From: Phyllobacterium sp. YR531
GTDB lineage: Bacteria > Pseudomonadota > Alphaproteobacteria > Rhizobiales > Rhizobiaceae
Direction of reading: 5' to 3'
Length of the DNA stretch: 64,000 bases
Assembly (NCBI RefSeq): GCF_000282595.1
Contig: NZ_AKIZ01000019.1
Span: 62,001 to 126,000 of the forward strand
In this document: positions 1-64,000 of the stretch, piece by piece
How positions within the stretch are numbered: the stretch's first letter is position 1
Layout: every line of letters begins with the position of its first letter
Notes under the pieces: model-generated
What the model was told of the DNA's origin: nothing
Databases searched by the model: none
What the model saw: only the letters and a program-made list of their open reading frames with translations
Made by a program: the position numbers and the translations under genes

Positions 1-474
1 GGCTGCCGGTTCCAGCAGATGCCGATAATGATCCAGATCGTGGATATCGCCTTCGCTGGCAGCGATCAGCACTATATCCGCATCGGTGCCGTTGGCGGTG
101 CGCTCAAGCGCAAGGCCATCCAACGGCGATGTATCACCATCACGGCTGATGAGCAGGCAACGCGTCGTGTGTTTTGCAGCCGTGGATTCAGCGGCCAAAA
201 TCTGCCATGCCACCTCGCCCGATGTGAGAAACCAGTCCCAGCTTGCCGGATCAAAACCCAGCTTCGCCAGACGCCGGTCGTTTTCGGCAGAACGCTTTCC
301 GGAGTTGGAGAGGATGACAATGCGCGCGCCAGTCTGCTTCAGCGCGGCAAGGGTTGCCGCAGCTTCCGGGTAAGGGCCGCGACCATCGCGGAGCACGCCG
401 AACTGGTCAATCAGAAAGGCATCGAAATACCCTTGAAGGTCACGCAGGCCGGATATGTGTTTTGGGATCTTCAT
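1..474 (-). CDS. HAD-superfamily class IIA hydrolase (TIGR01459-like), partial at left edge
   Basis: Only the N-terminal 158 or so residues are present; the C-terminus lies beyond position 1. The reading frame starts with an ATG at 474 that overlaps the stop of the upstream kinase gene as ATGA. Near residue 20 the protein reads LIDQFGVLRDG, the HAD motif I nucleophile Asp in the form seen in the TIGR01459 branch of class IIA phosphatases, where the usual second Asp is an aromatic residue. It then shows ILSNSGKR, the motif II Ser region. Such enzymes hydrolyse phosphate esters of small metabolites. As last visible gene of the carbohydrate operon it may recycle or detoxify a phosphorylated intermediate; that role is inferred from context only. 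Confidence 0.75.
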   Translation of the reverse strand, partial: MKIPKHISGLRDLQGYFDAFLIDQFGVLRDGRGPYPEAAATLAALKQTGARIVILSNSGKRSAENDRRLAKLGFDPASWDWFLTSGEVAWQILAAESTAAKHTTRCLLISRDGDTSPLDGLALERTANGTDADIVLIAASEGDIHDLDHYRHLLEPAA

Positions 475-1751
475 AAAAGACCTGCCGCTTTCGCACCCAT
501 GATAGCAAGCCGTGCCGTGCCGGATGCAGCTTCCTCGGACAGGACTGACGGCATGGAAACACCAAGCTTACGTGCGCGGATTGCCGACCAGACCTTGTTT
601 TTCGCTCCACCGCCAACGCTTCGGACAGAGCGAAGCTTTGGCGCGCCAAGTTCCGCCAGCCTGCTATAGGCAAGCTGCTCGACATTTGCGATGCCCTCGA
701 AGATTGCCTTCAGAAATTGTGCATCATCATCGGGACGCGGCTGCATGCGCGGCTTCATTGCCGGGTCGTTCTCCGGAAAGCGTTCGCCATCCCTGACCAG
801 TGGATAGTAATCCAGACCTGTATCCGTCTTTGGGTCCATGGCGGAGGATAGTTGTTCGATCCGGCCATTATCAAAATAATGGGCAAGTACGTTGCCGCCC
901 GTGTTGGATGCTCCCCCGGCCAGCCACATATCGCCAATGCGGTGACTGTAGAGCCCGAACTCCGGCGCAAAAAGCGGATGATCCGAGAGCATCTTGACGG
1001 TTAGTGTTGTGCCAAGTGCACTGACGCCATCCCCGGGCTTGTCAGCGCCTGTTGCCAGAAAGGATGCACAGCCATCCGTGGTTCCGGCAACAATGAGAAC
1101 CGACGGGGGGAGATCAAAGGCGGCCGCAGTTTTTGGGGAAATGGTGGATATCGGCACGCCGGCTGGAAGGACATGCGGTAGCATTTCCATATGCGCTCCG
1201 GTATTGCCGATCCATGTGGGCCAGCGCCGGGCCACAGGATCATAACCGGTTTTCAGCGCGTTGTTTTCGTCGGAAACATCGTAAAGGCCGGTGAAATGTC
1301 CCGCCAGCCAATCGGCCTGGTGTATGATATGCGAGACGTTACCGATGCACTGGAAATGCAGAAGCTTGGCGAGGCCGGATGTGGCACCATGGGCGGCACT
1401 GGTGGCTGGCGCATAGGCCGCTACCGCATCAAGAATTGCGCTATCCTCCACCGGGTCATTATACATTAGTGGTTCAGCCAAAGGCTCACCCGAGGAATTG
1501 ACCGGCAGGACAGTCCCGGAAGTGCCGTCTATGCTGATGGCGCGAACCTGTTTGCGATCAATCTGCTCCAGCACCTGCGAAAGTGCCGACTGCACGGCAG
1601 ACCACCAGCCCGCCGGATCACGATGATTTGCCGAGAAGGCGTCAAGGCGTGCTGCACCGCTGGCGCGAATATCGAATGAGCCGGTCATCGCCACGGCACG
1701 TGCGCCGGAGGTGCCAATATCGATCCCGATGAACAGCGCCTCTTTCGTCAT
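471..1751 (-). CDS. FGGY-family carbohydrate kinase, compact form
   Basis: A 426-residue sugar kinase of the FGGY/ASKHA fold. The N-terminal phosphate-binding loop reads GIDIGTSGARAV at residues 9-20. A later AGTTDGCASF segment carries the likely catalytic Asp, and GGGAKNKVW near the C-terminus is the adenosine motif. It is 60-90 residues shorter than typical xylulo-, glycerol- or erythritol kinases. Similarly compact FGGY proteins include D-ribulose kinases, so a pentulose or related ketose is a reasonable guess, not a demonstrated substrate. It overlaps the aldolase gene upstream by ATGA (1748-1751) and the HAD gene downstream the same way, so translation is probably coupled. It is the second kinase of the operon. 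Confidence 0.85.
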   Translation of the reverse strand: MTKEALFIGIDIGTSGARAVAMTGSFDIRASGAARLDAFSANHRDPAGWWSAVQSALSQVLEQIDRKQVRAISIDGTSGTVLPVNSSGEPLAEPLMYNDPVEDSAILDAVAAYAPATSAAHGATSGLAKLLHFQCIGNVSHIIHQADWLAGHFTGLYDVSDENNALKTGYDPVARRWPTWIGNTGAHMEMLPHVLPAGVPISTISPKTAAAFDLPPSVLIVAGTTDGCASFLATGADKPGDGVSALGTTLTVKMLSDHPLFAPEFGLYSHRIGDMWLAGGASNTGGNVLAHYFDNGRIEQLSSAMDPKTDTGLDYYPLVRDGERFPENDPAMKPRMQPRPDDDAQFLKAIFEGIANVEQLAYSRLAELGAPKLRSVRSVGGGAKNKVWSAIRARKLGVSMPSVLSEEAASGTARLAIMGAKAAGLL

Positions 1752-2797
1752 TGCAATGCCTGCCCTGCGCGGTTGAGTGTCTGCCGATATTTCTCGGCGT
1801 CCCAGCCAAGCAGCTCGGCATTCTCCTCATCTGTCAGATAATTAAGGCGCGTGCCTTGCGGAATGCGGGAGGTCACGTCCGCAAGGCAACGCGCCATGGC
1901 AAGTGCACCTGATGTTGCTTCTTTCAACACCAGAACACCCTTGCCGGGGAACAGGATGGCGGGCGGCAGCGCCATGCCGTCTTCCAGTTTTTCTTCGATT
2001 GTCAGGGCAGTATCCAAAGGCGCTGCAATGACCGAGCCCTTGCCGAGAAAAATGACATGATCCGGGTACAGACTTCCGCCCGCTGCGATGCGGCAACTGG
2101 CAAGATCGGTCGCTACCCTGTGGATCGCAACATCATCCGGAAGTTTATACTGGCTGTTGACTGCAAGCCGCTGCAGCGCGGCAATATCCGTGACTGGCGC
2201 TTGACGCGGAGCAATCGAAAGAAGTTTCGAAATCTGAGCCAGCAACGCTTCCGCTTCATCGACAGTTTCCGCCGCAACAGCAAGCCCATGGTTGCCAAGA
2301 ACAAGCACTGACGTGTCATCTTCGAGACGTTCCGCTATGGCTCGGGCCAGTGGCAGTCCGGGACGGGCATAGGGCACGAAGGCGTGGGGAATATCGCCAA
2401 GACGTGAGGCAACCAGCGCTGCTGCATCTGTCTGAACGGCGAGCGCGATGGTCTCGACACAATGGACATGCACAACCACTTTTTGCGGCATCAGTGCATG
2501 GACGGTGGTTTCGATCGAAGGGCGCAAACCGGAGGGATTGCTTTCAGCAATCACATAGTCCTGCGCTTTTTCGGCGGAAGGGTCAAAACGCGCCAGTGCG
2601 TCAAGCAGAGGATCAAGCGCGACCGGCACCATGATGTCGGCGTTGCGGGCATTTTTCAGCCAGAGCCCGGATGCCTTGATCCACAGCGTGCCACCCTCCT
2701 TGATGGAGGTATTGCCACCGGCCGCCTGCACCAGAGCCGGGTCGGCACCGATGCGGGCAGAAAGATCGAGAAGGGCTTCGAACTCTGCGCTTCTCAT
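1748..2797 (-). CDS. Class II aldolase/adducin-family protein (long form)
   Basis: A 349-residue class II aldolase domain protein when started at the ATG at 2797, which overlaps the stop of the upstream dehydrogenase gene as ATGA. A longer in-frame reading to 2911 lies inside that gene and is rejected. AAGGNTSIKE at residues 25-34 is the phosphate/loop motif of the family. E96, the HVH pair H110/H112 and H170 in LGNHGL fit the catalytic Glu and three metal-ligand His of class II aldolases. It resembles the aldolase half of the bifunctional rhamnulose-1-phosphate aldolase/dehydrogenases but lacks the dehydrogenase half. Probable role: retro-aldol cleavage or epimerisation of a phosphorylated ketose. 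Substrate unknown. Confidence 0.82.
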   Translation of the reverse strand: MRSAEFEALLDLSARIGADPALVQAAGGNTSIKEGGTLWIKASGLWLKNARNADIMVPVALDPLLDALARFDPSAEKAQDYVIAESNPSGLRPSIETTVHALMPQKVVVHVHCVETIALAVQTDAAALVASRLGDIPHAFVPYARPGLPLARAIAERLEDDTSVLVLGNHGLAVAAETVDEAEALLAQISKLLSIAPRQAPVTDIAALQRLAVNSQYKLPDDVAIHRVATDLASCRIAAGGSLYPDHVIFLGKGSVIAAPLDTALTIEEKLEDGMALPPAILFPGKGVLVLKEATSGALAMARCLADVTSRIPQGTRLNYLTDEENAELLGWDAEKYRQTLNRAGQALQ

Positions 2798-4308
2798 GCC
2801 GCCACCTGCTGACGTGTCCACCAATTGATGAAACTTTGCCGCTGCTCCTCGGTCATGTGCAGACCGTGCTTCGTGCGTCGCTCCAGAATATCCTGAGGTT
2901 GAAGCGCCCATTCGGTGTCACGGAGAAATTGCGCTTCGCGTTCGTACAGCAGTTTGCTGAAGGCAGCGCCAAGGTCGGCGAGCGATTGTGCAGAGCCAAG
3001 TAAGTCGTGCATGCGGGTGCCATAAAGCCGGGCATAGTGTTTGGCGAGATCAAAAGGCAGCCATGGATATCTGGCCCGCACATCGCCGAGAAACTGTTCG
3101 AAATCCGCATTGGCCATATCACCGCCAGGAAGATGCGACTTTGCTGTCCAGCCCGGGCGCATATCCGGAAAAAAGGTTTTCAGGCGATCAAGCGCATGTT
3201 CGGAAAGCTTGCGGAATGTGGTGATCTTACCGCCGAAAACCGAAAGCAGCGGCGCCTTGTCATTCTCAGCATCAACCTCAAAAATATAATCGCGGGTGAC
3301 GGCACTGGGGTTTTCCGCACTATCATCATAGAGAGGTCGCACGCCGGAAAAGCTGTGCACTATGTCGCTGGCAACGAGTTGCTGCTTGAAGTAGCGATTT
3401 ACGGATTTCAGCAGATAATCGATTTCATTGCTGTCCGCGGCGACATCTTCGGGGCGACCATCATAAGGAATGTCAGTTGTGCCAATCAGAGCCAGATCAT
3501 TTTCATAAGGGTTGATGAAGATCACACGCTTGTCCGGATTCTGCACCAGATAAGCCTGCCTCCCCTCCCAGAATTTGGGCACGATAATATGGCTGCCTTT
3601 GACCAGCCGGACGCTGCGGCTGGAATTCATGCCCGCCACGCGGCGGATAATATCATTGACCCATGGACCGGCAGTGTTGACCACACAGCGGGCTTTGACA
3701 ATTGTCTTTGCTCCGGAAATCGTATCGGTCATTTCCACTACCCAGAGCCCCGCTTCGCGTCGGATGGAACTGCATGCAGTGCGCGTGTGGATTTCAGCGC
3801 CACGACTGGCAGCGTCAAGGGCGTTCAAAAGCACAAGCCGCGCATCATCCACCCAACAATCGGAATATTCAAACGCCTTGCCATACTCATCTTTTAGCGG
3901 TGCACCTTCCGGTGCCCTCTTCAAGTTCAGTGTGCGTGTACCCGGCAAACGTTTGCGCCCGCCAAGATTGTCGTAGAGAAACAGGCCAAGACGAACGAGC
4001 CAAGCCGGGCGGTCCGCCGGATTATGCGGAAGGACAAAACGCATCGGCCATATGATATGCGGTGCGGATTCCAGCAGCACTTCGCGCTCAATCAGAGCCT
4101 CGCGAACCAGCCGAAATTCGTAATATTCGAGATAGCGAAGGCCACCATGGACAAGCTTGCCGGAACGCGAACTCGTGCCCTGCGCCAAGTCATCCTTTTC
4201 GCACAGGATCACCGACAGTCCGCGTCCTGCTGCATCGCGGGCTATGCCAGCGCCATTGACGCCACCACCGATAATAAAGAGGTCAAATATGCATGTTTCT
4301 GCGTTCAA
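2794..4308 (-). CDS. FAD-dependent glycerol-3-phosphate-type dehydrogenase (GlpD/EryB-like)
   Basis: A 504-residue flavoprotein of the GlpD family. The FAD Rossmann motif GGGVNGAG is at residues 14-21, followed by GTSSRSGKLVHGGLRYLE, the conserved GlpD signature, and a VNTAGPWV motif. The C-terminal domain ends in WWTRQQ. The family oxidises sn-glycerol-3-phosphate or, in EryB, erythritol phosphate, passing electrons to quinone at the membrane. Here it sits between two aldolase genes and downstream of an EryA-like kinase, so it probably oxidises a phosphorylated polyol to a ketose phosphate. The best start is a TTG at 4308 overlapping the aldolase stop as TTGA, because no in-frame ATG precedes the FAD motif. 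Confidence 0.85.
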   Translation of the reverse strand: MNAETCIFDLFIIGGGVNGAGIARDAAGRGLSVILCEKDDLAQGTSSRSGKLVHGGLRYLEYYEFRLVREALIEREVLLESAPHIIWPMRFVLPHNPADRPAWLVRLGLFLYDNLGGRKRLPGTRTLNLKRAPEGAPLKDEYGKAFEYSDCWVDDARLVLLNALDAASRGAEIHTRTACSSIRREAGLWVVEMTDTISGAKTIVKARCVVNTAGPWVNDIIRRVAGMNSSRSVRLVKGSHIIVPKFWEGRQAYLVQNPDKRVIFINPYENDLALIGTTDIPYDGRPEDVAADSNEIDYLLKSVNRYFKQQLVASDIVHSFSGVRPLYDDSAENPSAVTRDYIFEVDAENDKAPLLSVFGGKITTFRKLSEHALDRLKTFFPDMRPGWTAKSHLPGGDMANADFEQFLGDVRARYPWLPFDLAKHYARLYGTRMHDLLGSAQSLADLGAAFSKLLYEREAQFLRDTEWALQPQDILERRTKHGLHMTEEQRQSFINWWTRQQVAA

Positions 4309-4979
4309 TGTTTTGCCTCCTGCTGTGCAGGCTTGTCCTGAAGGCCGTAGCTGGCAAAGCCACGGCGGACGCCTTCAATTTCTTCGGGCGGCAGAACAAC
4401 CGCTCCACCCAAAAGCAGCGCATGATAATATTGCTTGGCAATTGTTTCCAACTCGACAGCTGCCCACATGGCTTTTTCCAGGCTTCCGCCCGTTGCAATC
4501 ATGCCATGATTGGCCATGAGGCAGGCCGTGCGATCTTTCAATGCCTTCAACACATTGTCGGAAAGCTCTTTGGTACCGTAGCGCGCATAATCACATAAGC
4601 GCACATCATTGCCGCCAAATGCGGCGACCATGTAATGACAGGCCGGAATGGACTTGTGAGCAATGGCAAGGATCGTCGAGAAAGTCGCATGGGTGTGGAC
4701 CACAGCATTTATTTCCGGACGCGTCCGCAGAATATCCAGATGAAACCGCCATTCAGTGGAAGGTTTTTTTGGGCCTTCCCATGAGCCATATTCGCCATCG
4801 AGCGGCATTGAGGCAATCATGTCCGGCGTCATTTCGTCATAGGGCACTGCTGACGGTGTGATGAGCATGCGGTTTTCAAAACGCACGCTGATGTTTCCTG
4901 ATGTACCCTGATTGATGCCCGAAGCATTCATCTGACGGCAGTGATCGATAATCGATTGTCTAAGCTCAAGTTCTGGCAT
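4305..4979 (-). CDS. Class II aldolase, L-fuculose-phosphate aldolase-like
   Basis: A 224-residue aldolase of FucA length and layout. E76, H95, H97 (in VHTHATFS) and H158 (in ANHGMI) correspond to the catalytic Glu73 and zinc ligands His92, His94 and His155 of E. coli FucA with a constant offset of three. QGTSGNIS at 24-31 is the phosphate-binding loop. The family cleaves ketose-1-phosphates to DHAP plus an aldehyde. All catalytic residues are present, so activity is expected, but the substrate cannot be read from sequence. A GAGG Shine-Dalgarno precedes the ATG, 10 bases after the dehydrogenase stop at 4990. It overlaps the GlpD-like gene downstream by four bases. Confidence 0.85.
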   Translation of the reverse strand: MPELELRQSIIDHCRQMNASGINQGTSGNISVRFENRMLITPSAVPYDEMTPDMIASMPLDGEYGSWEGPKKPSTEWRFHLDILRTRPEINAVVHTHATFSTILAIAHKSIPACHYMVAAFGGNDVRLCDYARYGTKELSDNVLKALKDRTACLMANHGMIATGGSLEKAMWAAVELETIAKQYYHALLLGGAVVLPPEEIEGVRRGFASYGLQDKPAQQEAKH

Positions 4980-4989
4980 GATGGCGGCC

Positions 4990-6030
4990 TCAGCAGGGAT
5001 TGACCGGCGGCAAGCCGGCTATATAGCGGCGCACTTCTTCGGCAGCCATCTCAGCGGCATAGGTGACAGTGCGCACTGATGCTCCAGCGATATGCGGCGT
5101 GAGCGTTACATTCGGCAATTGCAGAAGTGGCCAGTCAGCTGGCACGGGTTCAACCGCGAAGGTTTCGAGCATGGCACTGCCGAGATGACCATTGGTCAGC
5201 GCTTCGTAAAGTGCATCATAATCAACCAAGGGGCCACGCGCCGTGTTCACGAAAATGGCACCCTGCTTCATCTTGGCAAACGCCTCGGCATTCATGATGC
5301 CCTTGGTTTCGTCCGTCACGCGCGGATGCAGCGTAACCACATCGGAGCGTGACAAAAGATGATCGAAAGCCACCAATTCGACACCTGCGTTACGGTCGTC
5401 AGCCGAGAGCTGCACATAGGGATCGTAAACAATGACCTTCGTGCCAAAAGCCCGAAGCAGGCGCACCACTTTTGCGCCTATATTGCCATAACCGACAACG
5501 CCGACTGTCATCTCGGAAAGCTCGCGGCCTGTTTTGTCGGCACGGTACAGCTCGCCGCGCCATTCACCCTTGCGCAAGGACTCATGACCGCTGCGGATAA
5601 GGCGTGTTTCAGCCAGAATGGCACCGAGCGTAAACTCGGCAACCGCGCTGGCATTGCGGCCGGGCGTATTGACGACAAGCACACCGGCATTGCGCGCCGC
5701 CTTCATGTCAATATTCACCGGACCGCCACGGGAAACAGCAACGAATTTCAAGGCAGGCAGGCGTTCGAGCATGCCTGCAGACATCGGGGCAAGCTGGGTA
5801 ATGAAAAGCTCGGCATCTCCTATAAACTCGACAATCTCGTCCGGGTCACCAAGATATTCCTTCAGGCCATCCATGCCCTTGACCGCATAGCCGTGCTCCA
5901 TCGGCATATCCGGCCAGGGTTGCTGCAGCGTGCGGATATCATGCTCGTCGCCACATAGCTCCACGATCTTTTCCTGAAACACTTCCGGGAGCATGAACCG
6001 ATCGCCGATGATGGCTATTTTTTTGGTCAT
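4990..6030 (-). CDS. NAD-dependent D-2-hydroxyacid dehydrogenase
   Basis: A 346-residue member of the D-isomer-specific 2-hydroxyacid dehydrogenases (phosphoglycerate dehydrogenase-like). The NAD motif GYGNIG is at 180-185 with D203 ending the second strand (VYDPY), which favours NAD over NADP. R265 (NTARGPLVD), E294 and H313 (TPHIAGAS) form the catalytic set. There is no C-terminal ACT regulatory domain, so it is not a standard SerA. In this operon it may interconvert a 2-oxo acid or lactaldehyde-derived acid produced after aldol cleavage, or act on a phosphorylated aldonate. An AGGAAAAT element precedes the ATG, 48 bases after the kinase stop. Confidence 0.85.
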   Translation of the reverse strand: MTKKIAIIGDRFMLPEVFQEKIVELCGDEHDIRTLQQPWPDMPMEHGYAVKGMDGLKEYLGDPDEIVEFIGDAELFITQLAPMSAGMLERLPALKFVAVSRGGPVNIDMKAARNAGVLVVNTPGRNASAVAEFTLGAILAETRLIRSGHESLRKGEWRGELYRADKTGRELSEMTVGVVGYGNIGAKVVRLLRAFGTKVIVYDPYVQLSADDRNAGVELVAFDHLLSRSDVVTLHPRVTDETKGIMNAEAFAKMKQGAIFVNTARGPLVDYDALYEALTNGHLGSAMLETFAVEPVPADWPLLQLPNVTLTPHIAGASVRTVTYAAEMAAEEVRRYIAGLPPVNPC

Positions 6031-6078
6031 TGCAATTTTCCTATTCGTCGCTTGCCGCTATTATCGGGCTGGCGTATT

Positions 6079-7632
6079 TCATTTTTCCGGCGTTGCCATG
6101 GTGTGCCACGTATCCTGCAAAGCCAGCCTTGACTGGCGATAGGCCGGAAAGGCTTCTTCATAGATCGCGGATAGTTCCACATCGATGGGTTCAGGCGTAC
6201 GCTGGGAGGGCGTTACCCAATCCTTCACGCAGTCGGCCATGGAGCCATAGATTCCTAGAGAAACAGCTGCGATCATGGCTGTGCCAGCTGCTCCAGCCTC
6301 TTCACGTTCGCTGGTCTGGATAGAAGCACCCAAGGCACCGCCCAGTATCTTACGCAATGAAGCGCTCCGGGCCGCGCCACCTGTTACTCGGACACGTTCT
6401 GGCAAAGGTCCCATAGCGGCATAACAATCGCGGGCGGCGAGTGCCAGGCCGTCAAAAACTGCACGGGCCATATCGCCAAATCCATGGCTGGTTGAAAGCC
6501 CGATGAACGAGGCGCGAGCCGTTGCATCAACGAACGGGCCCCGCTCTCCCGCGTCGGAAATATAAGGGTGGTAAATCACCGAAGCCGCCTTGGCTTCAGA
6601 AAGCCAAGTGTCCATATGGGCGAGCAGTTCCGGCTTGGATTTTTCCACACCGATGCTTTTGAACAGATTACCCGCAACCGACAATATCCAGTCAATGTTC
6701 AGGGTCGCAGCCATGTTGGACTGCATCTGCGCATAGACGCCGGGAATTGGCATGCACATGGTATAGCCCGTCAGATCGCGATTAAGCTCCACATCATCCG
6801 GGCTGCTTGCCAGACGCATATGCATACCGGTCGAACCGATAATCGAACAACCTGTGCTTGTCCCGGGTTCGTATAACCCGGCACCAAGTGCGGTGCAGGC
6901 GACATCTACATAACCGAGAACGACGGGCGTGCCTTCAAGCAATCCGGTCAGCCGCGCGGCGTCCATGTCCAGCTTGTGATGGGTGGTCGCGCCATCGACG
7001 ATTTCAGGCAGCAGGTATTTGAGTTTTTCCAACCCGAGAAACTCAATCACACTGTCCGAATAGCTGCGGGTACGGAAATCGCCAAAAGTAAAAACCGCTT
7101 CCGATGGATCGGTGGCCCGCTTGCCGGTAAGCTTGAAATAGAGCCAGTCCTTGCAATGAAAGGACGTGGTTGCGCCGGAGTAAAGTTCCGGAGCCTCATC
7201 CATCATCCAGCGCAGTTGCGAACCTTGCTGGCATGCAGCCAGACCACTGCCTGTATGGGTGAAGCGGCCAAGATCGCCACGATCTTTACGCAGATTGTCG
7301 ACCGTATCGCCCGCACGGGCATCAAGCCATAGCCAGCCCTTGCCCACGGCCTCACCATTCCTGTCTATCATCCACGTGCCATCGCCCTGCCCTGTCACGG
7401 AGACGGCCACAGTGCGGCCAGCAAGGTTTTCGACTTTTGCGGCGAGATCGATCAGCGTCTTTGCGGTATCCGCCCAGGTACGGGCAAGATCCTGCACGGC
7501 CCCTGCCCGCCCAACAGTTTCATAGTTGTTCGGTGTTGAGGCCACGGCAATCTGGCGACCGGACAGGTCAAAAGCCACCGACTTGATGATGGAAGTGCCA
7601 GCGTCGATCCCTATGAGGATATCGCGTGTCAT
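6079..7632 (-). CDS. FGGY-family carbohydrate kinase, EryA (erythritol kinase)-like
   Basis: A 517-residue full-length FGGY kinase. It shows ILIGIDAGTSIIKSVAFDL at the N-terminus, VTGQGDGTW, LGYVDVACTALGAG with the likely catalytic Asp, and VTGGAARS near residue 425. The N-terminus and several internal blocks resemble Brucella erythritol kinase EryA, but I cannot assign erythritol as substrate. This locus has no EryC-type isomerase gene. The ATG at 7632 overlaps the upstream ATPase stop (TGATG); a GTG at 7635 in frame is an alternative giving one more residue. It probably performs the first phosphorylation of the imported substrate. Confidence 0.85.
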   Translation of the reverse strand: MTRDILIGIDAGTSIIKSVAFDLSGRQIAVASTPNNYETVGRAGAVQDLARTWADTAKTLIDLAAKVENLAGRTVAVSVTGQGDGTWMIDRNGEAVGKGWLWLDARAGDTVDNLRKDRGDLGRFTHTGSGLAACQQGSQLRWMMDEAPELYSGATTSFHCKDWLYFKLTGKRATDPSEAVFTFGDFRTRSYSDSVIEFLGLEKLKYLLPEIVDGATTHHKLDMDAARLTGLLEGTPVVLGYVDVACTALGAGLYEPGTSTGCSIIGSTGMHMRLASSPDDVELNRDLTGYTMCMPIPGVYAQMQSNMAATLNIDWILSVAGNLFKSIGVEKSKPELLAHMDTWLSEAKAASVIYHPYISDAGERGPFVDATARASFIGLSTSHGFGDMARAVFDGLALAARDCYAAMGPLPERVRVTGGAARSASLRKILGGALGASIQTSEREEAGAAGTAMIAAVSLGIYGSMADCVKDWVTPSQRTPEPIDVELSAIYEEAFPAYRQSRLALQDTWHTMATPEK

Positions 7633-8756
7633 CACGCAAGCTCCTGACCATGGCTGACAGCGACGCCGGTTTCGCCATTGAATACATGCAGGCTGGCAGG
7701 ATCGAGGCGAACGGCAATCGTATCGCCAATAGCCACATCAGTCCGGTCGTGCTCAACCAGAACCAGCGAACCACCCGCAAAATCTGCAGCAATATGCGTC
7801 TGATCGCCGAGCCATTGATTGACCGAGACCCGCGCATTGACGCCGCCCTCGCTGCGACGGACCGCATAGGGACGAATGCCGACAACAACCTTTTGATGCT
7901 TGTTCAGCTCTGCCCGAACAGCAGGTGAGAAATCGGAGGCCGCATATTCAAGCTTCACGCCCTGATTGAGACCGAAAGCTATTGCACTCTCGCTTGCGGA
8001 AACGGTCGCCTCGAAGACGTTCATTGGCGGTTCGCCAACGAATGTACCGGTAAACAGATTGGCCGGACGCTCCTTGATCATCTGCGGCGTGTCGAATTGC
8101 TGCAACTGACCGCCTTCCATGACAGCAATGCGATCTGCAAGCGCGTTCGCTTCGGTCTGGTCATGAGTCACCAGGATGGCGGTAAGCCCACGCTCCTTGA
8201 TGTAGTGCTTGATACGACCACGCAGCACCGCCCGCAATTGCGGCTCAAGCTGCCCCATCGGCTCATCCAGTAAATGCAGGTCGGCATCGCGAATAAGAGC
8301 GCGACCTAGCGAAGCGCGCTGCTGCTGCCCACCGGAAATTGAACTCGGGTAGCGGCCGAGAATATCTTCAATCTCCAGAAGCTTGGCGATATAGGCGACT
8401 TTTTCCTCGACTACGGATTGTGAGAGCCTGGAGGATTTCAGCGCGAAGGCGATGTTTTCCTTCACCGTCAAAGGCGGATAAAGCGAGTATCCCTCAAAGG
8501 CCATGGCGACATTTCGCTTTACCGGCGCGAAGGTTTGCACCTCGCGGCCTTTCAGCGAGATCGTACCGCGCGATACAGCTTCAAAGCCCGCCACCATCCG
8601 TAGCGTCGATGTCTTGCCACAGCCGGACGAACCGAGCAGCGCGATGATTTCGCCCTTCTTCACATCCATGCTGACGTTGCGGACCGCGTGGACACCATGG
8701 TCGATAGGTCCATAAAACTTGTCGACGTTTTTGATCAACAGAGCAGTGTCACTCAT
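7632..8756 (-). CDS. ABC transporter ATP-binding protein (catalytically complete partner)
   Basis: A 374-residue ATPase of the MalK/UgpC class with a C-terminal TOBE/OB regulatory region. Walker A GSSGCGKT is at 42-49, signature ISGGQ at 140-144, Walker B HLLDEP with catalytic E165, and H-loop H198 (LVTHDQ). The Q-loop residue is Glu (E88 in AFEGYSLYP) instead of Gln. It is the second of two adjacent ATPase genes. A pair of distinct ATPases with two permeases and a binding protein is the layout of the rhizobial GlpSTPQV glycerol transporter, so a polyol substrate is plausible. Start and stop overlap both neighbours as ATGA or TGATG. Confidence 0.88.
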   Translation of the reverse strand: MSDTALLIKNVDKFYGPIDHGVHAVRNVSMDVKKGEIIALLGSSGCGKTSTLRMVAGFEAVSRGTISLKGREVQTFAPVKRNVAMAFEGYSLYPPLTVKENIAFALKSSRLSQSVVEEKVAYIAKLLEIEDILGRYPSSISGGQQQRASLGRALIRDADLHLLDEPMGQLEPQLRAVLRGRIKHYIKERGLTAILVTHDQTEANALADRIAVMEGGQLQQFDTPQMIKERPANLFTGTFVGEPPMNVFEATVSASESAIAFGLNQGVKLEYAASDFSPAVRAELNKHQKVVVGIRPYAVRRSEGGVNARVSVNQWLGDQTHIAADFAGGSLVLVEHDRTDVAIGDTIAVRLDPASLHVFNGETGVAVSHGQELA

Positions 8757-9865
8757 GCTGCTACTCCCTGCTGTGCTGTACCTGCCTTACGGATGAGTGC
8801 ACCGCTGGCCTTGTCGAAAAGGAACGCGGTCCTGCCATCAATCACGATATGAGCCGGGCCGGATACCGGACCCGGTGTTCCTGCAGGTCGTGAAACCAGC
8901 ACTTCGCGTTTGCCCACAGTCAGCACCAGCGTGACAGTTTTCTCGTTGAGCGGCGTTTCTGCCTCAACCTCGATGGGAACGGCACCTTTCGCGGTATCCT
9001 TGGCGAAACTGATCGATTCGGGTCGAATGCCAATCACGCAAGACTGTCCTGCAACGCTGTCCGGCATGCCCGGCAAAGCAACCCTGACTTTGGAAATCTC
9101 GACATAAACGCCTTCAATGTCTTTTTGCGGCGTCACATCAAGCAGGTTGATCGTCGGGTCACCGAACAGGCTGGCGATCCCGATATCCGCCGGTGCGTTA
9201 TAGATTTCTTCCGGTGTGCCGATCTGGCGGATTTTGCCATTGGCCATAACGGCTATGCGATCACCAAGCGCCATGGCTTCCTTATAGTCCTGCGTCACAT
9301 AGACGACAGTTGCGCCCTGTGAGGCGAGCAGGCGCGGCAGTTCCAGCCGCATCTCAAAACGTAGCTTGGCATCGACATTGCGCAAGGGATCATCAAGCAG
9401 AAGCAGTGGCGGCGAGCCCGCAAGCGCGCGAGCAAGTGCCGTGCGCTGCTTTTGCCCGTTCGACAGCGCTTTGGGATGATGCGACAGCACATGATCAATC
9501 TTGAGCAGCTTCGCCACCTTACCCACACCGGACTTTATGGCGTCGGCCGATGACCGCGTGGCTGTCAAAGGGCTGGCGATATTGTCGTGGGCGCTCATAT
9601 GCGGAAACAGCGCGAAGTTCTGAAACGCCATGCCGATACCGCGATGCTCCGCATCCACATCGGTCATGTCTTCGCCGCCGATGAGGATTTTGCCCTCATC
9701 CGGATCGATCACACCGGCGACGAGACGCAGGAGGACGGTCTTTCCAGCCCCGGAAGGGCCAAACAGAACCAGCGTCTCGCCATTTGCAACATCAAGCGAC
9801 AGATCATCGAGAACCGTATTGGTCTTGTAGCGCTTGACGATATTCCTGAGTTCTAAAGTGGTCAT
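8753..9865 (-). CDS. ABC transporter ATP-binding protein with degenerate catalytic motifs
   Basis: A 370-residue ATPase with Walker A GPSGAGKT at 36-43 and Q82 in the Q-loop. Three normally conserved positions differ: the signature is LSNGQ (134-138) instead of LSGGQ, the Walker B catalytic Glu is Asp (D159 in LLDDP), and the H-loop His is Gln (Q192 in YVTQD). The C-terminal third is a TOBE-type regulatory region. It probably pairs with the neighbouring ATPase to make an asymmetric nucleotide-binding dimer with one hydrolytically weak site. It overlaps that gene by ATGA and lies 4 bases after the permease gene. Confidence 0.88.
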   Translation of the reverse strand: MTTLELRNIVKRYKTNTVLDDLSLDVANGETLVLFGPSGAGKTVLLRLVAGVIDPDEGKILIGGEDMTDVDAEHRGIGMAFQNFALFPHMSAHDNIASPLTATRSSADAIKSGVGKVAKLLKIDHVLSHHPKALSNGQKQRTALARALAGSPPLLLLDDPLRNVDAKLRFEMRLELPRLLASQGATVVYVTQDYKEAMALGDRIAVMANGKIRQIGTPEEIYNAPADIGIASLFGDPTINLLDVTPQKDIEGVYVEISKVRVALPGMPDSVAGQSCVIGIRPESISFAKDTAKGAVPIEVEAETPLNEKTVTLVLTVGKREVLVSRPAGTPGPVSGPAHIVIDGRTAFLFDKASGALIRKAGTAQQGVAA

Positions 9866-9869
9866 ATGA

Positions 9870-10727
9870 TTATCCCTTCACCGCGCCAAGTGACAGGCCT
9901 TCAACGAGGTAACGCTGGGCATAAAGAGCGAGCGCCAGCGTCGGCGTGACCGAAAGCACAATGGCCGAGGCGATCTGGCCGTACTGGATACCTGACGAAG
10001 TGACGAAAGCGAGCGCACCTACTGTGACCGGCTGCTTGTCAGCCGAGGCAAGCACCAGCGCGAAGACGAAATTGTTCCAGGCAAAGATGAAGGCAAGCAG
10101 GCCAGCAGCAGCAATGCCCGGACCAGCAAGCGGCAGAGCGATCTTGCGGAACGTGGCAAACCATGAGTGACCGGCAATGCGATAGGCATATTCGACATCA
10201 GCCGAGATATCTTCGAAGTAGCCGCGTACGATCCAGAGGATCAAAGGCAGGCAGATCAGCTGATAGACCCAGATGAGACCGAAATAAGTATCGGACAGGC
10301 CAAGCCACTGGAAATACTGCGTCAGCGGTAGCAACACCAGAAGCGGTGGCGCAAAGCGGAACGACAAAAGCGTAAACGCAATGTCTTCCGAGCCACGGAA
10401 TTTGTGCCGCGCAAAGGCATAAGCGGCAGGCACGCCAAGCACGAGCGACAGTGCAACCGACGTCACGGAAAGGAAGACGGAATTGCCCAGATTGCGCATG
10501 AAGGCAATATCAAGCGTACCGGCGGATGTAGTCAGCTTGCCTGTAATCAACGCAGCATAGTTGGAAAGTGTCGGCGTGAAAACGATGGATGGCGGTATCT
10601 GCAGGATGGTCTCGTTCGTCTGGAATGACATCAGGAATATCCAGAAGATCGGGAACATGAAGAAGATGACAACCAGCGACAATGCGAGGAAGCGCAGGCT
10701 TTTTTCGAGTGTGGATGTGGTTTCCAT
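9870..10727 (-). CDS. ABC transporter inner-membrane permease (MalG/UgpE type)
   Basis: A 285-residue binding-protein-dependent permease with about six membrane segments. FRKIALPLAGPGIAAAG, the EAA-type cytoplasmic loop that docks on the ATPase, lies in the C-terminal half. The start is placed at the ATG at 10727, preceded by GAGGAGCAC, rather than at a longer in-frame start at 10763 that would run into the upstream permease gene. Ten bases separate it from that gene's stop. It forms the translocation channel together with the other permease. Confidence 0.88.
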   Translation of the reverse strand: METTSTLEKSLRFLALSLVVIFFMFPIFWIFLMSFQTNETILQIPPSIVFTPTLSNYAALITGKLTTSAGTLDIAFMRNLGNSVFLSVTSVALSLVLGVPAAYAFARHKFRGSEDIAFTLLSFRFAPPLLVLLPLTQYFQWLGLSDTYFGLIWVYQLICLPLILWIVRGYFEDISADVEYAYRIAGHSWFATFRKIALPLAGPGIAAAGLLAFIFAWNNFVFALVLASADKQPVTVGALAFVTSSGIQYGQIASAIVLSVTPTLALALYAQRYLVEGLSLGAVKG

Positions 10728-10737
10728 AATGTGCTCC

Positions 10738-11664
10738 TCACGCCTCGCCGCGTGCGCGTTCACGCAGCCGTAGCCAGTTCTTGATGAAGATGTTGGACAG
10801 CAGATAAGTAATGGCCCAAAGGATGACCATCAGTGCCGCTGACCGCCCGACATTCGTCGACTGGAAGAAGTTCAGGTAAGCCTCGACCTGAAACACCGTA
10901 AGTGCATTGCCGGGACCGCCCTGCGTCATCGCATAGATGATGTCGAACTGCTGGATGGAATCGAGCAGGCGGAAAAGCGTTGCGGTGAGGATATAGGGAG
11001 TCAGCATCGGCAGTGTGATGCGGAAGAACACAAAGGTGCGTGGCACACCGTCAAGTGCGGCAGCTTCAAAAGGCTGGGTTGGCAGCGAACGCAAACCGGC
11101 CAGAAGCAGGATCATGATGAACGGCGTATAGACCCAGATATCGACAAGTACGACCGTCAGAAGAGCCGTATCGGGCGACGATGCCCAGCGGAAATTCTGC
11201 AATCCAACCTGATTGGCCAGATAACTGAGAATACCAAAACCCGGGTTGGTCATCAGCTTCCACATCAGTGCAGCAAGCGCCGGCGCTATCATCAGCGGCA
11301 GGAGAAGCATGATCGAAATGAAATTATTGACCCGCGAACGCTTCTGCAAAAGCAGGGCAATGCCCAACCCGAGAAGCAGTTCCAATGTCACGGTGATACC
11401 GGCATAGAGCAACGATATCTTCAGTGTGTTCCAGAAACCCGGGTCATTGAACAGGAAGTTATAATAATTCTCGCCCCAGTTGAACTGGCGGCTCCATGGC
11501 TGACTCAGCCGGTAGCGCTGAAATGAGTAGATGACTGCGGTTACAAACGGAATGAGAATGCCGATGCAGACGAGCAATGCGGGCAAGCTCAGGACATAGG
11601 GCAGCATCTTTCTGCTGATCCTGAACCTTGAAGCCGGCTTTCGGGGAATGGATGGGGAAGCCAA
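10738..11664 (-). CDS. ABC transporter inner-membrane permease (MalF/UgpA type)
   Basis: A permease of about 308 residues with a hydrophobic segment at the N-terminus (YVLSLPALLVCIGILIPF) and five more downstream. FRITLPMLTPYI is the EAA loop. Start choice is open: a TTG at 11664 is preceded at ideal distance by AAGGAG, whereas ATGs at 11697 and 11706 lack a clear ribosome site and would add 11 to 14 residues that include the Shine-Dalgarno itself. The TTG is preferred. The gene is the first after the intercistronic hairpin that follows the binding-protein gene, so its message level may be lower than that of the binding protein. Confidence 0.82.
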   Translation of the reverse strand: MASPSIPRKPASRFRISRKMLPYVLSLPALLVCIGILIPFVTAVIYSFQRYRLSQPWSRQFNWGENYYNFLFNDPGFWNTLKISLLYAGITVTLELLLGLGIALLLQKRSRVNNFISIMLLLPLMIAPALAALMWKLMTNPGFGILSYLANQVGLQNFRWASSPDTALLTVVLVDIWVYTPFIMILLLAGLRSLPTQPFEAAALDGVPRTFVFFRITLPMLTPYILTATLFRLLDSIQQFDIIYAMTQGGPGNALTVFQVEAYLNFFQSTNVGRSAALMVILWAITYLLSNIFIKNWLRLRERARGEA

Positions 11665-11710
11665 TTTAAGCTCCTTATCGTTTAATGAAACACGCATGCC
11701 GCGCACTGGA

Positions 11711-11737
11711 ATACCCGGCGCTCGCAGCGCCGGGTAT
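11711..11737 (-). terminator. Intercistronic stem-loop after the binding-protein gene
   Basis: A perfect 12-base inverted repeat, GC-rich, with a 3-base loop (arms 11711-11722 and 11726-11737). It starts 14 bases past the stop of the solute-binding protein gene and ends before the permease gene. No T-run follows on the minus strand, so it looks like an mRNA-stabilising or partial-termination element rather than a full terminator. Such elements are typical after highly expressed binding-protein genes. Confidence 0.7.
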
Positions 11738-11750
11738 CGACAGAAATGGA

Positions 11751-13193
11751 TCAGCCGAGGCCAGCTTCCTTGAGCTGACGATCAATGCTCTGGGCAAGCT
11801 GGTCCAGCCCCTCATCGATCGGCACTTCCTTGGCAACCATCTTCTGCAATGTCGAAGCCCATTCAGTCGTTACGTCGAAGAACAGCGGCTGCGGTGTGAA
11901 CTTGATGCTTGCACCGGCAGCCGAGGCATCGAACATTTCGACATAGCCCGGATATTTCTTGTTCAGCTTTTCGCGGAACATTTCGTCCTTCCAGATCGAC
12001 TGGCGAACCGGATCAACAAAGTCCATTTTGGTTGCACCGAACAGAGCGTGTTCCGGTCCGGAAGCCCACTGCAGGAAGTACCAGGTAGCATCCTTGTCCT
12101 TCGAGAAGTTGGACATGGCCAGTGACCAGATCCAGATATTCGGTGTTGAGGCCTTGGCTTCCGGATTGGCGGTAAAGGCGGCATAGGAGAGTTTCCCGGC
12201 CATCTTGTTGTCGCCGCCATTCATGAAGTACCCGAGGCAATCGGCATCGAAGATCATGGCTGAAGCACCGGCTCCAAGATCGGTACCGACCTGATACCAG
12301 GTATAGGTAGACCAATCCTTCGGACCGCTTTCCTGAATCATCTGCACCCACTTGGTATGGTATGCCTTTGATTCAGCCGTATTCATTGCTGCCGAAAGCT
12401 TGCCGTCAGCAGAAACATTCAGATCTTTCTGATTGAAGTTGGCATAGCCGGACAGGAAGCCCGGATGGATCGTAGCCCACGAGCGGGAGCCACGTACGCC
12501 GATACCGTAAATGCCGCCAATATCCTTCTGGAGCTTGGCAGATGTCGCGATCATTTCATCAATGTTGCCGGGAACCTGAACACCGGCCTTGTCGAACATT
12601 TCACGGTTATAGGTAATGTTGTTCTGCTCGAATGCCCATGGAATACACCATTGCTTGGCGTCTTCCGAACCGAGCGCGCCGCCGGGAATGCCGTTCCATG
12701 CGCAGGAGTTCTTCACGCCCGGCAGGAAGTCGTTCCAGGCATAATTCGGGTTAGTCTTTTCCGGATCGTTGATCCATTCTTTCAGGTCGGTGATCCAGCC
12801 TGCAGGACCATAGGTCCAGGTCATATATGCGCCGGTCATGAACGCATCATATTCGGTCGAACCAGATGACAGGGCCGCAGTCACCTTGTCAAAATAAACG
12901 TCTTCGGGAAACACGTCATACTTGACGTCAATACCTGTCAAATCCTTGAAATTCTGCAGATTGGCGATCATCGCATCGGCGTAGGGATGCTTGTTCAAGA
13001 GCAGCTTCAAAGACTTGCCGGAATGTTTCTTCCAGTCAAAATCAGCTGCCTGTGCGTTGGTCGACATCATATTCATCAGGGTGCCGGCAGTCGCTGCCGT
13101 AATACCCATCGTTCCGAGACCTTTCAACAGGCCGCGACGATCAACTGATCCGCGCAGGAAAGCGCTGATAAGGTCTTTTTCCTTGTCATGCAT
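11751..13193 (-). CDS. Extracellular solute-binding protein of the ABC importer
   Basis: A 480-residue family 1 periplasmic binding protein. The N-terminus carries DRRGLLKGLG (residues 18-27), then a hydrophobic stretch and a TNAQAAD cleavage region near residues 45-51, which looks like a twin-arginine-type signal with one Arg pair. The mature part shows the GSTEYDAFMTGAY and LGAGASAMIFDAD blocks common in polyol and glycerol-3-phosphate type binding proteins. It delivers substrate to the two permeases. A very strong AAAGGAGGAG ribosome site precedes the ATG, matching the need for excess binding protein. It lies 94 bases downstream of the regulator gene. Confidence 0.88.
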   Translation of the reverse strand: MHDKEKDLISAFLRGSVDRRGLLKGLGTMGITAATAGTLMNMMSTNAQAADFDWKKHSGKSLKLLLNKHPYADAMIANLQNFKDLTGIDVKYDVFPEDVYFDKVTAALSSGSTEYDAFMTGAYMTWTYGPAGWITDLKEWINDPEKTNPNYAWNDFLPGVKNSCAWNGIPGGALGSEDAKQWCIPWAFEQNNITYNREMFDKAGVQVPGNIDEMIATSAKLQKDIGGIYGIGVRGSRSWATIHPGFLSGYANFNQKDLNVSADGKLSAAMNTAESKAYHTKWVQMIQESGPKDWSTYTWYQVGTDLGAGASAMIFDADCLGYFMNGGDNKMAGKLSYAAFTANPEAKASTPNIWIWSLAMSNFSKDKDATWYFLQWASGPEHALFGATKMDFVDPVRQSIWKDEMFREKLNKKYPGYVEMFDASAAGASIKFTPQPLFFDVTTEWASTLQKMVAKEVPIDEGLDQLAQSIDRQLKEAGLG

Positions 13194-13287
13194 TGGTCTT
13201 CTCCTCCTTTATCGGGTATTATGAACCGGATACCCCACCGGTATTTCTCCCAGAATGCGGCCTCCCCGCACCCACCTGCCATTGCTG

Positions 13288-14250
13288 TCAGGTATTGCTA
13301 GCGGCAAGCTGCCGCGCTGTTTTTTCGTCTGTAATCAACCCGTTCAGGCACCGGCTTTCGAGCACCGCGCGGATTGCCCGGACTTTCATGGTGCCACCCG
13401 CCACCGCGATCATTCGCTGGTTCTTCAAATCCTCACGACTCAAGGTAAAGGTGCGATCCGACAGCGTCGTCTGGATCGCCTGTCCGGCATCGTCAAAGAA
13501 ATGCCCAAGCAGCTCGCCGGCTCCCCCTGCCTTCTTGATATCCTCGATCTCGACCTTTTCGATCATGCCCGTGGAAACCAGCGAAGCTTCACGCTCCGCC
13601 GTACCAATACTCACAAGGGAAAGGTTGGCGCTTTTGGCCATGTTGAATATCTCGCGCACGCCACGCTGACTGAAGAGCACATCCATATCCTCGACCGTAT
13701 TGGCGAAGAACGGAACCGGCATGACATAGGCTTCAGCGCCGATACGCTCGGCAAGCCTATGGATCACGTCATGAGGGTTGGCGGAAAACTTGCGGGTCAA
13801 ACCGCCAAGCAGAGAAACGAAACGTACATTGTTGCTGGCTATGCGAGGCAGATAATCAACACAGGCTGCCAGTGTCCGGCCATGCCCCATGCCAATGAGC
13901 AATTCTCCGTCACGCTCAATCTCACGCTTCAGAAACTGTGCTCCGGCGATGCCGAGCGCCTTCAACGGTAATTCTTCCGGATCGAAATCAGGCACGACCT
14001 CGCAATAATCAAGGCCGTAGCGGGTAGACAGTGCCTGTTCCAGCTCCACGCATTCCGAAATTTCACCATCGATATAGACCTTCACCAGCCCATCCTGATT
14101 GGCCTTCATGATGAGTCGGTGGGCTTTGAGGGATGTCAGGCCAAGGCGCTTGGCAACTTCGGATTGGGTGAGACCGCCTGCGTAATGCAACCAGGCAGCG
14201 CGTGCTGCCATGCTGGACTCTTCCTCGCGAAGAGAACTGCCGTTCGCCAT
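13288..14250 (-). CDS. SorC/DeoR-type sugar-binding transcriptional regulator (EryD-like)
   Basis: A 320-residue regulator. The N-terminal helix-turn-helix reads GGLTQSEVAKRLGLTSLKAHR, and the rest is the SorC sugar-phosphate-binding domain of the NagB/RpiA fold with GMGHGRTLAACVDYLPR. The family includes EryD, the erythritol operon regulator, and responds to phosphorylated sugars. The ATG at 14250 has a GGAG site eight bases upstream and is preferred; in-frame starts up to 14313 are possible. As the first gene of the operon it probably regulates its own transcription as well as the transport and catabolic genes. Confidence 0.85.
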   Translation of the reverse strand: MANGSSLREEESSMAARAAWLHYAGGLTQSEVAKRLGLTSLKAHRLIMKANQDGLVKVYIDGEISECVELEQALSTRYGLDYCEVVPDFDPEELPLKALGIAGAQFLKREIERDGELLIGMGHGRTLAACVDYLPRIASNNVRFVSLLGGLTRKFSANPHDVIHRLAERIGAEAYVMPVPFFANTVEDMDVLFSQRGVREIFNMAKSANLSLVSIGTAEREASLVSTGMIEKVEIEDIKKAGGAGELLGHFFDDAGQAIQTTLSDRTFTLSREDLKNQRMIAVAGGTMKVRAIRAVLESRCLNGLITDEKTARQLAASNT

Positions 14251-14581
14251 TGCCTTGTCTCCACCCTGCATGCGTTTTTTGATATTTTTATCTCTTATTG
14301 AAAATAATTTCACGTACTGAAAAATTTGTCAAGCAAGACCGGGATGCTTTCAATGCTCCTGGCGGGTGATCCTGCGCGATGGCTTTTCGGTAAATACGTG
14401 CTGCTTGCCAAAAGTCATGACAATTCACATGCTTGCCGCAATGCAGCAAACCACCAGGCGGCATGTCCGATTGTGAAATCTTTTTGAGGAAAAGTTGGCA
14501 TATGCCCGCGAAAGTGGCGGGTGGCGTCACATTTAAAATGAATTGCCTAAAGTTGGCGGTGAACTCAGTTCCAAGGCCTGA
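14251..14581. other. Intergenic region between sugar operon and guaA operon
   Basis: About 330 bases with no convincing gene. The right part, nearest the regulator, is AT-rich and holds the candidate operator and presumably the promoter of the carbohydrate operon. The rest should contain the end of the guaA transcript; no strong hairpin with a T-run was seen. Confidence 0.5.
14299..14331. promoter_or_regulatory. Candidate operator of the SorC-type regulator
   Basis: An AT-rich stretch upstream of the regulator holds a perfect 5+4+5 inverted repeat, TGAAA-ATAA-TTTCA (14299-14312), and a second related copy TGAAAAATTTGTCA at 14318-14331. Two similar imperfect palindromes about 19 bases apart in front of a regulator gene are consistent with autoregulation. 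The assignment rests on position and symmetry only. Confidence 0.35.
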
Positions 14582-14992
14582 CTATGGTTTGACGCAATCG
14601 AGAATGCTTGTTCGGCAAACAGGCGTTTTCTGACGCTCACCCGGATTGTTCAGCCAAGAATCGTAGGCAAGGCGGAACTCTACATCTTTGTATTGATAGA
14701 CCTTGGCTTGCTTCCCGCTCCTGCTGGCGGCCAAAGCTTGAGGTGTGACCACCAAATGCAAGGCCAGCAATTTGAATACCCACGGCTTGGTGCCCCGATC
14801 TTTCTCGAAGACCTGAACGTGATAGAATGGATCGCCGGTCTGCGGGCTGTTGTAAATGGCGGCCCAACGCACTTTGTGCGGGGTCACCGACAGGACAAGG
14901 TTTTTATCCTGTTCAGCCGCAAAGGCTGTACTGCCCATCCAGAGAAGCAACAGACCGGCACAAGCTCTCAGGCATATCGTCATGCTGCTCAT
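14582..14992 (-). CDS. Small secreted protein of unknown function
   Basis: A 136-residue protein with a clear Sec signal peptide (hydrophobic CAGLLLLWMGSTAFA, cleavage after AFA at about residue 25). The mature part is about 110 residues, rich in aromatic residues and Lys, with two Cys near the C-terminus (CRTSILDC) that could form a disulfide. I do not recognise the family with certainty. It begins 23 bases after guaA on the same strand, so it is probably cotranscribed. A start four codons in (14983) is better placed for a GGGATGA ribosome site and would shorten it slightly. Confidence 0.7.
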   Translation of the reverse strand: MSSMTICLRACAGLLLLWMGSTAFAAEQDKNLVLSVTPHKVRWAAIYNSPQTGDPFYHVQVFEKDRGTKPWVFKLLALHLVVTPQALAASRSGKQAKVYQYKDVEFRLAYDSWLNNPGERQKTPVCRTSILDCVKP

Positions 14993-15015
14993 CCCATATC
15001 AGACGTGGTGAGGTA

Positions 15016-16578
15016 TTACTCCCACTCAATGGTGCCTGGCGGCTTTGACGTGACGTCGTAGACAACGCGGTTGATGCCCTTAACTTCATTGATGATACGG
15101 GTCGCGGCCTGACCAAGGAAGTTCATATCGTAATGATAGAAGTCTGCTGTCATGCCATCAACTGATGTCACCGCACGCAATGCGCAGACGAATTCGTAAG
15201 TCCGGCCATCGCCCATGACGCCAACAGTCTGAACAGGCAGAAGAACTGCGAATGCCTGCCAGATGACATCGTAAAGCCCGGCCTTACGGATTTCATCGAG
15301 ATATACGGCATCGGCTTCACGCAGGATTTCCAGCTTCTCGCGGGTGATGCCGCCCGGGCAACGGATTGCAAGACCCGGACCCGGGAACGGGTGACGGCCG
15401 ATGAAATGATCCGGCAAACCTAACTCCTTGCCGAGCACGCGCACTTCATCTTTGAAGAGTTCGCGCAATGGCTCGACCAGCTGCATGTTCATGCGTTCTG
15501 GAAGACCACCGACATTGTGGTGCGATTTGATTGTCACCGACGGACCGCCAGTGAAAGAAACGCTTTCGATCACATCCGGATAGAGCGTGCCCTGGGCCAA
15601 GAAATCTGCCCCGCCGAGCTTTTTGGCTTCTTCTTCAAAGACTTCGATGAAAAGCCTGCCAATTGTCTTGCGCTTCTTTTCCGGATCACTTTCGCCCTCA
15701 AGCGCGCCAATGAAACGGTCCTGAGCATTTACGAGAATGAGCGGCAGATTGTAGTGCTCGCGGAACATCGCGACCACATCAGCTGCCTCGTTCTTGCGCA
15801 TCAGACCATGATCAACCAATATACATGTGAGCTGGTCGCCAACGGCTTCGTGGATGAGCAAAGCTGCAACGGAAGAATCGACCCCGCCTGAAAGCGCGCA
15901 GATGACCTTCTTGTCACCGACCTGTTTACGGATGAGATCGACGGCCTTTTCGCGATAGGCGGACATGGACCAATCGCTCTCGATACCGGCAATATTATGC
16001 ACGAAATTCTGGAGCAGCTTGGCACCATCCGGCGTGTGCACTACTTCGGGGTGAAACTGTACCGCATAGTATTTTCTGGCTTCGTCAGCGATGGCAGCAA
16101 AGGGTGCGCCAGTCGATGTACCAACAACCTTGAAGCCTTCCGGTATGGAAACAACGCGGTCGCCATGGCTCATCCAGACCTGATGACGCGTGCCCTTGGC
16201 CCAGATGCCGTCAAACAGTGCGCACTCTTCCTGAATATCAAGGAACGCACGGCCAAACTCGCGATGATGGCCACTCTCTACCTTGCCCCCGAGCTGGGCG
16301 CACATGGTCTGCTCACCATAGCAAATGCCGAGCACCGGAACATTGGCGTCGAAGACATCCTGCGGTGCTCGCGGACTGCCGATATCGACTGTCGAATGCG
16401 GGCTGCCTGACAGGATGACAGCCTTCGGCTTGATGCGATGAAACGCTTCCTGCGCTGATTGGAAAGGAACGATCTCGGAATAGACACCGGCTTCGCGAAC
16501 GCGACGCGCAATCAGCTGCGTTACCTGGCTGCCGAAATCGACGATGAGGACTGTATCGGGATGAGTGGGTGTGTTCAT
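15016..16578 (-). CDS. guaA: GMP synthase (glutamine-hydrolysing)
   Basis: A 520-residue GuaA, full length. The class I glutamine amidotransferase domain comes first: GICYGEQTM with the nucleophile Cys, then QFHPEVVHT with the catalytic His and Glu. It is followed by the ATP pyrophosphatase motif [10 protein letters not shown] and the dimerisation domain ending in PPGTIEWE, the invariant GuaA tail. It converts XMP to GMP in the cytoplasm using glutamine and ATP. guaB lies about 12 kb away in the same window, not in an operon with it. Confidence 0.98.
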
Positions 16579-16685
16579 GGCGGGCCTTTAAAGCAAATGT
16601 CGAGTCGGCGCAATGGGTTGCCGGAACCTACTGACAAACTGATTCCGATTGTTAACAGAGCGGGTGAAGAGATTGTGGCAAACTG

Positions 16686-17015
16686 TTAGCGCACGGAACG
16701 TTCAAGGGTCGCAACCACCCATTTGTTCAAGCTTACACCGGCGCGTCGAGCAGCACTTGAAATAGCCTTATGCAGAATGGGCTCCGTGCGGACAACAAAT
16801 TGCCCTGAAAATGGCTTCTCTGGTTCTTCGCCGCGCTGCTTGCAAAACTCGAGATAGTCCTCGACAGATTCTGCAAATGCCTTCTTCAACGTTGCTGCTG
16901 ATGCACCCTGAAAAGTAATCACATCACGCAGATTGACAATCTCACCGTGGAATAAATCGGCATCCTCGTCGAATTCAATGACTGCTTCATATCCCTTATA
17001 GTGCATGGTCGTCAT
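16686..17015 (-). CDS. hicB: HicB-family antitoxin
   Basis: A 109-residue antitoxin. The N-terminal half (YEAVIEFDEDADLFHGEIVNL) is the partial RNase-H-like HicB fold, and the C-terminal part (HKAISSAARRAGVSLNKWV) looks like a ribbon-helix-helix or Arc-type DNA-binding segment. It overlaps the toxin gene upstream by ATGA (17012-17015), the standard HicA-first order. It should neutralise the toxin and bind the operon promoter. Confidence 0.88.
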   Translation of the reverse strand: MTTMHYKGYEAVIEFDEDADLFHGEIVNLRDVITFQGASAATLKKAFAESVEDYLEFCKQRGEEPEKPFSGQFVVRTEPILHKAISSAARRAGVSLNKWVVATLERSVR

Positions 17016-17272
17016 GGCTTTATATCCGCCTCCTGTAGAAAACGCCGGACTGACTTTACGGCGCCTTTATCTGTTTCCTTTTGCGGATGCGGGCGATGAA
17101 ACACAGCGCGCACATTGTTGAGTGCCACACGCACGCGGGACCCACTTCCCTCACTGATCTCGGCACCACACGCCAGACACAATGCTTCGATATCTCGCCA
17201 AACAATTCCTGCAAGAACAGGGTCGGCGAAGATTGCTGCAAGCGTTTCCGCATGCCTCTTGTTGAGCTTCAT
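17012..17272 (-). CDS. hicA: HicA-family mRNA interferase toxin
   Basis: An 86-residue toxin with dsRBD-like HicA features, including EGSGSRVRV and VFHRPHPQKE. The canonical GSHH active-site block of the HicA1 type is replaced by GSGSR, so the catalytic His may be one of those in HRPHP. This is a recurrent HicA subtype, not a decay product: the reading frame is intact. No ribosome site is visible before the ATG, and the upstream bases are very AT-rich. The pair sits alone between guaA and the nucleosidase gene, as an accessory insertion would. Confidence 0.85.
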   Translation of the reverse strand: MKLNKRHAETLAAIFADPVLAGIVWRDIEALCLACGAEISEGSGSRVRVALNNVRAVFHRPHPQKETDKGAVKSVRRFLQEADIKP

Positions 17273-17277
17273 ATAAT

Positions 17278-17297
17278 AGTATCACTTTTCAGTATCA
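17278..17297. promoter_or_regulatory. Direct repeats upstream of hicA, candidate HicB operator
   Basis: Two identical heptamers AGTATCA at 17278-17284 and 17291-17297, period 13, lie within 25 bases of the hicA ATG in an AT-rich stretch. Their position suits autorepression by HicB. This is inferred from repetition and location. Confidence 0.4.
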
Positions 17298-17322
17298 ATA
17301 AAATAGTGTGTTATTGGAAAAT

Positions 17323-17961
17323 TCAGATTGAAATTGTCCCGTCTTCGATTGCCCCTGCCATGGTTTCGACGGCGACGGCCAGCTTTTCGTCGATAATATG
17401 CAGATACTCGGTCCAATCGCCCAGATGCTGAAGTTCCTCTGCACCATCGGAAATACCGCGCAGGCCAATCAACGGGAGATTAAAGCGGTGGCAGGCGCGC
17501 AATATGGAAAAGGTTTCCATTTCGACCATATCTGCATCAACAAGATCGTAGGCTTTGCCGGAAACGATATTGGCCCCGCTGGAAAGCGTCGCTTCCTTGA
17601 TGCCGGGAATGCGATAATCAAGAGGCAGCTTTACCGGCAGATCAAGAAATGGCGTAGCGCCCTTGGTGAAGCCGAGCGGCGACGCATCCATATCCCGATA
17701 GGATACGCTGGTCGCCTGATAGATTTCGGTCTGCTCGAGAATGCGTGAACCTGCCGAACCGAGCGATACCACCAGATCAGGCAAGGCGGACATTGCGCCA
17801 AGATGCGCCAGAACGGATGAGACGCTTACCGCGGACTCCACGGGGCCTACCCCGGTAATCAGCGGCGTAAAAAGCCGTTGCAGATGGTGGCCATATTCAG
17901 CAGTTGCGGCCATGGCAAACAGTACGCGTTTTCCGGCGATAGGGGTCACATAATCAAACAT
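17323..17961 (-). CDS. mtnN: 5'-methylthioadenosine/S-adenosylhomocysteine nucleosidase
   Basis: A 212-residue nucleosidase of the PNP/UDP phosphorylase superfamily. It shows FAMAATAEYG and ITGVGPVESA near the N-terminus and VEMETFSIL with the ribose-binding Met-Glu pair. RGISDGAEE carries the Asp that protonates the purine. The enzyme cleaves MTA and SAH to adenine and thioribose compounds, feeding methionine salvage. The gene starts one base after the tspO stop, so the two are probably cotranscribed. Confidence 0.88.
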   Translation of the reverse strand: MFDYVTPIAGKRVLFAMAATAEYGHHLQRLFTPLITGVGPVESAVSVSSVLAHLGAMSALPDLVVSLGSAGSRILEQTEIYQATSVSYRDMDASPLGFTKGATPFLDLPVKLPLDYRIPGIKEATLSSGANIVSGKAYDLVDADMVEMETFSILRACHRFNLPLIGLRGISDGAEELQHLGDWTEYLHIIDEKLAVAVETMAGAIEDGTISI

Positions 17962-17962
17962 T

Positions 17963-18421
17963 TCAACCTGCTGGGTTCAGCCAATAAAGCGATGCGTTGA
18001 GCAGGGTCGCGAAGGCTACCCATGCCAGATAGGGAAGGAAAAGTATTGCCGATGTGCGGTCAGCGTTCCAGCTGACTTTGATGAAGCCAATTATTGAGAC
18101 AAGCAGCATCACAATCACGATGAGGGCAAGGCCCATCTGGTGGAATCCGAAGAAGCTTGGCGACCAAAGGAAATTGAGTGCCAGTTGCGCCCACCAGCAC
18201 TGCTGTGAGGATGTCAGGTCACGGTCCCACACGCGCCAGCCCGCCAGAGCTATGAGGACGTAGAGAATTGTCCAGGTAGGTGCGAAAATCCAGTTTGGCG
18301 GATTGAAAGACGGCTTGATGAGGCTGGCGTACCATTCCCCCGGCAGGGTTATATAGCCGATCGCAAGTCCACCACCGACGACCAAAACCAAGAACAGCAA
18401 AAGCACCATGGAGCGGGACAT
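17963..18421 (-). CDS. tspO: TspO/MBR family tryptophan-rich membrane protein
   Basis: A 152-residue protein with five predicted membrane segments and the TspO pattern of aromatic residues: PPNWIFAPTWTILY, GWRVWDRD and LNFLWSPSFFG. TspO proteins bind tetrapyrroles and affect porphyrin efflux and stress responses. The ATG at 18421 has AGGA at proper distance; an ATG three codons earlier is adjacent to the same element and is less likely. It is 1 base from mtnN downstream and about 38 bases from the methyltransferase gene upstream. Confidence 0.9.
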   Translation of the reverse strand: MSRSMVLLLFLVLVVGGGLAIGYITLPGEWYASLIKPSFNPPNWIFAPTWTILYVLIALAGWRVWDRDLTSSQQCWWAQLALNFLWSPSFFGFHQMGLALIVIVMLLVSIIGFIKVSWNADRTSAILFLPYLAWVAFATLLNASLYWLNPAG

Positions 18422-18459
18422 AGGAACCATCCTGTGAATGACTGCCGCTGGTTGTAGCC

Positions 18460-19749
18460 TTATTTTTCCCGCCTGAGAACCGAAATGAAGAAACCATCTG
18501 TCGACGTTGAAAACGGCGAAAGGATTGCCGTGCCGTCTTTGAACAATGGCTTCAGTTCCGCATCTTCCGACACCGACTGTACCCAGATAGGCTCACTGTC
18601 CACCACGGTATATTCCGCGTTTTCAGCCAGAAAGGCGGAGACCTGATGACCATTCTCAGGCGCGAAAAGCGAACAGGTTATATAGACCAGACGCCCTCCC
18701 GGTTTCACATAAGCCTTGGCAGCCTCCAGCACCTGGCGCTGTTCCACTTCGCGGCGCTCCAGCTGCTGTTCGCTCAATCGCCATTTTGCGTCCGGCCTAC
18801 GCCGCCATGTCCCTGATCCGGTGCAGGGAGCATCGACGAGAACCAGATCCATCTGCCCTTCAAACTGGGCAAGATCGCCTATATTGGCATGCGCCTGCGC
18901 ATTGCGCACCCCTGCCCGCTTGAGGCGATCGAAAATCGGTGCCAATCGCGCCCGTTCGGCATCATAAGCGTGAATTTGGCCCTTATTGTTCATCTCTGCC
19001 GCAAGTGCGAGGGTCTTGCCACCGGCTCCGGCACAGTAATCCAGCACCTGCTCGCCCGGTTTGGCGTTGCTGAGCTTGGCTGCAATCTGCGAGCCAAGAT
19101 CCTGCACTTCGAACAATCCGCGCTGGAACGCCGGTTCAGCCTGAACATTCGGATGACGGCCCATAGCGCGCAATGGTGGAACACGAATAGCCGTTTCCAG
19201 CAAAGGTGCAGGGTTTGCTCCAGCACGGGCCAGTTCCTTGAGCACTTTTTCGCGGTCCGCCTTCAAAGTATTCACGCGCAGATCGACGGGCGGGCGGTCG
19301 CTCAATGCTGCGGCTTCTTCAACCCATTTATCGCCGAAGATTGCCTGAAAATGCGGAACACACCATTCGGGCACGTCCGCGCGGATATGGTCGGGTGCAG
19401 CGCTCAGATCGCGCGATTCCCAGATAGTCAGCCGATCAGCATCAAGTGGCTCCGGGGCAAACTTATCGCCTTCGAGTGCGGCGTTGATGTCGGCAATGTT
19501 CAATTCCGCATCGGAAAGCAGAACGCCAAAGGCAATATGGCGCGCCGCATCACTGTCCATACGCCAACCAAGCGACAGTTTCCGGCGTAATGCATCATAG
19601 ACTATATTGCCAATGACAGCACGATCCCCCGCTCCGGCAAAACGATGCGACAGTCCCCAATCCTTCAAGGCATCCGAGGCTGGACGCTTGCGGTTTTCAA
19701 TATCTTCGAGAACTTCGATTGCCGCCTGCAGGCGTCCGCCAAGTCGCAT
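18460..19749 (-). CDS. RsmB-type rRNA (cytosine-C5) methyltransferase
   Basis: A 429-residue NOL1/NOP2/Sun-family methyltransferase. The N-terminal part (ASDALKDWGLSHRF to MDSD) suggests a truncated NusB-like RNA-binding domain. The SAM motif DYCAGAGGKTLALAAEM is followed by LVDAPCTGSGTW (motif IV Cys) and VYITCSLF (motif VI catalytic Cys). The probable substrate is 16S rRNA C967, as for RsmB, but the exact target is uncertain because alphaproteobacteria carry several paralogues. Confidence 0.87.
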   Translation of the reverse strand: MRLGGRLQAAIEVLEDIENRKRPASDALKDWGLSHRFAGAGDRAVIGNIVYDALRRKLSLGWRMDSDAARHIAFGVLLSDAELNIADINAALEGDKFAPEPLDADRLTIWESRDLSAAPDHIRADVPEWCVPHFQAIFGDKWVEEAAALSDRPPVDLRVNTLKADREKVLKELARAGANPAPLLETAIRVPPLRAMGRHPNVQAEPAFQRGLFEVQDLGSQIAAKLSNAKPGEQVLDYCAGAGGKTLALAAEMNNKGQIHAYDAERARLAPIFDRLKRAGVRNAQAHANIGDLAQFEGQMDLVLVDAPCTGSGTWRRRPDAKWRLSEQQLERREVEQRQVLEAAKAYVKPGGRLVYITCSLFAPENGHQVSAFLAENAEYTVVDSEPIWVQSVSEDAELKPLFKDGTAILSPFSTSTDGFFISVLRREK

Positions 19750-19810
19750 AGGAATTCCTTGTATGCCTTAGAGCTCTTCTACTCTTTCACTGTCGCATAC
19801 ATGGCTGCAG

Positions 19811-19844
19811 CAATAAAAGAAAGCCGGGGCTTTCACCCCGGCTT
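19811..19844 (-). terminator. Rho-independent terminator of katA
   Basis: A perfect 9-base GC-rich stem (arms 19821-19829 and 19836-19844) with a 6-base loop, followed on the minus strand by a T-rich tail (TTTCTTTTATT). It starts 25 bases after the katA stop. Confidence 0.85.
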
Positions 19845-19868
19845 GCTAATGTTACGAAGGGAGCGTGC

Positions 19869-21365
19869 CTATTCGGCAGCGACTTCCTTTTCCTCATTGG
19901 AGATTGCATTGGCCTCATAGCCATGCGCTTCCTTCAGAGCCGCACGAATTCCTGCCTCGTAATCTGCATGAACACGTCCGAAATGCACCAGCTGACGCTC
20001 GATGATTTCGCCCGGAACGCCGCCCATTGCCGCGGCAATGTTGGAGAAAAGGCGTGAGCGCTGACCGGCATCGAACAGATTGAACAGGGCGGTCACCTGA
20101 ACATAATCATCATTACCGATGCGATGGTTGAAGCGATCGGCATCGCCTGTCAGCTTGAGCGGCGGCTCCTTCGCCGACGGCTGTTCGACGGCACCGGAGA
20201 AGCTGTTCGGCTCATAATACGCATCGACATTGCCTGTCTTCTGCCCGAAGAAATTCATCTGGCCATCCTTGTGGTAATGATGGACAGGGCATTTGGGCTG
20301 GTTGACGAGAAGCGCTTCATAATGCGTTCCAAGACGATAGCGATGGGCATCCGCATAGGAGAACACACGCGCCTGCAGCATCTTGTCGGGTGAATGACCG
20401 ATGCCCGGAACAACATTGGAGGGCGAGAACGCCGCCTGTTCAATTTCCGCGAAGTAGTTATCGGCGTTGCGGTTCAATTCCATGACGCCGATCTCGATTG
20501 GCGGAAATTCACCGTGCGGCCAGACCTTGGTCAAATCGAACGGGTTATACGAAGTCCGTGTCGCCTGCTCTTCCGTCATGATCTGGACCTGTACTGTCCA
20601 TTTCGGGAATTCGCCGCGCTCAATGCCGCCGAACAGCTCTTCCTGATAGGTTTCGCGTGACTTGCCAATGAGGGTTTCAGCCTCTGCATTGGTGTAGAAC
20701 TTGTGACCCTGCTGGGTCTTGAAGTGGAACTTGACCCAGAAACGCTCACCCGCATCGTTCCAGAAGGAATAGGTGTGCGAGCCATAGCCATTCATATACA
20801 TCGGAGCGACCGGCAGACCGCGATCCGACATGAGAATCGTTACCTGATGAAGGCTTTCCGGCGAAAGCGACCAGAAATCCCACATGGCAGTAGCTGAGCG
20901 CATATTTGTTCGCGGGTGGCGCTTCTGTGTGTGAATGAAGTCAGGGAACTTCAGCGGATCACGAACGAAGAAGACCGGTGTGTTATTGCCGACGAGATCC
21001 CAATTGCCTTCGCTTGTATAGAACTTCAATGCGAAACCGCGCACATCGCGTTCGGCATCTGCTGCACCGAGTTCACCGGCAACTGTCGAGAAGCGCAGAA
21101 GCAATGGTGTTTCAGTGCCAGGCTGCAGTGCCTTCGCCTTGGTATATTGCGAAATATCGCCGGTGATCTTGAGAGTGCCGAATGCACCCCAACCCTTGGC
21201 ATGGACCACGCGCTCAGGAATGCGCTCGCGATTCTGGTGCGCAAGCTTTTCCAGCAGCTGATAATCATCCAGCAAAACCGGGCCGCGTTCGCCTGCCGTT
21301 CTTGAGTTCTGATTGTCTGATACCGGTGCACCGGCAGTCGTCGTCAATATTGGACGGTCAGCCAT
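19869..21365 (-). CDS. katA: Haem catalase
   Basis: A 498-residue monofunctional small-subunit catalase. Catalytic H55 is in [13 protein letters not shown] and N128 in GNNTP. Y337 in [10 protein letters not shown] is the proximal haem ligand. It dismutates hydrogen peroxide. No classic signal peptide is visible, although Brucella catalase has been reported as periplasmic. It is divergent from oxyR with a 137-base intergenic region containing OxyR-like operators, so peroxide induction is expected. Confidence 0.96.
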
Positions 21366-21432
21366 GGGGCTTCTCCCTTCATTGTTTCGAGCTCTGAAAT
21401 GGCAGGCGCAGCACTTTGGCTGGCCTCTGCCC

Positions 21433-21469
21433 TTAGAATAGAACTATTCCAATCATAGTTTCCAATTGT
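21433..21469. promoter_or_regulatory. OxyR-like operator in the katA-oxyR intergenic region
   Basis: The sequence follows the four-quarter spacing of OxyR sites: TTAG-N7-CTAT-N7-ATAG-N7-TTGT. The central CTAT-N7-ATAG is exact and the outer quarters are degenerate. It lies 68-104 bases upstream of the katA ATG. OxyR is the adjacent gene, which supports the assignment. Confidence 0.6.
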
Positions 21470-21486
21470 ATTTAGAATTATTATTG

Positions 21487-21501
21487 ATAGGATTTACCTA
21501 T
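21487..21501. promoter_or_regulatory. Second OxyR-type half-site overlapping the oxyR leader
   Basis: ATAG-N7-CTAT, an exact half-operator with LysR T-N11-A symmetry, ends one base before the oxyR ATG at 21503. Binding here would block oxyR translation start and transcription, as expected of autorepression. Confidence 0.5.
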
Positions 21502-21502
21502 C

Positions 21503-22432
21503 ATGTTTTCAGTCCGGCAAATGCGCTATTTCGATATCCTCGCGACCACGTTGCATTTTCGCAAAGCAGCGGAGGTGGCGCGTATTTCCCAGCCCGCACT
21601 TTCGGCCCAGATCGCGGAAATGGAGACCCGGCTTGGAGTAACATTGTTCGAGCGTACGCGGCGCTCGGTTGTGCTGACGGATATGGGGCGGAGGTTGCTT
21701 CCGCGTATTCAAAGCATTCTGGACGAGATTCGCGCATTGGAAGACCTTGCTTCCGAAAAGCGCGGCATCCTGCGTGGCCGCCTGCGTCTTGGCATCATTC
21801 CAACCATAGCACCCTACCTGCTGCCTATGCTCATTCCCGATCTGCACCGGCAATATCCTGACCTGACCATAGAGCTGCGCGAAGCAGTGACCTCCAAACT
21901 GGTGGAAGATTTGCGGCTTGGCGATCTCGACGCGCTGATTGCTGCCCTGCCGATCGACGGGGATGGCACTGCATCCCTGCCACTCTTCCGCGACCGCTTC
22001 CTTATTGCCACATCCAGCAACGACACGGATATACTTTCATCGCCCATGACACAGGAGAATGTTGCGGTGGAACGATTGCTGCTGCTTGAGGAAGGCCACT
22101 GCCTTCGTGATCAGGCACTGGCAGTTTGTACTACCGTCAAACAAAGGCAGCTTGTCAATTACGGCGCAACCAGTCTGGCAACGCTGCTGCAAATGGTCAG
22201 CCACGGCATGGGCCTGACGCTGATTCCGGAAATTGCCGTGCGTACCGAAGCAAGCCGGAACAATGTGCGGATCATATCTTTTGCCGACCCTGAACCCGCG
22301 CGTGAGATCGGGTTGATCTGGCGTAAGCAGAGCAAGCGCCGTGATGACTTTCAAGCCCTTGCGGCCGCAATCAAGGATTGCAGCCGCCGTTTGATGATTT
22401 CCAAGAAAGAATTGTCCGAGCTTGCCGCTTAA
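21503..22432 (+). CDS. oxyR: Peroxide-sensing LysR-type regulator OxyR
   Basis: A 309-residue LysR regulator. The helix-turn-helix lies in residues 1-60 (FRKAAEVARISQPALSAQI). C200 and C209 in EGHCLRDQALAVC match the redox Cys199 and Cys208 of E. coli OxyR, with the diagnostic GHCLRDQ block between them, so a peroxide-formed disulfide is expected. It is divergent from katA. Its stop overlaps by four bases with the stop of the convergent MAPEG gene. Confidence 0.95.
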   Translation: MFSVRQMRYFDILATTLHFRKAAEVARISQPALSAQIAEMETRLGVTLFERTRRSVVLTDMGRRLLPRIQSILDEIRALEDLASEKRGILRGRLRLGIIPTIAPYLLPMLIPDLHRQYPDLTIELREAVTSKLVEDLRLGDLDALIAALPIDGDGTASLPLFRDRFLIATSSNDTDILSSPMTQENVAVERLLLLEEGHCLRDQALAVCTTVKQRQLVNYGATSLATLLQMVSHGMGLTLIPEIAVRTEASRNNVRIISFADPEPAREIGLIWRKQSKRRDDFQALAAAIKDCSRRLMISKKELSELAA

Positions 22433-22854
22433 ACGGCAGGCGGCAGCAGGAGATGCATTGCCAGCATGATCCAGAGAATGCCGTTGAGAATGAAGCCCAG
22501 TGTAAAGATCGGCTGGCGATAACGCAGACGATTGGATGTAACGTGGATAAGTGTATGAGCAAGGCGCGCACCCACGAAGAACCAGGCAATGATCACAGCA
22601 ACATACGATACGCCGTTTACTGCATAGAGCGACAGGCAAACCACGTAGAACAACATGGGCACTTCATACAGATTGTTCAGGTTGCGGATAGTCGTGATGC
22701 TGATTTCCGGTTCATTTGTTGGAATGACAAACTCCTGAATCTTGGCTTGTCCGCTCGTCACAGCCCGCCTGCGCCGAAGAAAGAGCAACAGATAAACGCA
22801 ATAGATCAAGAAGGTCAGCGCAATCATCGGCCAGAAAATTTGAGTTTGTGACAT
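22429..22854 (-). CDS. MAPEG-family membrane protein
   Basis: A 141-residue protein with four hydrophobic segments. The RNLNNLYEVPMLFYVVCL block is the conserved glutathione-site region of MAPEG proteins (membrane-associated proteins in eicosanoid and glutathione metabolism). Bacterial members may act as glutathione transferases or peroxidases. The position next to katA-oxyR is suggestive but not proof of an oxidative-stress role. The gene is convergent with oxyR. Confidence 0.85.
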   Translation of the reverse strand: MSQTQIFWPMIALTFLIYCVYLLLFLRRRRAVTSGQAKIQEFVIPTNEPEISITTIRNLNNLYEVPMLFYVVCLSLYAVNGVSYVAVIIAWFFVGARLAHTLIHVTSNRLRYRQPIFTLGFILNGILWIMLAMHLLLPPAV

Positions 22855-22874
22855 GGTGTTCTCCTGCTGTCCGT

Positions 22875-23801
22875 CTATACGCCCTTTTCAGGCATGCGGA
22901 TCATTTGTAACCCCGATATGGATTTCATTTCCTTAATCAGGTGCTCAATGAATATCTTGGTCTTGCGGGGAAGAAATCTCCTGCTTGCATAGACGACGTG
23001 AATATCCATCGGCGCATAGGCATATTCCGGCATAACACGAATGAGTTTGCCATTATCTATCAGGGATTGAACCAGCGGAAGTTGTACTGCACCAATGCCG
23101 AGCCCAGCACATAATGCATCATTAAGCACGAAAGCATTGTTGGCGAGGAAAATCGACCTGATGGGAGCATGGACAGACCCATCCGGCCCGATCAATGGAA
23201 TGACCTCTCCCCCCGGCGACCATATGAAACGCACATAGCCATGGTGGATGAGTTCACCCGGGTTTGCAGGACTGCCATGAGCGGCAAGATAGTCTGGCGA
23301 AGCGACCAGAATACGCTCGAATGATCCGAGCTTACGCGCAACGAGGTCAGATGAGTGCATGGTCCCAAACCGGATAGCGACATCAACATTGTCCGCGATC
23401 AGATCAGCAATGCGGTCGTCCAGCACCAATTCTGTTCTCAAGTCCAGATGCTGCCGTTGGAAGTCGACGACCATGGCAGCCAGATGCATCTGGCCAAACC
23501 CGACAGGTGCCTGAATGCGCAAACTCCCCTTTAGAACGGTAGAATAGTCGCCAGCGCTTTCTTCCGCCTCATCCACCGCCTGCAATATTTCCTGCGCGTG
23601 GCGGTAGTAAATTTCACCACCTTCGCTCAACACAAGTTGCCGCGTCGAGCGATTGAACAACCGGACATTCAGATGCCGCTCAAGCGCAGCAATCTGCTGG
23701 CTGACCGCAGGTTGTGTCAGACCGAGCTCCCGTGCAGCGGCTGACAATGTGCCAAGGTCCGCCACCCGCACAAAAGTTTTCATCGCCGACAAGCGATCCA
23801 T
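22875..23801 (-). CDS. LysR-family transcriptional regulator
   Basis: A 308-residue LysR regulator of the DsdC/YhaJ-like general type. The N-terminal helix-turn-helix reads GTLSAAARELGLTQPAVSQQI, followed by a type 2 periplasmic-fold effector domain with VDVAIRFGTM. It is divergent from the reductase gene at 23905 across a 103-base gap, the usual arrangement for a LysR gene and its target. The effector is unknown. Confidence 0.9.
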   Translation of the reverse strand: MDRLSAMKTFVRVADLGTLSAAARELGLTQPAVSQQIAALERHLNVRLFNRSTRQLVLSEGGEIYYRHAQEILQAVDEAEESAGDYSTVLKGSLRIQAPVGFGQMHLAAMVVDFQRQHLDLRTELVLDDRIADLIADNVDVAIRFGTMHSSDLVARKLGSFERILVASPDYLAAHGSPANPGELIHHGYVRFIWSPGGEVIPLIGPDGSVHAPIRSIFLANNAFVLNDALCAGLGIGAVQLPLVQSLIDNGKLIRVMPEYAYAPMDIHVVYASRRFLPRKTKIFIEHLIKEMKSISGLQMIRMPEKGV

Positions 23802-23904
23802 AAACCAACCTCAAAGTTTCTCTTATAAATCCTATCACATTGGGCCATCTACGCAAAGGTAAGCGAATAAGCGATATCCGTTTCCGAAGAACGGAGTTTT
23901 CAAA

Positions 23905-24960
23905 ATGAGATCGAACAAAAAGGCTGTAGTGGTTGGTGCCAATGGCATTATTGGCGGCAATCTGATTGCGCATCTGGTGGAGCTTGGAGATTGGGATATT
24001 GTCGGATTATCCCGCAGCGGCGGTTATTCGAAAGGCAGGCTCAAACATATTGTCGTTGATCTGCTTGATGCGGCAGACGCCAAAGCGAAGCTAGCGAGTC
24101 TGACTGATGTGACGCACATATTTTATGCGGCGTATCAGGATCGCCCAAGCTGGGCGGAACTTGTCGCGCCAAATCTGGCAATGCTGGTCAATGTTGTGAA
24201 CGCCATAGAGCCCATTGCTCCGAACCTCGAACATATCAGCCTGATGCAAGGCTATAAGGTTTATGGCGCACATCTTGGTCCGTTCAAGACACCGGCGCGC
24301 GAGACTGACGCCAATCACATGCCACCGGAATTCAATATTGATCAGCAGGATTTTCTCGAGGCTCTGCAAAAGGGCAAGGCATGGACCTGGTCTGCCTTGC
24401 GGCCTTCAGTCGTCATAGGATTTGCCTTGGGCAATCCTATGAATCTTGCATCGGTCATTGCGGTCTATGCGTCAATGTCAAAGGAACTTGGAATTCCGTT
24501 GCGGTTTCCGGGAAAGCCGGGCGCTTACAATAGCCTGCTGGAAATGACAGACGCGGGACTATTGGCACGTGCAACTATCTTCATCGCCACCAATCCGCAA
24601 TGCGGCAATCAAGCTTTCAACATCAACAATGGCGATCTTTTCCGCTGGAGTGAGCTATGGCCCAAGATCGCAGAATATTTCCGGCTGGATGTTGCGCCAC
24701 CCCTGCCTATGTCGCTCAATGTGATCATGGCTGACAAGGAAAAACTATGGGACAGGATGGTCAAGAAGCACAGCTTGCTGCCAACGCCATATTCCGACGT
24801 TTCAGCATGGGGCTTTGGCGATTTCGTCTTCGGCTGGGACTATGATTTTTTTGCCGATGGCACGAAGCTGCGGCGTGCCGGTTTTCACGACTATATCGAT
24901 ACGGAAGCGATGTTTCTGCGTGTCTTCGATGATCTGAAGACACGCAAGATTATTCCCTAG
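23905..24960 (+). CDS. NAD(P)-dependent reductase, PRISE-like short-chain dehydrogenase
   Basis: A 351-residue extended SDR. The Rossmann motif GANGIIGGN is near residues 12-20. MQGYKVYGAHLGPFKTPARE resembles the TGxKHYxGP block of PRISE enzymes (progesterone 5-beta-reductase/iridoid synthase-like enone reductases), with Lys and Tyr retained. LRPSVVIGFALGN follows. Bacterial members reduce activated C=C bonds. A CGGAG ribosome site precedes the ATG. It probably belongs to the regulon of the divergent LysR gene. Its stop overlaps that of the convergent MscS gene (CTAG). Confidence 0.82.
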   Translation: MRSNKKAVVVGANGIIGGNLIAHLVELGDWDIVGLSRSGGYSKGRLKHIVVDLLDAADAKAKLASLTDVTHIFYAAYQDRPSWAELVAPNLAMLVNVVNAIEPIAPNLEHISLMQGYKVYGAHLGPFKTPARETDANHMPPEFNIDQQDFLEALQKGKAWTWSALRPSVVIGFALGNPMNLASVIAVYASMSKELGIPLRFPGKPGAYNSLLEMTDAGLLARATIFIATNPQCGNQAFNINNGDLFRWSELWPKIAEYFRLDVAPPLPMSLNVIMADKEKLWDRMVKKHSLLPTPYSDVSAWGFGDFVFGWDYDFFADGTKLRRAGFHDYIDTEAMFLRVFDDLKTRKIIP

Positions 24961-27146
24961 GCGGCGTCTTCTGCCGCCTTTGCCACGGCAGCACGCTTGC
25001 GCCTTGCTGTCAGGTTTTGAGCCACGACAGGAGCGGCCTCTTCACCTTTTTGCACGTGAACGGTCGGGACCGGCAATTCGATGTTATTTTCCTTGAACGC
25101 CTTGCGCACGGCGATGAAAAATTTGCGTTTCATCGCAAAGGCTCCGCCCGGTTTTGTCGTCATCTTCATGCGTATGACTATGCCGTACTCCCCAAACTCC
25201 TGAATACCCTGCATTTTGATCGGCTCGATTACCCAAGGGGCAAATTCAGGATCTGCCGCAAGTTCGGCACCCACGCGCTTGATTAGTTTGCGGGCCGCTT
25301 CAAGGTCCGTATCAAAGCCAACCGTGATGTTGAACTTGTCCATGGTCCAGTCGCGGCTCTGGTTTTGTACAGCACCCAATTCGCCAAAGGGAATGGTGAA
25401 AACCGGACCACGATGGTGACGAAGTTTGATGGAACGAAGGCTGAAGCTTTCTACCGTACCCATATACTTGCCGCTGCTAATATATTCGCCAATACGGAAA
25501 GCATCGTCGAGCAGATAGAAAACGCCGGAAATCACATCTTTTACTACGGTCTGTGCACCGAAACCGATAGCCACACCCACCACACCTGCGCCTGCAATCA
25601 ATGGGCCAATCTGAATGCCAATCGATGAAAGTATCATCAGGATTGCCATGATCAACAGCGAAGCGAACAGAATGTTGGAGATGATGGGCAGCAAGGTGCG
25701 CAAGCGCGCCTGTTGCGGATCGATCTCCGCATGCTCATCCTGCGCTGTATGATGGTGGACACCGAGCTTGCGCTCGATCAACGCTTTTATGATGCTCCAG
25801 CCAAAGTCTGCGGCCAGAGCAATAACCAGCGTATTGACGAGGCCGCGAACGATCAGCGACGTCGTCGGATTTTGCATATTCTGTACACTGGACATGCCGA
25901 CGCCCCACATGCGGGCAGTGATGTAAATCGCAAGAACAATCAGCGCTACACGAATACCGCGATCTACCACGGCCAACGTAACGGCGGGAACAGTTGCGCC
26001 ACCTGTTTCTGCTGTGCCCGGACGCAATATGAAATGGACCGCCTTGTGCGCGATGATTACGAGCAGCGGGATAACGAATGCCAGCGCAACAATCGAGAAA
26101 AGCACCCATGCACCTGTCAGCTGCAACAACCATAGGCCTATGAAATAGACTGTCATCAACCAGGTTGCGGCTACATGACTTACCAGTTGCTTTTTACCCT
26201 CCACGACAGAGCTGCGTGGACGGCGCCATATAGCGACTAACCCCAAGCACAGCAGAACAAAACTTGCTGGTATCGCCAGCGCGACAATGCCATCAGCGGT
26301 CAGGCCCAAGAGTGGAAGCAGCGAGAATGTTGCATCCACGAAAAGAAACCAGCCCCCTATAATGACAAGCCAGCGGCTCCAGTGATCGGCTGTTTCATTG
26401 GAAATGGGCAGCGCGCGAACCTCCTCAGCATGTGCGACATTCATTCTGGAGGTGATCAGCCCCGCTTTGCAGAACATGTTCACCGCCCATGTACCAGTAG
26501 CGGCAGTCAGATAGGCCAGCACGATTTCCCGCAGCAGCGGCGGCCACTCAAAGATCATGAAGGCGCCGGTACTACCAAGACTGAATGAAAGGATCATTAG
26601 AAAGGAGTACAGAAAGCGAGCGCTTATTTTCTTGGCGCGACCTTGCGGTGTGTCTTTTGACAGGCTGATCAGCCATCTGCGATATCGAACGGTCAACCGG
26701 AAGACCAGTTTCTGCAATGCAAAGCCGGCTGCGATGAAAATTGCCACCAGCATAAACACGCCCAGAAGACCGCGATCACTCAGTTCCGACATAACCGTCG
26801 ATCGGGCCTGCATGAATTGACGGGGCAGATCGGGTATGGTTCTGGCAGTCCGCTCGATGTGGAGCTTCACATTGTCCAAAGACGACGACACCATGGATTT
26901 TGCCATGGGATTTGTTTCCGGCGACTGGGTATCGGCAGAGGCAGGCGCATCCGGCTTGGCCAGTTCCTTTTCAAGCCATGTTTTAACTTCCGGGTCAGAC
27001 AGCAACTGGATAAATTGATCAATTTTTGCCGGTGCAGGAGGCGCTTCGGCGGGCGCTGTCTGAGCAAGGACATGGGATGTCATCAAAAGCAGAGCAGCAA
27101 AAATGCCGATCAGTGTTTTCAGCAATGAAGAATGAAATGCGGTCAT
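24957..27146 (-). CDS. Large MscS-type mechanosensitive channel
   Basis: A 729-residue protein with an N-terminal signal peptide (LIGIFAALLLMTSHVLAQ), a Pro/Ala-rich periplasmic stretch and about 10 membrane segments. A C-terminal MscS core follows, with the pore helix block PLIAGAGVVGVAIGFGAQTVVKD split by Gly/Ala packing residues. The cytoplasmic beta domain follows. It belongs to the YbiO-like large MscS group rather than the 280-residue MscS. It should open under membrane tension during hypo-osmotic shock. It ends in a Lys/Arg/Ala-rich tail. Confidence 0.9.
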   Translation of the reverse strand: MTAFHSSLLKTLIGIFAALLLMTSHVLAQTAPAEAPPAPAKIDQFIQLLSDPEVKTWLEKELAKPDAPASADTQSPETNPMAKSMVSSSLDNVKLHIERTARTIPDLPRQFMQARSTVMSELSDRGLLGVFMLVAIFIAAGFALQKLVFRLTVRYRRWLISLSKDTPQGRAKKISARFLYSFLMILSFSLGSTGAFMIFEWPPLLREIVLAYLTAATGTWAVNMFCKAGLITSRMNVAHAEEVRALPISNETADHWSRWLVIIGGWFLFVDATFSLLPLLGLTADGIVALAIPASFVLLCLGLVAIWRRPRSSVVEGKKQLVSHVAATWLMTVYFIGLWLLQLTGAWVLFSIVALAFVIPLLVIIAHKAVHFILRPGTAETGGATVPAVTLAVVDRGIRVALIVLAIYITARMWGVGMSSVQNMQNPTTSLIVRGLVNTLVIALAADFGWSIIKALIERKLGVHHHTAQDEHAEIDPQQARLRTLLPIISNILFASLLIMAILMILSSIGIQIGPLIAGAGVVGVAIGFGAQTVVKDVISGVFYLLDDAFRIGEYISSGKYMGTVESFSLRSIKLRHHRGPVFTIPFGELGAVQNQSRDWTMDKFNITVGFDTDLEAARKLIKRVGAELAADPEFAPWVIEPIKMQGIQEFGEYGIVIRMKMTTKPGGAFAMKRKFFIAVRKAFKENNIELPVPTVHVQKGEEAAPVVAQNLTARRKRAAVAKAAEDAA

Positions 27147-27273
27147 GGGCTGCCATCAGGGAAAAGAGTGACACGCCTGCCTGGATTGGTTGTGGCCGCC
27201 CCCGGCAGTATTATTGATTTATCTAGCACAATCCGGAATGTCTTGTCTGTTACCAAAGACGGGTTTGACACAC

Positions 27274-27810
27274 TCAACTATAGGGATCGCCCTGCCTTCG
27301 CGGCGCATCGTAATTGAGGAAAAACTCGTCCAGTTGTGGTGGCGGAACTTTTGTCCCTGCCAGCATGGCGTGAGCCTGTCCGCGATGGTGGATCTGATGC
27401 ACGAAAAGATGCGACAGCAAGTTGCGAATAGACTCGCGTGACGTATCACCTGTTCCCCAGCTTATTGAAACGATGCGATCAAGGTTTGCCGGACCCAAGC
27501 CATCGCAAAAGGCGATGAGCGTGTCATCAAACTCCTGCTGCGCTTTTTTAAGATCAGATGCATCCGGAAAGGGGACATCACCTTCCAACCCTGTATTCGC
27601 ACGTCCGACACCAATCATGTCGGCCATATAGATATGGTCGACAATCAGGTTGTGATTAAGCGTCAATTGTATTGAGGGGAAAAAACTCGTGCGCTCTTGG
27701 GCGAATTCGGCAGGTGTGAGCTGCTCGCAGGCAATCAGCAATCTGTGGTTTGACCAAGCGCTGTTGCGCGCCATGGCCGAGAAGTGGTCGCGGAGGGCGG
27801 TGTCAGACAT
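27274..27810 (-). CDS. DinB-family protein
   Basis: A 178-residue four-helix-bundle DinB/YfiT-type protein. Metal-ligand His residues are visible in NHNLIVDHIY and HQIHHRGQAHAML. Members bind a divalent metal and several act as thiol-dependent S-transferases with mycothiol or bacillithiol; the substrate of this one is unknown. It starts 21 bases after the end of guaB, same strand, so it is likely cotranscribed with it. Confidence 0.88.
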   Translation of the reverse strand: MSDTALRDHFSAMARNSAWSNHRLLIACEQLTPAEFAQERTSFFPSIQLTLNHNLIVDHIYMADMIGVGRANTGLEGDVPFPDASDLKKAQQEFDDTLIAFCDGLGPANLDRIVSISWGTGDTSRESIRNLLSHLFVHQIHHRGQAHAMLAGTKVPPPQLDEFFLNYDAPRRQGDPYS

Positions 27811-27830
27811 CGCCCTCTCCTGCTGTGTTT

Positions 27831-29345
<1,515 letters not shown>

Positions 29346-29488
29346 CTAACATACGGCTAATACGACTAAAGGACGCGCCACGTGGAGTGGAGCGTCGATC
29401 AAGGTCTATTCAGGTGAATTGGCACGGGCTGGTAACATGCTTATGTCAGTTTGAAAAGCCGTAAACGCAATTACTGGCCCTTCAAAGC

Positions 29489-29911
29489 CTATTCGGACAC
29501 ATAATATTGCAATTGCTGTACCCTTGCCTTGATTGCATCGACGTTGAACGATTCAATATCAAGGCTCGCCAATGTTCCGCGATCCGCACGCCACGCCCCA
29601 TTGTCAGCTTCCCTCTGGGCATCGCGCCACGCAATCCATTTACGCTGGGATTCACGAATTTTGTCGGCAGATGCCTTGTCGACTCCCACCAGCGCCTTCT
29701 TGTAAACGTCGTTCAATTGTTTGTCATAGGCCATATAGGCATTGTGGGTGCACTCAACCATGCCGGCTGTTGTCTGGCCTTCCGGAGCTTCCAGACATTT
29801 GTCGAGTTCGGCAGTGACCACATCTTTTTCCTCATCGGCAGATACCGCCATTGCTGGCGCGGCGGCTGCGGCGATCAGTGAAAGCGATAGAAGAGCAACA
29901 GACAGTTTCAT
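29489..29911 (-). CDS. LprI/DUF1311-like periplasmic protein
   Basis: A 140-residue protein with a 22-residue signal peptide (LSLSLIAAAAAPAMA). The LprI/DUF1311 pattern follows: a Cys-containing helix (MVECTHNAYMAYDKQLNDVYKK) then RESQRKWIAWRDA. Some LprI proteins inhibit lysozyme. Cys residues near 39 and 54 may pair. The ATG at 29911 gives a clean signal peptide; the longer frame to 29974 is rejected. Confidence 0.82.
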   Translation of the reverse strand: MKLSVALLSLSLIAAAAAPAMAVSADEEKDVVTAELDKCLEAPEGQTTAGMVECTHNAYMAYDKQLNDVYKKALVGVDKASADKIRESQRKWIAWRDAQREADNGAWRADRGTLASLDIESFNVDAIKARVQQLQYYVSE

Positions 29912-29995
29912 GATATTTATTCCCGGCATGTGAGTACAAGCGGTGCATAGTGCCGGGAATAATGGGTTTTTCAAGATCGACTGTTACTGCCGCCT

Positions 29996-30979
29996 TTAAA
30001 CATCAAACTGGTAGGTGACCGGAACGAAACGGTAGCCTGTTTCCAGCTTCTCTGCATAGCCGACACCCGGGAACGGCATGTGATATCCAATAAAGGGCAC
30101 CTTATCGGCCGAGATCTTGTCGAACACCCGTTTGCGCGTTTCGGCAGCCATTGCCTTGTCGCCATCGAAACTCACTTCCCATTCAGGACGTTGCAACGAT
30201 GCCACGTAGTGATTAGCCGTGTCAGCAGTCAGGACAAGGCGTTTACCAGCAGACTCGACATGAAAAATCATGTGCCCCGGTGTATGGCCGTAAGCGGCTT
30301 CACTGGTAATTCCGGACACGACCTCATCACCAGCCTTGATAAAGGTGAACTTGTCCGCAAGTGGCTTGACCTTGGCATTGACGGCTTTTGCGTTGTTTTC
30401 GGCAGGTGTGCCGGTACGCGCGGCATCTGTCCAGAAGTCGTACTCGATTTGACCGCCGACATAACGAGCATTGGCGAAAGCTGGTGTCTCACCGTTCATG
30501 AGACCCCCAATGTGGTCGCCATGCATATGGGTAATAAGCACAACGGTAACCTGATCGGGCGTATAACCCGCCGCCTTCAGATTGTTTTCCAATTGACCCA
30601 AGCCATTTTCATGCCCACCAGCGCCAAAGCCTGTGTCAACGAGCACCAATTCGGAACCGGTATTGATCAGCACCGGAATAAAGCCGTTGACGAACTTGGT
30701 CTCCGGCAGGAAATTATTGCGCAACAGTTCAGCGACTGTCTCCTGCGTCTGATTGGCTCCGAACGTCGGATGTGGGCCATCGCCTGCACGCAAACCATCA
30801 AGCAGTGTCGTTATTTCAAAGTCACCAAGTTTGAAGCGCTTGAAGCCGGGAGATTTGACATCCGACTTTGGCGTTGCAGCTTCAGCGGTGCCCGTAATAA
30901 TACTTGTTGCTGCCAGCCCACCAGCCATTGCGGTAGAAGCCAAGAACAGATCGCGGCGCGAAATCTCAAATGTCGACAT
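29996..30979 (-). CDS. Tat-exported MBL-fold metallo-hydrolase
   Basis: A 327-residue metallo-beta-lactamase-fold enzyme. The N-terminus has SRRDLFL with an RR pair at residues 8-9 and a hydrophobic stretch ending at AEAA (about 35), a Tat-type export signal. Zinc ligands H151, H153, D155 and H156 lie in THMHGDHIGG, with more His in GHTPGHM and an Asp in LTADTANH. Substrate unknown; relatives include lactonases and other hydrolases. It is divergent from the MFS gene at 31174. Confidence 0.88.
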   Translation of the reverse strand: MSTFEISRRDLFLASTAMAGGLAATSIITGTAEAATPKSDVKSPGFKRFKLGDFEITTLLDGLRAGDGPHPTFGANQTQETVAELLRNNFLPETKFVNGFIPVLINTGSELVLVDTGFGAGGHENGLGQLENNLKAAGYTPDQVTVVLITHMHGDHIGGLMNGETPAFANARYVGGQIEYDFWTDAARTGTPAENNAKAVNAKVKPLADKFTFIKAGDEVVSGITSEAAYGHTPGHMIFHVESAGKRLVLTADTANHYVASLQRPEWEVSFDGDKAMAAETRKRVFDKISADKVPFIGYHMPFPGVGYAEKLETGYRFVPVTYQFDV

Positions 30980-31173
30980 GGATCAATCTCCTTGAGGTGC
31001 GGGTTATAACCCTAGGTTGTAACGCGGAAAGGTCGAAAACAAACGCGCCGTCAGATCACTTCTGTTTGATCGGTGCTTGAGCACAGGCAGTGTGAGTGCT
31101 ATCGCAACGCCCATGAGTTGTTATCCGGCATCGGATGATGCTCTTCTCAAAGCATTGAGAACTGGAATAGATT

Positions 31174-32580
31174 TTGAACAACCGCATTGTTCCACTCGTC
31201 CTCGCCGTCGCCCTTTTCATGGAGCAGATGGACTCGACCGTTATTTCAACATCACTGCCGGCCATTGCAGCGGATATAGGAACGAGCCCGATCGCGCTGA
31301 AGCTGGCACTGACAGCATATCTTGTTTCACTTGCGGTTTTCATTCCCGTAAGTGGCTGGATGGCCGACAGGTTCGGCGCAAAAAATGTATTCCGGGCAGC
31401 CATTGTCGTGTTTGTATTAGGTTCGATAGCTTGCGCTGTTTCCAATTCGCTACTGGCTTTCGTCGTATCGCGTTTTCTTCAAGGCGTGGGCGGTGCGATG
31501 ATGACGCCGGTAGGGCGTCTCGTCCTGGTGCGATCTACACCGCGCAACGAACTTGTTGGGGCCATGGCCTGGCTAACAATGCCCGCGCTCATCGGGCCGC
31601 TGTTAGGCCCGCCTGTTGGCGGCTTTCTGACAACCTATTTTAGCTGGCACTGGATATTCCTGATCAATGTGCCGATCGGCATAATCGGCATATGGTTTGC
31701 CACGCGCTATCTACCCTCCGTGGAAACGCTTGTGCGGAGGCCGCTTGATGTCATCGGATTTTTCCTGAGCGGTATCGCTGCGTCAGGCGTTGTGTTCGGA
31801 TTGTCCGTGGTGAGTTTGCCTGCACTGCCATCATGGATTGGCTTCACGACACTTGCAGTCGGCATCCTCTCCACCATTCTTTATCTACTGCATGCGCGTA
31901 ACAAACCTGAGCCCCTGCTTGCGCTCGACCTGTTCAAGAATCAGGTGTTCCGCGCATCTATCGTCGGTGGAAGCCTGTTCCGCATCGGCGTCGGTGCTGT
32001 TCCATTCCTGCTGCCGCTGATGTTCCAGATCGGTTTTGGAATGACACCCTTTCAGTCAGGCATGATCACATTCGTTTCTGCGCTTGGCGCAATGAGCATG
32101 AAGCTCGTAACAAAATGGTTCTATGCCAAGACCGGCTTTCGCAACTCGCTGATGTATGGCTCTGTTGTTGCGGCTGGCTTCATTGCTGTAAATGGATTGT
32201 TCACACCAGCCACGCCCTATTGGCTGATGATCGTTTTGCTGCTCGCAGGCGGCTTTTTCCGTTCGCTGTTCTTTACCGGCACAAACGCATTGGCCTATGC
32301 GGATATTCCCAATGAACAAACCAGTCAGGCAACGCCGATCAGCTCCGTAGCGCAGCAGATATCCATTGCGCTTGGCGTGGCAGTCGCAGGTGGCATATTG
32401 GAAGTATCGACGAAGCTGCATGGTGGCCCGCTGCAACTATCAGACTTTCACATCGCGTTCTTTATTGTAGCGGCGGTTTCAGGCTTGGCCTGTCTTTCAT
32501 TCCGGGGCTTGCGGGCTGATGCCGGTGCCGAAGTATCGGGACACCGGCCGCTGATCAAGGCAGCATCGCCCGCAGAATAA
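31174..32580 (+). CDS. MFS multidrug exporter, DHA2-type (14 TM)
   Basis: A 468-residue major facilitator protein. The N-terminal helix FMEQMDSTVISTSLPAIAADIG is the DHA motif D1 of drug:H+ antiporters, followed by GWMADRFGAK (motif A) and a GPPVGG block (motif C). The most upstream start is a TTG at 31174, with an in-frame stop two codons before it, so the protein probably starts there with a weak GGAA site. It would export drugs or metabolites. It is convergent with rlmE, with 3 bases between the stops. Confidence 0.88.
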   Translation: MNNRIVPLVLAVALFMEQMDSTVISTSLPAIAADIGTSPIALKLALTAYLVSLAVFIPVSGWMADRFGAKNVFRAAIVVFVLGSIACAVSNSLLAFVVSRFLQGVGGAMMTPVGRLVLVRSTPRNELVGAMAWLTMPALIGPLLGPPVGGFLTTYFSWHWIFLINVPIGIIGIWFATRYLPSVETLVRRPLDVIGFFLSGIAASGVVFGLSVVSLPALPSWIGFTTLAVGILSTILYLLHARNKPEPLLALDLFKNQVFRASIVGGSLFRIGVGAVPFLLPLMFQIGFGMTPFQSGMITFVSALGAMSMKLVTKWFYAKTGFRNSLMYGSVVAAGFIAVNGLFTPATPYWLMIVLLLAGGFFRSLFFTGTNALAYADIPNEQTSQATPISSVAQQISIALGVAVAGGILEVSTKLHGGPLQLSDFHIAFFIVAAVSGLACLSFRGLRADAGAEVSGHRPLIKAASPAE

Positions 32581-32583
32581 GGG

Positions 32584-33294
32584 TCAGACGTCCCGACCCT
32601 TGAAGTCACGAGCCAGCAGATAAAGCTCGACAGATTCCGCACGTGATGCGGGTGGCTTGACGTGATGCACTGATTTGAAATGCTTCTTCAGCAGTACAAG
32701 GACCTCATTTTCCGTACCGCCCTGAAAAGTCTTGGTGAGAAAGTGTCCACCCGGACGTAAAACGGACACTGCGAAATCAGCGGCAACCTCGCAAAGATGC
32801 GTGGTGCGGATATGATCGGTACGGCGATGTCCGGTTGTTGGGGCAGCCATATCGGACATGACAATGTCCGGTTCACCTCCAAGGGCTTCCATCAGCTTTT
32901 GCGGTGCCGTGTCATCCAGAAAGTCCATCTCAAGCAAAGTCACGCCCGGCAATGGATCGATATGAAGATAATCAATGCCAACAACTGTCGGCTGTTCATC
33001 GGGTGACCCAACAATCGAGGCGGCAATCTGGCTCCACCCGCCGGGGGCTGCGCCAAGATCGATAATACGCTGGCCCTTTTTCAAAATCTTGTAACGGTCA
33101 TCGATTTCGATGAGCTTATAGGCAGCGCGTGAGCGATAACCGTCTGCTTTCGAGCGCTGCACATACGGATCATTGATATGACGCTCAAGCCAGCGGCGCG
33201 AGGATTCCTTGATCGTCCCTGCCTTCTTCTTGATCTTGGTGTGCAGTCCGCGCGTACCTGTGCCGCCGCGTCCACCTGTGGTCGTCTTAGCCAT
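32584..33294 (-). CDS. rlmE: 23S rRNA 2'-O-methyltransferase RlmE (FtsJ)
   Basis: A 236-residue Fts[12 protein letters not shown] is the SAM site, [17 protein letters not shown] holds the catalytic Asp, and TKTFQGG holds the catalytic Lys. The N-terminal Gly/Lys-rich extension ([24 protein letters not shown]) is an alphaproteobacterial feature. It methylates U2552 of 23S rRNA during late 50S assembly. The ATG at 33294 follows a GGGG site. It sits 49 bases after the Ppx/GppA gene, same strand. Confidence 0.95.
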
Positions 33295-33342
33295 CTGGGC
33301 CCCTGTTTTCCGCGCTACGTCCAGCGTCACGCATAGTCTTGT

Positions 33343-34809
33343 TTATGCGCTGGGACGAAGCCAGCGATTGCGCCACGCGCCATCGCGCGACATCAGTTCA
33401 GTCAAAATACCTTCGCGCAGGCCACGATCAGCAACACGCAACTTCTGGCTGGGCCAAACATTGCGAATTGCATCGAGAATGGCACAGCCTGCCAGCACGA
33501 GATCAGCCCGGTCAGCACCAATGCATGGATTTGCAACCCGTTCATCAAAACTCCACGAAAGAAGCCTGCTGGTCATTTCCGTTACATCGTCATTCTGCAT
33601 CCAGATGCCATCAATCCGCCGGCGATCATAGCGCTCCAGACCGAGATGAATCCCGGCGAGGGTTGTTACCGTTCCGGATGTGCCTAAAAGGTGGAAATTC
33701 TGGCTTTTTACGAGATCGCCCAACTTGTGACGCTCTGTGAAATCATTGATCAGTTCCGCAACGTGATCGACCATCACAGCAAAATTGTCAGTCGTCACAT
33801 CCCGCCCGCCAAAACGTTCGGCAAGGGTGACAACTCCAACGGGCAGCGACGTCCAGGCTATAATGTGCTCTGCCAGCCGAGGTGAGCGGCGTTCGGAAAC
33901 ATCTATCAGGGCTATTTCAGACGAACCGCCACCAATATCGAACAGGACAACCGCATCCGTCTCCCGCTCCACGAGAGTACCGCAGCCGGAGACGGCAAGC
34001 CGCGCCTCGGTCTGGCGATTGATGATTTCAAGGTCGAGCCCGGTCTCTTCTTTCACCCGCGCCAGAAACTCTTCACCGTTCGTTGCCTGACGGCAAGCCT
34101 CGGTGGCGATCAGTCGTGCACGCCGTACATCGTGACTATCAAGCTTATCGCGGCAGATCTTCAATGCCTCGATGGCACGATTCATCGCATTCTCATTCAG
34201 CAGTCCAGTTGCACCGAGCCCCTCTCCAAGGCGCACGATACGCGAGAATGCATCAACAACCCGAAACTGGCCTGGTCTTGTAGGCGAAGCAACCAGAAGA
34301 CGGCAATTGTTTGTGCCAAGATCCAATGCCGCATACAGACCTGCACCGGCATGCCGGTTTTCTTTGCGTATCGTATCTCGAATGACAGGTTGTGGTGCCA
34401 CCAAAGGTTGCGCCTGCGCTGCCGCTGCGTTGACTTCAGCGTTCTGCGCCGGCGCTTTATTACCCGAACGTCCACGGCGGCGATAACGATTGGGACGGCG
34501 CTTCTTTGCTGATTTGGCAGAAGGGTTGCCAGGCTCTGCAGGAGAGACTGGAGCGGCAGCTGACAAAGCATTTTCAGCCGGAACAGCAGACTGCTTCGAC
34601 TTGCCGCGCCGCCTGCGACGCGCACGTTTCTTGGGGTTCTGGTCGAAGCGCCGTTCTTCGGAGCCGGACTGGCCGCCCTGTGCATCCTGCACGGTTTTGC
34701 CATGTTGTCCGAGCCCGTTTTTGGCAGAATTGCCTGCACCATTTGGCACATTGCTTCCGCCAGACGCCCCATGCGGCGCAGATGATGCGCCCGTTTCGGG
34801 GTCTTTCAC
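33343..34809 (-). CDS. Ppx/GppA-family phosphatase with long basic N-terminal extension
   Basis: About 488 residues when started at the GTG at 34809 (AAGGAT ribosome site); a TTG at 34857 is an alternative. The first 155 or so residues are low-complexity, rich in Gly, Ala, Gln and Asn with basic clusters (KKRARRRRRGK, KKRRPNRYRRRGRSG), probably disordered and nucleic-acid binding. The core then shows AALDLGTNNCRLLVA, FDIGGGSSE and LGTSGTVTTLAG of the ASKHA exopolyphosphatase/pppGpp phosphatase fold, but is shorter than enteric Ppx. It could set polyphosphate or (p)ppGpp levels. The extension next to an rRNA methyltransferase gene suggests ribosome or RNA proximity, as inference. Confidence 0.83.
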   Translation of the reverse strand: MKDPETGASSAPHGASGGSNVPNGAGNSAKNGLGQHGKTVQDAQGGQSGSEERRFDQNPKKRARRRRRGKSKQSAVPAENALSAAAPVSPAEPGNPSAKSAKKRRPNRYRRRGRSGNKAPAQNAEVNAAAAQAQPLVAPQPVIRDTIRKENRHAGAGLYAALDLGTNNCRLLVASPTRPGQFRVVDAFSRIVRLGEGLGATGLLNENAMNRAIEALKICRDKLDSHDVRRARLIATEACRQATNGEEFLARVKEETGLDLEIINRQTEARLAVSGCGTLVERETDAVVLFDIGGGSSEIALIDVSERRSPRLAEHIIAWTSLPVGVVTLAERFGGRDVTTDNFAVMVDHVAELINDFTERHKLGDLVKSQNFHLLGTSGTVTTLAGIHLGLERYDRRRIDGIWMQNDDVTEMTSRLLSWSFDERVANPCIGADRADLVLAGCAILDAIRNVWPSQKLRVADRGLREGILTELMSRDGAWRNRWLRPSA

Positions 34810-34945
34810 TGTTTTATCCTTCGAGCGCCGCGCGAACCTTGGAAGGACGCAAAGCAAGGCGCTTTTTAATTAACGTTGGCGATAATGTAACACGGATTGG
34901 CGAATATCCAAGAGACGTTTTACCCGCCTAACAGTCTTGGCAATT

Positions 34946-34962
34946 TGCAAAGAGCCTTTGCA
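34946..34962. other. Short perfect hairpin between the epimerase and phosphatase genes
   Basis: TGCAAAG-AGC-CTTTGCA, seven paired bases, just past the stop of the epimerase gene (34968). No T-run follows on the minus strand, so it may be a weak terminator or processing site. Confidence 0.3.
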
Positions 34963-34967
34963 CCTGT

Positions 34968-35891
34968 TCAACCAACCAATTTCTCGATCTCAGCAGGGGT
35001 ATTTTCCACCGCTTGCCAACCGGTGGACTGCAGCAGTTTTGAACTGGCAACAAGGTTGCCGCTCAAGGTATCCCACCGGCCACGTTGCCCGGTGATACTC
35101 GCCAGAGCGTCCATGACCCAAACCGGACATGCGAATAGCAATGAGCGTCGCTTTTTAGCGCGTCGCATGGCACCAACTATCTGGGGCACTGTCACCGGAC
35201 TGGTATCCGCGACAATGAATGTGCCACCGTTGGTTTTTGGCTGATTGAGACAGTGGATAACAGCATTACAAAGGGATGAGCGATCAACGAGCGAGCGTTT
35301 GCCGACGAGCGATCTGAATGGAAGCGGTATGGGCAGGGCCGCCAGTTTCATCAAGGCCGCCATATTACCCTTGACGCCAGCGCCATAAACCAGAACCGGC
35401 CGCAGAATGGTGTAGTTCCGGCGTGGCATGACTTCTGCAATCCCGATTTCCGCCTTGAGTTTTGCCCGACCATAATCATCGGTCGGTTTCGGCTCATCGG
35501 TTTCAAGGGCAACCCCTTGATGAATACTGGCGCATTGCGCGCGGATTGAGGACATGAACACGAACTTGCCCCGGATTGTCTTATCCGCAGCTCTGGCCAG
35601 TTTTACCGGCAGCACGAAGTTCACCGAGTTGTATACCTCGGTAGCATTCTCAAGATTCGCGTGTGCAATTGCTGCCAGATGCACGACATGATCGACGCCT
35701 GCGAGTATGGCTTCAAATGCGGCATCTGGTTCATCCGGAGATGGCAAGCGCGCAATTTCGGGCCCATGCCCGGCATTGCTGTCATCCCTCGCCGCAGTGA
35801 TCACGTCGTATCCGACGGACTTCAACTTTGAGGTGAGTTCAACCCCGACAAAGCCGGTGGCCCCGGTAATCAGAACGGTCTCCGAAGCCAT
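34968..35891 (-). CDS. NAD-dependent epimerase/dehydratase
   Basis: A 307-residue extended SDR. TGATGFVG (residues 8-15) binds NAD, and YGRAKLKAE holds the YxxxK catalytic pair. VFMSSIRAQ carries the Ser, and LRPVLVYGAGVKGN follows. It resembles UDP-glucose 4-epimerase-like enzymes of surface polysaccharide or undecaprenyl-sugar pathways; substrate unknown. The ATG at 35891 is preferred because a GAGG element lies nine bases upstream. No sugar-nucleotide genes are adjacent. Confidence 0.85.
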   Translation of the reverse strand: MASETVLITGATGFVGVELTSKLKSVGYDVITAARDDSNAGHGPEIARLPSPDEPDAAFEAILAGVDHVVHLAAIAHANLENATEVYNSVNFVLPVKLARAADKTIRGKFVFMSSIRAQCASIHQGVALETDEPKPTDDYGRAKLKAEIGIAEVMPRRNYTILRPVLVYGAGVKGNMAALMKLAALPIPLPFRSLVGKRSLVDRSSLCNAVIHCLNQPKTNGGTFIVADTSPVTVPQIVGAMRRAKKRRSLLFACPVWVMDALASITGQRGRWDTLSGNLVASSKLLQSTGWQAVENTPAEIEKLVG

Positions 35892-36132
35892 GTTTCTCAT
35901 CCTCAGTTGAGAACCTCATATCAAGCATCAAGCGCCACCAGCAATAGATGGTCGATGCATTAGTTCAATTTCCTGGCGATTCTTCTGGAACGTAATGAGC
36001 CATACTGCGTTCTTCGATGCTTATACGGCTAGGTGAAAGCCGTCATTTGATCCTGAAGATTGACAGATGTTCTGATTGATAATTCACGCATAAGTTGTAT
36101 TAAACCATTGTCACAATCTTGAGACGAACTCC

Positions 36133-36309
36133 ATGCTCGATAATGATCATCAGCCAGTAAAATTGACTGGATTATTAGTTTTGGCTGCAATCGCTGTAAT
36201 ATTTTTAATTATTGTGTGGTTGATTGGTTCGGCTTTTGTTCAGCCTGAAGACGCACCTGCATTACAAAGCTGGAACAAGTTTGACGTTATTCGCGTTGTT
36301 GTACGCTGA
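36133..36309 (+). CDS. Small single-pass membrane protein (58 residues)
   Basis: An ATG to TGA frame of 58 residues. An N-terminal polar stretch (LDNDHQPVKLTG) is followed by about 22 hydrophobic residues from LLVLAAIAVIFL through IGSAF, then a short polar tail ending in VIRVVVR. The layout of one clear membrane helix with N-in charge balance supports a real gene, although only GAGAC precedes the ATG as a ribosome site. I recognise no family. It is the first of a run of tiny plus-strand genes. Confidence 0.5.
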   Translation: MLDNDHQPVKLTGLLVLAAIAVIFLIIVWLIGSAFVQPEDAPALQSWNKFDVIRVVVR

Positions 36310-36368
36310 ACGCTCCGCATCGGATTAGATTTCTCTATCGTGTCGTCGCGGATAGTCAGGAGGTCGAA

Positions 36369-36452
36369 ATGTACTCAAGAGCAGCGAACTTCTGGTTCAA
36401 TTTTGCAATATTTGCAGTGTTTATAACGCTTCTTCTTATGCTTAATCCGTAA
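36369..36452 (+). CDS. Membrane microprotein (27 residues)
   Basis: A 27-residue frame, ATG at 36369 and TAA at 36450-36452. It is preceded by AGGAGGTC, an essentially perfect Shine-Dalgarno at correct spacing, the strongest ribosome site in the neighbourhood. The product has five or six polar residues (YSRAAN) then an almost fully hydrophobic helix (FWFNFAIFAVFITLLLML) ending NP. This is the profile of regulatory or complex-stabilising microproteins. No family recognised. Confidence 0.5.
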   Translation: MYSRAANFWFNFAIFAVFITLLLMLNP

Positions 36453-36490
36453 GTTACCCCGAATTGAACCGATCAGACATCGAGAGTTGA

Positions 36491-37132
36491 ATGGTGCAGG
36501 CTGGACAGATCATTATCTTGAACGGTGCACCACGCTCAGGCAAATCATCCATTGTAAAAGCCATACAGGAAAGTTTCGATGGCATATGGATGAATCTGGG
36601 CGTGGACAATTACTCTGCAATTACTCCTGAAGCGCTGAGGCCGGGAATAGGACTTCGCCCGGGCGGTGAACGCCAGGATATCGAGCCAATCATCCCGGGG
36701 ATGTATGCCGCGCTATACGAATCCATTGCTGCACATAGCCGTCTGGGGTTTAATGTCGTTGCTGATTTCGGGCATCATGACGCCTATGCGCAGCCCCGAC
36801 ATATTCTGGCCGACTGTGCCCCCCGACTCCTAGACCTGCCCGTCATGTTCGTCGGGATACACTGCCCTATCGAAATCATCATGGAGCGGCGCAATGCAGG
36901 CCACCCCGGTCGCGAAGGTCTTTATGCGATGGGATCGGCCAATGAAGAAATTCCGGAGCCAGTCGCCCGATGGCAGAAGGAAGTGCACAAATCGCTCATT
37001 TATGATTTCGAGATCGATACTTCGACCGCAAGTCCGGCTGAATGCGCAAAACGCATAGGGCAAGCGCTTGCGGAACAGGGAAACAGGCCATCAGCATTTG
37101 AAAAAATGAGTTTTAGCAGAGCTGCAAGCTGA
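36491..37132 (+). CDS. Chloramphenicol phosphotransferase-like P-loop kinase
   Basis: A 213-residue P-loop protein. The Walker A GAPRSGKSS is at residues 12-20, and the rest follows the chloramphenicol 3-O-phosphotransferase (CPT) fold, including MNLGVDNY and VADFGHHDAYA, where the catalytic Asp would lie. True CPT comes from chloramphenicol producers. Relatives in proteobacteria are usually annotated only by similarity, so the natural substrate may be another hydroxyl compound. The ATG at 36491 follows CGAGAG. Confidence 0.8.
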   Translation: MVQAGQIIILNGAPRSGKSSIVKAIQESFDGIWMNLGVDNYSAITPEALRPGIGLRPGGERQDIEPIIPGMYAALYESIAAHSRLGFNVVADFGHHDAYAQPRHILADCAPRLLDLPVMFVGIHCPIEIIMERRNAGHPGREGLYAMGSANEEIPEPVARWQKEVHKSLIYDFEIDTSTASPAECAKRIGQALAEQGNRPSAFEKMSFSRAAS

Positions 37133-37313
37133 TTATTGATGGGCAGGCTACAGAGCCCGTGACAGGCTGGAATTTAACCTTTAAGGTCGTGGCGTAATCG
37201 TAAATCGTCTTTTGGCCAGGCTTGGCTTTTCGCGGCGTCAGAGGTTTCGGCCGCCAATTCACTCCAAACGACCGATTCCGTGAAGTATCCTGTTACAACC
37301 GGTAGGAGGCACC

Positions 37314-37454
37314 ATGGCCAAGGGTCAGCAACGCAGCAACAAAGAAACGCGCAAGCCGAAGAAGGAAAAAGTAGTCGCCAAGGCAGACGCTCCTTTCAGC
37401 TCAATGATGAAAAAGGCAGAGGCAACCACACCCAAGGGTAAGCCGAAAGCCTGA
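37314..37454 (+). CDS. Small Lys-rich protein (46 residues)
   Basis: An ATG to TGA frame of 46 residues with a TAGGAGG ribosome site. It is strongly basic (MAKGQQRSNKETRKPKKEKVV) with a conserved-looking Ser/Met patch (FSSMMKKAE) and a KGKPKA tail. This composition suggests an RNA- or ribosome-associated protein. I believe similar short basic proteins are common in Rhizobiales but cannot name a family. A strong terminator follows at 37466. Confidence 0.7.
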   Translation: MAKGQQRSNKETRKPKKEKVVAKADAPFSSMMKKAEATTPKGKPKA

Positions 37455-37465
37455 TTTTTATATAT

Positions 37466-37498
37466 GCCGGGCGATGCAAGACACACCCATCGCCCGGC
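37466..37498 (+). terminator. Terminator after the small Lys-rich gene
   Basis: An 11-base perfect GC-rich stem (37466-37476 with 37488-37498) and an 11-base loop, starting 11 bases after the stop. The T-rich stretch that follows is imperfect (GTTCTCATTTTT). Confidence 0.75.
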
Positions 37499-37591
37499 AA
37501 GTTCTCATTTTTCAATACAAGAACAAAAAGAGAACAAAATCCTTTTCAAATATGTTTGGTTGTGGCAGTATTTTTGAAAAGGAGATTCCAG

Positions 37592-37789
37592 ATGAATGCG
37601 ATCCTGAGACAACCGGAAGACGAAATTGATGAGGCGCTCGCCTATCATCAGGGTGATGCCAGAGCCACAGTCGCAGCCCTTCTTGCCGAGCGCGACTTCC
37701 TTTTGCGCGAGATCGAATACGCAACTCTCGCGATGTCTTACGGCTTTGCCCGGGGGTGGAAGCCCGCCGGCGAAAAGATTGCGCGATAG
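37592..37789 (+). CDS. Small conserved-looking protein (65 residues)
   Basis: A 65-residue frame at an ATG with an AAAGGAG ribosome site. Predicted helical (EIDEALAYHQGDARATVAALLAERD), followed by FLLREIEYATLAMS and an aromatic tail GFARGWKP. It is soluble and acidic to neutral, with no signal peptide. No function is assignable; the strong ribosome site and coherent helix pattern support coding. Confidence 0.65.
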   Translation: MNAILRQPEDEIDEALAYHQGDARATVAALLAERDFLLREIEYATLAMSYGFARGWKPAGEKIAR

Positions 37790-37839
37790 ACTTGGCGACC
37801 TTCGCGTGTCATGATTGTAAGCTAACAATGTGAGACACG

Positions 37840-38106
37840 ATGAAACATAGCCCAAAACAACTGCCGGAAGTCGGCGTGCGCCCAAAGCGGGTGCTTAGCC
37901 CCTCGGAGCAGAAAAGTCTGGCTACTACAGCCGCTGCCTCCGCCATCATCAATGACGAGACCAATAAGTGGGAAAGCAAGACTGCACGCTTGAAGGCGCT
38001 TCGTCTTGCGAAAGAGGCTGCTGACGAGGCAGAGCTTGCGGCACAGCCGCCAAAGGCCGCATCAAAATCCAAAGCAAAGACGCCTCGGACGACAAAAACC
38101 AAGTAA
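37840..38106 (+). CDS. Hypothetical basic, Ala/Lys-rich protein (88 residues)
   Basis: An 88-residue protein, mainly helical in the middle (KSLATTAAASAIINDETNKW, then ESKTARLKALRLAKEAADEAE), with a disordered Lys/Thr/Pro tail. It could bind nucleic acid or a partner through a short coiled coil. There is no recognised family, and only GAGAC precedes the ATG. Confidence 0.55.
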   Translation: MKHSPKQLPEVGVRPKRVLSPSEQKSLATTAAASAIINDETNKWESKTARLKALRLAKEAADEAELAAQPPKAASKSKAKTPRTTKTK

Positions 38107-38430
38107 CTATACTGTCGAAGTGAGCAAGACAGAGGCTGACGCGCTGTATTTATGATTTTCTGTATTCAGAATTCAGGAAATAGTATTCAGTTAAAATCGC
38201 GTCGCTCTGATTGATATATTACGCTTGGGAAAGTCTTTGTATTTATTTCTGACGGCCTGCATTGACGAAACAGGTGCTTCGCCTTATATGTCTGGTATCG
38301 GTATTTGGTAGTTAGTTAATAGTTTTATTGCGTCACAGGCGCTCTGAAAGATCCTTCTTCAAAAATCGAGCTAAAAACTGCATGGCGCGTCGTGCCCTGT
38401 ATTAAAATATTTCCATTGAAAGGGTTCATC
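38107..38430 (+). promoter_or_regulatory. AT-rich leader and promoter region of the cold-shock gene
   Basis: About 320 bases without a gene. AT-rich, with three ATTCAG hexamers (38164, 38171, 38185). The stretch just before the cspA ATG is long enough to act as a folded 5' leader, as in known cold-shock genes whose leaders switch structure with temperature. No explicit structure was computed. Confidence 0.4.
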
Positions 38431-38640
38431 ATGAGCACTGGAACAGTAAAGTGGTTCAATTCCACAAAGGGCTTCGGCTTCATTCAACCTGATGACGGTT
38501 CGGCAGACGTGTTCGTTCACATCTCCGCAGTTGAGCGCGCTGGTTTGCGCAGCCTCAATGACGGTCAGAAGATCACATTCGAATTGGTCCGTGACAACAA
38601 GTCCGGCAAGATGACTGCTGATCAGCTTCAGGCTGGTTGA
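38431..38640 (+). CDS. cspA: Cold-shock protein (CspA family)
   Basis: A 69-residue CSD protein. [15 protein letters not shown] (RNP1) and DVFVHISAV (RNP2) are intact. It is an RNA chaperone that melts secondary structure and antiterminates. The ATG at 38431 has a GAAAGGG site; the longer frame from 38392 lacks homology in its first 13 residues. A terminator follows 67 bases later. Confidence 0.95.
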
Positions 38641-39022
38641 TTATAATTCGTCTTCGCGGTCTTTGACCACGGATGTACTGGCACTGATAGCAAAGACGAG
38701 TTTGAGAAGGTCGGGTTTTCCCGGCCTTTTATTTTGCCCGAATTCTGGACTCGAATATCCATCTTTGGCGATACACCAACCTCGTGTCAGTAATTCTCTC
38801 TGGACGATACGATTTATGGGTGGGTGGCTGGATAACGCCTACACGCTTGTGGCGCGAGATCGTGCTGGCAAATCTGGAAAAGCTGTAATTCCTTGCCATT
38901 TCCACGACATTTCAGCGCAACGATCAAGAAACCACTGGAAAGACCGGCGCTGAAATCACACAGTATGATTCGGTTTTGGCAGGCCTTTGTTGATGGTCTG
39001 CGGTTCGAAGGAGTACCCGTTC
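38641..39022. other. Intergenic region between cold-shock gene and dadA
   Basis: About 380 bases with the cspA terminator at its left end and the dadA ribosome site (GAAGGAG at 39007-39013) at its right. No supported gene or clear repeat was seen between; the dadA promoter must lie here. Confidence 0.5.
38707..38735 (+). terminator. Rho-independent terminator of the cold-shock gene
   Basis: A 9-base stem with one G-U pair (38707-38715 with 38720-38728), TTTT loop, followed by a T-rich tail (TTATTTT). Confidence 0.85.
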
Positions 39023-40279
39023 ATGAAAGTTCTTGTCCTTGGCAGTGGCGTCGTCGGTGTCACATCAGCGTGGTATCTTGCGCAGGCAGGACATGAAGTC
39101 GTGGTGGTCGACCGCCAGCCCGGACCTGCACGGGAAACCAGCTTTGCCAATGCTGGCGAAATTTCTCCAGGATATTCTTCGCCTTGGGCAGGTCCCGGCG
39201 TTCCAATAAAAGCCATCAAATGGATGCTGATGCATTTCGGACCGCTCGTCGTCAGGCCGAAGTTCGATCCCTACATGGCACTGTGGCTGGTAAAGATGCT
39301 GCGTAATTGCACATCCGCACGCTATGCCCGCAACAAGGCCCGCATGGTGCCTATCGCGGAATATAGTCGCGACAGTTTGAAAGCCCTGCGCGGAGAGACT
39401 GGCATTGCATATGAAGAACGCACGCAAGGCACGTTGCAGCTTTTCCGCACCCAGAGCCAATATGACGGCACAGGCGGCGATATTGACGTCCTGAAGCAGT
39501 TCGGCGTGCCCTACAATCTGCTCGACCCAGAAGGCTGCATAGCGGCCGAACCGGCGCTGGCCAATGTGCGCGGAAAATTTGTCGGCGGTTTGCAACTGCC
39601 GGGCGATGAAACCGGCGACTGCCAGATGTTTACCGAAAAGCTTGCAGCACTATGTGCCGAAGCTGGCGTAACGTTCCGCTACAACACCACCATTACGTCG
39701 ATCAACACAAGCACGAACAAGATCGCCAGCGTTTCAACGGAAACGGAAGAGCTGACCGCTGATGCCTATGTAATGGCATTCGGCAGCTATTCGCCATTCC
39801 TTTTGCGGCGGATCGGCGTCCACATTCCTGTCTATCCGGTAAAAGGTTATTCCATCACTGTTCCGATTACCGATCCGGAGGGTGCTCCGGTTTCTACCGT
39901 CATGGATGAAAGCTACAAGGTTGCGATCACCCGCCTTGGCGACCGTATTCGTGTTGGCGGCACCGCAGAGATTTCCGGTTACGACCTGACATTGCGTGAA
40001 GCGCGGCGCGGAACACTGGCCCACTCTGTCGGCGATCTCTTCCCCAAGGGCGGCGATATTTCAAAAGCGAGTTTCTGGACCGGCCTGCGCCCGATGACTC
40101 CAGATGGCCCACCCATCATTGGTGGCGGGACAAAATATTCCAATCTCTATCTCAATACCGGTCACGGAACATTGGGGTGGACAATGGCATGCGGATCCGG
40201 CCGTGTTCTCGCCGATCTTGTCTCGGGTAAATCGCCGGATGTCGATGCTTCGCCGCTCAACATCAGTCGATATGTATGA
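39023..40279 (+). CDS. dadA: D-amino-acid dehydrogenase (small subunit type)
   Basis: A 418-residue flavoprotein. [15 protein letters not shown] (residues 6-20) is the FAD Rossmann motif, [17 protein letters not shown] is the DadA signature, and [14 protein letters not shown] and [14 protein letters not shown] close the FAD domain. It oxidises D-alanine and other D-amino acids to keto acids, feeding the respiratory chain. No dadX racemase is adjacent. The ATG at 39023 with GAAGGAG 9 bases upstream is the clear start. Confidence 0.93.
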
Positions 40280-40424
40280 GGCCAGAAACAACTAAGTGCT
40301 TTAAAACATTACAAATTGTTTAGGTTTGCGTTCAGTTTTCGTTCATTTCCCGAGGCATACAACCATTGCGTGTCTGAATAATCATGGTCTTCCCCCAAGC
40401 CATGCAGCTCACGAGGAAACGAAA

Positions 40425-40760
40425 ATGAAAAAGATCGCTCTGGCAGCAATTGCCATATCACTCCTGGCCACCCCAGCCGCTTTTGCTCAGCAACGGCACG
40501 ATCAGGGTCGCCACTACGACCAGAAGCGGGAACATGTCGTTAAGAAGCGCATCGTTACCAAGAAGGTTGTGGTCAAGAAAACCCGCTGGTCTCGCGGCCA
40601 TGCATTGCCTTCAAACTACCGCCGCAACGTGGTGCGCGACTATAATCGCTATCACCTGCGCACGCCGCCACGTGGATATCACTGGGTTAGAGCAGACGAT
40701 AATTATGTGCTGATCGGCATTACGTCCGGGATCATCTCAGCGCTGGTTCAGGCGCGATAA
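40425..40760 (+). CDS. RcnB-family periplasmic protein
   Basis: A 111-residue protein with a signal peptide (IALAAIAISLLATPAAFAQQ, cleavage near residue 20), a His/Lys-rich basic middle (HDQGRHYDQK, KKRIVTKKVVVKK) and the RcnB-type C-terminus (LRTPPRGYHWVRADDNYVLIG). RcnB of E. coli modulates Ni/Co export from the periplasm; metal specificity here is not known. A bidirectional-looking terminator at 40771 separates it from pbpC. Confidence 0.85.
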   Translation: MKKIALAAIAISLLATPAAFAQQRHDQGRHYDQKREHVVKKRIVTKKVVVKKTRWSRGHALPSNYRRNVVRDYNRYHLRTPPRGYHWVRADDNYVLIGITSGIISALVQAR

Positions 40761-40770
40761 TCACAAAACA

Positions 40771-40800
40771 GAAAAGCGGCGGCCTCCAGCGCCGCTTTTC
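40771..40800. terminator. Terminator between rcnB-like gene and pbpC, usable in both directions
   Basis: An 11-base perfect stem (40771-40781 with 40790-40800), 8-base loop, with short A- and T-runs built into the two arm ends so that each strand ends in TTTT. It lies between two convergent genes: it starts 10 bases after the plus gene and directly abuts the pbpC stop. Confidence 0.75.
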
Positions 40801-42885
40801 CTAATCTATGAATACGCGAACCGTTGCGGCTCGACCGATGGAATCAATCACAGTCAATGTTGAATAACCTCCTCCATCTGGCGTCCATTGATTGACACGC
40901 CGTCGCGACATATCCGGTAAAGGCTTGCCGTTGGCGAGCCAGCGAAACGGCGCTCTACCCCCCTGCAATTTCAACACAAGCGGATTGATTGCGCTGCCTG
41001 ATTTCGCGCCAAGATCAACCCGTGCTCCTTCCGGCGGATATACTATCTGTGGGGCGGGCTCACGCGTCGTGGACGCCAAGAGACCGCTTGGCGTCATGGA
41101 AAAGCGGCGCTGGCTTATGGGCAACTCTGCCTGCGCAATTCGCACGGCCCCGGCCGGAGCACGCGGCAATGGCGTTATTGCAATGCCGGATTTTGCAAAG
41201 CCTTCAAACAGTATTGGCGCTGCGGAGCCAAAGCCGGTTATGCCGGGAACAGCGCTATTATCCGGTCGTCCGACCCAGACACCCAAAACATAGGCGCCAT
41301 CAAAGCCGACAGACCATGCGTCGCGGTAGCCATAGCTTGTACCGGTTTTGTAGGCGATGCCACGCTGACCAGCGCCAAGAGGTGGCATAACGCCAGACAG
41401 GATATCGGCAATGTGCCAGGCGGCCACTGGTTCGAGCAATGGCTCACCCTCGATCACCGCCGGCTTCTCCCGAATACCATCACCTAAAAGAACCGGCCTG
41501 CCCTGATTGGCCAAAGCGGCATAGAGTTGGACAAGATCTTTCAGCGTTGTACCGACACCACCAAGACCAATTGCCAATCCGGGCGCTTCATTGACAGGTA
41601 ACACGGGCCGCACCTCGGCACGTCGGAAACGAACCATCAAACGTGTCGGGCCCACCACGTCAAGCAGGCGCACAGCCGGAACATTCAGCGACAATTGCAG
41701 TGCCTGCCTGACACTGACATCACCCTGATAGCTCATATCGAAATTGCGAGGCCTGTATCCGAAAAAGTCTGTCGGACGATCCTCGATCATGGTTTCCTGA
41801 CTGACCAGACCATCCTCAAAGGCAAGCCCGTAAATGAAGGGCTTCAATGTGGAACCCGGCGAACGGTTGATGCGGGTCATGTCGATCCATCCGGAACGGC
41901 TCGCATCAAAATAGTCGGCAGAGCCAACTTCGCCGACGATCTCGCCGGTCCGCGCATCGGCCATGACCATGGCTATCGAAAGTTTTGGCCCGAGCTTTGT
42001 TGCTGCATCACGCGCAACCGTCTCAAGCCCCTGCTGAATCTTTCGGCGCAGTGTGGTCTGGTGGCGTTTGACTTGCGGTTCTTTTCGTAATGCCGCCTCA
42101 GCGAGATGTGCGGCTAACGCCGGCAGCTGTAACCGGCGGGACGAAACAGCAATGAGGCTGGCGCGTTCCGCCTCGCCCTCGCCCACGATCTTTTCAACTG
42201 CCATACGTTTCAGAACACGGTCGCGTGCATTGGCAGCGGCAGCAGCATTACGATCTGGACGGCGTTTTTCAGGCAGTTGCGGCAAGGCAACCAAAAGCGC
42301 GGCTTCAGAAACCGTGAGCCGTCGTGGTTCCTTTCCGAAGTAACTGAGGCTTGCCGCACGCACGCCTTCAAGGTTACCACCATAAGGCGCACGGCTGAGA
42401 TAAAGATCGAGAATCTCCGACTTGCTCAGTCGGCGCTCAATCTGCAATGCACGCAAGACCTGCTGGAACTTTGCAGTCAGTGACCGGCCTTCACGCGGCT
42501 CGATGAGGCGGGCCACCTGCATGGACAGTGTAGAAGCGCCGGACACGATACGGCCATGAGTTACAAGCTGATAGGCGGCCCGGCCCAAGGCCAATGGATC
42601 TACACCACGATGATCCCAAAAACGCTGATCTTCATAGGCAATCAGCATGCGGACAAATTGCGGATCGACATCTTTCGTGGTTGTGCCCAGCCGCCAGCGG
42701 CCTTCGGCAGTAGCGAAAGCGCGAAGCAACTGACCATCTGCGTCAAGAACTTCAGTCGAAACTTCGCGTGCTTTTTCCAGAGGCGGCGGAAAAGCGTGAT
42801 CCGCCGCATCAAGGCCAAAAGCCATTACGGTGGCCAATACGAGATTGGCCGAGACGCCGATGCAAAATGTCCGCCAAGTGAACAT
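40801..42885 (-). CDS. pbpC: Penicillin-binding protein 1C (bifunctional peptidoglycan synthase)
   Basis: A 694-residue class A PBP with a short cytoplasmic/TM start, glycosyltransferase motifs EDQRFWDHRGVDPLA and GASTLSMQVARLI, then a transpeptidase with SPGSTLKPFIYG (SxxK), SLN in LSLNVP, and KTGTSYGYRDAW. The C-terminal 85 residues form the PBP1C-specific BiPBP_C domain. It polymerises and crosslinks peptidoglycan in the periplasm. It is translationally coupled to the alpha-2-macroglobulin gene (TAATG overlap), the conserved pairing in which the two are thought to cooperate in cell-wall repair and defence. Confidence 0.95.
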   Translation of the reverse strand: MFTWRTFCIGVSANLVLATVMAFGLDAADHAFPPPLEKAREVSTEVLDADGQLLRAFATAEGRWRLGTTTKDVDPQFVRMLIAYEDQRFWDHRGVDPLALGRAAYQLVTHGRIVSGASTLSMQVARLIEPREGRSLTAKFQQVLRALQIERRLSKSEILDLYLSRAPYGGNLEGVRAASLSYFGKEPRRLTVSEAALLVALPQLPEKRRPDRNAAAAANARDRVLKRMAVEKIVGEGEAERASLIAVSSRRLQLPALAAHLAEAALRKEPQVKRHQTTLRRKIQQGLETVARDAATKLGPKLSIAMVMADARTGEIVGEVGSADYFDASRSGWIDMTRINRSPGSTLKPFIYGLAFEDGLVSQETMIEDRPTDFFGYRPRNFDMSYQGDVSVRQALQLSLNVPAVRLLDVVGPTRLMVRFRRAEVRPVLPVNEAPGLAIGLGGVGTTLKDLVQLYAALANQGRPVLLGDGIREKPAVIEGEPLLEPVAAWHIADILSGVMPPLGAGQRGIAYKTGTSYGYRDAWSVGFDGAYVLGVWVGRPDNSAVPGITGFGSAAPILFEGFAKSGIAITPLPRAPAGAVRIAQAELPISQRRFSMTPSGLLASTTREPAPQIVYPPEGARVDLGAKSGSAINPLVLKLQGGRAPFRWLANGKPLPDMSRRRVNQWTPDGGGYSTLTVIDSIGRAATVRVFID

Positions 42886-45800
42886 TATTGTGCTTCGACG
42901 ACCTCCATACGGCCTGACGCGGTGCGAGCCGAGAACTGTGGACGATACATGTCCTCCACACTGGCCGCAGGATGGCTATAATTGCCCGGTGTCACTGCGC
43001 GGACCACATAAGCCAACGTAATCTCGCTATTGTCACTGGGAACGCGATCAAAGGCAGCGACAAACCTGTCGCTGCGGAACTCGGTATGAGCCGCCTCAAC
43101 TTCACCTATCCAGTCAAAATTGGTCAGGCTCGCACTATTGACCAATCCGGGATTGTCGATTTCAAAACCGGCTGGAAGCAAGTCGGTTACCAGAATGCGC
43201 GAGGGCCATCTATTGTTCTCGGTAACTTTCAGAACAACAACGTAGCGCTCATTCTGCTTGGCTTCGCTGACATTGGCCTCAGTGCCATCGAGCGTATAGT
43301 AGGTCCGCTGAATGTTGAACCCATCGCCGCCTGCAGGCAGAGGCTGAGATGGCGCCGCAACTGTTGTCACAACCGCAGCAACCGGTGCAGAACTGGTGTT
43401 CGTAACCGTTATGGGCGATGCCAGAAGCTCATCACCAGTAATCCGCGACGTGTAGCCGCCTGTATGGGCAGTGCCGTTGATATCCAGCCTCAGATCGCTG
43501 TCGCCATCTTGAATGGCACGTGCGGCCAGCAGCATCCATGTCTGCTCCTGTGTGCTGGTATAGCGTTTGCTTTCCCACTGATCCGCAACGATTTTCGAAA
43601 GCTGTGGAATGATTGCAGGAACCGGACGGCTCTCTGCCGCCAAGGCCAGCACTGCGGCCCCATCGCGCAGTGATGAACCGTAGTCCGAGCGCGAAAGGCT
43701 GACATTGCTCAACAGCGATGTCTGGCCGACAATGCTGGTGAAGATGCTTTGTGAACGCTGACCGTCGCCATAGAGCGAAAGTGCAGCCGCAATATGCGCT
43801 TTCGCCAGAGGCGTCGGGAACTCAGACAGCATCGTATCGGCATAGTAACGCAGGTCGCTGATTGCGGCCTTGCGATTACGTGCCAGCACATAGAGCGCAT
43901 AGGCAATCTCATTACCCTGATCCTTGATATTAACATCATAGCTCAGCGAATTCTGAAGATTATCCAGCGCCTGTACCAGTGCCTGTTCCGGCACTTCATA
44001 TTTCTGTTCGCGTGCACGGGTGAGGAAGTCGGTGACATAGGCGTCGAGCCAAAGATCGCCGGAACCCGGACCCCACAAGCCAAAGCTGCCCGACGAAGAC
44101 TGATAGGCGAGAACACGATAAATCGCCTCCTGCACGCGCTTCTGCACTTCGCCGTCTTCACCCATGCCTGACTTTTTTGCCAGTTCACTCATATAGAGCA
44201 GCGGCAAAGCCCGGCTGGTGGTCTGCTCGGCGCACCCGTATGGGTAACGATCCAGAGTCATGAGGATGGCAGGAATATCGAATGCTGCCGATCTTGTAAC
44301 ATTGAGACTGATTGAAGCGCCTTCAAGAATATTACCGGCAAGCAGTTCGCCATCAACCTTGACGCTCGCATTCGGTGCAAGCTTGATGGGCTTGCGAACA
44401 GTCATTGGCAAGGTTGCAGGGCGAACAGGCAGATTAAGCGTTTGTTCGAGCGAGAGTCCTGCAGTGTTTGACAGTTTTACTGAAACAATGCCGTCACCCG
44501 GGTGAATGCCGACAAGCGGCAGGGTAAGATCGAATTTTCCGCCAGCGGTCAGGTTGATCGCCTGTGATGCTCCTGGTTGCTCCACTTGAACAGCAGGGTT
44601 ACTCGTGACCTGTACCTGATACTCGCCAGCCGGTGCATCCGTATTTGCGATATCCAATCGCAGGGAAGCCCTGTCGCCGGGGGTAAGGAATTTCGGCAAG
44701 CTGGCCGTGACAACGACAGGGTCGCGAATGATCACATCCGAAGTAGCATGACCTACGCCAGACTTGGACCAAGCAACCGCCATGACGCGTGCCGTGCCAT
44801 TAAATTGCGGAATGTCAAAGCTGACATTGGCCTTACCTTCCGCATCCAGCTTTACCGGACCGGAGAAGAAAGCGACGAGTTTTTCGGTCGGCGGATTGCC
44901 CTGCACAGGCATCTGCGCGCCGTCACCACCTGTCCGCAGCTTGCCGGTTGCGCCCTGCGAGCCGTCAATCAGACGCCCGTAAAGATCACGAATTTCAAGA
45001 CCAAGCTGACGCTGACCAAAGTACCACGTATCGGGGTCTGGAGCTTCGTAGCGCGTCAGATTGAGGATACCGACATCGACTGCGGCAACCGTAACGAAAG
45101 CGTTCTCATTCGCGCCCGCACCGGTAACCTGCAAGGCGACATTCAGTTGCTGTCGGGGCTCAGTCTTCTGCGGTGTATCGAGCTTGACGGCGAGCTTGCG
45201 ATCTCCGGGATTCACATTAAGCCATTTGATGCCGATAGCACGCATAGGCATATGGGATTCCTGCGCATCGCCCGGACGGAACAAAGTCGCCGTGACATAA
45301 GCGCCTGCACCCCACTCAGCCGTAACTGGAATATCAACCTCACCACCTTCGGCACCAATGCTGGCCTTTGCCGTCGTCAAAAGACTTTCAGCGCCGACCG
45401 TAACCAAAAGCTCGCCAGCAAACCGCGAGGAAACCTTAAGCTTAGCGATGTCGCCGGGAGCATATTGCTCCTTATCCAGCGCAATTTCCAAGCCGTCAGG
45501 CGTTTCAGTAGAAGTCGCTTCAACATAGTAGCCAGCATCGAACTCGACGCTTGATGTCGGACCATCAGCAGCGGCAGTTTCAACTTCCAGCCGGAAGCGC
45601 CCCCAAGTGACCGGAACCGAGATGGCACCACCATCGGTCGTAACGTCGACGGTGCCATTGGCAACCTGCTTGGTAGACAGGATAGGCTCGTATTTCCACG
45701 AGCTGCCATCGCGGTACCACTGGTAGTTCCGCTCGACGCTCAGCAACTTCCATGAAAGGCCTTGCGTGGCCTGTTTCTGACCGTTCGCATCAAGAGCAAT

Positions 45801-48335
45801 AACATTGAACTTGCCGATGGAATTCTCGCCAAGATCACCGGAAAACTCCGGCTTGATGCCAATCATAGAGCTTTCAGACTTGATAGGCAGCGTCAATGAA
45901 CGTTCGACAGCGCGGCCGCCCGCTTCTTTCAAGCGCACAACGACATTTGCATTCAGCAATTGTGTCGTTGAAGGCGCATCCGCAACGGTTACATCAAACG
46001 TCGCCTTGCCCTCATCGTCCAATGCATCTGCTGCCTCAATCGGAACAGAGGTGGGTTCGCTTACCTGCTCATCCGCCAGACCGAAGAAATAGCCTTTGAA
46101 ATCGTCCCGTTCCCGCGTTGGCTTGATGACCACATCGCCTTCGGCAAACAGACCTGCTGCCGGCGCGCCATAAAGATATCGCCCGTCAATCGTCACCTGT
46201 GCAGGCTTTCCAATCTCCAGCGATTTGGCTTCGGTTGTCAGATCAAACTCGATCCTGTCCGGCACAAAATCTTCAACCATGAACTGCTTTTCAGCAATCG
46301 ACGAACCCTTGGGATCAGTAAATATCTGCATGATCCAGGTGCCACGCATGGCATTGGCCTGCAATTCAAGATCGAGATTATGACCACCGAGAGTCTCGCC
46401 ATCACTGACCATGCGGCGGTCTTCGACACCATCGGGACGCCTGAATATGAAAGTAAGCGGCAATTTCTCGATAGCATTGGCGGCGTTGTCACGCGCGAGT
46501 GCCGAAACGTGGACCGTCTCGCCTGCACGGTAAATGCCGCGCTCTGTCCATGCCAGAATATCAATGGCACCGGGCGCAGCGCGTCCGGTGACACCGCGAT
46601 CCGAAAGATCGAAACCGGCGCGAGTCATGTCAAGAAACACATAATCCGCGTCACCATTCTTGGCAGTAATAACAGCCGGAACCATTGCCGCAGTTCCACG
46701 CATCAAGCCTGCGCTGAATGTTGCGCGACCATCCGTATCGGTAACGGCTGTTCCGAGGATTTCATTGTTCTTGGCAAGAAGCTGCAGCTCAACGCCGATA
46801 AGTGGTTGAGCGCTGGCCAGAGAGCGCACAAAAACATTGAGGCCATCCGTACCTGTGTAGGTAGACAAGCCAATGTCGGAGACAACAAACCATTGGGTTG
46901 CCTGTGTTGCCCAGTCATCCTGTTTTGACTCAGCCGATACAGCGGTCAAGACGTAGACGCCGGGCTTGCGCTGCGGCAGAGCCTCATCCACCGGGAAGCT
47001 GGTAACAACATCCTTGTTGAGGTCGGGCTGAATATCAATCGTGCCTTCCCAAACGGCCTCACCGGCTTCGTCCTGAAGCTGCTGCGCGCTGTAACCTTCT
47101 AGTTGTGTGAGGAATTGTGATCTTGCAAGCAAAGGGGCAATGCCACGATCGCCAATGCGGTAGAGTTTCAGCTTGGCGCTTCCGGTATTGACCGAAACGA
47201 TTGGAATACCGCGACGCGCTGTGCTTGGCAAAACAAAACTGTCGCCGGTAAAGCGAACCATCGCCGAGCGATCCTTGACGTAAATATCAAGGTCGACCTG
47301 CCCTTCAAGAGATTCACCAACGGATGAAGGAAGCCCTGCACGCAGGGCAACCTTGTAGCGCTCACCATGCGTCAAGCCTTCAACGCAAATCTCGCTGGCC
47401 TTGGCTTCAACGCTCTTGGCCGGTGCACCATTCAACGTAACGAAAGGCGTGTAATCCGTGCCCATTTTCACCAATGGTTCAGAAAACTGAACGCAGGCGC
47501 GCGCTGTAGCGCTGTCGGCATCAATCGTATGGTTGATGACACGGAAGCCCTGACGCCCTTTCAAGTCATTGTAAGCGGCGCGAACCGTCTTTGCTTCGAC
47601 GATTTCGAGGCTAGCCTTGTAGGCATTGATGGCTGCCCGGTAATTCTGTGCAATCTCAAGGGATGTTCCGAGGACGGATAGCGCTTCAGCACGGCTTTGT
47701 GTGGTGCGGGACAATTGATAGGCGTTGAACGCCGCCAAGGCGGACTGGCCACCCCTGTAACTGTCATTTCCTATGTTTCCGGCCTTGGCCAATTCCAGCC
47801 AAACATCACCATTGCCGGGTGCGATTGCCAGTGCGGCCATATAGCTGGCAATCGCCGGTGTTACTGATCCGTTAGATGCTTCATTTCTCGCCATACCAAG
47901 CAGCTTGTCAAAGCCGAGCATCTTATCCGATTCACTTGCGCGGAGATTGGATTTGACCTCGCGCGCATCAATAATGAACTGGTCCGATACGAATTGCACT
48001 TTTGGGGCAGCACCAATATCTGGCTCGACGGAAGTCTCAACCACCTTTCCGGCAAACACCCCCGGAAAACTCTTCAGCTCTTTGAAATCGGACTTGAGGA
48101 AGCACCATTTCACCTTGGGGTTGTAGGTGAATGCCTTACAGGCCTGATCTGCAAGGCAGACAGTCTCGCACTGATCCAGCGTGACATCTTCTTCGGTGCG
48201 CAGATCGAAACCGAAATAATCGCTATCCTTTGTCGTCACGATATCGCGGTTAATTTCCGCAGCTCCCACCGGTAAAACGGCGGTAAAGAATGTGAGGAGA
48301 AGAGCAAGAAGCCCAAACCTTGCGCGCATAGACAT
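42885..48335 (-). CDS. Bacterial alpha-2-macroglobulin with PAN/apple-like N-terminus and thioester
   Basis: 1816 residues. Signal peptide (ARFGLLALLLTFFTAVLPVGA, about residues 5-25), then a Cys-rich PAN/apple-like segment with DYFGFDLRTEEDVTLDQCE and further Cys. A TPR-like helical stretch follows (AIAPGNGDVWLELAKAG region), then serial macroglobulin beta domains. The thioester is YGCAEQT with C1368 and Q1371. No lipobox Cys is visible, so it is probably secreted or anchored through its signal segment rather than as a lipoprotein. It traps host or competitor proteases in the periplasm. It is upstream of and coupled to pbpC. Confidence 0.93.
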   Translation of the reverse strand: MSMRARFGLLALLLTFFTAVLPVGAAEINRDIVTTKDSDYFGFDLRTEEDVTLDQCETVCLADQACKAFTYNPKVKWCFLKSDFKELKSFPGVFAGKVVETSVEPDIGAAPKVQFVSDQFIIDAREVKSNLRASESDKMLGFDKLLGMARNEASNGSVTPAIASYMAALAIAPGNGDVWLELAKAGNIGNDSYRGGQSALAAFNAYQLSRTTQSRAEALSVLGTSLEIAQNYRAAINAYKASLEIVEAKTVRAAYNDLKGRQGFRVINHTIDADSATARACVQFSEPLVKMGTDYTPFVTLNGAPAKSVEAKASEICVEGLTHGERYKVALRAGLPSSVGESLEGQVDLDIYVKDRSAMVRFTGDSFVLPSTARRGIPIVSVNTGSAKLKLYRIGDRGIAPLLARSQFLTQLEGYSAQQLQDEAGEAVWEGTIDIQPDLNKDVVTSFPVDEALPQRKPGVYVLTAVSAESKQDDWATQATQWFVVSDIGLSTYTGTDGLNVFVRSLASAQPLIGVELQLLAKNNEILGTAVTDTDGRATFSAGLMRGTAAMVPAVITAKNGDADYVFLDMTRAGFDLSDRGVTGRAAPGAIDILAWTERGIYRAGETVHVSALARDNAANAIEKLPLTFIFRRPDGVEDRRMVSDGETLGGHNLDLELQANAMRGTWIMQIFTDPKGSSIAEKQFMVEDFVPDRIEFDLTTEAKSLEIGKPAQVTIDGRYLYGAPAAGLFAEGDVVIKPTRERDDFKGYFFGLADEQVSEPTSVPIEAADALDDEGKATFDVTVADAPSTTQLLNANVVVRLKEAGGRAVERSLTLPIKSESSMIGIKPEFSGDLGENSIGKFNVIALDANGQKQATQGLSWKLLSVERNYQWYRDGSSWKYEPILSTKQVANGTVDVTTDGGAISVPVTWGRFRLEVETAAADGPTSSVEFDAGYYVEATSTETPDGLEIALDKEQYAPGDIAKLKVSSRFAGELLVTVGAESLLTTAKASIGAEGGEVDIPVTAEWGAGAYVTATLFRPGDAQESHMPMRAIGIKWLNVNPGDRKLAVKLDTPQKTEPRQQLNVALQVTGAGANENAFVTVAAVDVGILNLTRYEAPDPDTWYFGQRQLGLEIRDLYGRLIDGSQGATGKLRTGGDGAQMPVQGNPPTEKLVAFFSGPVKLDAEGKANVSFDIPQFNGTARVMAVAWSKSGVGHATSDVIIRDPVVVTASLPKFLTPGDRASLRLDIANTDAPAGEYQVQVTSNPAVQVEQPGASQAINLTAGGKFDLTLPLVGIHPGDGIVSVKLSNTAGLSLEQTLNLPVRPATLPMTVRKPIKLAPNASVKVDGELLAGNILEGASISLNVTRSAAFDIPAILMTLDRYPYGCAEQTTSRALPLLYMSELAKKSGMGEDGEVQKRVQEAIYRVLAYQSSSGSFGLWGPGSGDLWLDAYVTDFLTRAREQKYEVPEQALVQALDNLQNSLSYDVNIKDQGNEIAYALYVLARNRKAAISDLRYYADTMLSEFPTPLAKAHIAAALSLYGDGQRSQSIFTSIVGQTSLLSNVSLSRSDYGSSLRDGAAVLALAAESRPVPAIIPQLSKIVADQWESKRYTSTQEQTWMLLAARAIQDGDSDLRLDINGTAHTGGYTSRITGDELLASPITVTNTSSAPVAAVVTTVAAPSQPLPAGGDGFNIQRTYYTLDGTEANVSEAKQNERYVVVLKVTENNRWPSRILVTDLLPAGFEIDNPGLVNSASLTNFDWIGEVEAAHTEFRSDRFVAAFDRVPSDNSEITLAYVVRAVTPGNYSHPAASVEDMYRPQFSARTASGRMEVVEAQ

Positions 48336-48447
48336 ATCGTCCTCCCAACGCCACTGCTGATCCTGATGGAGGGCACTCTTTAAACTTCATCATGACTTGT
48401 CAACAGAGCATACGATTTCTGGTTGAAATCTCAGCACAATTCCCAAC

Positions 48448-48475
48448 AAAAAGGCCCCGTAAACGGGGCCTTTTT
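48448..48475 (-). terminator. Rho-independent terminator of the OFA transporter operon
   Basis: An 11-base perfect stem (48448-48458 with 48465-48475) with a 6-base loop, GC-rich core, followed on the minus strand by TTTTT. It starts 18 bases past the MFS stop and precedes the alpha-2-macroglobulin gene. Confidence 0.9.
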
Positions 48476-48493
48476 TCATCTTGTGTGAAATGT

Positions 48494-50149
48494 TTACTGG
48501 AACAGGATAATTGCCTGTTTGATCGTGACCCAAACGCCCCAAAGAATAGGAATACCGACCGCAGCCCAAGCCAGCGCTGCTTTGGCGTCGAGGCCGCCGT
48601 GGCCAATGCCGAATGACCCGCCTGCACCGGCATCCGCAACCTTGGTCTTGGCCTGCAATGCTGCCACTTCCGCATCTGACATGAACCATTTATCCGCCAG
48701 AGGACGCACAAACAGATTGGCGATCAGTCCAAGAGCCAGCATGCCTGCCAAAATATACATCGTCCGGTCATAGACCTGATCGCGCGGCACACCCGCATTG
48801 ATCTGAAACTCGCGGATGTAATTGACCACCACCGGACCGACGATACCGGCTGTCGCCCAAGCTGTCAGCAGACGGCCATGAATCGCGCCAACGAACTGTG
48901 TCCCGAAAATATCAGCAAGATAGGCCGGAATGGTCGCAAAGCCACCGCCATACATCGACAGGATCACACAGAAAATGGCAACGAACAGGGCTTGGCTGCC
49001 AATATGAGCAGCAGTTGGCGCGAAGGCGTAAAGCGCGATGCCAAGCGCAAAAAAGGTGAAGTAAGTTGCCTTGCGCCCGAGCCGATCCGACAACGATGCC
49101 CAGAAGAAGCGGCCACCGATATTGAACAGCGAAAGCAGACCCGTGAAACCGGCCGCTATGGCTGCTACCGCAGTTTTCTGCGATGCATCGAGCTGCGTAA
49201 AGCTAACATCCGGAAAGCCGATCAGCCTGCCTGCGAAGATTTCCTGCAACATGGGCGAAGCCATGCCGATAACGCCGATACCTGCAGAAACATTCAGGCA
49301 GAGGACGGCCCAAATCAACCAGAACTGCTTTGTCTTGTGGGCATCACGCAAATGAACATGCCGCGTGGTAATCATGGCCTTGCTGGTTGCAGGTGGTGAC
49401 CACCCTTCAGGACGCCAGTTTGCAGGCGGGATACGATAACCGAACGCACCGCACATCATGAAAACAAAGTAACCTGCGGCCATTACAAGCAGCGTCTGCC
49501 AGACACCAACAGATTCCGGCGTCTTGAAGTAATTCATGAGAAGATTGGCGAGTGGAGCACCGATCATCGCGCCGCCACCAAAACCCATGATTGCCATTCC
49601 TGTTGCCATGCCGCGACGGTCGGGAAACCATTTGATCAGGGTCGAGACCGGCGAAATATAACCGAGGCCAAGGCCAATACCGCCAATAACGCCCGCGCCG
49701 AGCCACATCAGCCACAGTTGATGCGTCATGATGCCAATAGCCGCGATGACCATGCCGCCGCACCAGCATAGAGCAGAGACTACGCCAGCCTTGCGAGGCC
49801 CTGCCCGCTCCAGCCAGCCGCCCCAGATAGCTGCAGAACAACCAAGAAGAACGAAGAACAGCGTATAAATCCAGCCAAGGTCACTGACGCGCCAGTCACA
49901 GCTGGTTGTAAACAAGGCAGTAACGAGATTGAGATCAGCGCAGGCAACAGATTGCTCTATCCCAATAGAACGGGACAGAGGCAGCCAGAAAACACTGAAG
50001 CCATAGGCCATGCCAATACACAAGTGAATCGCCAAGGCAGCCGGTGGAACCAGCCAACGGTTGAAGCCCGCTTTGGCGACAATTCGCTCGCGGTCAAGAA
50101 GTCCGGGAGACCCTACCGAGCCTCCTGCAGTTTGGTCAATTGCTGACAT
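48494..50149 (-). CDS. MFS transporter, OFA (oxalate/formate antiporter)-like
   Basis: A 551-residue MFS protein with about 12 TM segments plus a hydrophobic C-terminal helix (WAAVGIPILWGVWVTIKQAI). It shows the OFA-type start NRWLVPPAALAIHLCIGMAYGFSVFW and GGIGLGLGYISPVSTLIKWFPDRRG. It is the last gene downstream of the formate dehydrogenase operon (69 bases after fdsD), so formate, oxalate or a related acid is a plausible substrate. The ATG at 50149 has a GGGAGGGGC ribosome site. Confidence 0.85.
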   Translation of the reverse strand: MSAIDQTAGGSVGSPGLLDRERIVAKAGFNRWLVPPAALAIHLCIGMAYGFSVFWLPLSRSIGIEQSVACADLNLVTALFTTSCDWRVSDLGWIYTLFFVLLGCSAAIWGGWLERAGPRKAGVVSALCWCGGMVIAAIGIMTHQLWLMWLGAGVIGGIGLGLGYISPVSTLIKWFPDRRGMATGMAIMGFGGGAMIGAPLANLLMNYFKTPESVGVWQTLLVMAAGYFVFMMCGAFGYRIPPANWRPEGWSPPATSKAMITTRHVHLRDAHKTKQFWLIWAVLCLNVSAGIGVIGMASPMLQEIFAGRLIGFPDVSFTQLDASQKTAVAAIAAGFTGLLSLFNIGGRFFWASLSDRLGRKATYFTFFALGIALYAFAPTAAHIGSQALFVAIFCVILSMYGGGFATIPAYLADIFGTQFVGAIHGRLLTAWATAGIVGPVVVNYIREFQINAGVPRDQVYDRTMYILAGMLALGLIANLFVRPLADKWFMSDAEVAALQAKTKVADAGAGGSFGIGHGGLDAKAALAWAAVGIPILWGVWVTIKQAIILFQ

Positions 50150-50217
50150 GCTATGCCCCTCCCAAGGTTTGCATTCAAAACAAGATGGATATTTAGGGTC
50201 AGGCCCCATTAATATGA

Positions 50218-50466
50218 TCAGACGGGAACGGGACCGGGCTTGCGTATCTGCTTCGCAGCCTCAACGACCAATGCATCCAGGCCGTTATTCTGCTGTTCCA
50301 GAATGTCGAAGAACTGCTGACGCATGCGCGGTTCCCAAAAATGATTGATATGATCTGCGACAGCCGCTGCTGCCTCATCTTTTGGCTGAGAGTGGAAAAA
50401 GGTCGCGATCTGATTGGCCATGTAGACCAGTTTTGTTGCCGTGGATTTATGGCTTTCACTATCCAT
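50218..50466 (-). CDS. fdsD: Formate dehydrogenase delta subunit
   Basis: An 82-residue protein matching FdsD: LVYMANQIATFFHSQP, then HINHFWEPRMRQQFFDIL. It is a small subunit or assembly factor of NAD-linked FdsABG formate dehydrogenases. The start overlaps the fdhD stop by 8 bases, which fits coupled expression. Confidence 0.93.
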   Translation of the reverse strand: MDSESHKSTATKLVYMANQIATFFHSQPKDEAAAAVADHINHFWEPRMRQQFFDILEQQNNGLDALVVEAAKQIRKPGPVPV

Positions 50467-51394
50467 ATTGCACCAGTCTTACAGTTGGACTTTGAATTAG
50501 TGTAGACGCTGCTGGATCAGCATTGAGATGCGGCCTCTGTGGCTTTTCATCCGTCCCGGGCCGAATCTGCGCCGCCGCAACCGGAATGCGCTCCGGCCGT
50601 GTAAACACATCGAATTCATCGCCACGAACCAATGCAACAAGGGTAAGACCAGCGGCATGCGCTGTTCGGATCGCCAGCGCTGTCGGAGCTGAAACGGCTA
50701 TGAGGACGGAAGCACCAATGATCGCAACCTTCTGGACCATTTCGATAGAAACACGGCTGGTGATGACAATAGCACCACTGCCTCCTTCAATGCGCGAACG
50801 GCAAAGACTTCCCGCCAGTTTATCCAGTGCGTTATGCCGCCCTACATCTTCGCGCGCAACAAGGATGCCTTGTCCCGGCTGATAAAATCCGGCGGCATGT
50901 ACTGCGCCTGTCTCCTTGTGGAGTGGCTGTAGCTCCGAAAGCAGACTGACGGCTTGCGCAATATCATCCGGAGTGAGTTCCAGCTTCACACTCTCGACCG
51001 AGGATACAGGTTTTAAAGCCTGCTCGATGGATTCAATACCGCAAAGGCCGCAACCAACGGGGCCTGCCATGCGGCGCTTGCGGTCACTCAACTCCTGCCC
51101 CGCTTCCCCCGCGAGCCTGATCTGAATGTCTATGCCTTCCGCATGATCCTCCACATTGATCTCATCAATCTCTTCGAGGCTCGAAATTATACCTTCAGAG
51201 AGGCTGAAACCAACCGCAAAATCTTCCATATCCGCCGGCGTCGCCATCATGACCGCATGGGTGGTGCCATTATAGCTGAAAGCGACTGGCGTTTCTTCGG
51301 GAACAGCCCGGTCACTGCGCGCATAGTTGTCAACCACACCTTTAAGACGGCGGGTGATCCGCGGTACAGGCTGGAGTGCTGGGCGCTGCTCCAC
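50459..51394 (-). CDS. fdhD: Formate dehydrogenase accessory sulfurtransferase FdhD
   Basis: A 311-residue FdhD. The CGLCG block (residues about 115-119, in AGPVGCGLCGIESIEQ) holds the sulfur-carrying Cys pair, with DVGRHNALDKLAG further on. It transfers sulfur to the bis-MGD molybdenum cofactor, needed for formate dehydrogenase activity. It starts at a GTG 2 bases after the fdsA stop and overlaps fdsD. Confidence 0.95.
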   Translation of the reverse strand: MEQRPALQPVPRITRRLKGVVDNYARSDRAVPEETPVAFSYNGTTHAVMMATPADMEDFAVGFSLSEGIISSLEEIDEINVEDHAEGIDIQIRLAGEAGQELSDRKRRMAGPVGCGLCGIESIEQALKPVSSVESVKLELTPDDIAQAVSLLSELQPLHKETGAVHAAGFYQPGQGILVAREDVGRHNALDKLAGSLCRSRIEGGSGAIVITSRVSIEMVQKVAIIGASVLIAVSAPTALAIRTAHAAGLTLVALVRGDEFDVFTRPERIPVAAAQIRPGTDEKPQRPHLNADPAASTLIQSPTVRLVQYG

Positions 51395-51396
51395 CT

Positions 51397-54273
51397 CTAT
51401 TCCGCCGCGTCGAGTACTTTGATCCGACGGCTTTGGCGGGCCTGTTCGTCATATTGAACCTGCCAATCGCTCGGACCGTTCGAAGCGCCCACCTGAACCG
51501 CCGTGACCTTGTATTCCGGGCAGTTCGTCGCCCAGTCAGAGAAGTCGGTGGTGATCACATTTGCCTGCGTCGTGGGATGGTGGAAGGTCGTATAGACGAC
51601 GCCGGGTGACACGCGGTCCGTAATAAGCGCGCGCAAGGTGGTTTCACCGGAACGGCTGTTAATCTTCACCCAATCGCCGTCGCGGATACCGCGATTTTCC
51701 GCATCATGGGCGTGAATTTCCAGCCGGTCCTCCTCGTGCCACATGACATTATCCGTACGGCGGGTCTGCGCGCCCACATTATATTGCGAAAGGATACGCC
51801 CGGTTGTGAGCAGCAGCGGGAAGCGCGGTCCTGTACGCTCATCGGTTGCGACATATTCCGTGCGAATAAACTTGCCCTTACCTCGCGCGAATCCGTTGAT
51901 GTGCATGATCGGTGTGCCAAGCGGAGCCTTCTCATTGCATGGCCATTGAACAGAACCTTCCTTTTCAAGAAGATCATAAGTTACGCCTGCAAAGCTCGGT
52001 GTCGTTAGAGCAATCTCGTCCATGACCTGTGATGGATGCGTATAGTTCCAGTTGAGACCCATTGCCTTGGCAAGGTTTTGTGTAACCTCCCAATCCGCAT
52101 AACCGTTCAGCGGGCTCATAACCTTACGCACACGATTGATGCGGCGCTCGGCATTGGTGAAGGTGCCATCCTTTTCTAGGAATGTAGAGCCGGGCAGGAA
52201 GACGTGAGCGTAATTTGCAGTTTCGTTGAGGAACAGGTCATGGACAACGACGCATTCCATCGCTTCGAGCCCGGCAGCGACATGCTTTGTGTCCGGGTCC
52301 GACTGCAAAATGTCTTCACCCTGAATGTAAATGCCCTTGAACGTACCATCGACGGCAGCATCCAGCATGTTCGGAATGCGCAAACCCGGCTCATCCTGAA
52401 TTTTGACGCCCCAAAGCTTGTCAAAAATGTCCCGTGTCGATTCATCGGAGACGTGGCGATAACCGGGTAGCTCGTGCGGGAATGAACCCATATCGCAGGA
52501 GCCCTGCACATTGTTCTGGCCACGTAGCGGATTAACACCAACACCCTTGCGGCCGATATTGCCGGTTGCCATCGCAAGATTGGCGATTGCCATGACCGTT
52601 GTAGAACCCTGACTGTGCTCTGTGACGCCAAGACCGTAATAAATCGCTCCATTGCCACCAGTGGCAAACAGGCGTGCAGCTTCGCGAAGGGTTTGCGGAT
52701 TTACACCGGTCAGTTCTTCAATTGCTTCAGGGCTGTGTTCCGGGCTGGAAACAAAAGATGCCCAATCCTGAAACTCTTCCCAGTCACAGCGCTCGCGAAT
52801 GAACTTTTCGTCGAACAGGCCTTCGGTGACAATCACATGGGCCAGCGATGTTACAACAGCCACATTTGTGCCGGGACGCAGCTGCAAATGCTGCGCTGCT
52901 GAGATGTGGGGCGAACGCACAAGGTCAATCCGGCGGGGGTCGACAACGATCAGCTTCGCGCCCTTGCGCAAGCGCTTCTTCAGACGCGACGCAAAGACGG
53001 GATGACCATCGGTCGGATTTGCTCCGATGACCATAACCACGTCCGTATGTTCAACGCTGTCGAAATCCTGCGTACCGGCAGACGTGCCGAAAGTGGTCTT
53101 CAGACCATAGCCGGTTGGCGAGTGGCAGACACGGGCACATGTATCGACATTATTGTTGCCGAAACCGGCGCGGATCAGTTTCTGGACAAGGAACGTTTCC
53201 TCGTTGGTACAGCGTGACGATGTGATGCCGCCGACAGAATTGCGTCCATACTGGTATTGGATGCGGCGAAACTCATTGGCGACATGTTTATAGGCCTCTT
53301 CCCAGCTTACTTCGCGCCAGGGATCGGTGATTTTCTCACGGACCATCGGGTTGAGAATACGGTCCTTATGGGTGGAGTAACCATAGGCAAAACGGCCCTT
53401 GACGCAGGAATGACCGCGATTGGCCTTGCCATCCTTGTAAGGAACCATACGCACCACTTCTTCACCGCGCATTTCAGCTTTGAACGAGCAACCGACACCG
53501 CAATAGGCACAGGTTGTGACCTTGGAATGTTCGGGCTGTCCAATCTGGATAACTGACTTTTCAGTCAGCGTAGCAGTGGGGCAAGCCTGAACACAGGCAC
53601 CGCAAGAGACACACTCGCTGTCGAGGAAATGCTCATGCATGCCGGGTGATACGCGGCTGGAAAAACCACGGCCCTCAATGGTCAGCGCGAACGTACCCTG
53701 CACTTCTTCACAGGCGCGGACGCAGCGCGAGCAGACGATGCATTTCGCCGGGTCGTAGGTAAAGTAAGGGTTGGATTCATCCTTCGGCATCCAGCGATCG
53801 TTGGAAACACCTTCGTTCTTTGCAAATACGTGGTTGTCGCCCTCATATCCATAACGCACATCCCGCAGGCCAACTGCTCCTGCCATATCCTGCAACTCGC
53901 AATCGCCATTGGCGGCGCAGGTCAGGCAATCAAGCGGATGATCGGAGATATAAAGCTCCATTACGCCTTTGCGGATATCCTTCAGACGCTTGGTTTGCGT
54001 ATGGACGACCAACCCTTCCATCGCAGGGGTCGTGCAGGACGCCGGTGTGCCATTGCGGCCCTCGATCTCGATCAGGCAAAGACGGCACGAACCGAATGCA
54101 TCGACCATATCTGTGGCGCAAAGTTTCGGGACCTGAATGCCAGCTTCCATGGCAGCACGCATCAGAGAGGTTCCCTCAGGAACGGTTACCTCGCTGCCAT
54201 CAATGGTCAGCGTCACCATCTTCTCGGAAAGGGAAGCTGGCGTGCCGTAATCGATCTCGTGAACCAGGGACAT
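51397..54273 (-). CDS. fdsA: NAD-dependent formate dehydrogenase alpha subunit
   Basis: 958 residues. Cofactor ligands in order: a [2Fe-2S] N-terminal ferredoxin (C52, C63, C66, C80), a His-Cys3 [4Fe-4S] (H112, C116, C119, C125), two ferredoxin-type [4Fe-4S] clusters (C178/181/184/188 and C221/224/227/231), and the catalytic-domain cluster (C255, C258, C262, C290). C383 in RVCHSPTGYG ligates molybdenum, so the enzyme uses Cys rather than selenocysteine. It oxidises formate to CO2, passing electrons to FdsB and FdsG to reduce NAD. Confidence 0.96.
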   Translation of the reverse strand: MSLVHEIDYGTPASLSEKMVTLTIDGSEVTVPEGTSLMRAAMEAGIQVPKLCATDMVDAFGSCRLCLIEIEGRNGTPASCTTPAMEGLVVHTQTKRLKDIRKGVMELYISDHPLDCLTCAANGDCELQDMAGAVGLRDVRYGYEGDNHVFAKNEGVSNDRWMPKDESNPYFTYDPAKCIVCSRCVRACEEVQGTFALTIEGRGFSSRVSPGMHEHFLDSECVSCGACVQACPTATLTEKSVIQIGQPEHSKVTTCAYCGVGCSFKAEMRGEEVVRMVPYKDGKANRGHSCVKGRFAYGYSTHKDRILNPMVREKITDPWREVSWEEAYKHVANEFRRIQYQYGRNSVGGITSSRCTNEETFLVQKLIRAGFGNNNVDTCARVCHSPTGYGLKTTFGTSAGTQDFDSVEHTDVVMVIGANPTDGHPVFASRLKKRLRKGAKLIVVDPRRIDLVRSPHISAAQHLQLRPGTNVAVVTSLAHVIVTEGLFDEKFIRERCDWEEFQDWASFVSSPEHSPEAIEELTGVNPQTLREAARLFATGGNGAIYYGLGVTEHSQGSTTVMAIANLAMATGNIGRKGVGVNPLRGQNNVQGSCDMGSFPHELPGYRHVSDESTRDIFDKLWGVKIQDEPGLRIPNMLDAAVDGTFKGIYIQGEDILQSDPDTKHVAAGLEAMECVVVHDLFLNETANYAHVFLPGSTFLEKDGTFTNAERRINRVRKVMSPLNGYADWEVTQNLAKAMGLNWNYTHPSQVMDEIALTTPSFAGVTYDLLEKEGSVQWPCNEKAPLGTPIMHINGFARGKGKFIRTEYVATDERTGPRFPLLLTTGRILSQYNVGAQTRRTDNVMWHEEDRLEIHAHDAENRGIRDGDWVKINSRSGETTLRALITDRVSPGVVYTTFHHPTTQANVITTDFSDWATNCPEYKVTAVQVGASNGPSDWQVQYDEQARQSRRIKVLDAAE

Positions 54274-54282
54274 GGTGAACTC

Positions 54283-55839
54283 CTATTCCGCCGCAACGGC
54301 GAGCGGTGCCGGGCGGAAATCTTCAGGAAAATGATTGAGCGCGCTCATGACGGGATATGGCGTAAAGCCACCCAAGGCGCACAGCGAACCAAACTTCATT
54401 GTGTTGCAAAGATCGGTGAGAACCGCGATCTGCTTTTCAGGCTCAATATTGGCTGCAAGACGGTCTACGACCTCAACGCCACGTGTCGAACCAATGCGGC
54501 ATGGCGTGCACTTGCCACAGGACTCCACGGCGCAGAACTCCATGGCAAAGCGCGCCTGCTTCAGCATGTCGACGCTGTCGTCGAAAACAACGAGCCCGGC
54601 ATGGCCGATCAGCCCGTCCTTGGCTGCAAAGGCCTCATAGTCAAAAGGCGTATCGAACAGCGCACGGGGGAAATAAGCCCCAAGCGGACCACCCACCTGC
54701 ACAGCCTTGACCGGGCGTCCTGTCGCGGTACCACCGCCGATATCGTCGACAATCTCACCAAGGGTAAGGCCAAAAGCAGCTTCGAAAAGGCCGCCATATT
54801 TGACGTTACCGGCTATCTGCAGCGGAATGGTTCCGCGCGAGCGACCCATTCCGAAATCTTTATAGAAGGCTGCGCCGCGATCCATGATGATCGGTACGGA
54901 GGCGAGTGAAATCACATTGTTGATGACAGTGGGCTTACCGAACAATCCCTTATGCGCAGGAAGCGGCGGCTTGGCGCGGACAATACCGCGACGACCCTCC
55001 AAGCTTTCAAGCAAGGCTGTTTCTTCGCCGCAAACATAGGCACCGGCACCAACACGCACTTCCATATCAAACGCATAATTCGAACCAAGCACGCAAGCGC
55101 CCAGAACACCGGCTGTGCGCGCAACCTCAATAGCCTCGTTCATGACGGCAATGGCGTGCGGATATTCAGAACGGATATAGATGTAACCCTTGCTCGCTTC
55201 TACGGCGATACCCGCAATCGTCATGCCCTCAATGAGCACAAACGGATCGCCTTCCATGATCATCCGATCGGCGAAGGTGCCGCTATCGCCTTCATCCGCA
55301 TTGCAGACGATATACTTCTGTGGAGCTTCGGTATCGAGAACGGTCTTCCACTTGATGCCTGTCGGAAATCCGGCCCCGCCTCGTCCACGCAGCCCGGACT
55401 CTGTCACCTGAGCAACGATTTCGGTCCGCGATAATGCCAAAGCATTCTGCAGCCCCTTCAAGCCATCATGGGCGCGATAATCATCCAGTGAAACCGGATC
55501 GGTGATGCCGCACCGGGCAAATGTCAGGCGGGTCTGCTTTGCAAGAAAGGGGAGATGATCGGTCAGGCCGAGCCAAAGTGGATGCACCCTGCCCTCAGCC
55601 AGACCACCATCAAGCAATGCGGCAACGTCCGAAGCCTTGACCGGCCCATAGGCCACGCGGCCATTGGGTGTTTCCACCTCGACCATCGGTTCAAGCCAGT
55701 ACATGCCACGCGAACCATTGCGCACGATTTTTGCATCAAGTTTGCGAGCGGTAATTTCATTCTCAAGCGTCCTGGCGACTTTTTCAGCCCCAAGAGCAAG
55801 TGCGCCGGAATCACGCGGTACAAAAAAGGTGACGGTCAT
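54283..55839 (-). CDS. fdsB: NAD-dependent formate dehydrogenase beta subunit (FMN/NADH-binding)
   Basis: 518 residues. The N-terminal ~120 residues are a thioredoxin-like domain specific to FdsB, followed by the NuoF-like region with GRGGAGFPTGIKW (NADH/FMN binding) and the [4Fe-4S] motif ESCGKCTPCRIGS. It takes electrons from FdsA and reduces NAD. It starts with ATGA over the fdsG stop and ends 9 bases before fdsA. Confidence 0.95.
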   Translation of the reverse strand: MTVTFFVPRDSGALALGAEKVARTLENEITARKLDAKIVRNGSRGMYWLEPMVEVETPNGRVAYGPVKASDVAALLDGGLAEGRVHPLWLGLTDHLPFLAKQTRLTFARCGITDPVSLDDYRAHDGLKGLQNALALSRTEIVAQVTESGLRGRGGAGFPTGIKWKTVLDTEAPQKYIVCNADEGDSGTFADRMIMEGDPFVLIEGMTIAGIAVEASKGYIYIRSEYPHAIAVMNEAIEVARTAGVLGACVLGSNYAFDMEVRVGAGAYVCGEETALLESLEGRRGIVRAKPPLPAHKGLFGKPTVINNVISLASVPIIMDRGAAFYKDFGMGRSRGTIPLQIAGNVKYGGLFEAAFGLTLGEIVDDIGGGTATGRPVKAVQVGGPLGAYFPRALFDTPFDYEAFAAKDGLIGHAGLVVFDDSVDMLKQARFAMEFCAVESCGKCTPCRIGSTRGVEVVDRLAANIEPEKQIAVLTDLCNTMKFGSLCALGGFTPYPVMSALNHFPEDFRPAPLAVAAE

Positions 55840-56309
55840 AAGCGCACCTCAACTGCGATTTCATCAAGCTGATCAGCATCGAGGCGGCCAATGACCTCGC
55901 CATCCAGCATCGCTGCCGGAGCACAGGCGCAAAGGCCGAGACAATAGACCGGCTCAAGCGTAACAGCGCCATCGGCGGTTGTGCCATGCCAATCAATACC
56001 CAGCAATTGGCGGGCACGGTCAGCCAATGCGTCACCGCCCATCGATTGACAGGCTTCGGCGCGGCAAAGCTTCAGGACATGCCGACCTGCGGGATGATCG
56101 CGATAATCATGATAGAAGGAAAATACGCCGTGAACTTCCGCCCGGGAAATATTGAGAGCATGTGCGATCAAAGGCAGAGTTTCTTGCGGCACATAGCCAA
56201 ACTCATCCTGCAACTCATGCAAGATGGGCAGTAAAGGCCCTTCTTTGCCCTTGAATTGATCGATAATGCCTATCGCCCTTGCAGCGACATCGGTACTTGC
56301 GCTCTGCAT
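55836..56309 (-). CDS. fdsG: NAD-dependent formate dehydrogenase gamma subunit ([2Fe-2S])
   Basis: 157 residues, NuoE-like. The thioredoxin-fold [2Fe-2S] ligands are in CRAEACQS and CLGLCACAP. It is the first gene of the operon. Its ribosome site, GGGAGGG, lies about 12 bases upstream of the ATG, farther than usual. Confidence 0.95.
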   Translation of the reverse strand: MQSASTDVAARAIGIIDQFKGKEGPLLPILHELQDEFGYVPQETLPLIAHALNISRAEVHGVFSFYHDYRDHPAGRHVLKLCRAEACQSMGGDALADRARQLLGIDWHGTTADGAVTLEPVYCLGLCACAPAAMLDGEVIGRLDADQLDEIAVEVRL

Positions 56310-56398
56310 TTTTAGCAGCGCCCTCCCTAAATTTCTCCTCGTGACTTAGAACAGATCAAAAAACTGATATATAATCAATATCGCAGACTCGTTAGTCG

Positions 56399-56413
56399 AT
56401 AGAAAATTTCTAT
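56399..56413. promoter_or_regulatory. LysR-type palindrome in the fds promoter region
   Basis: ATAGAAA-A-TTTCTAT, a perfect 7-base inverted repeat with T-N11-A geometry. It sits just past the LysR stop and 90 bases upstream of the fdsG ATG. A second imperfect palindrome (GACT-AACG-AGTC) lies closer to fdsG. It suits binding by the adjacent LysR regulator. Confidence 0.55.
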
Positions 56414-57309
56414 TAAGAAACATCCATTGTGAGGGCCAGCGCCCGTGCCTCGTGCAATAATGCGGAGACGAGCGGCGTATGCGGCTCACGATCTGCCGTA
56501 ACGAGACCAACCAGATGGCGCGCATCCGGCTCAACGATGGGAATTGAACGGATCGGTTCGGCAAAGCCCAAAGTCTCGGAAAGATTGAGCGGCATGATGC
56601 TTACCCACTTGCCGGTGCGTATATGGGAGAACAGCACGATCATTGAATTCGACTCGAGTGTCGGGCTGACTTCAACGCCGGCATCATGCAAATGCTTGTT
56701 GATAAGACGCCGGTTCTGCATGTCTTTTGTGAGCAGACAAAGCGGCAATTGGCCAACCTCCGCCCAAGTGACAGATGTTCTGTCTGAATATGTATTCCCC
56801 GCCGCCGTTATCAGTTGATAGCGCTCGGCATAAAGAGGAACCGATGTGACGCGTCCTAACGGCTCGTTATCCAGGTAGCTAATGCCAGCATCTATCTCAA
56901 AATTACTGAGCAATGTCAGAACTTCGAGTGACGTGCGGGATGTAATGGAAAAAGTAACGTCGGGGTGTTTTTCCCTGAAAGGCGTGGTGAGCTTGGAAAC
57001 CATCGCGAGAGCCGTTGGGATAGCGGCAATTTTCAGATGCCCGGCAAGCCCCGAATGCGCTGCACGGATTTCCTCACGCATTGTTCTGGTGTCACCGACA
57101 ATGCGCCGCGCCCATTCGAGCACGCGCTGACCTTCGGAGGTCAGACCATTAAAACGCGACCCGCGTTGGACCAGAACGGCCCCAAGCGTATTTTCAAGCT
57201 GGCGAATAGCCGCTGAAAGCGTCGGCTGCGTAACACCGCATTCCTCTGCGGCCCGGCCAAAATGCTTGTGGCGAGCCAATGCAATAAAAAACTCCAGCTT
57301 GTCGATCAT
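56413..57309 (-). CDS. LysR-family regulator of formate dehydrogenase (FdsR-like)
   Basis: A 298-residue LysR regulator with an N-terminal helix-turn-helix (GRAAEECGVTQPTLSAAIRQLE) and an effector-binding domain. It lies directly upstream of fdsG in the same orientation, where fdsR is found in related bacteria. The stop codon borders the T-N11-A palindrome. It probably activates fds in response to formate or a related signal. Confidence 0.88.
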   Translation of the reverse strand: MIDKLEFFIALARHKHFGRAAEECGVTQPTLSAAIRQLENTLGAVLVQRGSRFNGLTSEGQRVLEWARRIVGDTRTMREEIRAAHSGLAGHLKIAAIPTALAMVSKLTTPFREKHPDVTFSITSRTSLEVLTLLSNFEIDAGISYLDNEPLGRVTSVPLYAERYQLITAAGNTYSDRTSVTWAEVGQLPLCLLTKDMQNRRLINKHLHDAGVEVSPTLESNSMIVLFSHIRTGKWVSIMPLNLSETLGFAEPIRSIPIVEPDARHLVGLVTADREPHTPLVSALLHEARALALTMDVS

Positions 57310-57449
57310 TCCGATTGCTCCCCCACACTGACTCTAATGGTGATCCATGCAAATGAGCAAGTCCCCCGATAGTCACGCCGCTTTGATCTGGCAAAGCGCA
57401 TTGTTTGATGTATGTTGCCGTCAACACCCACGCTTCCAAGGACATGAAA

Positions 57450-57788
57450 ATGGATATCCGTCAGATTGACGATCGCTATGCTGTGACTGGCCAAATTTCA
57501 CCGGACGATGTTCGCGATATTGTTGCGGCTGGTTATGGCGCGCTTATTTGCAACCGCCCGGATGGCGAAACGCCGGACCAGCCCGATTTTGCCGAGATTG
57601 CAAGAGTGGCGGAAAAGGCTGGCATCCCTGTCTATTACGTGCCTGTCGTTTCCGGTCAGCTAACACAGGATGATGTGGACGCAATGGCTTCGGCTCTAGA
57701 ACAGGCCGAAGGCCCGGTTCTCGCTTATTGCCGCTCCGGTGCGCGTTCTACCAATATTTACGGGATTGTGCAGCAGCAAAAGGACTGA
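57450..57788 (+). CDS. Rhodanese/TIGR01244-like sulfurtransferase domain protein
   Basis: A 112-residue protein. MDIRQIDDRYAVTGQISPDDV is the TIGR01244-type start and AYCRSGARSTNIYG holds the CRSGAR active loop. The six-residue loop is rhodanese-like (sulfur transfer), whereas relatives with a longer CX5R loop are phosphatases. Related domains occur in Blh/BigR persulfide systems, but no MBL partner is adjacent. The ATG at 57450 is preferred, with AAGGA upstream. Confidence 0.78.
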   Translation: MDIRQIDDRYAVTGQISPDDVRDIVAAGYGALICNRPDGETPDQPDFAEIARVAEKAGIPVYYVPVVSGQLTQDDVDAMASALEQAEGPVLAYCRSGARSTNIYGIVQQQKD

Positions 57789-57791
57789 TCA

Positions 57792-58271
57792 GTGCGTCTA
57801 GCAAGCATTGCGCTGACATTCGCCTTTTCAGTGGCGCTGGCTGTTTCTGCCAGCGCCCAAGACAAACCAACGCCCGTCGAAAATGACAAGAAGCCTTTGG
57901 CTTCCATTAAAAAGCTGATGGATGATCTCGACAGGTTGTTAAAGAACAGCTCTACCGTGAAACCGGCAAGCAGCGGCAATATTGAAGATCGCATGATGAA
58001 CGAGATTCAAGCCTGCTGGGCTCTTCCTGCTTATAAGCAGGGCGATATTTTGCCCGAAACGAAAGTTACCGTAAATGTCGGAAAAGACGGATCGCTACTC
58101 AGCGATCCGATTGTTTTGAAGTCTGGAACGGACCCTTTGGGTAAACAGCTTGCTGAAAGCGCTGTTCGAGCCATCAAGCGTTGCGCGCCCTTCAAAACAG
58201 TGAAAGACAATCCCGATTCCTATGAAAAACTTCGAACGATTGTCTTCAACTTCAAGCCGTCCGCATTATAA
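57792..58271 (+). CDS. Periplasmic TolA/TonB C-terminal-like protein
   Basis: A 159-residue protein starting at a GTG 3 bases after the previous stop, so it is cotranscribed. Signal peptide (LTFAFSVALAVSASA, cleavage near residue 22), a Lys/Asp linker, then a TolA-III/TonB-C-like fold: IQACWALPAY, VTVNVGKDGSL and AIKRCAPFKTV with two Cys. It lacks the TM helix of full TolA, so it may be a free periplasmic or outer-membrane-linked domain. Function unknown. Confidence 0.7.
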   Translation: MRLASIALTFAFSVALAVSASAQDKPTPVENDKKPLASIKKLMDDLDRLLKNSSTVKPASSGNIEDRMMNEIQACWALPAYKQGDILPETKVTVNVGKDGSLLSDPIVLKSGTDPLGKQLAESAVRAIKRCAPFKTVKDNPDSYEKLRTIVFNFKPSAL

Positions 58272-58278
58272 TTCTGGA

Positions 58279-59469
58279 TCAGAAAAACGCCTGAATGCCA
58301 GTCTGGGCTCGTCCGAGAATGAGTGCATGCACATCATGCGTGCCTTCATAGGTATTCACAGTTTCAAGATTTTGCGAGTGACGCATGACATGGTAACCGA
58401 TCTGAATACCATTACCGCCATGCATGTCGCGTGCCACACGAGCTATATCCAATGCTTTGCCGCAATTGTTGCGCTTGACGAGACTGATCATCTCCGGTGC
58501 CATCCGGTCTTCATCCATGAGACGGCCAACGCGCAATGATGCCTGCAAGCCGAGGGTAATTTCGGTCTGCATATCGGCAAACTTCTTCTGGAAAAGCTGA
58601 GTGGCGGCCAATGGGCGACCAAATTGCTTTCGATCAAGGCCATATTGCACGGTTCGCTGCCAGCAATCTTCAGCAGCGCCTAGAACTCCCCAGGAAATGC
58701 CGTAACGGGCACGATTAAGACAGCCGAACGGGCCTTTGAGACCAGCCACGTTTGGCAGCACATGTTCTTCGCCGACGATAACGCCATCCATGACGATTTC
58801 ACCGGTGATGGAAGCGCGTAGTGAAAGCTTGCCGTCAATTTTAGGCGCAGAAAGTCCTTTCATGCCTTTTTCAAGCACGAAGCCCTTGATCTGCCCGTCA
58901 TGTGCGTCGGACTTGGCCCAGACAACGAACACATCAGCAATCGGAGAATTGGAAATCCACATTTTTGAGCCGGAGATGCTGTAACCATCCGCAACCTTGG
59001 TTGCACGGGTCTTCATGCCTGCCGGATCGGAACCAGCATCCGGTTCAGTCAGACCAAAACAGCCAATCCACTCACCAGAGGCGAGCTTTGGCAGATATTT
59101 TTTGCGCTGTTCCTCGGAGCCATAAGCGTAGATGGGGTACATCACCAGCGAAGATTGCACGCTCATCATTGACCGATAGCCACTGTCCACGCGTTCCACC
59201 TCGCGTGCGACAAGACCATAGGCAACATAAGAGGCGCCAGCCGTGCCGTATTCTTCAGGCAACGTGACGCCGAGCAGCCCTGCGCCACCCATGAGCCTGA
59301 AGAGTTCAGGATCGGTTTTTTCCTGGAGATAGGCCTCTTCAATGCGAGGCAGAAGCTCACTCTGGGCAAAGGAACGCGCACTGTCGCGAATCATCCTTTC
59401 ATCTTCTGTCAGTTGATCTTCCAACAAAAAGGGATCGGTCCAGACAAAGGACGGCTTGGAATTTGCCAT
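58279..59469 (-). CDS. gcdH: Acyl-CoA dehydrogenase, glutaryl-CoA type
   Basis: A 396-residue [16 protein letters not shown] binds FAD, and the active-site Glu lies in [15 protein letters not shown], the form seen in glutaryl-CoA dehydrogenases. That enzyme oxidatively decarboxylates glutaryl-CoA to crotonyl-CoA in lysine, hydroxylysine and tryptophan degradation. It is convergent with the TolA-like gene (7-base gap) and divergent from mutL. Confidence 0.9.
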
Positions 59470-59618
59470 TAGGGTCTTCTCCTCGAATAGTTCTCAAGGA
59501 CTATCATCAAATCTGTGCCGGTGGCCAGATGATAACATTGCTAATATTTGCTTGGATGATGAGCAGCACGCATGATTTGCACGTTTCAGTACTCAGCCGA
59601 ATCCACTATATCTGGGCA

Positions 59619-61478
59619 ATGGCAATCAAACATCTCACCGAAACCATCATAAACCAGATCGCGGCGGGCGAAGTTATCGAACGGCCTGCCAGCGTTGTGA
59701 AAGAGTTGGTTGAAAATGCCATCGACGCCGGTGCCACGCGTATCGATATCGTCACTGCCGGTGGTGGAAAGAACCTCATCCGCATAACCGACAATGGTTC
59801 GGGCATTCCTTCGGATGAGCTTGCGTTGGCCGTGTCACGGCATTGCACGTCCAAATTGACCGACAATGTGCACGACATCAGAGCTCTTGGTTTTCGCGGT
59901 GAAGCGCTGCCATCTATCGGGTCTATCTCGCGGCTTTCCTTGAAATCACGCGTGGCAGATGCTGATTCCGGATTTGAGATTGCCGTCAATGGCGGGCGAA
60001 TGGATGGGCCACGCCCCACAGGCATGAATGGCGGAACGATTGCCGAAGTGCGTGATCTTTTCTTTTCAACGCCAGCACGCCTGAAATTCATGAAAACGGA
60101 CCGCGCTGAAGCGACTGCGATCAGCGACGTCGTTCGGCGTGTTGCGATAGCCTTCCCGCATATCCGCTTCTCCATTACAGGCAGCGACCGTTCTCCGCTG
60201 GAAATGGCGGCCACCGGTATTGGTTCTGCTGGTATGCTGGAACGTATCTCGCAGGTTCTCGGCAAAGACTTTCCAGAGAATGCCATTGCCATAGATGCCA
60301 TGCGCGATGGAGTAAGGTTGACTGGCTTTGCGGGCATTCCTGCTTTCAATCGCGCCAACAGCCTGCACCAATTTGCCTATGTGAATGGGCGGCCGGTGCG
60401 CGATAAACAGATTTGGGGCGCTACTCGTGGGGCCTATGCAGATGTCATGTCGCGCGACCGCCATCCGGTCGTCGTGTTGTTTCTTAATCTTGATCCCGAA
60501 CTCGTTGACGTGAACGTTCATCCGGCAAAAGCAGATGTGCGCTTTCGCGATCCTGGCCTTGTGCGCGGCTTGATTGTCGGAGCAATTCGCGAGGCTCTCG
60601 GACAATCTGGAATTCGTGCAGCAACGACAGGCGCCGAAGGAATGCTGCACTCGTTTCGCCTCGGTGGCGCAGAACCTCGCCTTGCAGCGCAGTCATGGGG
60701 TAATGGGAACACCTATTCCAGTAATCAGAACTATTCGGCTCAGCAATCGCCGTTTCGACCCTTCGAGCAGACACCTGTCGCAGCCAATGATGGGCATGGG
60801 CTCGCCGAGGCTGTGCAGGAATTTCTTTATGACGGTGCTAATGCGTTAAGCGCTGATGCGCGGGCCAGCACGATTGCTGCACCGCCGGAACTGCTTGCCA
60901 TGCCGCTTGGTGCCGCCCGCGCGCAAGTCCATGCAAATTATATAGTCGCCCAGACTGATGACAGCCTTGTCATTGTCGACCAGCATGCCGCGCATGAACG
61001 TCTCGTTTATGAAGCGTTGAAGAACGCACTTCATTCACGCCCCTTACCCGCGCAAATGCTGCTGATCCCGGAAATTGTTGATCTTCCTGAAGATGATGTA
61101 GGGCGGCTCGTCGCCCATGCCGAAACACTCCAACGGTTTGGACTAGGGATAGAGGCGTTCGGCCCGGGAGCAGTTGCCGTGCGGGAAACGCCATCCATGC
61201 TGGGCGAGATTGATACGCAACAGCTGGTTCGCGACCTTGCAGATGAGATTGCCGAGCATGACACTTCGGACGGATTGAAAGCCATTCTTGATCATGTAGC
61301 AGCGACCATGGCTTGCCATGGTTCGGTCAGGTCCGGAAGGCGGCTTAAGCCTGATGAGATGAACGCATTGCTTCGGCAAATGGAAGCGACGCCGGGATCA
61401 GGTACGTGCAATCACGGACGCCCGACCTATATAGAATTGAAGCTGACAGACATCGAGCGGCTGTTTGGCAGGCGTTAG
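59619..61478 (+). CDS. mutL: DNA mismatch repair protein MutL
   Basis: A 619-residue MutL. N-terminal GHKL ATPase motifs: [22 protein letters not shown] and [10 protein letters not shown]. The C-terminal region has [12 protein letters not shown] (D454 onward), the metal-dependent endonuclease motif of MutL proteins without MutH, plus ACHGSVR and CNHGRPT. It couples MutS recognition to strand incision. The ATG at 59619 is preferred over the longer frame from 59463, whose first 52 residues lack MutL character. Confidence 0.95.
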
Positions 61479-61546
61479 AGCCAGAGCTTGACCGCGAAAG
61501 TCGTAAGGCCGTAAATAGCGGCTACTGATAAACTGGAACAGATGTA

Positions 61547-61783
61547 ATGAACCGATTTGAAGGCCCCGGCTCGCGAGAAGCCAAGATTCGCTACCTTGAT
61601 GGCGACTTTCAGGTTTTGTCGCCGGGTGCCTATGTGCTGTGTGCAGTTACCGCAGAAAAGATTGCTATCGATGAACTAAGATATTGGAGCGTCGCCCGGC
61701 AGGAGCCTTATGTCGATGCCCGTACATCGTTCAATCGCGAACTTCAGGAAAATCCCGATTTGCGGCAGCGGAGCAAAGGTTGA
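61547..61783 (+). CDS. DUF2093-family small protein
   Basis: A 78-residue protein with the DUF2093 pattern: EAKIRYLDGDFQVLSPGAYVLC, then IAIDELRYWSVARQEPYV. Restricted mainly to alphaproteobacteria; function unknown. The stop (61781-61783) lies two bases before the ATG of the next gene, so the two are probably cotranscribed. Confidence 0.85.
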   Translation: MNRFEGPGSREAKIRYLDGDFQVLSPGAYVLCAVTAEKIAIDELRYWSVARQEPYVDARTSFNRELQENPDLRQRSKG

Positions 61784-61785
61784 AC

Positions 61786-62232
61786 ATGCAGAACCGTCGT
61801 ACGCTGCTGCTTTCCATTGTAGGTTTTGGCCTTGCTATCAGCGGTTGCGCGACCAACACTCCGGCTCCAGCCTATAGCGGGCCGACAAAAACTATTCGCG
61901 GTTATTTGCAAGGGCCACCCTATGCCCGGCTTACTGCCAGCACGGTTGTATTTATAACTGCATATGATGCCACCAATGGCGCAACGGGTTCCATGCCCAA
62001 AATCGGCGCGACCAGCTTTACGCTCAATCGCAATGGTTATTTCCCAGTCGCCTATGAGATCGAGATTCCGGCAAGCCATGCAGCACCGCGAATTTCGCTT
62101 GCAGTGGAAATGCGCCAGTATGGCAGGGTGACATTCACCAATGATCGGCAATACAGCCAGACGACCGGACGCAATCTCGACATACCCGTAAGAGAAGCGC
62201 CGCCACGGGTGAAAAGCCGCAATTACCTATAG
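61786..62232 (+). CDS. YbaY-like lipoprotein
   Basis: A 148-residue protein with a lipobox (LAISGC, Cys about residue 21), so it is a probable outer-membrane or periplasmic lipoprotein. The body resembles the YbaY/type III secretion pilotin-like fold (IRGYLQGPPYARLTASTVVFI region). Function unknown. It is convergent with lpxK; the two stops overlap over six bases. Confidence 0.8.
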   Translation: MQNRRTLLLSIVGFGLAISGCATNTPAPAYSGPTKTIRGYLQGPPYARLTASTVVFITAYDATNGATGSMPKIGATSFTLNRNGYFPVAYEIEIPASHAAPRISLAVEMRQYGRVTFTNDRQYSQTTGRNLDIPVREAPPRVKSRNYL

Positions 62233-63258
62233 AGTTTTGAGGGCTCGAGCCTTTGCACGCTCGCGCGTATCCCGGATAATGTTCTGTGCCGTTTGTGGAT
62301 GGTTGAAAATCAGATCCACCTCCAGAACGAGCGTCTGTTCAGCGAGCTTTCTGGCAGTAGGGCTGCCGTCAAGCAATCGCACATGATCCTTTGCAGTCGT
62401 AATCAAAGTAAGGTGGTTCTCGGCAGCATCCTTGATTAAGTCTGCTGCCTCTTCATCCGTAAAAGGATGGTGATCCGGAAACGGCTTTGTTTGGACAATC
62501 TCAAGTCTTTCCTCATTCAAGGTTGTAAAGAACTTTGACGGATCGCCAATGCCGGCAAAAGCCAAGAAACGCTGCTGCGAAATGTGCTCAACCCCAACCG
62601 GTCGCAGTACAGCTTCGTAAATTGGTTTTGCCGCCCTTGCCGCACTGCGAACGACTTGGTCCGCGCCACTAGCAGTGCCAATCTTGAGCAGCGCGTCGGT
62701 CCGAACCAGTTGGTCAGTCAAGGGTGCACGCAAAGGCCCGGCAGGAAGAACTTTGCCGTTGCCTATGCCCCTGCCCGCATCCACGACCATAAGTGCATAA
62801 TCGAAATGCAACCGGGCGCTTTGGAAACCATCGTCCATGATGATGAAATCACACCCGCCCTCGATCAGAGCTGACGCACCGGCAACGCGGTCAGCACAAA
62901 CGACAACCTGTGCGTGACGTGCCAACAGGATAGGTTCATCGCCAACATGACGAGCGCTATCGTGCTCAGGGTCAACTTTATGCAAACCGGAGAACGCACC
63001 GCCATAGCCACGCGAAACGATGCCGGGCTTCAAACCGGCAGACTTCGCTGCCTTGGCAAGCGCAATGGATGTTGGGGTTTTACCGGCACCACCGACTGTG
63101 AAGTTACCAACACACAGTACCGGGACCGGAACTGTTGGCGGAGTAGCCCGCCGGATACGGCGGCCAGCAACAGCACCATATATCCTGGCCAATGGGCTCA
63201 GGGCCCGCGCGCGCCAATCCGGCTTTTCCCACCAGAATGGAGGCGCTTCCGACGTCAT
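62227..63258 (-). CDS. lpxK: Tetraacyldisaccharide 4'-kinase
   Basis: A 343-residue LpxK. GNFTVGGAGKTPTS is the P-loop near residue 52, with DDGFQSARLHFDYAL and TTAKDHVRL following. It phosphorylates the 4' position of the lipid A disaccharide in the inner membrane. The start overlaps the waaA stop by ATGA, as in many Rhizobiales. Confidence 0.96.
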   Translation of the reverse strand: MTSEAPPFWWEKPDWRARALSPLARIYGAVAGRRIRRATPPTVPVPVLCVGNFTVGGAGKTPTSIALAKAAKSAGLKPGIVSRGYGGAFSGLHKVDPEHDSARHVGDEPILLARHAQVVVCADRVAGASALIEGGCDFIIMDDGFQSARLHFDYALMVVDAGRGIGNGKVLPAGPLRAPLTDQLVRTDALLKIGTASGADQVVRSAARAAKPIYEAVLRPVGVEHISQQRFLAFAGIGDPSKFFTTLNEERLEIVQTKPFPDHHPFTDEEAADLIKDAAENHLTLITTAKDHVRLLDGSPTARKLAEQTLVLEVDLIFNHPQTAQNIIRDTRERAKARALKTL

Positions 63259-64000
63259 TTCCAGGTACTTTCACGATTGGATAGACGGGCTTGCAATACC
63301 AGAGGCTGCAGAAAGGGTTCCAATGCGGTCATGGTACGTGACAGTGATCCACGCATGTCCTCGACAGTCTTCAATCCCGCGTCGATCATGATCTGTCGTT
63401 CAGCAGGATTGTTGAACAGATAGTTCACCGCCCCGGCCAGCATATCCTTGTCGCGTACAAGTTTAGCTGCGCCATTCTTAATAAGGCGCTGGTAGGAGTC
63501 GCGGAAATTCTGAACATTCCGACCCGAGAGGATCGCGGATTTCAGCATGGCAGGCTCAAGCGGGTTCTGACCGCCTTGTGCAGTCAGTGAACGGCCAACA
63601 AACGCAATCTCCGCCATTCTCAGATAAAGCCCCATATCGCCTATGGTATCGCCGATAAAAATATCAGTTTCCGGCTCAATCGTATCATTGCGGCTGCGCA
63701 GGGCAACCTTCATTCCCATGGCTTCGATCTGGGTTGCCACTTCTGACGCACGATCAGGATGCCTTGGGACAAGGATCGTCAGCAAATCGCGATGCCTTGC
63801 CTTGAGCATTTGGTGAACTTGCGCAACGATTTCCTCTTCGCCCTGATGCGTAGAAATTGCCGCCCACGTCTTACGCGACCCGATCATCGTCTGAAGTTCT
63901 GCCAACTGCGAATTGTCTACAGGCGGAACAGCGGTATCGACTTTTAGATTGCCCGATACAGTAACCGGGCGCGCGCCAAGAGTACGAAAACGCTCGCCGT
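63255..64000 (-). CDS. waaA: 3-deoxy-D-manno-octulosonic acid (Kdo) transferase, partial at right edge
   Basis: About 248 residues of the C-terminal domain are visible; the frame is open through 64000. GNLKVDTA and AAISTHQGEEEIVAQVH are the GT-B nucleotide-site blocks of WaaA/KdtA, followed by AEIAFVGRSL and GGQNPLEPA (CMP-Kdo site). It adds Kdo to lipid IVA. It is translationally coupled to lpxK. Confidence 0.95.
   Translation of the reverse strand, partial: GERFRTLGARPVTVSGNLKVDTAVPPVDNSQLAELQTMIGSRKTWAAISTHQGEEEIVAQVHQMLKARHRDLLTILVPRHPDRASEVATQIEAMGMKVALRSRNDTIEPETDIFIGDTIGDMGLYLRMAEIAFVGRSLTAQGGQNPLEPAMLKSAILSGRNVQNFRDSYQRLIKNGAAKLVRDKDMLAGAVNYLFNNPAERQIMIDAGLKTVEDMRGSLSRTMTALEPFLQPLVLQARLSNRESTWK

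Follow-up and report, generated by a model that had tools for sequence, protein, structure and literature searches.

The operon that straddles the left edge of the analysed DNA of Phyllobacterium sp. YR531 (a stretch of 64 kb, positions 62,001 to 126,000 of contig NZ_AKIZ01000019.1, here called the window) is very probably, at a likelihood of about 94%, a locus of the S. meliloti type for the use of erythritol, ribitol (adonitol), and L-arabitol, as judged from gene content and order. A 17-gene locus for these three polyols is described for S. meliloti and S. medicae in the available excerpts of one paper (Geddes, Hausner and Oresnik 2013, PMC3599248), which cite Geddes 2010 and Geddes and Oresnik 2012 as describing the S. 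meliloti locus. The operon matches the loci of both species gene for gene, and the pathway is therefore already known. A preliminary description had presented it as an undescribed pathway, but the S. meliloti locus of those excerpts (PMC3599248) is a pathway already in print that has this gene set, and the claim to novelty falls; a known operon was made to look new by the edge of the window.

Open reading frames at the left end of the window and in the DNA to its left form one run of 16 tightly spaced genes, all on the minus strand. At 10 of its 15 junctions the neighbouring genes overlap or are no more than 6 bases apart, and the widest gap is 94 bases. Read from right to left, the order is regulator, binding protein, two permeases, two ATPases, EryA, RbtA, FucA1, EryB, LalA, RbtB, and RbtC (Table 1). 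The window stops inside the operon: left of position 1 the HAD gene continues and is followed by three isomerase genes, listed among the open reading frames of the flanking DNA in the order EryC (308 aa), TpiB/EryH-like, and RpiB/EryI-like, with gaps of 6, -4, and 12 bases from the HAD gene through eryC and tpiB to rpiB. The operon looked novel because the window edge removed its last genes, among them the isomerase that was called missing; the earlier claim that an EryC-type isomerase is absent is contradicted by EryC itself, located in the same run just left of the window. Two FGGY kinases, two class II aldolases, the GlpD-like and 2-hydroxyacid dehydrogenases, and the HAD protein are all present on one strand, as the preliminary description had it, and its reading as a polyol catabolic operon agrees with the erythritol, ribitol, and L-arabitol locus. 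Adjoining rpiB, on the opposite strand, are a lumazine synthase paralogue and DhaKL.

Table 1. Predicted operon proteins encoded in the window, with identity to S. meliloti 4H41 and, in brackets, the identity cut-off given in excerpts of PMC3599248
Protein	Position	Strand	Identity (cut-off)	Family, size, or model match
EryD-type regulator	13288..14313	-	74% (44%)	SorC/LsrR family; Sugar-bind 239.8 bits
MptA-type polyol-binding protein	11751..13193	-	83% (56%)	
ABC permease, one of mptBCDE	10738..11706	-	90%	UgpA/MalF family
ABC permease, one of mptBCDE	9870..10763	-	92%	MalG family
ABC ATPase, one of mptBCDE	8753..9865	-	79%	UgpC/MalK family
ABC ATPase, one of mptBCDE	7632..8756	-	82%	UgpC/MalK family
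EryA, polyol kinase	6079..7635	-	74% (46%)	FGGY; 518 aa
RbtA	4990..6030	-	83% (50%)	D-2-hydroxyacid dehydrogenase family; 2-Hacid_dh_C E 5.9e-58
FucA1	4305..4979	-	77%	FucA-type class II aldolase
EryB	2794..4308	-	80% (65%)	GlpD-like FAD polyol-phosphate dehydrogenase; PRK13369 853.3 bits
LalA	1748..2797	-	75% (49%)	Stand-alone RhaD-like class II aldolase; Aldolase_II 74.9 bits
RbtB	471..1751	-	71% (51%)	D-ribulokinase-like compact FGGY kinase; 426 aa
RbtC	1..474 (cut by the window edge)	-	67% (40%)	TIGR01459 HAD phosphatase-like; 280 aa in full

The synteny search for this gene set found S. meliloti 4H41 and S. medicae to share both the genes and their order, with eryR in addition, giving 17 genes of which 16 occur here; the synteny is conserved and not a matter of chance. 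The absence of eryR between eryC and tpiB, and from the rest of the YR531 genome, counts against the assignment: the two neighbours overlap here by 4 bases, and the best DeoR match elsewhere reaches 31%. EryR is not required for membership of group 1, because that group, in the excerpts of PMC3599248, itself includes members without it (two Roseobacter and M. ciceri). All ten proteins with a cut-off in that source exceed it, including EryC (83%, cut-off 68%) and TpiB (75%, cut-off 69%) from beyond the window edge; RpiB is 86% identical to its S. meliloti 4H41 counterpart. The plasmid locus of S. fredii NGR234 shares the operon genes, including eryC, tpiB, and rpiB, but differs in having eryR and in lacking fucA1, the one gene missing there according to the same excerpts (PMC3599248), and its plasmid record holds a single EryA-like kinase at 75%, followed by a next best match at 27%. 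In its contents and loss pattern, the published 17-gene locus agrees with the predicted operon. A copy in S. meliloti Ak57 was considered as a plasmid-borne extra and rejected, the 3.72 Mb "pSymB" record being probably a mislabelled chromosome.

It is very improbable that the operon serves an undescribed pathway for another substrate, assembled from ery-like parts without EryC. Such a pathway would fit the addition of five non-ery enzymes and an EryA only about 55% identical to that of R. leguminosarum, a kinase whose gene precedes eryB and eryC, but EryC, TpiB, and RpiB sit directly past the window edge, the genes match those of S. meliloti and S. medicae, for which the 17-gene locus is published, and EryA clusters with S. 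meliloti EryA, their clade of 12 rows (support 100/100) also taking in S. medicae and S. fredii. As a point against the S. meliloti-type assignment, this tree does not part the mpt-type from the R. leguminosarum-type loci as wholes, and the three R. leguminosarum-type rows fall among mpt-type rows (e.g. Gemmobacter, Zhengella). Just as little credit can be given to a locus for erythritol alone, as in the R. leguminosarum/Brucella type (eryABCD, eryEFG), although homologues of eryA, eryB, eryC, eryD, tpiB, and rpiB are all found and the R. leguminosarum-type locus shares all six protein types. The transporter here is the MalFGK-like MptABCDE, not the ribose-type EryEFG of that locus, and the operon carries the LalA and RbtABC homologues that it lacks; rbtA, lalA, rbtB, and rbtC are absent from all R. 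leguminosarum/Brucella-type genomes covered by the excerpts of PMC3599248.

Further candidate identities were discarded. LsrR/LsrK-like scores suggested an autoinducer-2 system; they lie under curated cut-offs (the regulator reaches 170.9 bits with the LsrR model, cut-off 486), and the synteny is ery-like. The 2-hydroxyacid dehydrogenase prompted a tetronate/acid-sugar scheme of kinase, dehydrogenase, and class II decarboxylase, but the published substrates are polyols, and the 3-oxo-tetronate-4-phosphate decarboxylase model gave 112.7 against a cut-off of 250. The two-ATPase transporter presumably resembles a glycerol uptake system, and glycerol uptake was dropped on the same ground of published polyol substrates.

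In the S. meliloti-type pathway favored here, MptABCDE would import erythritol, ribitol, and L-arabitol; its binding protein has a twin-arginine-like start, and its distant PDB relatives include the sorbitol-binding protein 4rya (E 6.4e-14). EryA would then phosphorylate all three. A stereochemical comparison of seven tetritols and pentitols found a right-right end configuration only in erythritol, ribitol, and L-arabitol, and the agreement of this rule with the EryA substrates named in excerpts of PMC3599248, the same three polyols, supports assignment to the S. meliloti-type locus. D-arabitol would not fit the rule; the available text of PMC10433430 gives d-arabitol in one passage and L-arabitol in others, and the title of the 2012 paper also has L-arabitol.

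Erythritol would be converted by EryA to L-erythritol-4-phosphate, by EryB to L-3-tetrulose-4-phosphate, and by EryC, TpiB (EryH), and RpiB (EryI) to D-erythrose-4-phosphate, steps that have been shown for the Brucella enzymes, as reported in excerpts of PMC5992420, PMC11508834, and PMC10190533. S. meliloti 4H41 has a single EryB-like gene at 80%, its remaining full-length GlpD-like matches being at or below 54%, and EryC, the sole copy in the YR531 genome, is 69.5% identical to an R. leguminosarum WSM1325 protein located after kinase and GlpD-like genes; these matches speak for the S. meliloti-type locus. RpiB scored 252.9 bits with the NCBI D-erythrulose-4-phosphate isomerase model NF051858 (cut-off 240).

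In the same orientation, ribitol would yield D-ribulose-1-phosphate and L-arabitol would yield L-xylulose-1-phosphate, and RbtA, which follows this pentitol branch, may be its dehydrogenase. FucA1 could split D-ribulose-1-phosphate, and the RhaD-like LalA could split L-xylulose-1-phosphate, each into dihydroxyacetone phosphate and glycolaldehyde. The best PDB relative of FucA1 is L-fuculose-1-phosphate aldolase (1fua, E 1.1e-57), and their alignment retains Glu and His residues that are presumably catalytic and metal-binding, respectively. LalA stays under the cut-off of the RhaD_aldol-ADH model (72.2 bits); its predicted start is the ATG at 2797, codon 39 of the open reading frame and overlapping eryB by 4 bases, not 2911. 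Alternatively, RbtC as phosphatase and RbtB as D-ribulokinase could turn D-ribulose-1-phosphate into D-ribulose-5-phosphate, which would account for the dispensability of fucA1. RbtB is related to AtXK-1 (5htr, E 8.9e-93) and SePSK (5htn, E 1.6e-91) and retains SePSK residues D8, T11, and D221, and RbtC rises from 121.8 bits as a fragment to 245.1 bits when complete (TIGR01459, cut-off 103.75). The names rbtA, lalA, rbtB, and rbtC were given by elimination, from gene content. For the pentitol branch the preliminary description gave a reasonable outline, in which the imported substrate is phosphorylated, oxidised to a ketose phosphate, and split by an aldolase; its premise of a missing EryC is wrong. 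No enzyme assignments for the pentitol half were found in the accessible literature, and the scheme offers testable enzyme-level roles for a locus whose genetics date from 2012.

Two readings compete for RbtA. Members of the D-2-hydroxyacid dehydrogenase family normally act on 2-hydroxy or oxo acids, which favors a glyoxylate or hydroxypyruvate reductase clearing glycolaldehyde products, a serious possibility at somewhat less than even odds. R265, E294, and H313, which we take to be the usual residues of the family, are kept in all 80 loci and argue for it, although the residue pattern is compatible with more than one substrate. Against such a reductase, rbtA stands directly after eryA in all but one of the 68 related loci whose flanks are complete, and 16 of the 68 have no nearby aldolase over the identity floors (one, L111, has an adjoining 35% match). 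Rather unlikely, and offered tentatively, is an NAD-dependent pentitol-phosphate dehydrogenase acting on D-ribitol-1-phosphate and perhaps L-arabitol-5-phosphate, to give ketopentose-1-phosphates whose C1 phosphate RbtC and RbtB would exchange for one at C5. Both the rbtB and the rbtC type are present in 46 of the 68 loci, and no locus has one without the other; this counts toward the swap, and also toward the S. meliloti-type assignment. Five of the six loci that lack eryB support the dehydrogenase by retaining eryA-rbtA-lalA-rbtB-rbtC with no room for an extra gene between; a separate R. leguminosarum-type erythritol locus in three of these five genomes counts toward it too. All five, however, carry eryB elsewhere, where it could act in trans, and Bradyrhizobium-type loci keep eryB without eryC; both points argue against the pentitol-phosphate role. 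If true, it would give a family known for 2-hydroxy acids a new activity, and the paired phosphatase and kinase would channel their product into the pentose phosphate pathway.

Pfam detected no dehydrogenase domain in ten open reading frames, chosen from a longer list, beyond rbtC in these five eryB-less loci; most of the ten had no Pfam match at all and may not be genes. The block of regulator, transporter, EryA, and dehydrogenase is common to 67 of the 68 loci. The Bradyrhizobium-type polyol locus (L115, L117) shares the eryD, mptABCDE, eryA, rbtA, fucA1, and eryB types, but differs in lacking eryC, eryR, and tpiB, with no adjoining eryC-tpiB-rpiB, and in carrying the rbtB and rbtC types on the opposite strand.

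The polyol genes at the left end of the window form a single minus-strand operon filling its left 14.3 kb, in which all the genes named in the preliminary description were found. The second, RhaD-like aldolase gene probably starts at 2797 and not at 2911, so that it overlaps the GlpD-like gene by 4 bases. An EryC-type isomerase had been considered missing, but this apparent absence is an artefact of the window stopping inside the operon. The stretch to the left (L014) continues the same operon with the full HAD gene and three isomerase genes, and the TIM-barrel protein encoded there, just beyond the window edge, is EryC. It shares 69.5% identity with a protein of R. leguminosarum WSM1325 whose gene comes after those for a kinase and a GlpD-like protein, in eryABCD order, and occurs as a single copy in the Phyllobacterium sp. 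YR531 genome. The RpiB protein scored 252.9 bits against the cut-off of 240 in the NCBI curated model for D-erythrulose-4-phosphate isomerase.

Gene order of the operon, and neighbouring or related gene groups
Feature	Location	Strand
Regulator, binding protein, two permeases, two ATPases	Window, left 14.3 kb	minus
518-aa FGGY kinase, D-2-hydroxyacid dehydrogenase, FucA-like class II aldolase, GlpD-like dehydrogenase	Next in the operon	minus
RhaD-like class II aldolase, 426-aa FGGY kinase, HAD gene cut by the window edge	Next in the operon	minus
308-aa xylose-isomerase-like TIM-barrel protein, triose-phosphate isomerase, RpiB-type isomerase	Beyond the edge, after the HAD gene; gaps 6, -4 and 12 bases	
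6,7-Dimethyl-8-ribityllumazine synthase paralogue, dihydroxyacetone kinase subunits DhaK/DhaL	L014 11132-13285, adjoining the operon	plus
GMP synthase, MTA/SAH nucleosidase, TspO, RsmB-type rRNA methyltransferase, catalase	Window 14582-21365, right of the operon	
2-Hydroxyacid dehydrogenase relative (48-50%) with FucA-like aldolase, FGGY kinase, three CoA transferases, acetolactate-synthase-like enzyme, molybdoenzyme (Paracoccus denitrificans, Cereibacter sphaeroides)	L027 8983-12205, L028 8980-12233	
Kinase, 2-hydroxyacid dehydrogenase and FucA-like aldolase without the rest; arylsulfatase adjoins (Paracoccus seriniphilus)	L026 10445-13710	
lalA-rbtB-rbtC trio with DeoR regulator, kinase and sugar/ribose-type transporter	L010 9977-13153, L011 9965-13160, L013 9971-13166	

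Genome contigs were scanned with an alignment of six 2-hydroxyacid dehydrogenase sequences, and the best 80 of 254 relatives were kept. Twelve loci with less than 8.5 kb of sequence on one side were set aside; in the other 68, genes around the dehydrogenase were counted with self-chosen identity floors. Of these 68, 67 carry the regulator, the complete set of five transporter genes and EryA, always with EryA directly before the dehydrogenase; the exception (L111) has the dehydrogenase alone plus a 35% aldolase match. EryB, the GlpD-like protein, occurred in 62 of the 68 loci, EryC in 54, the RhaD-like aldolase in 49, TpiB in 45 and the FucA-like aldolase in 27. In 46 loci the compact kinase was accompanied by the HAD protein, and neither was found without the other.

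The operon is an unremarkable example of a locus that has already been published, and the proposal of an undescribed pathway does not hold. S. meliloti 4H41 and S. medicae show the identical gene order plus a DeoR-type EryR, which makes 17 genes, the number reported for both species in the available excerpts of Geddes, Hausner and Oresnik (2013, PMC3599248). The S. fredii NGR234 locus has all 17 except the FucA gene, and fucA1 alone is reported missing there (PMC3599248). In six Mesorhizobium-type loci (e.g. L093) the RhaD-like aldolase gene is present but the kinase and HAD genes are absent, and M. loti is described as having one lalA copy in the locus and another elsewhere, beside rbtB and rbtC (PMC3599248). 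Two loci (L115, L117) lack eryC, and the Bradyrhizobium type is described as lacking eryC and eryR-tpiB-rpiB (PMC3599248). The loss patterns in these excerpts agree with the survey where comparable, namely for genes at the loci themselves. A single EryB-like gene (80%) was found in S. meliloti 4H41, other full-length matches reaching at most 54%, so a second candidate locus is not apparent in that strain. Elimination points to rbtA for the 2-hydroxyacid dehydrogenase, lalA for the RhaD-like aldolase, rbtB for the compact kinase and rbtC for the HAD protein. Excerpts of another paper name the same transporter and polyols, one passage having d-arabitol instead of L-arabitol (PMC10433430). The 3.72-Mb 'pSymB' record of S. 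meliloti Ak57 (CP090106.1) is probably the chromosome mislabelled as a plasmid, going by its size.

The EryA of the window clusters with those of S. meliloti, S. medicae and S. fredii in a 12-row clade (support 100/100). The wider EryA tree leaves five forks open and does not separate the two kinds of locus, the three R. leguminosarum-type rows being placed between mpt-type ones, for example those of Gemmobacter and Zhengella. The Phyllobacterium operon differs from its counterparts in S. meliloti and S. medicae in having no eryR between eryC and tpiB, and a search of the rest of the genome for an EryR copy gave as best DeoR protein one 31% identical to NGR234 EryR. In a near relative (L040), eryC is followed directly by tpiB among the matches listed, at a contig end.

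In Brucella, L-erythritol-4-phosphate is converted via L-3-tetrulose-4-phosphate to D-erythrose-4-phosphate through EryC, EryH (TpiB) and EryI (RpiB), according to excerpts of three papers (PMC5992420, PMC11508834, PMC10190533). By analogy, the erythritol branch here would follow the same steps, ending in EryC, TpiB and RpiB. A Fischer-projection count over seven tetritols and pentitols showed that erythritol, ribitol and L-arabitol alone have, seen from the phosphate, a right-right end, that is, two right-handed carbons after the phosphate end, as in L-erythritol-4-phosphate. This set equals the EryA substrates given in the excerpts of PMC3599248: erythritol, ribitol (adonitol) and L-arabitol.

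The interest of the operon is low overall, the enzymology of the pentitol branch excepted. In this proposed branch, oxidation at the carbon beside the phosphate would turn phosphorylated ribitol into D-ribulose-1-phosphate and phosphorylated L-arabitol into L-xylulose-1-phosphate. In E. coli, FucA cleaves the former ketose phosphate and RhaD the latter, and the operon encodes one aldolase of each type. The FucA-like enzyme matches 1fua (E 1.1e-57) and keeps the metal ligands and the catalytic Glu; the RhaD-like enzyme was assigned by family scores below curated cut-offs. SePSK is related to the compact kinase, in which the three residues tested in SePSK are conserved. In the excerpts of the relevant paper, SePSK showed D-ribulose kinase activity, and AtXK-1, equally related to the compact kinase, showed little (PMC4880283). 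Together with the HAD protein acting as a phosphatase, the kinase would shift the phosphate from C1 to C5, a pairing that fits the two genes never occurring apart and that would make fucA1 dispensable.

RbtA belongs with the pentitol branch. In a sample of 121 genomes from the family, RbtA (at least 70% identity; four further genomes with 50-52% matches left out) occurred in 15, and RbtB accompanied it in 14 of these versus 7 of the 106 others, one of the 21 RbtB matches having an internal stop; P values are a rough guide here, the genomes being related. EryC, in turn, was present in 18 genomes without RbtA at that identity. As to the step, eryB is absent from L111 and from five loci (L053, L076, L084, L113, L116) that retain eryA, rbtA, lalA, rbtB and rbtC. 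No gap between recognised genes exceeds 218 bases in those five operons, which leaves RbtA as their only dehydrogenase up to rbtC, and a Shinella locus (L005) is arranged likewise. This arrangement makes RbtA a candidate for the enzyme that oxidises the pentitol phosphate. On the other side, eryB still occurs elsewhere in all five genomes, in three within a separate R. leguminosarum-type erythritol locus (eryA, eryB, eryC, eryD) and in two within eryB-eryC-eryR-tpiB-rpiB; the Shinella plasmid has eryB at 68%, and Bradyrhizobium-type loci hold eryB without eryC. Moreover, the substrate of RbtA may be a carboxylate, since all of the best 80 of 254 relatives keep the Arg, Glu and His residues usual in 2-hydroxyacid dehydrogenases.

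Some of these genes also occur in other settings. The lalA-rbtB-rbtC trio forms a unit in other sugar operons, and the Paracoccus denitrificans and Cereibacter sphaeroides groups represent a pathway different from that of the polyol operon. Among the best 80 of 254 related loci, lumazine synthase lies near 28 and DhaK near 23. The genes right of the operon are of housekeeping type.
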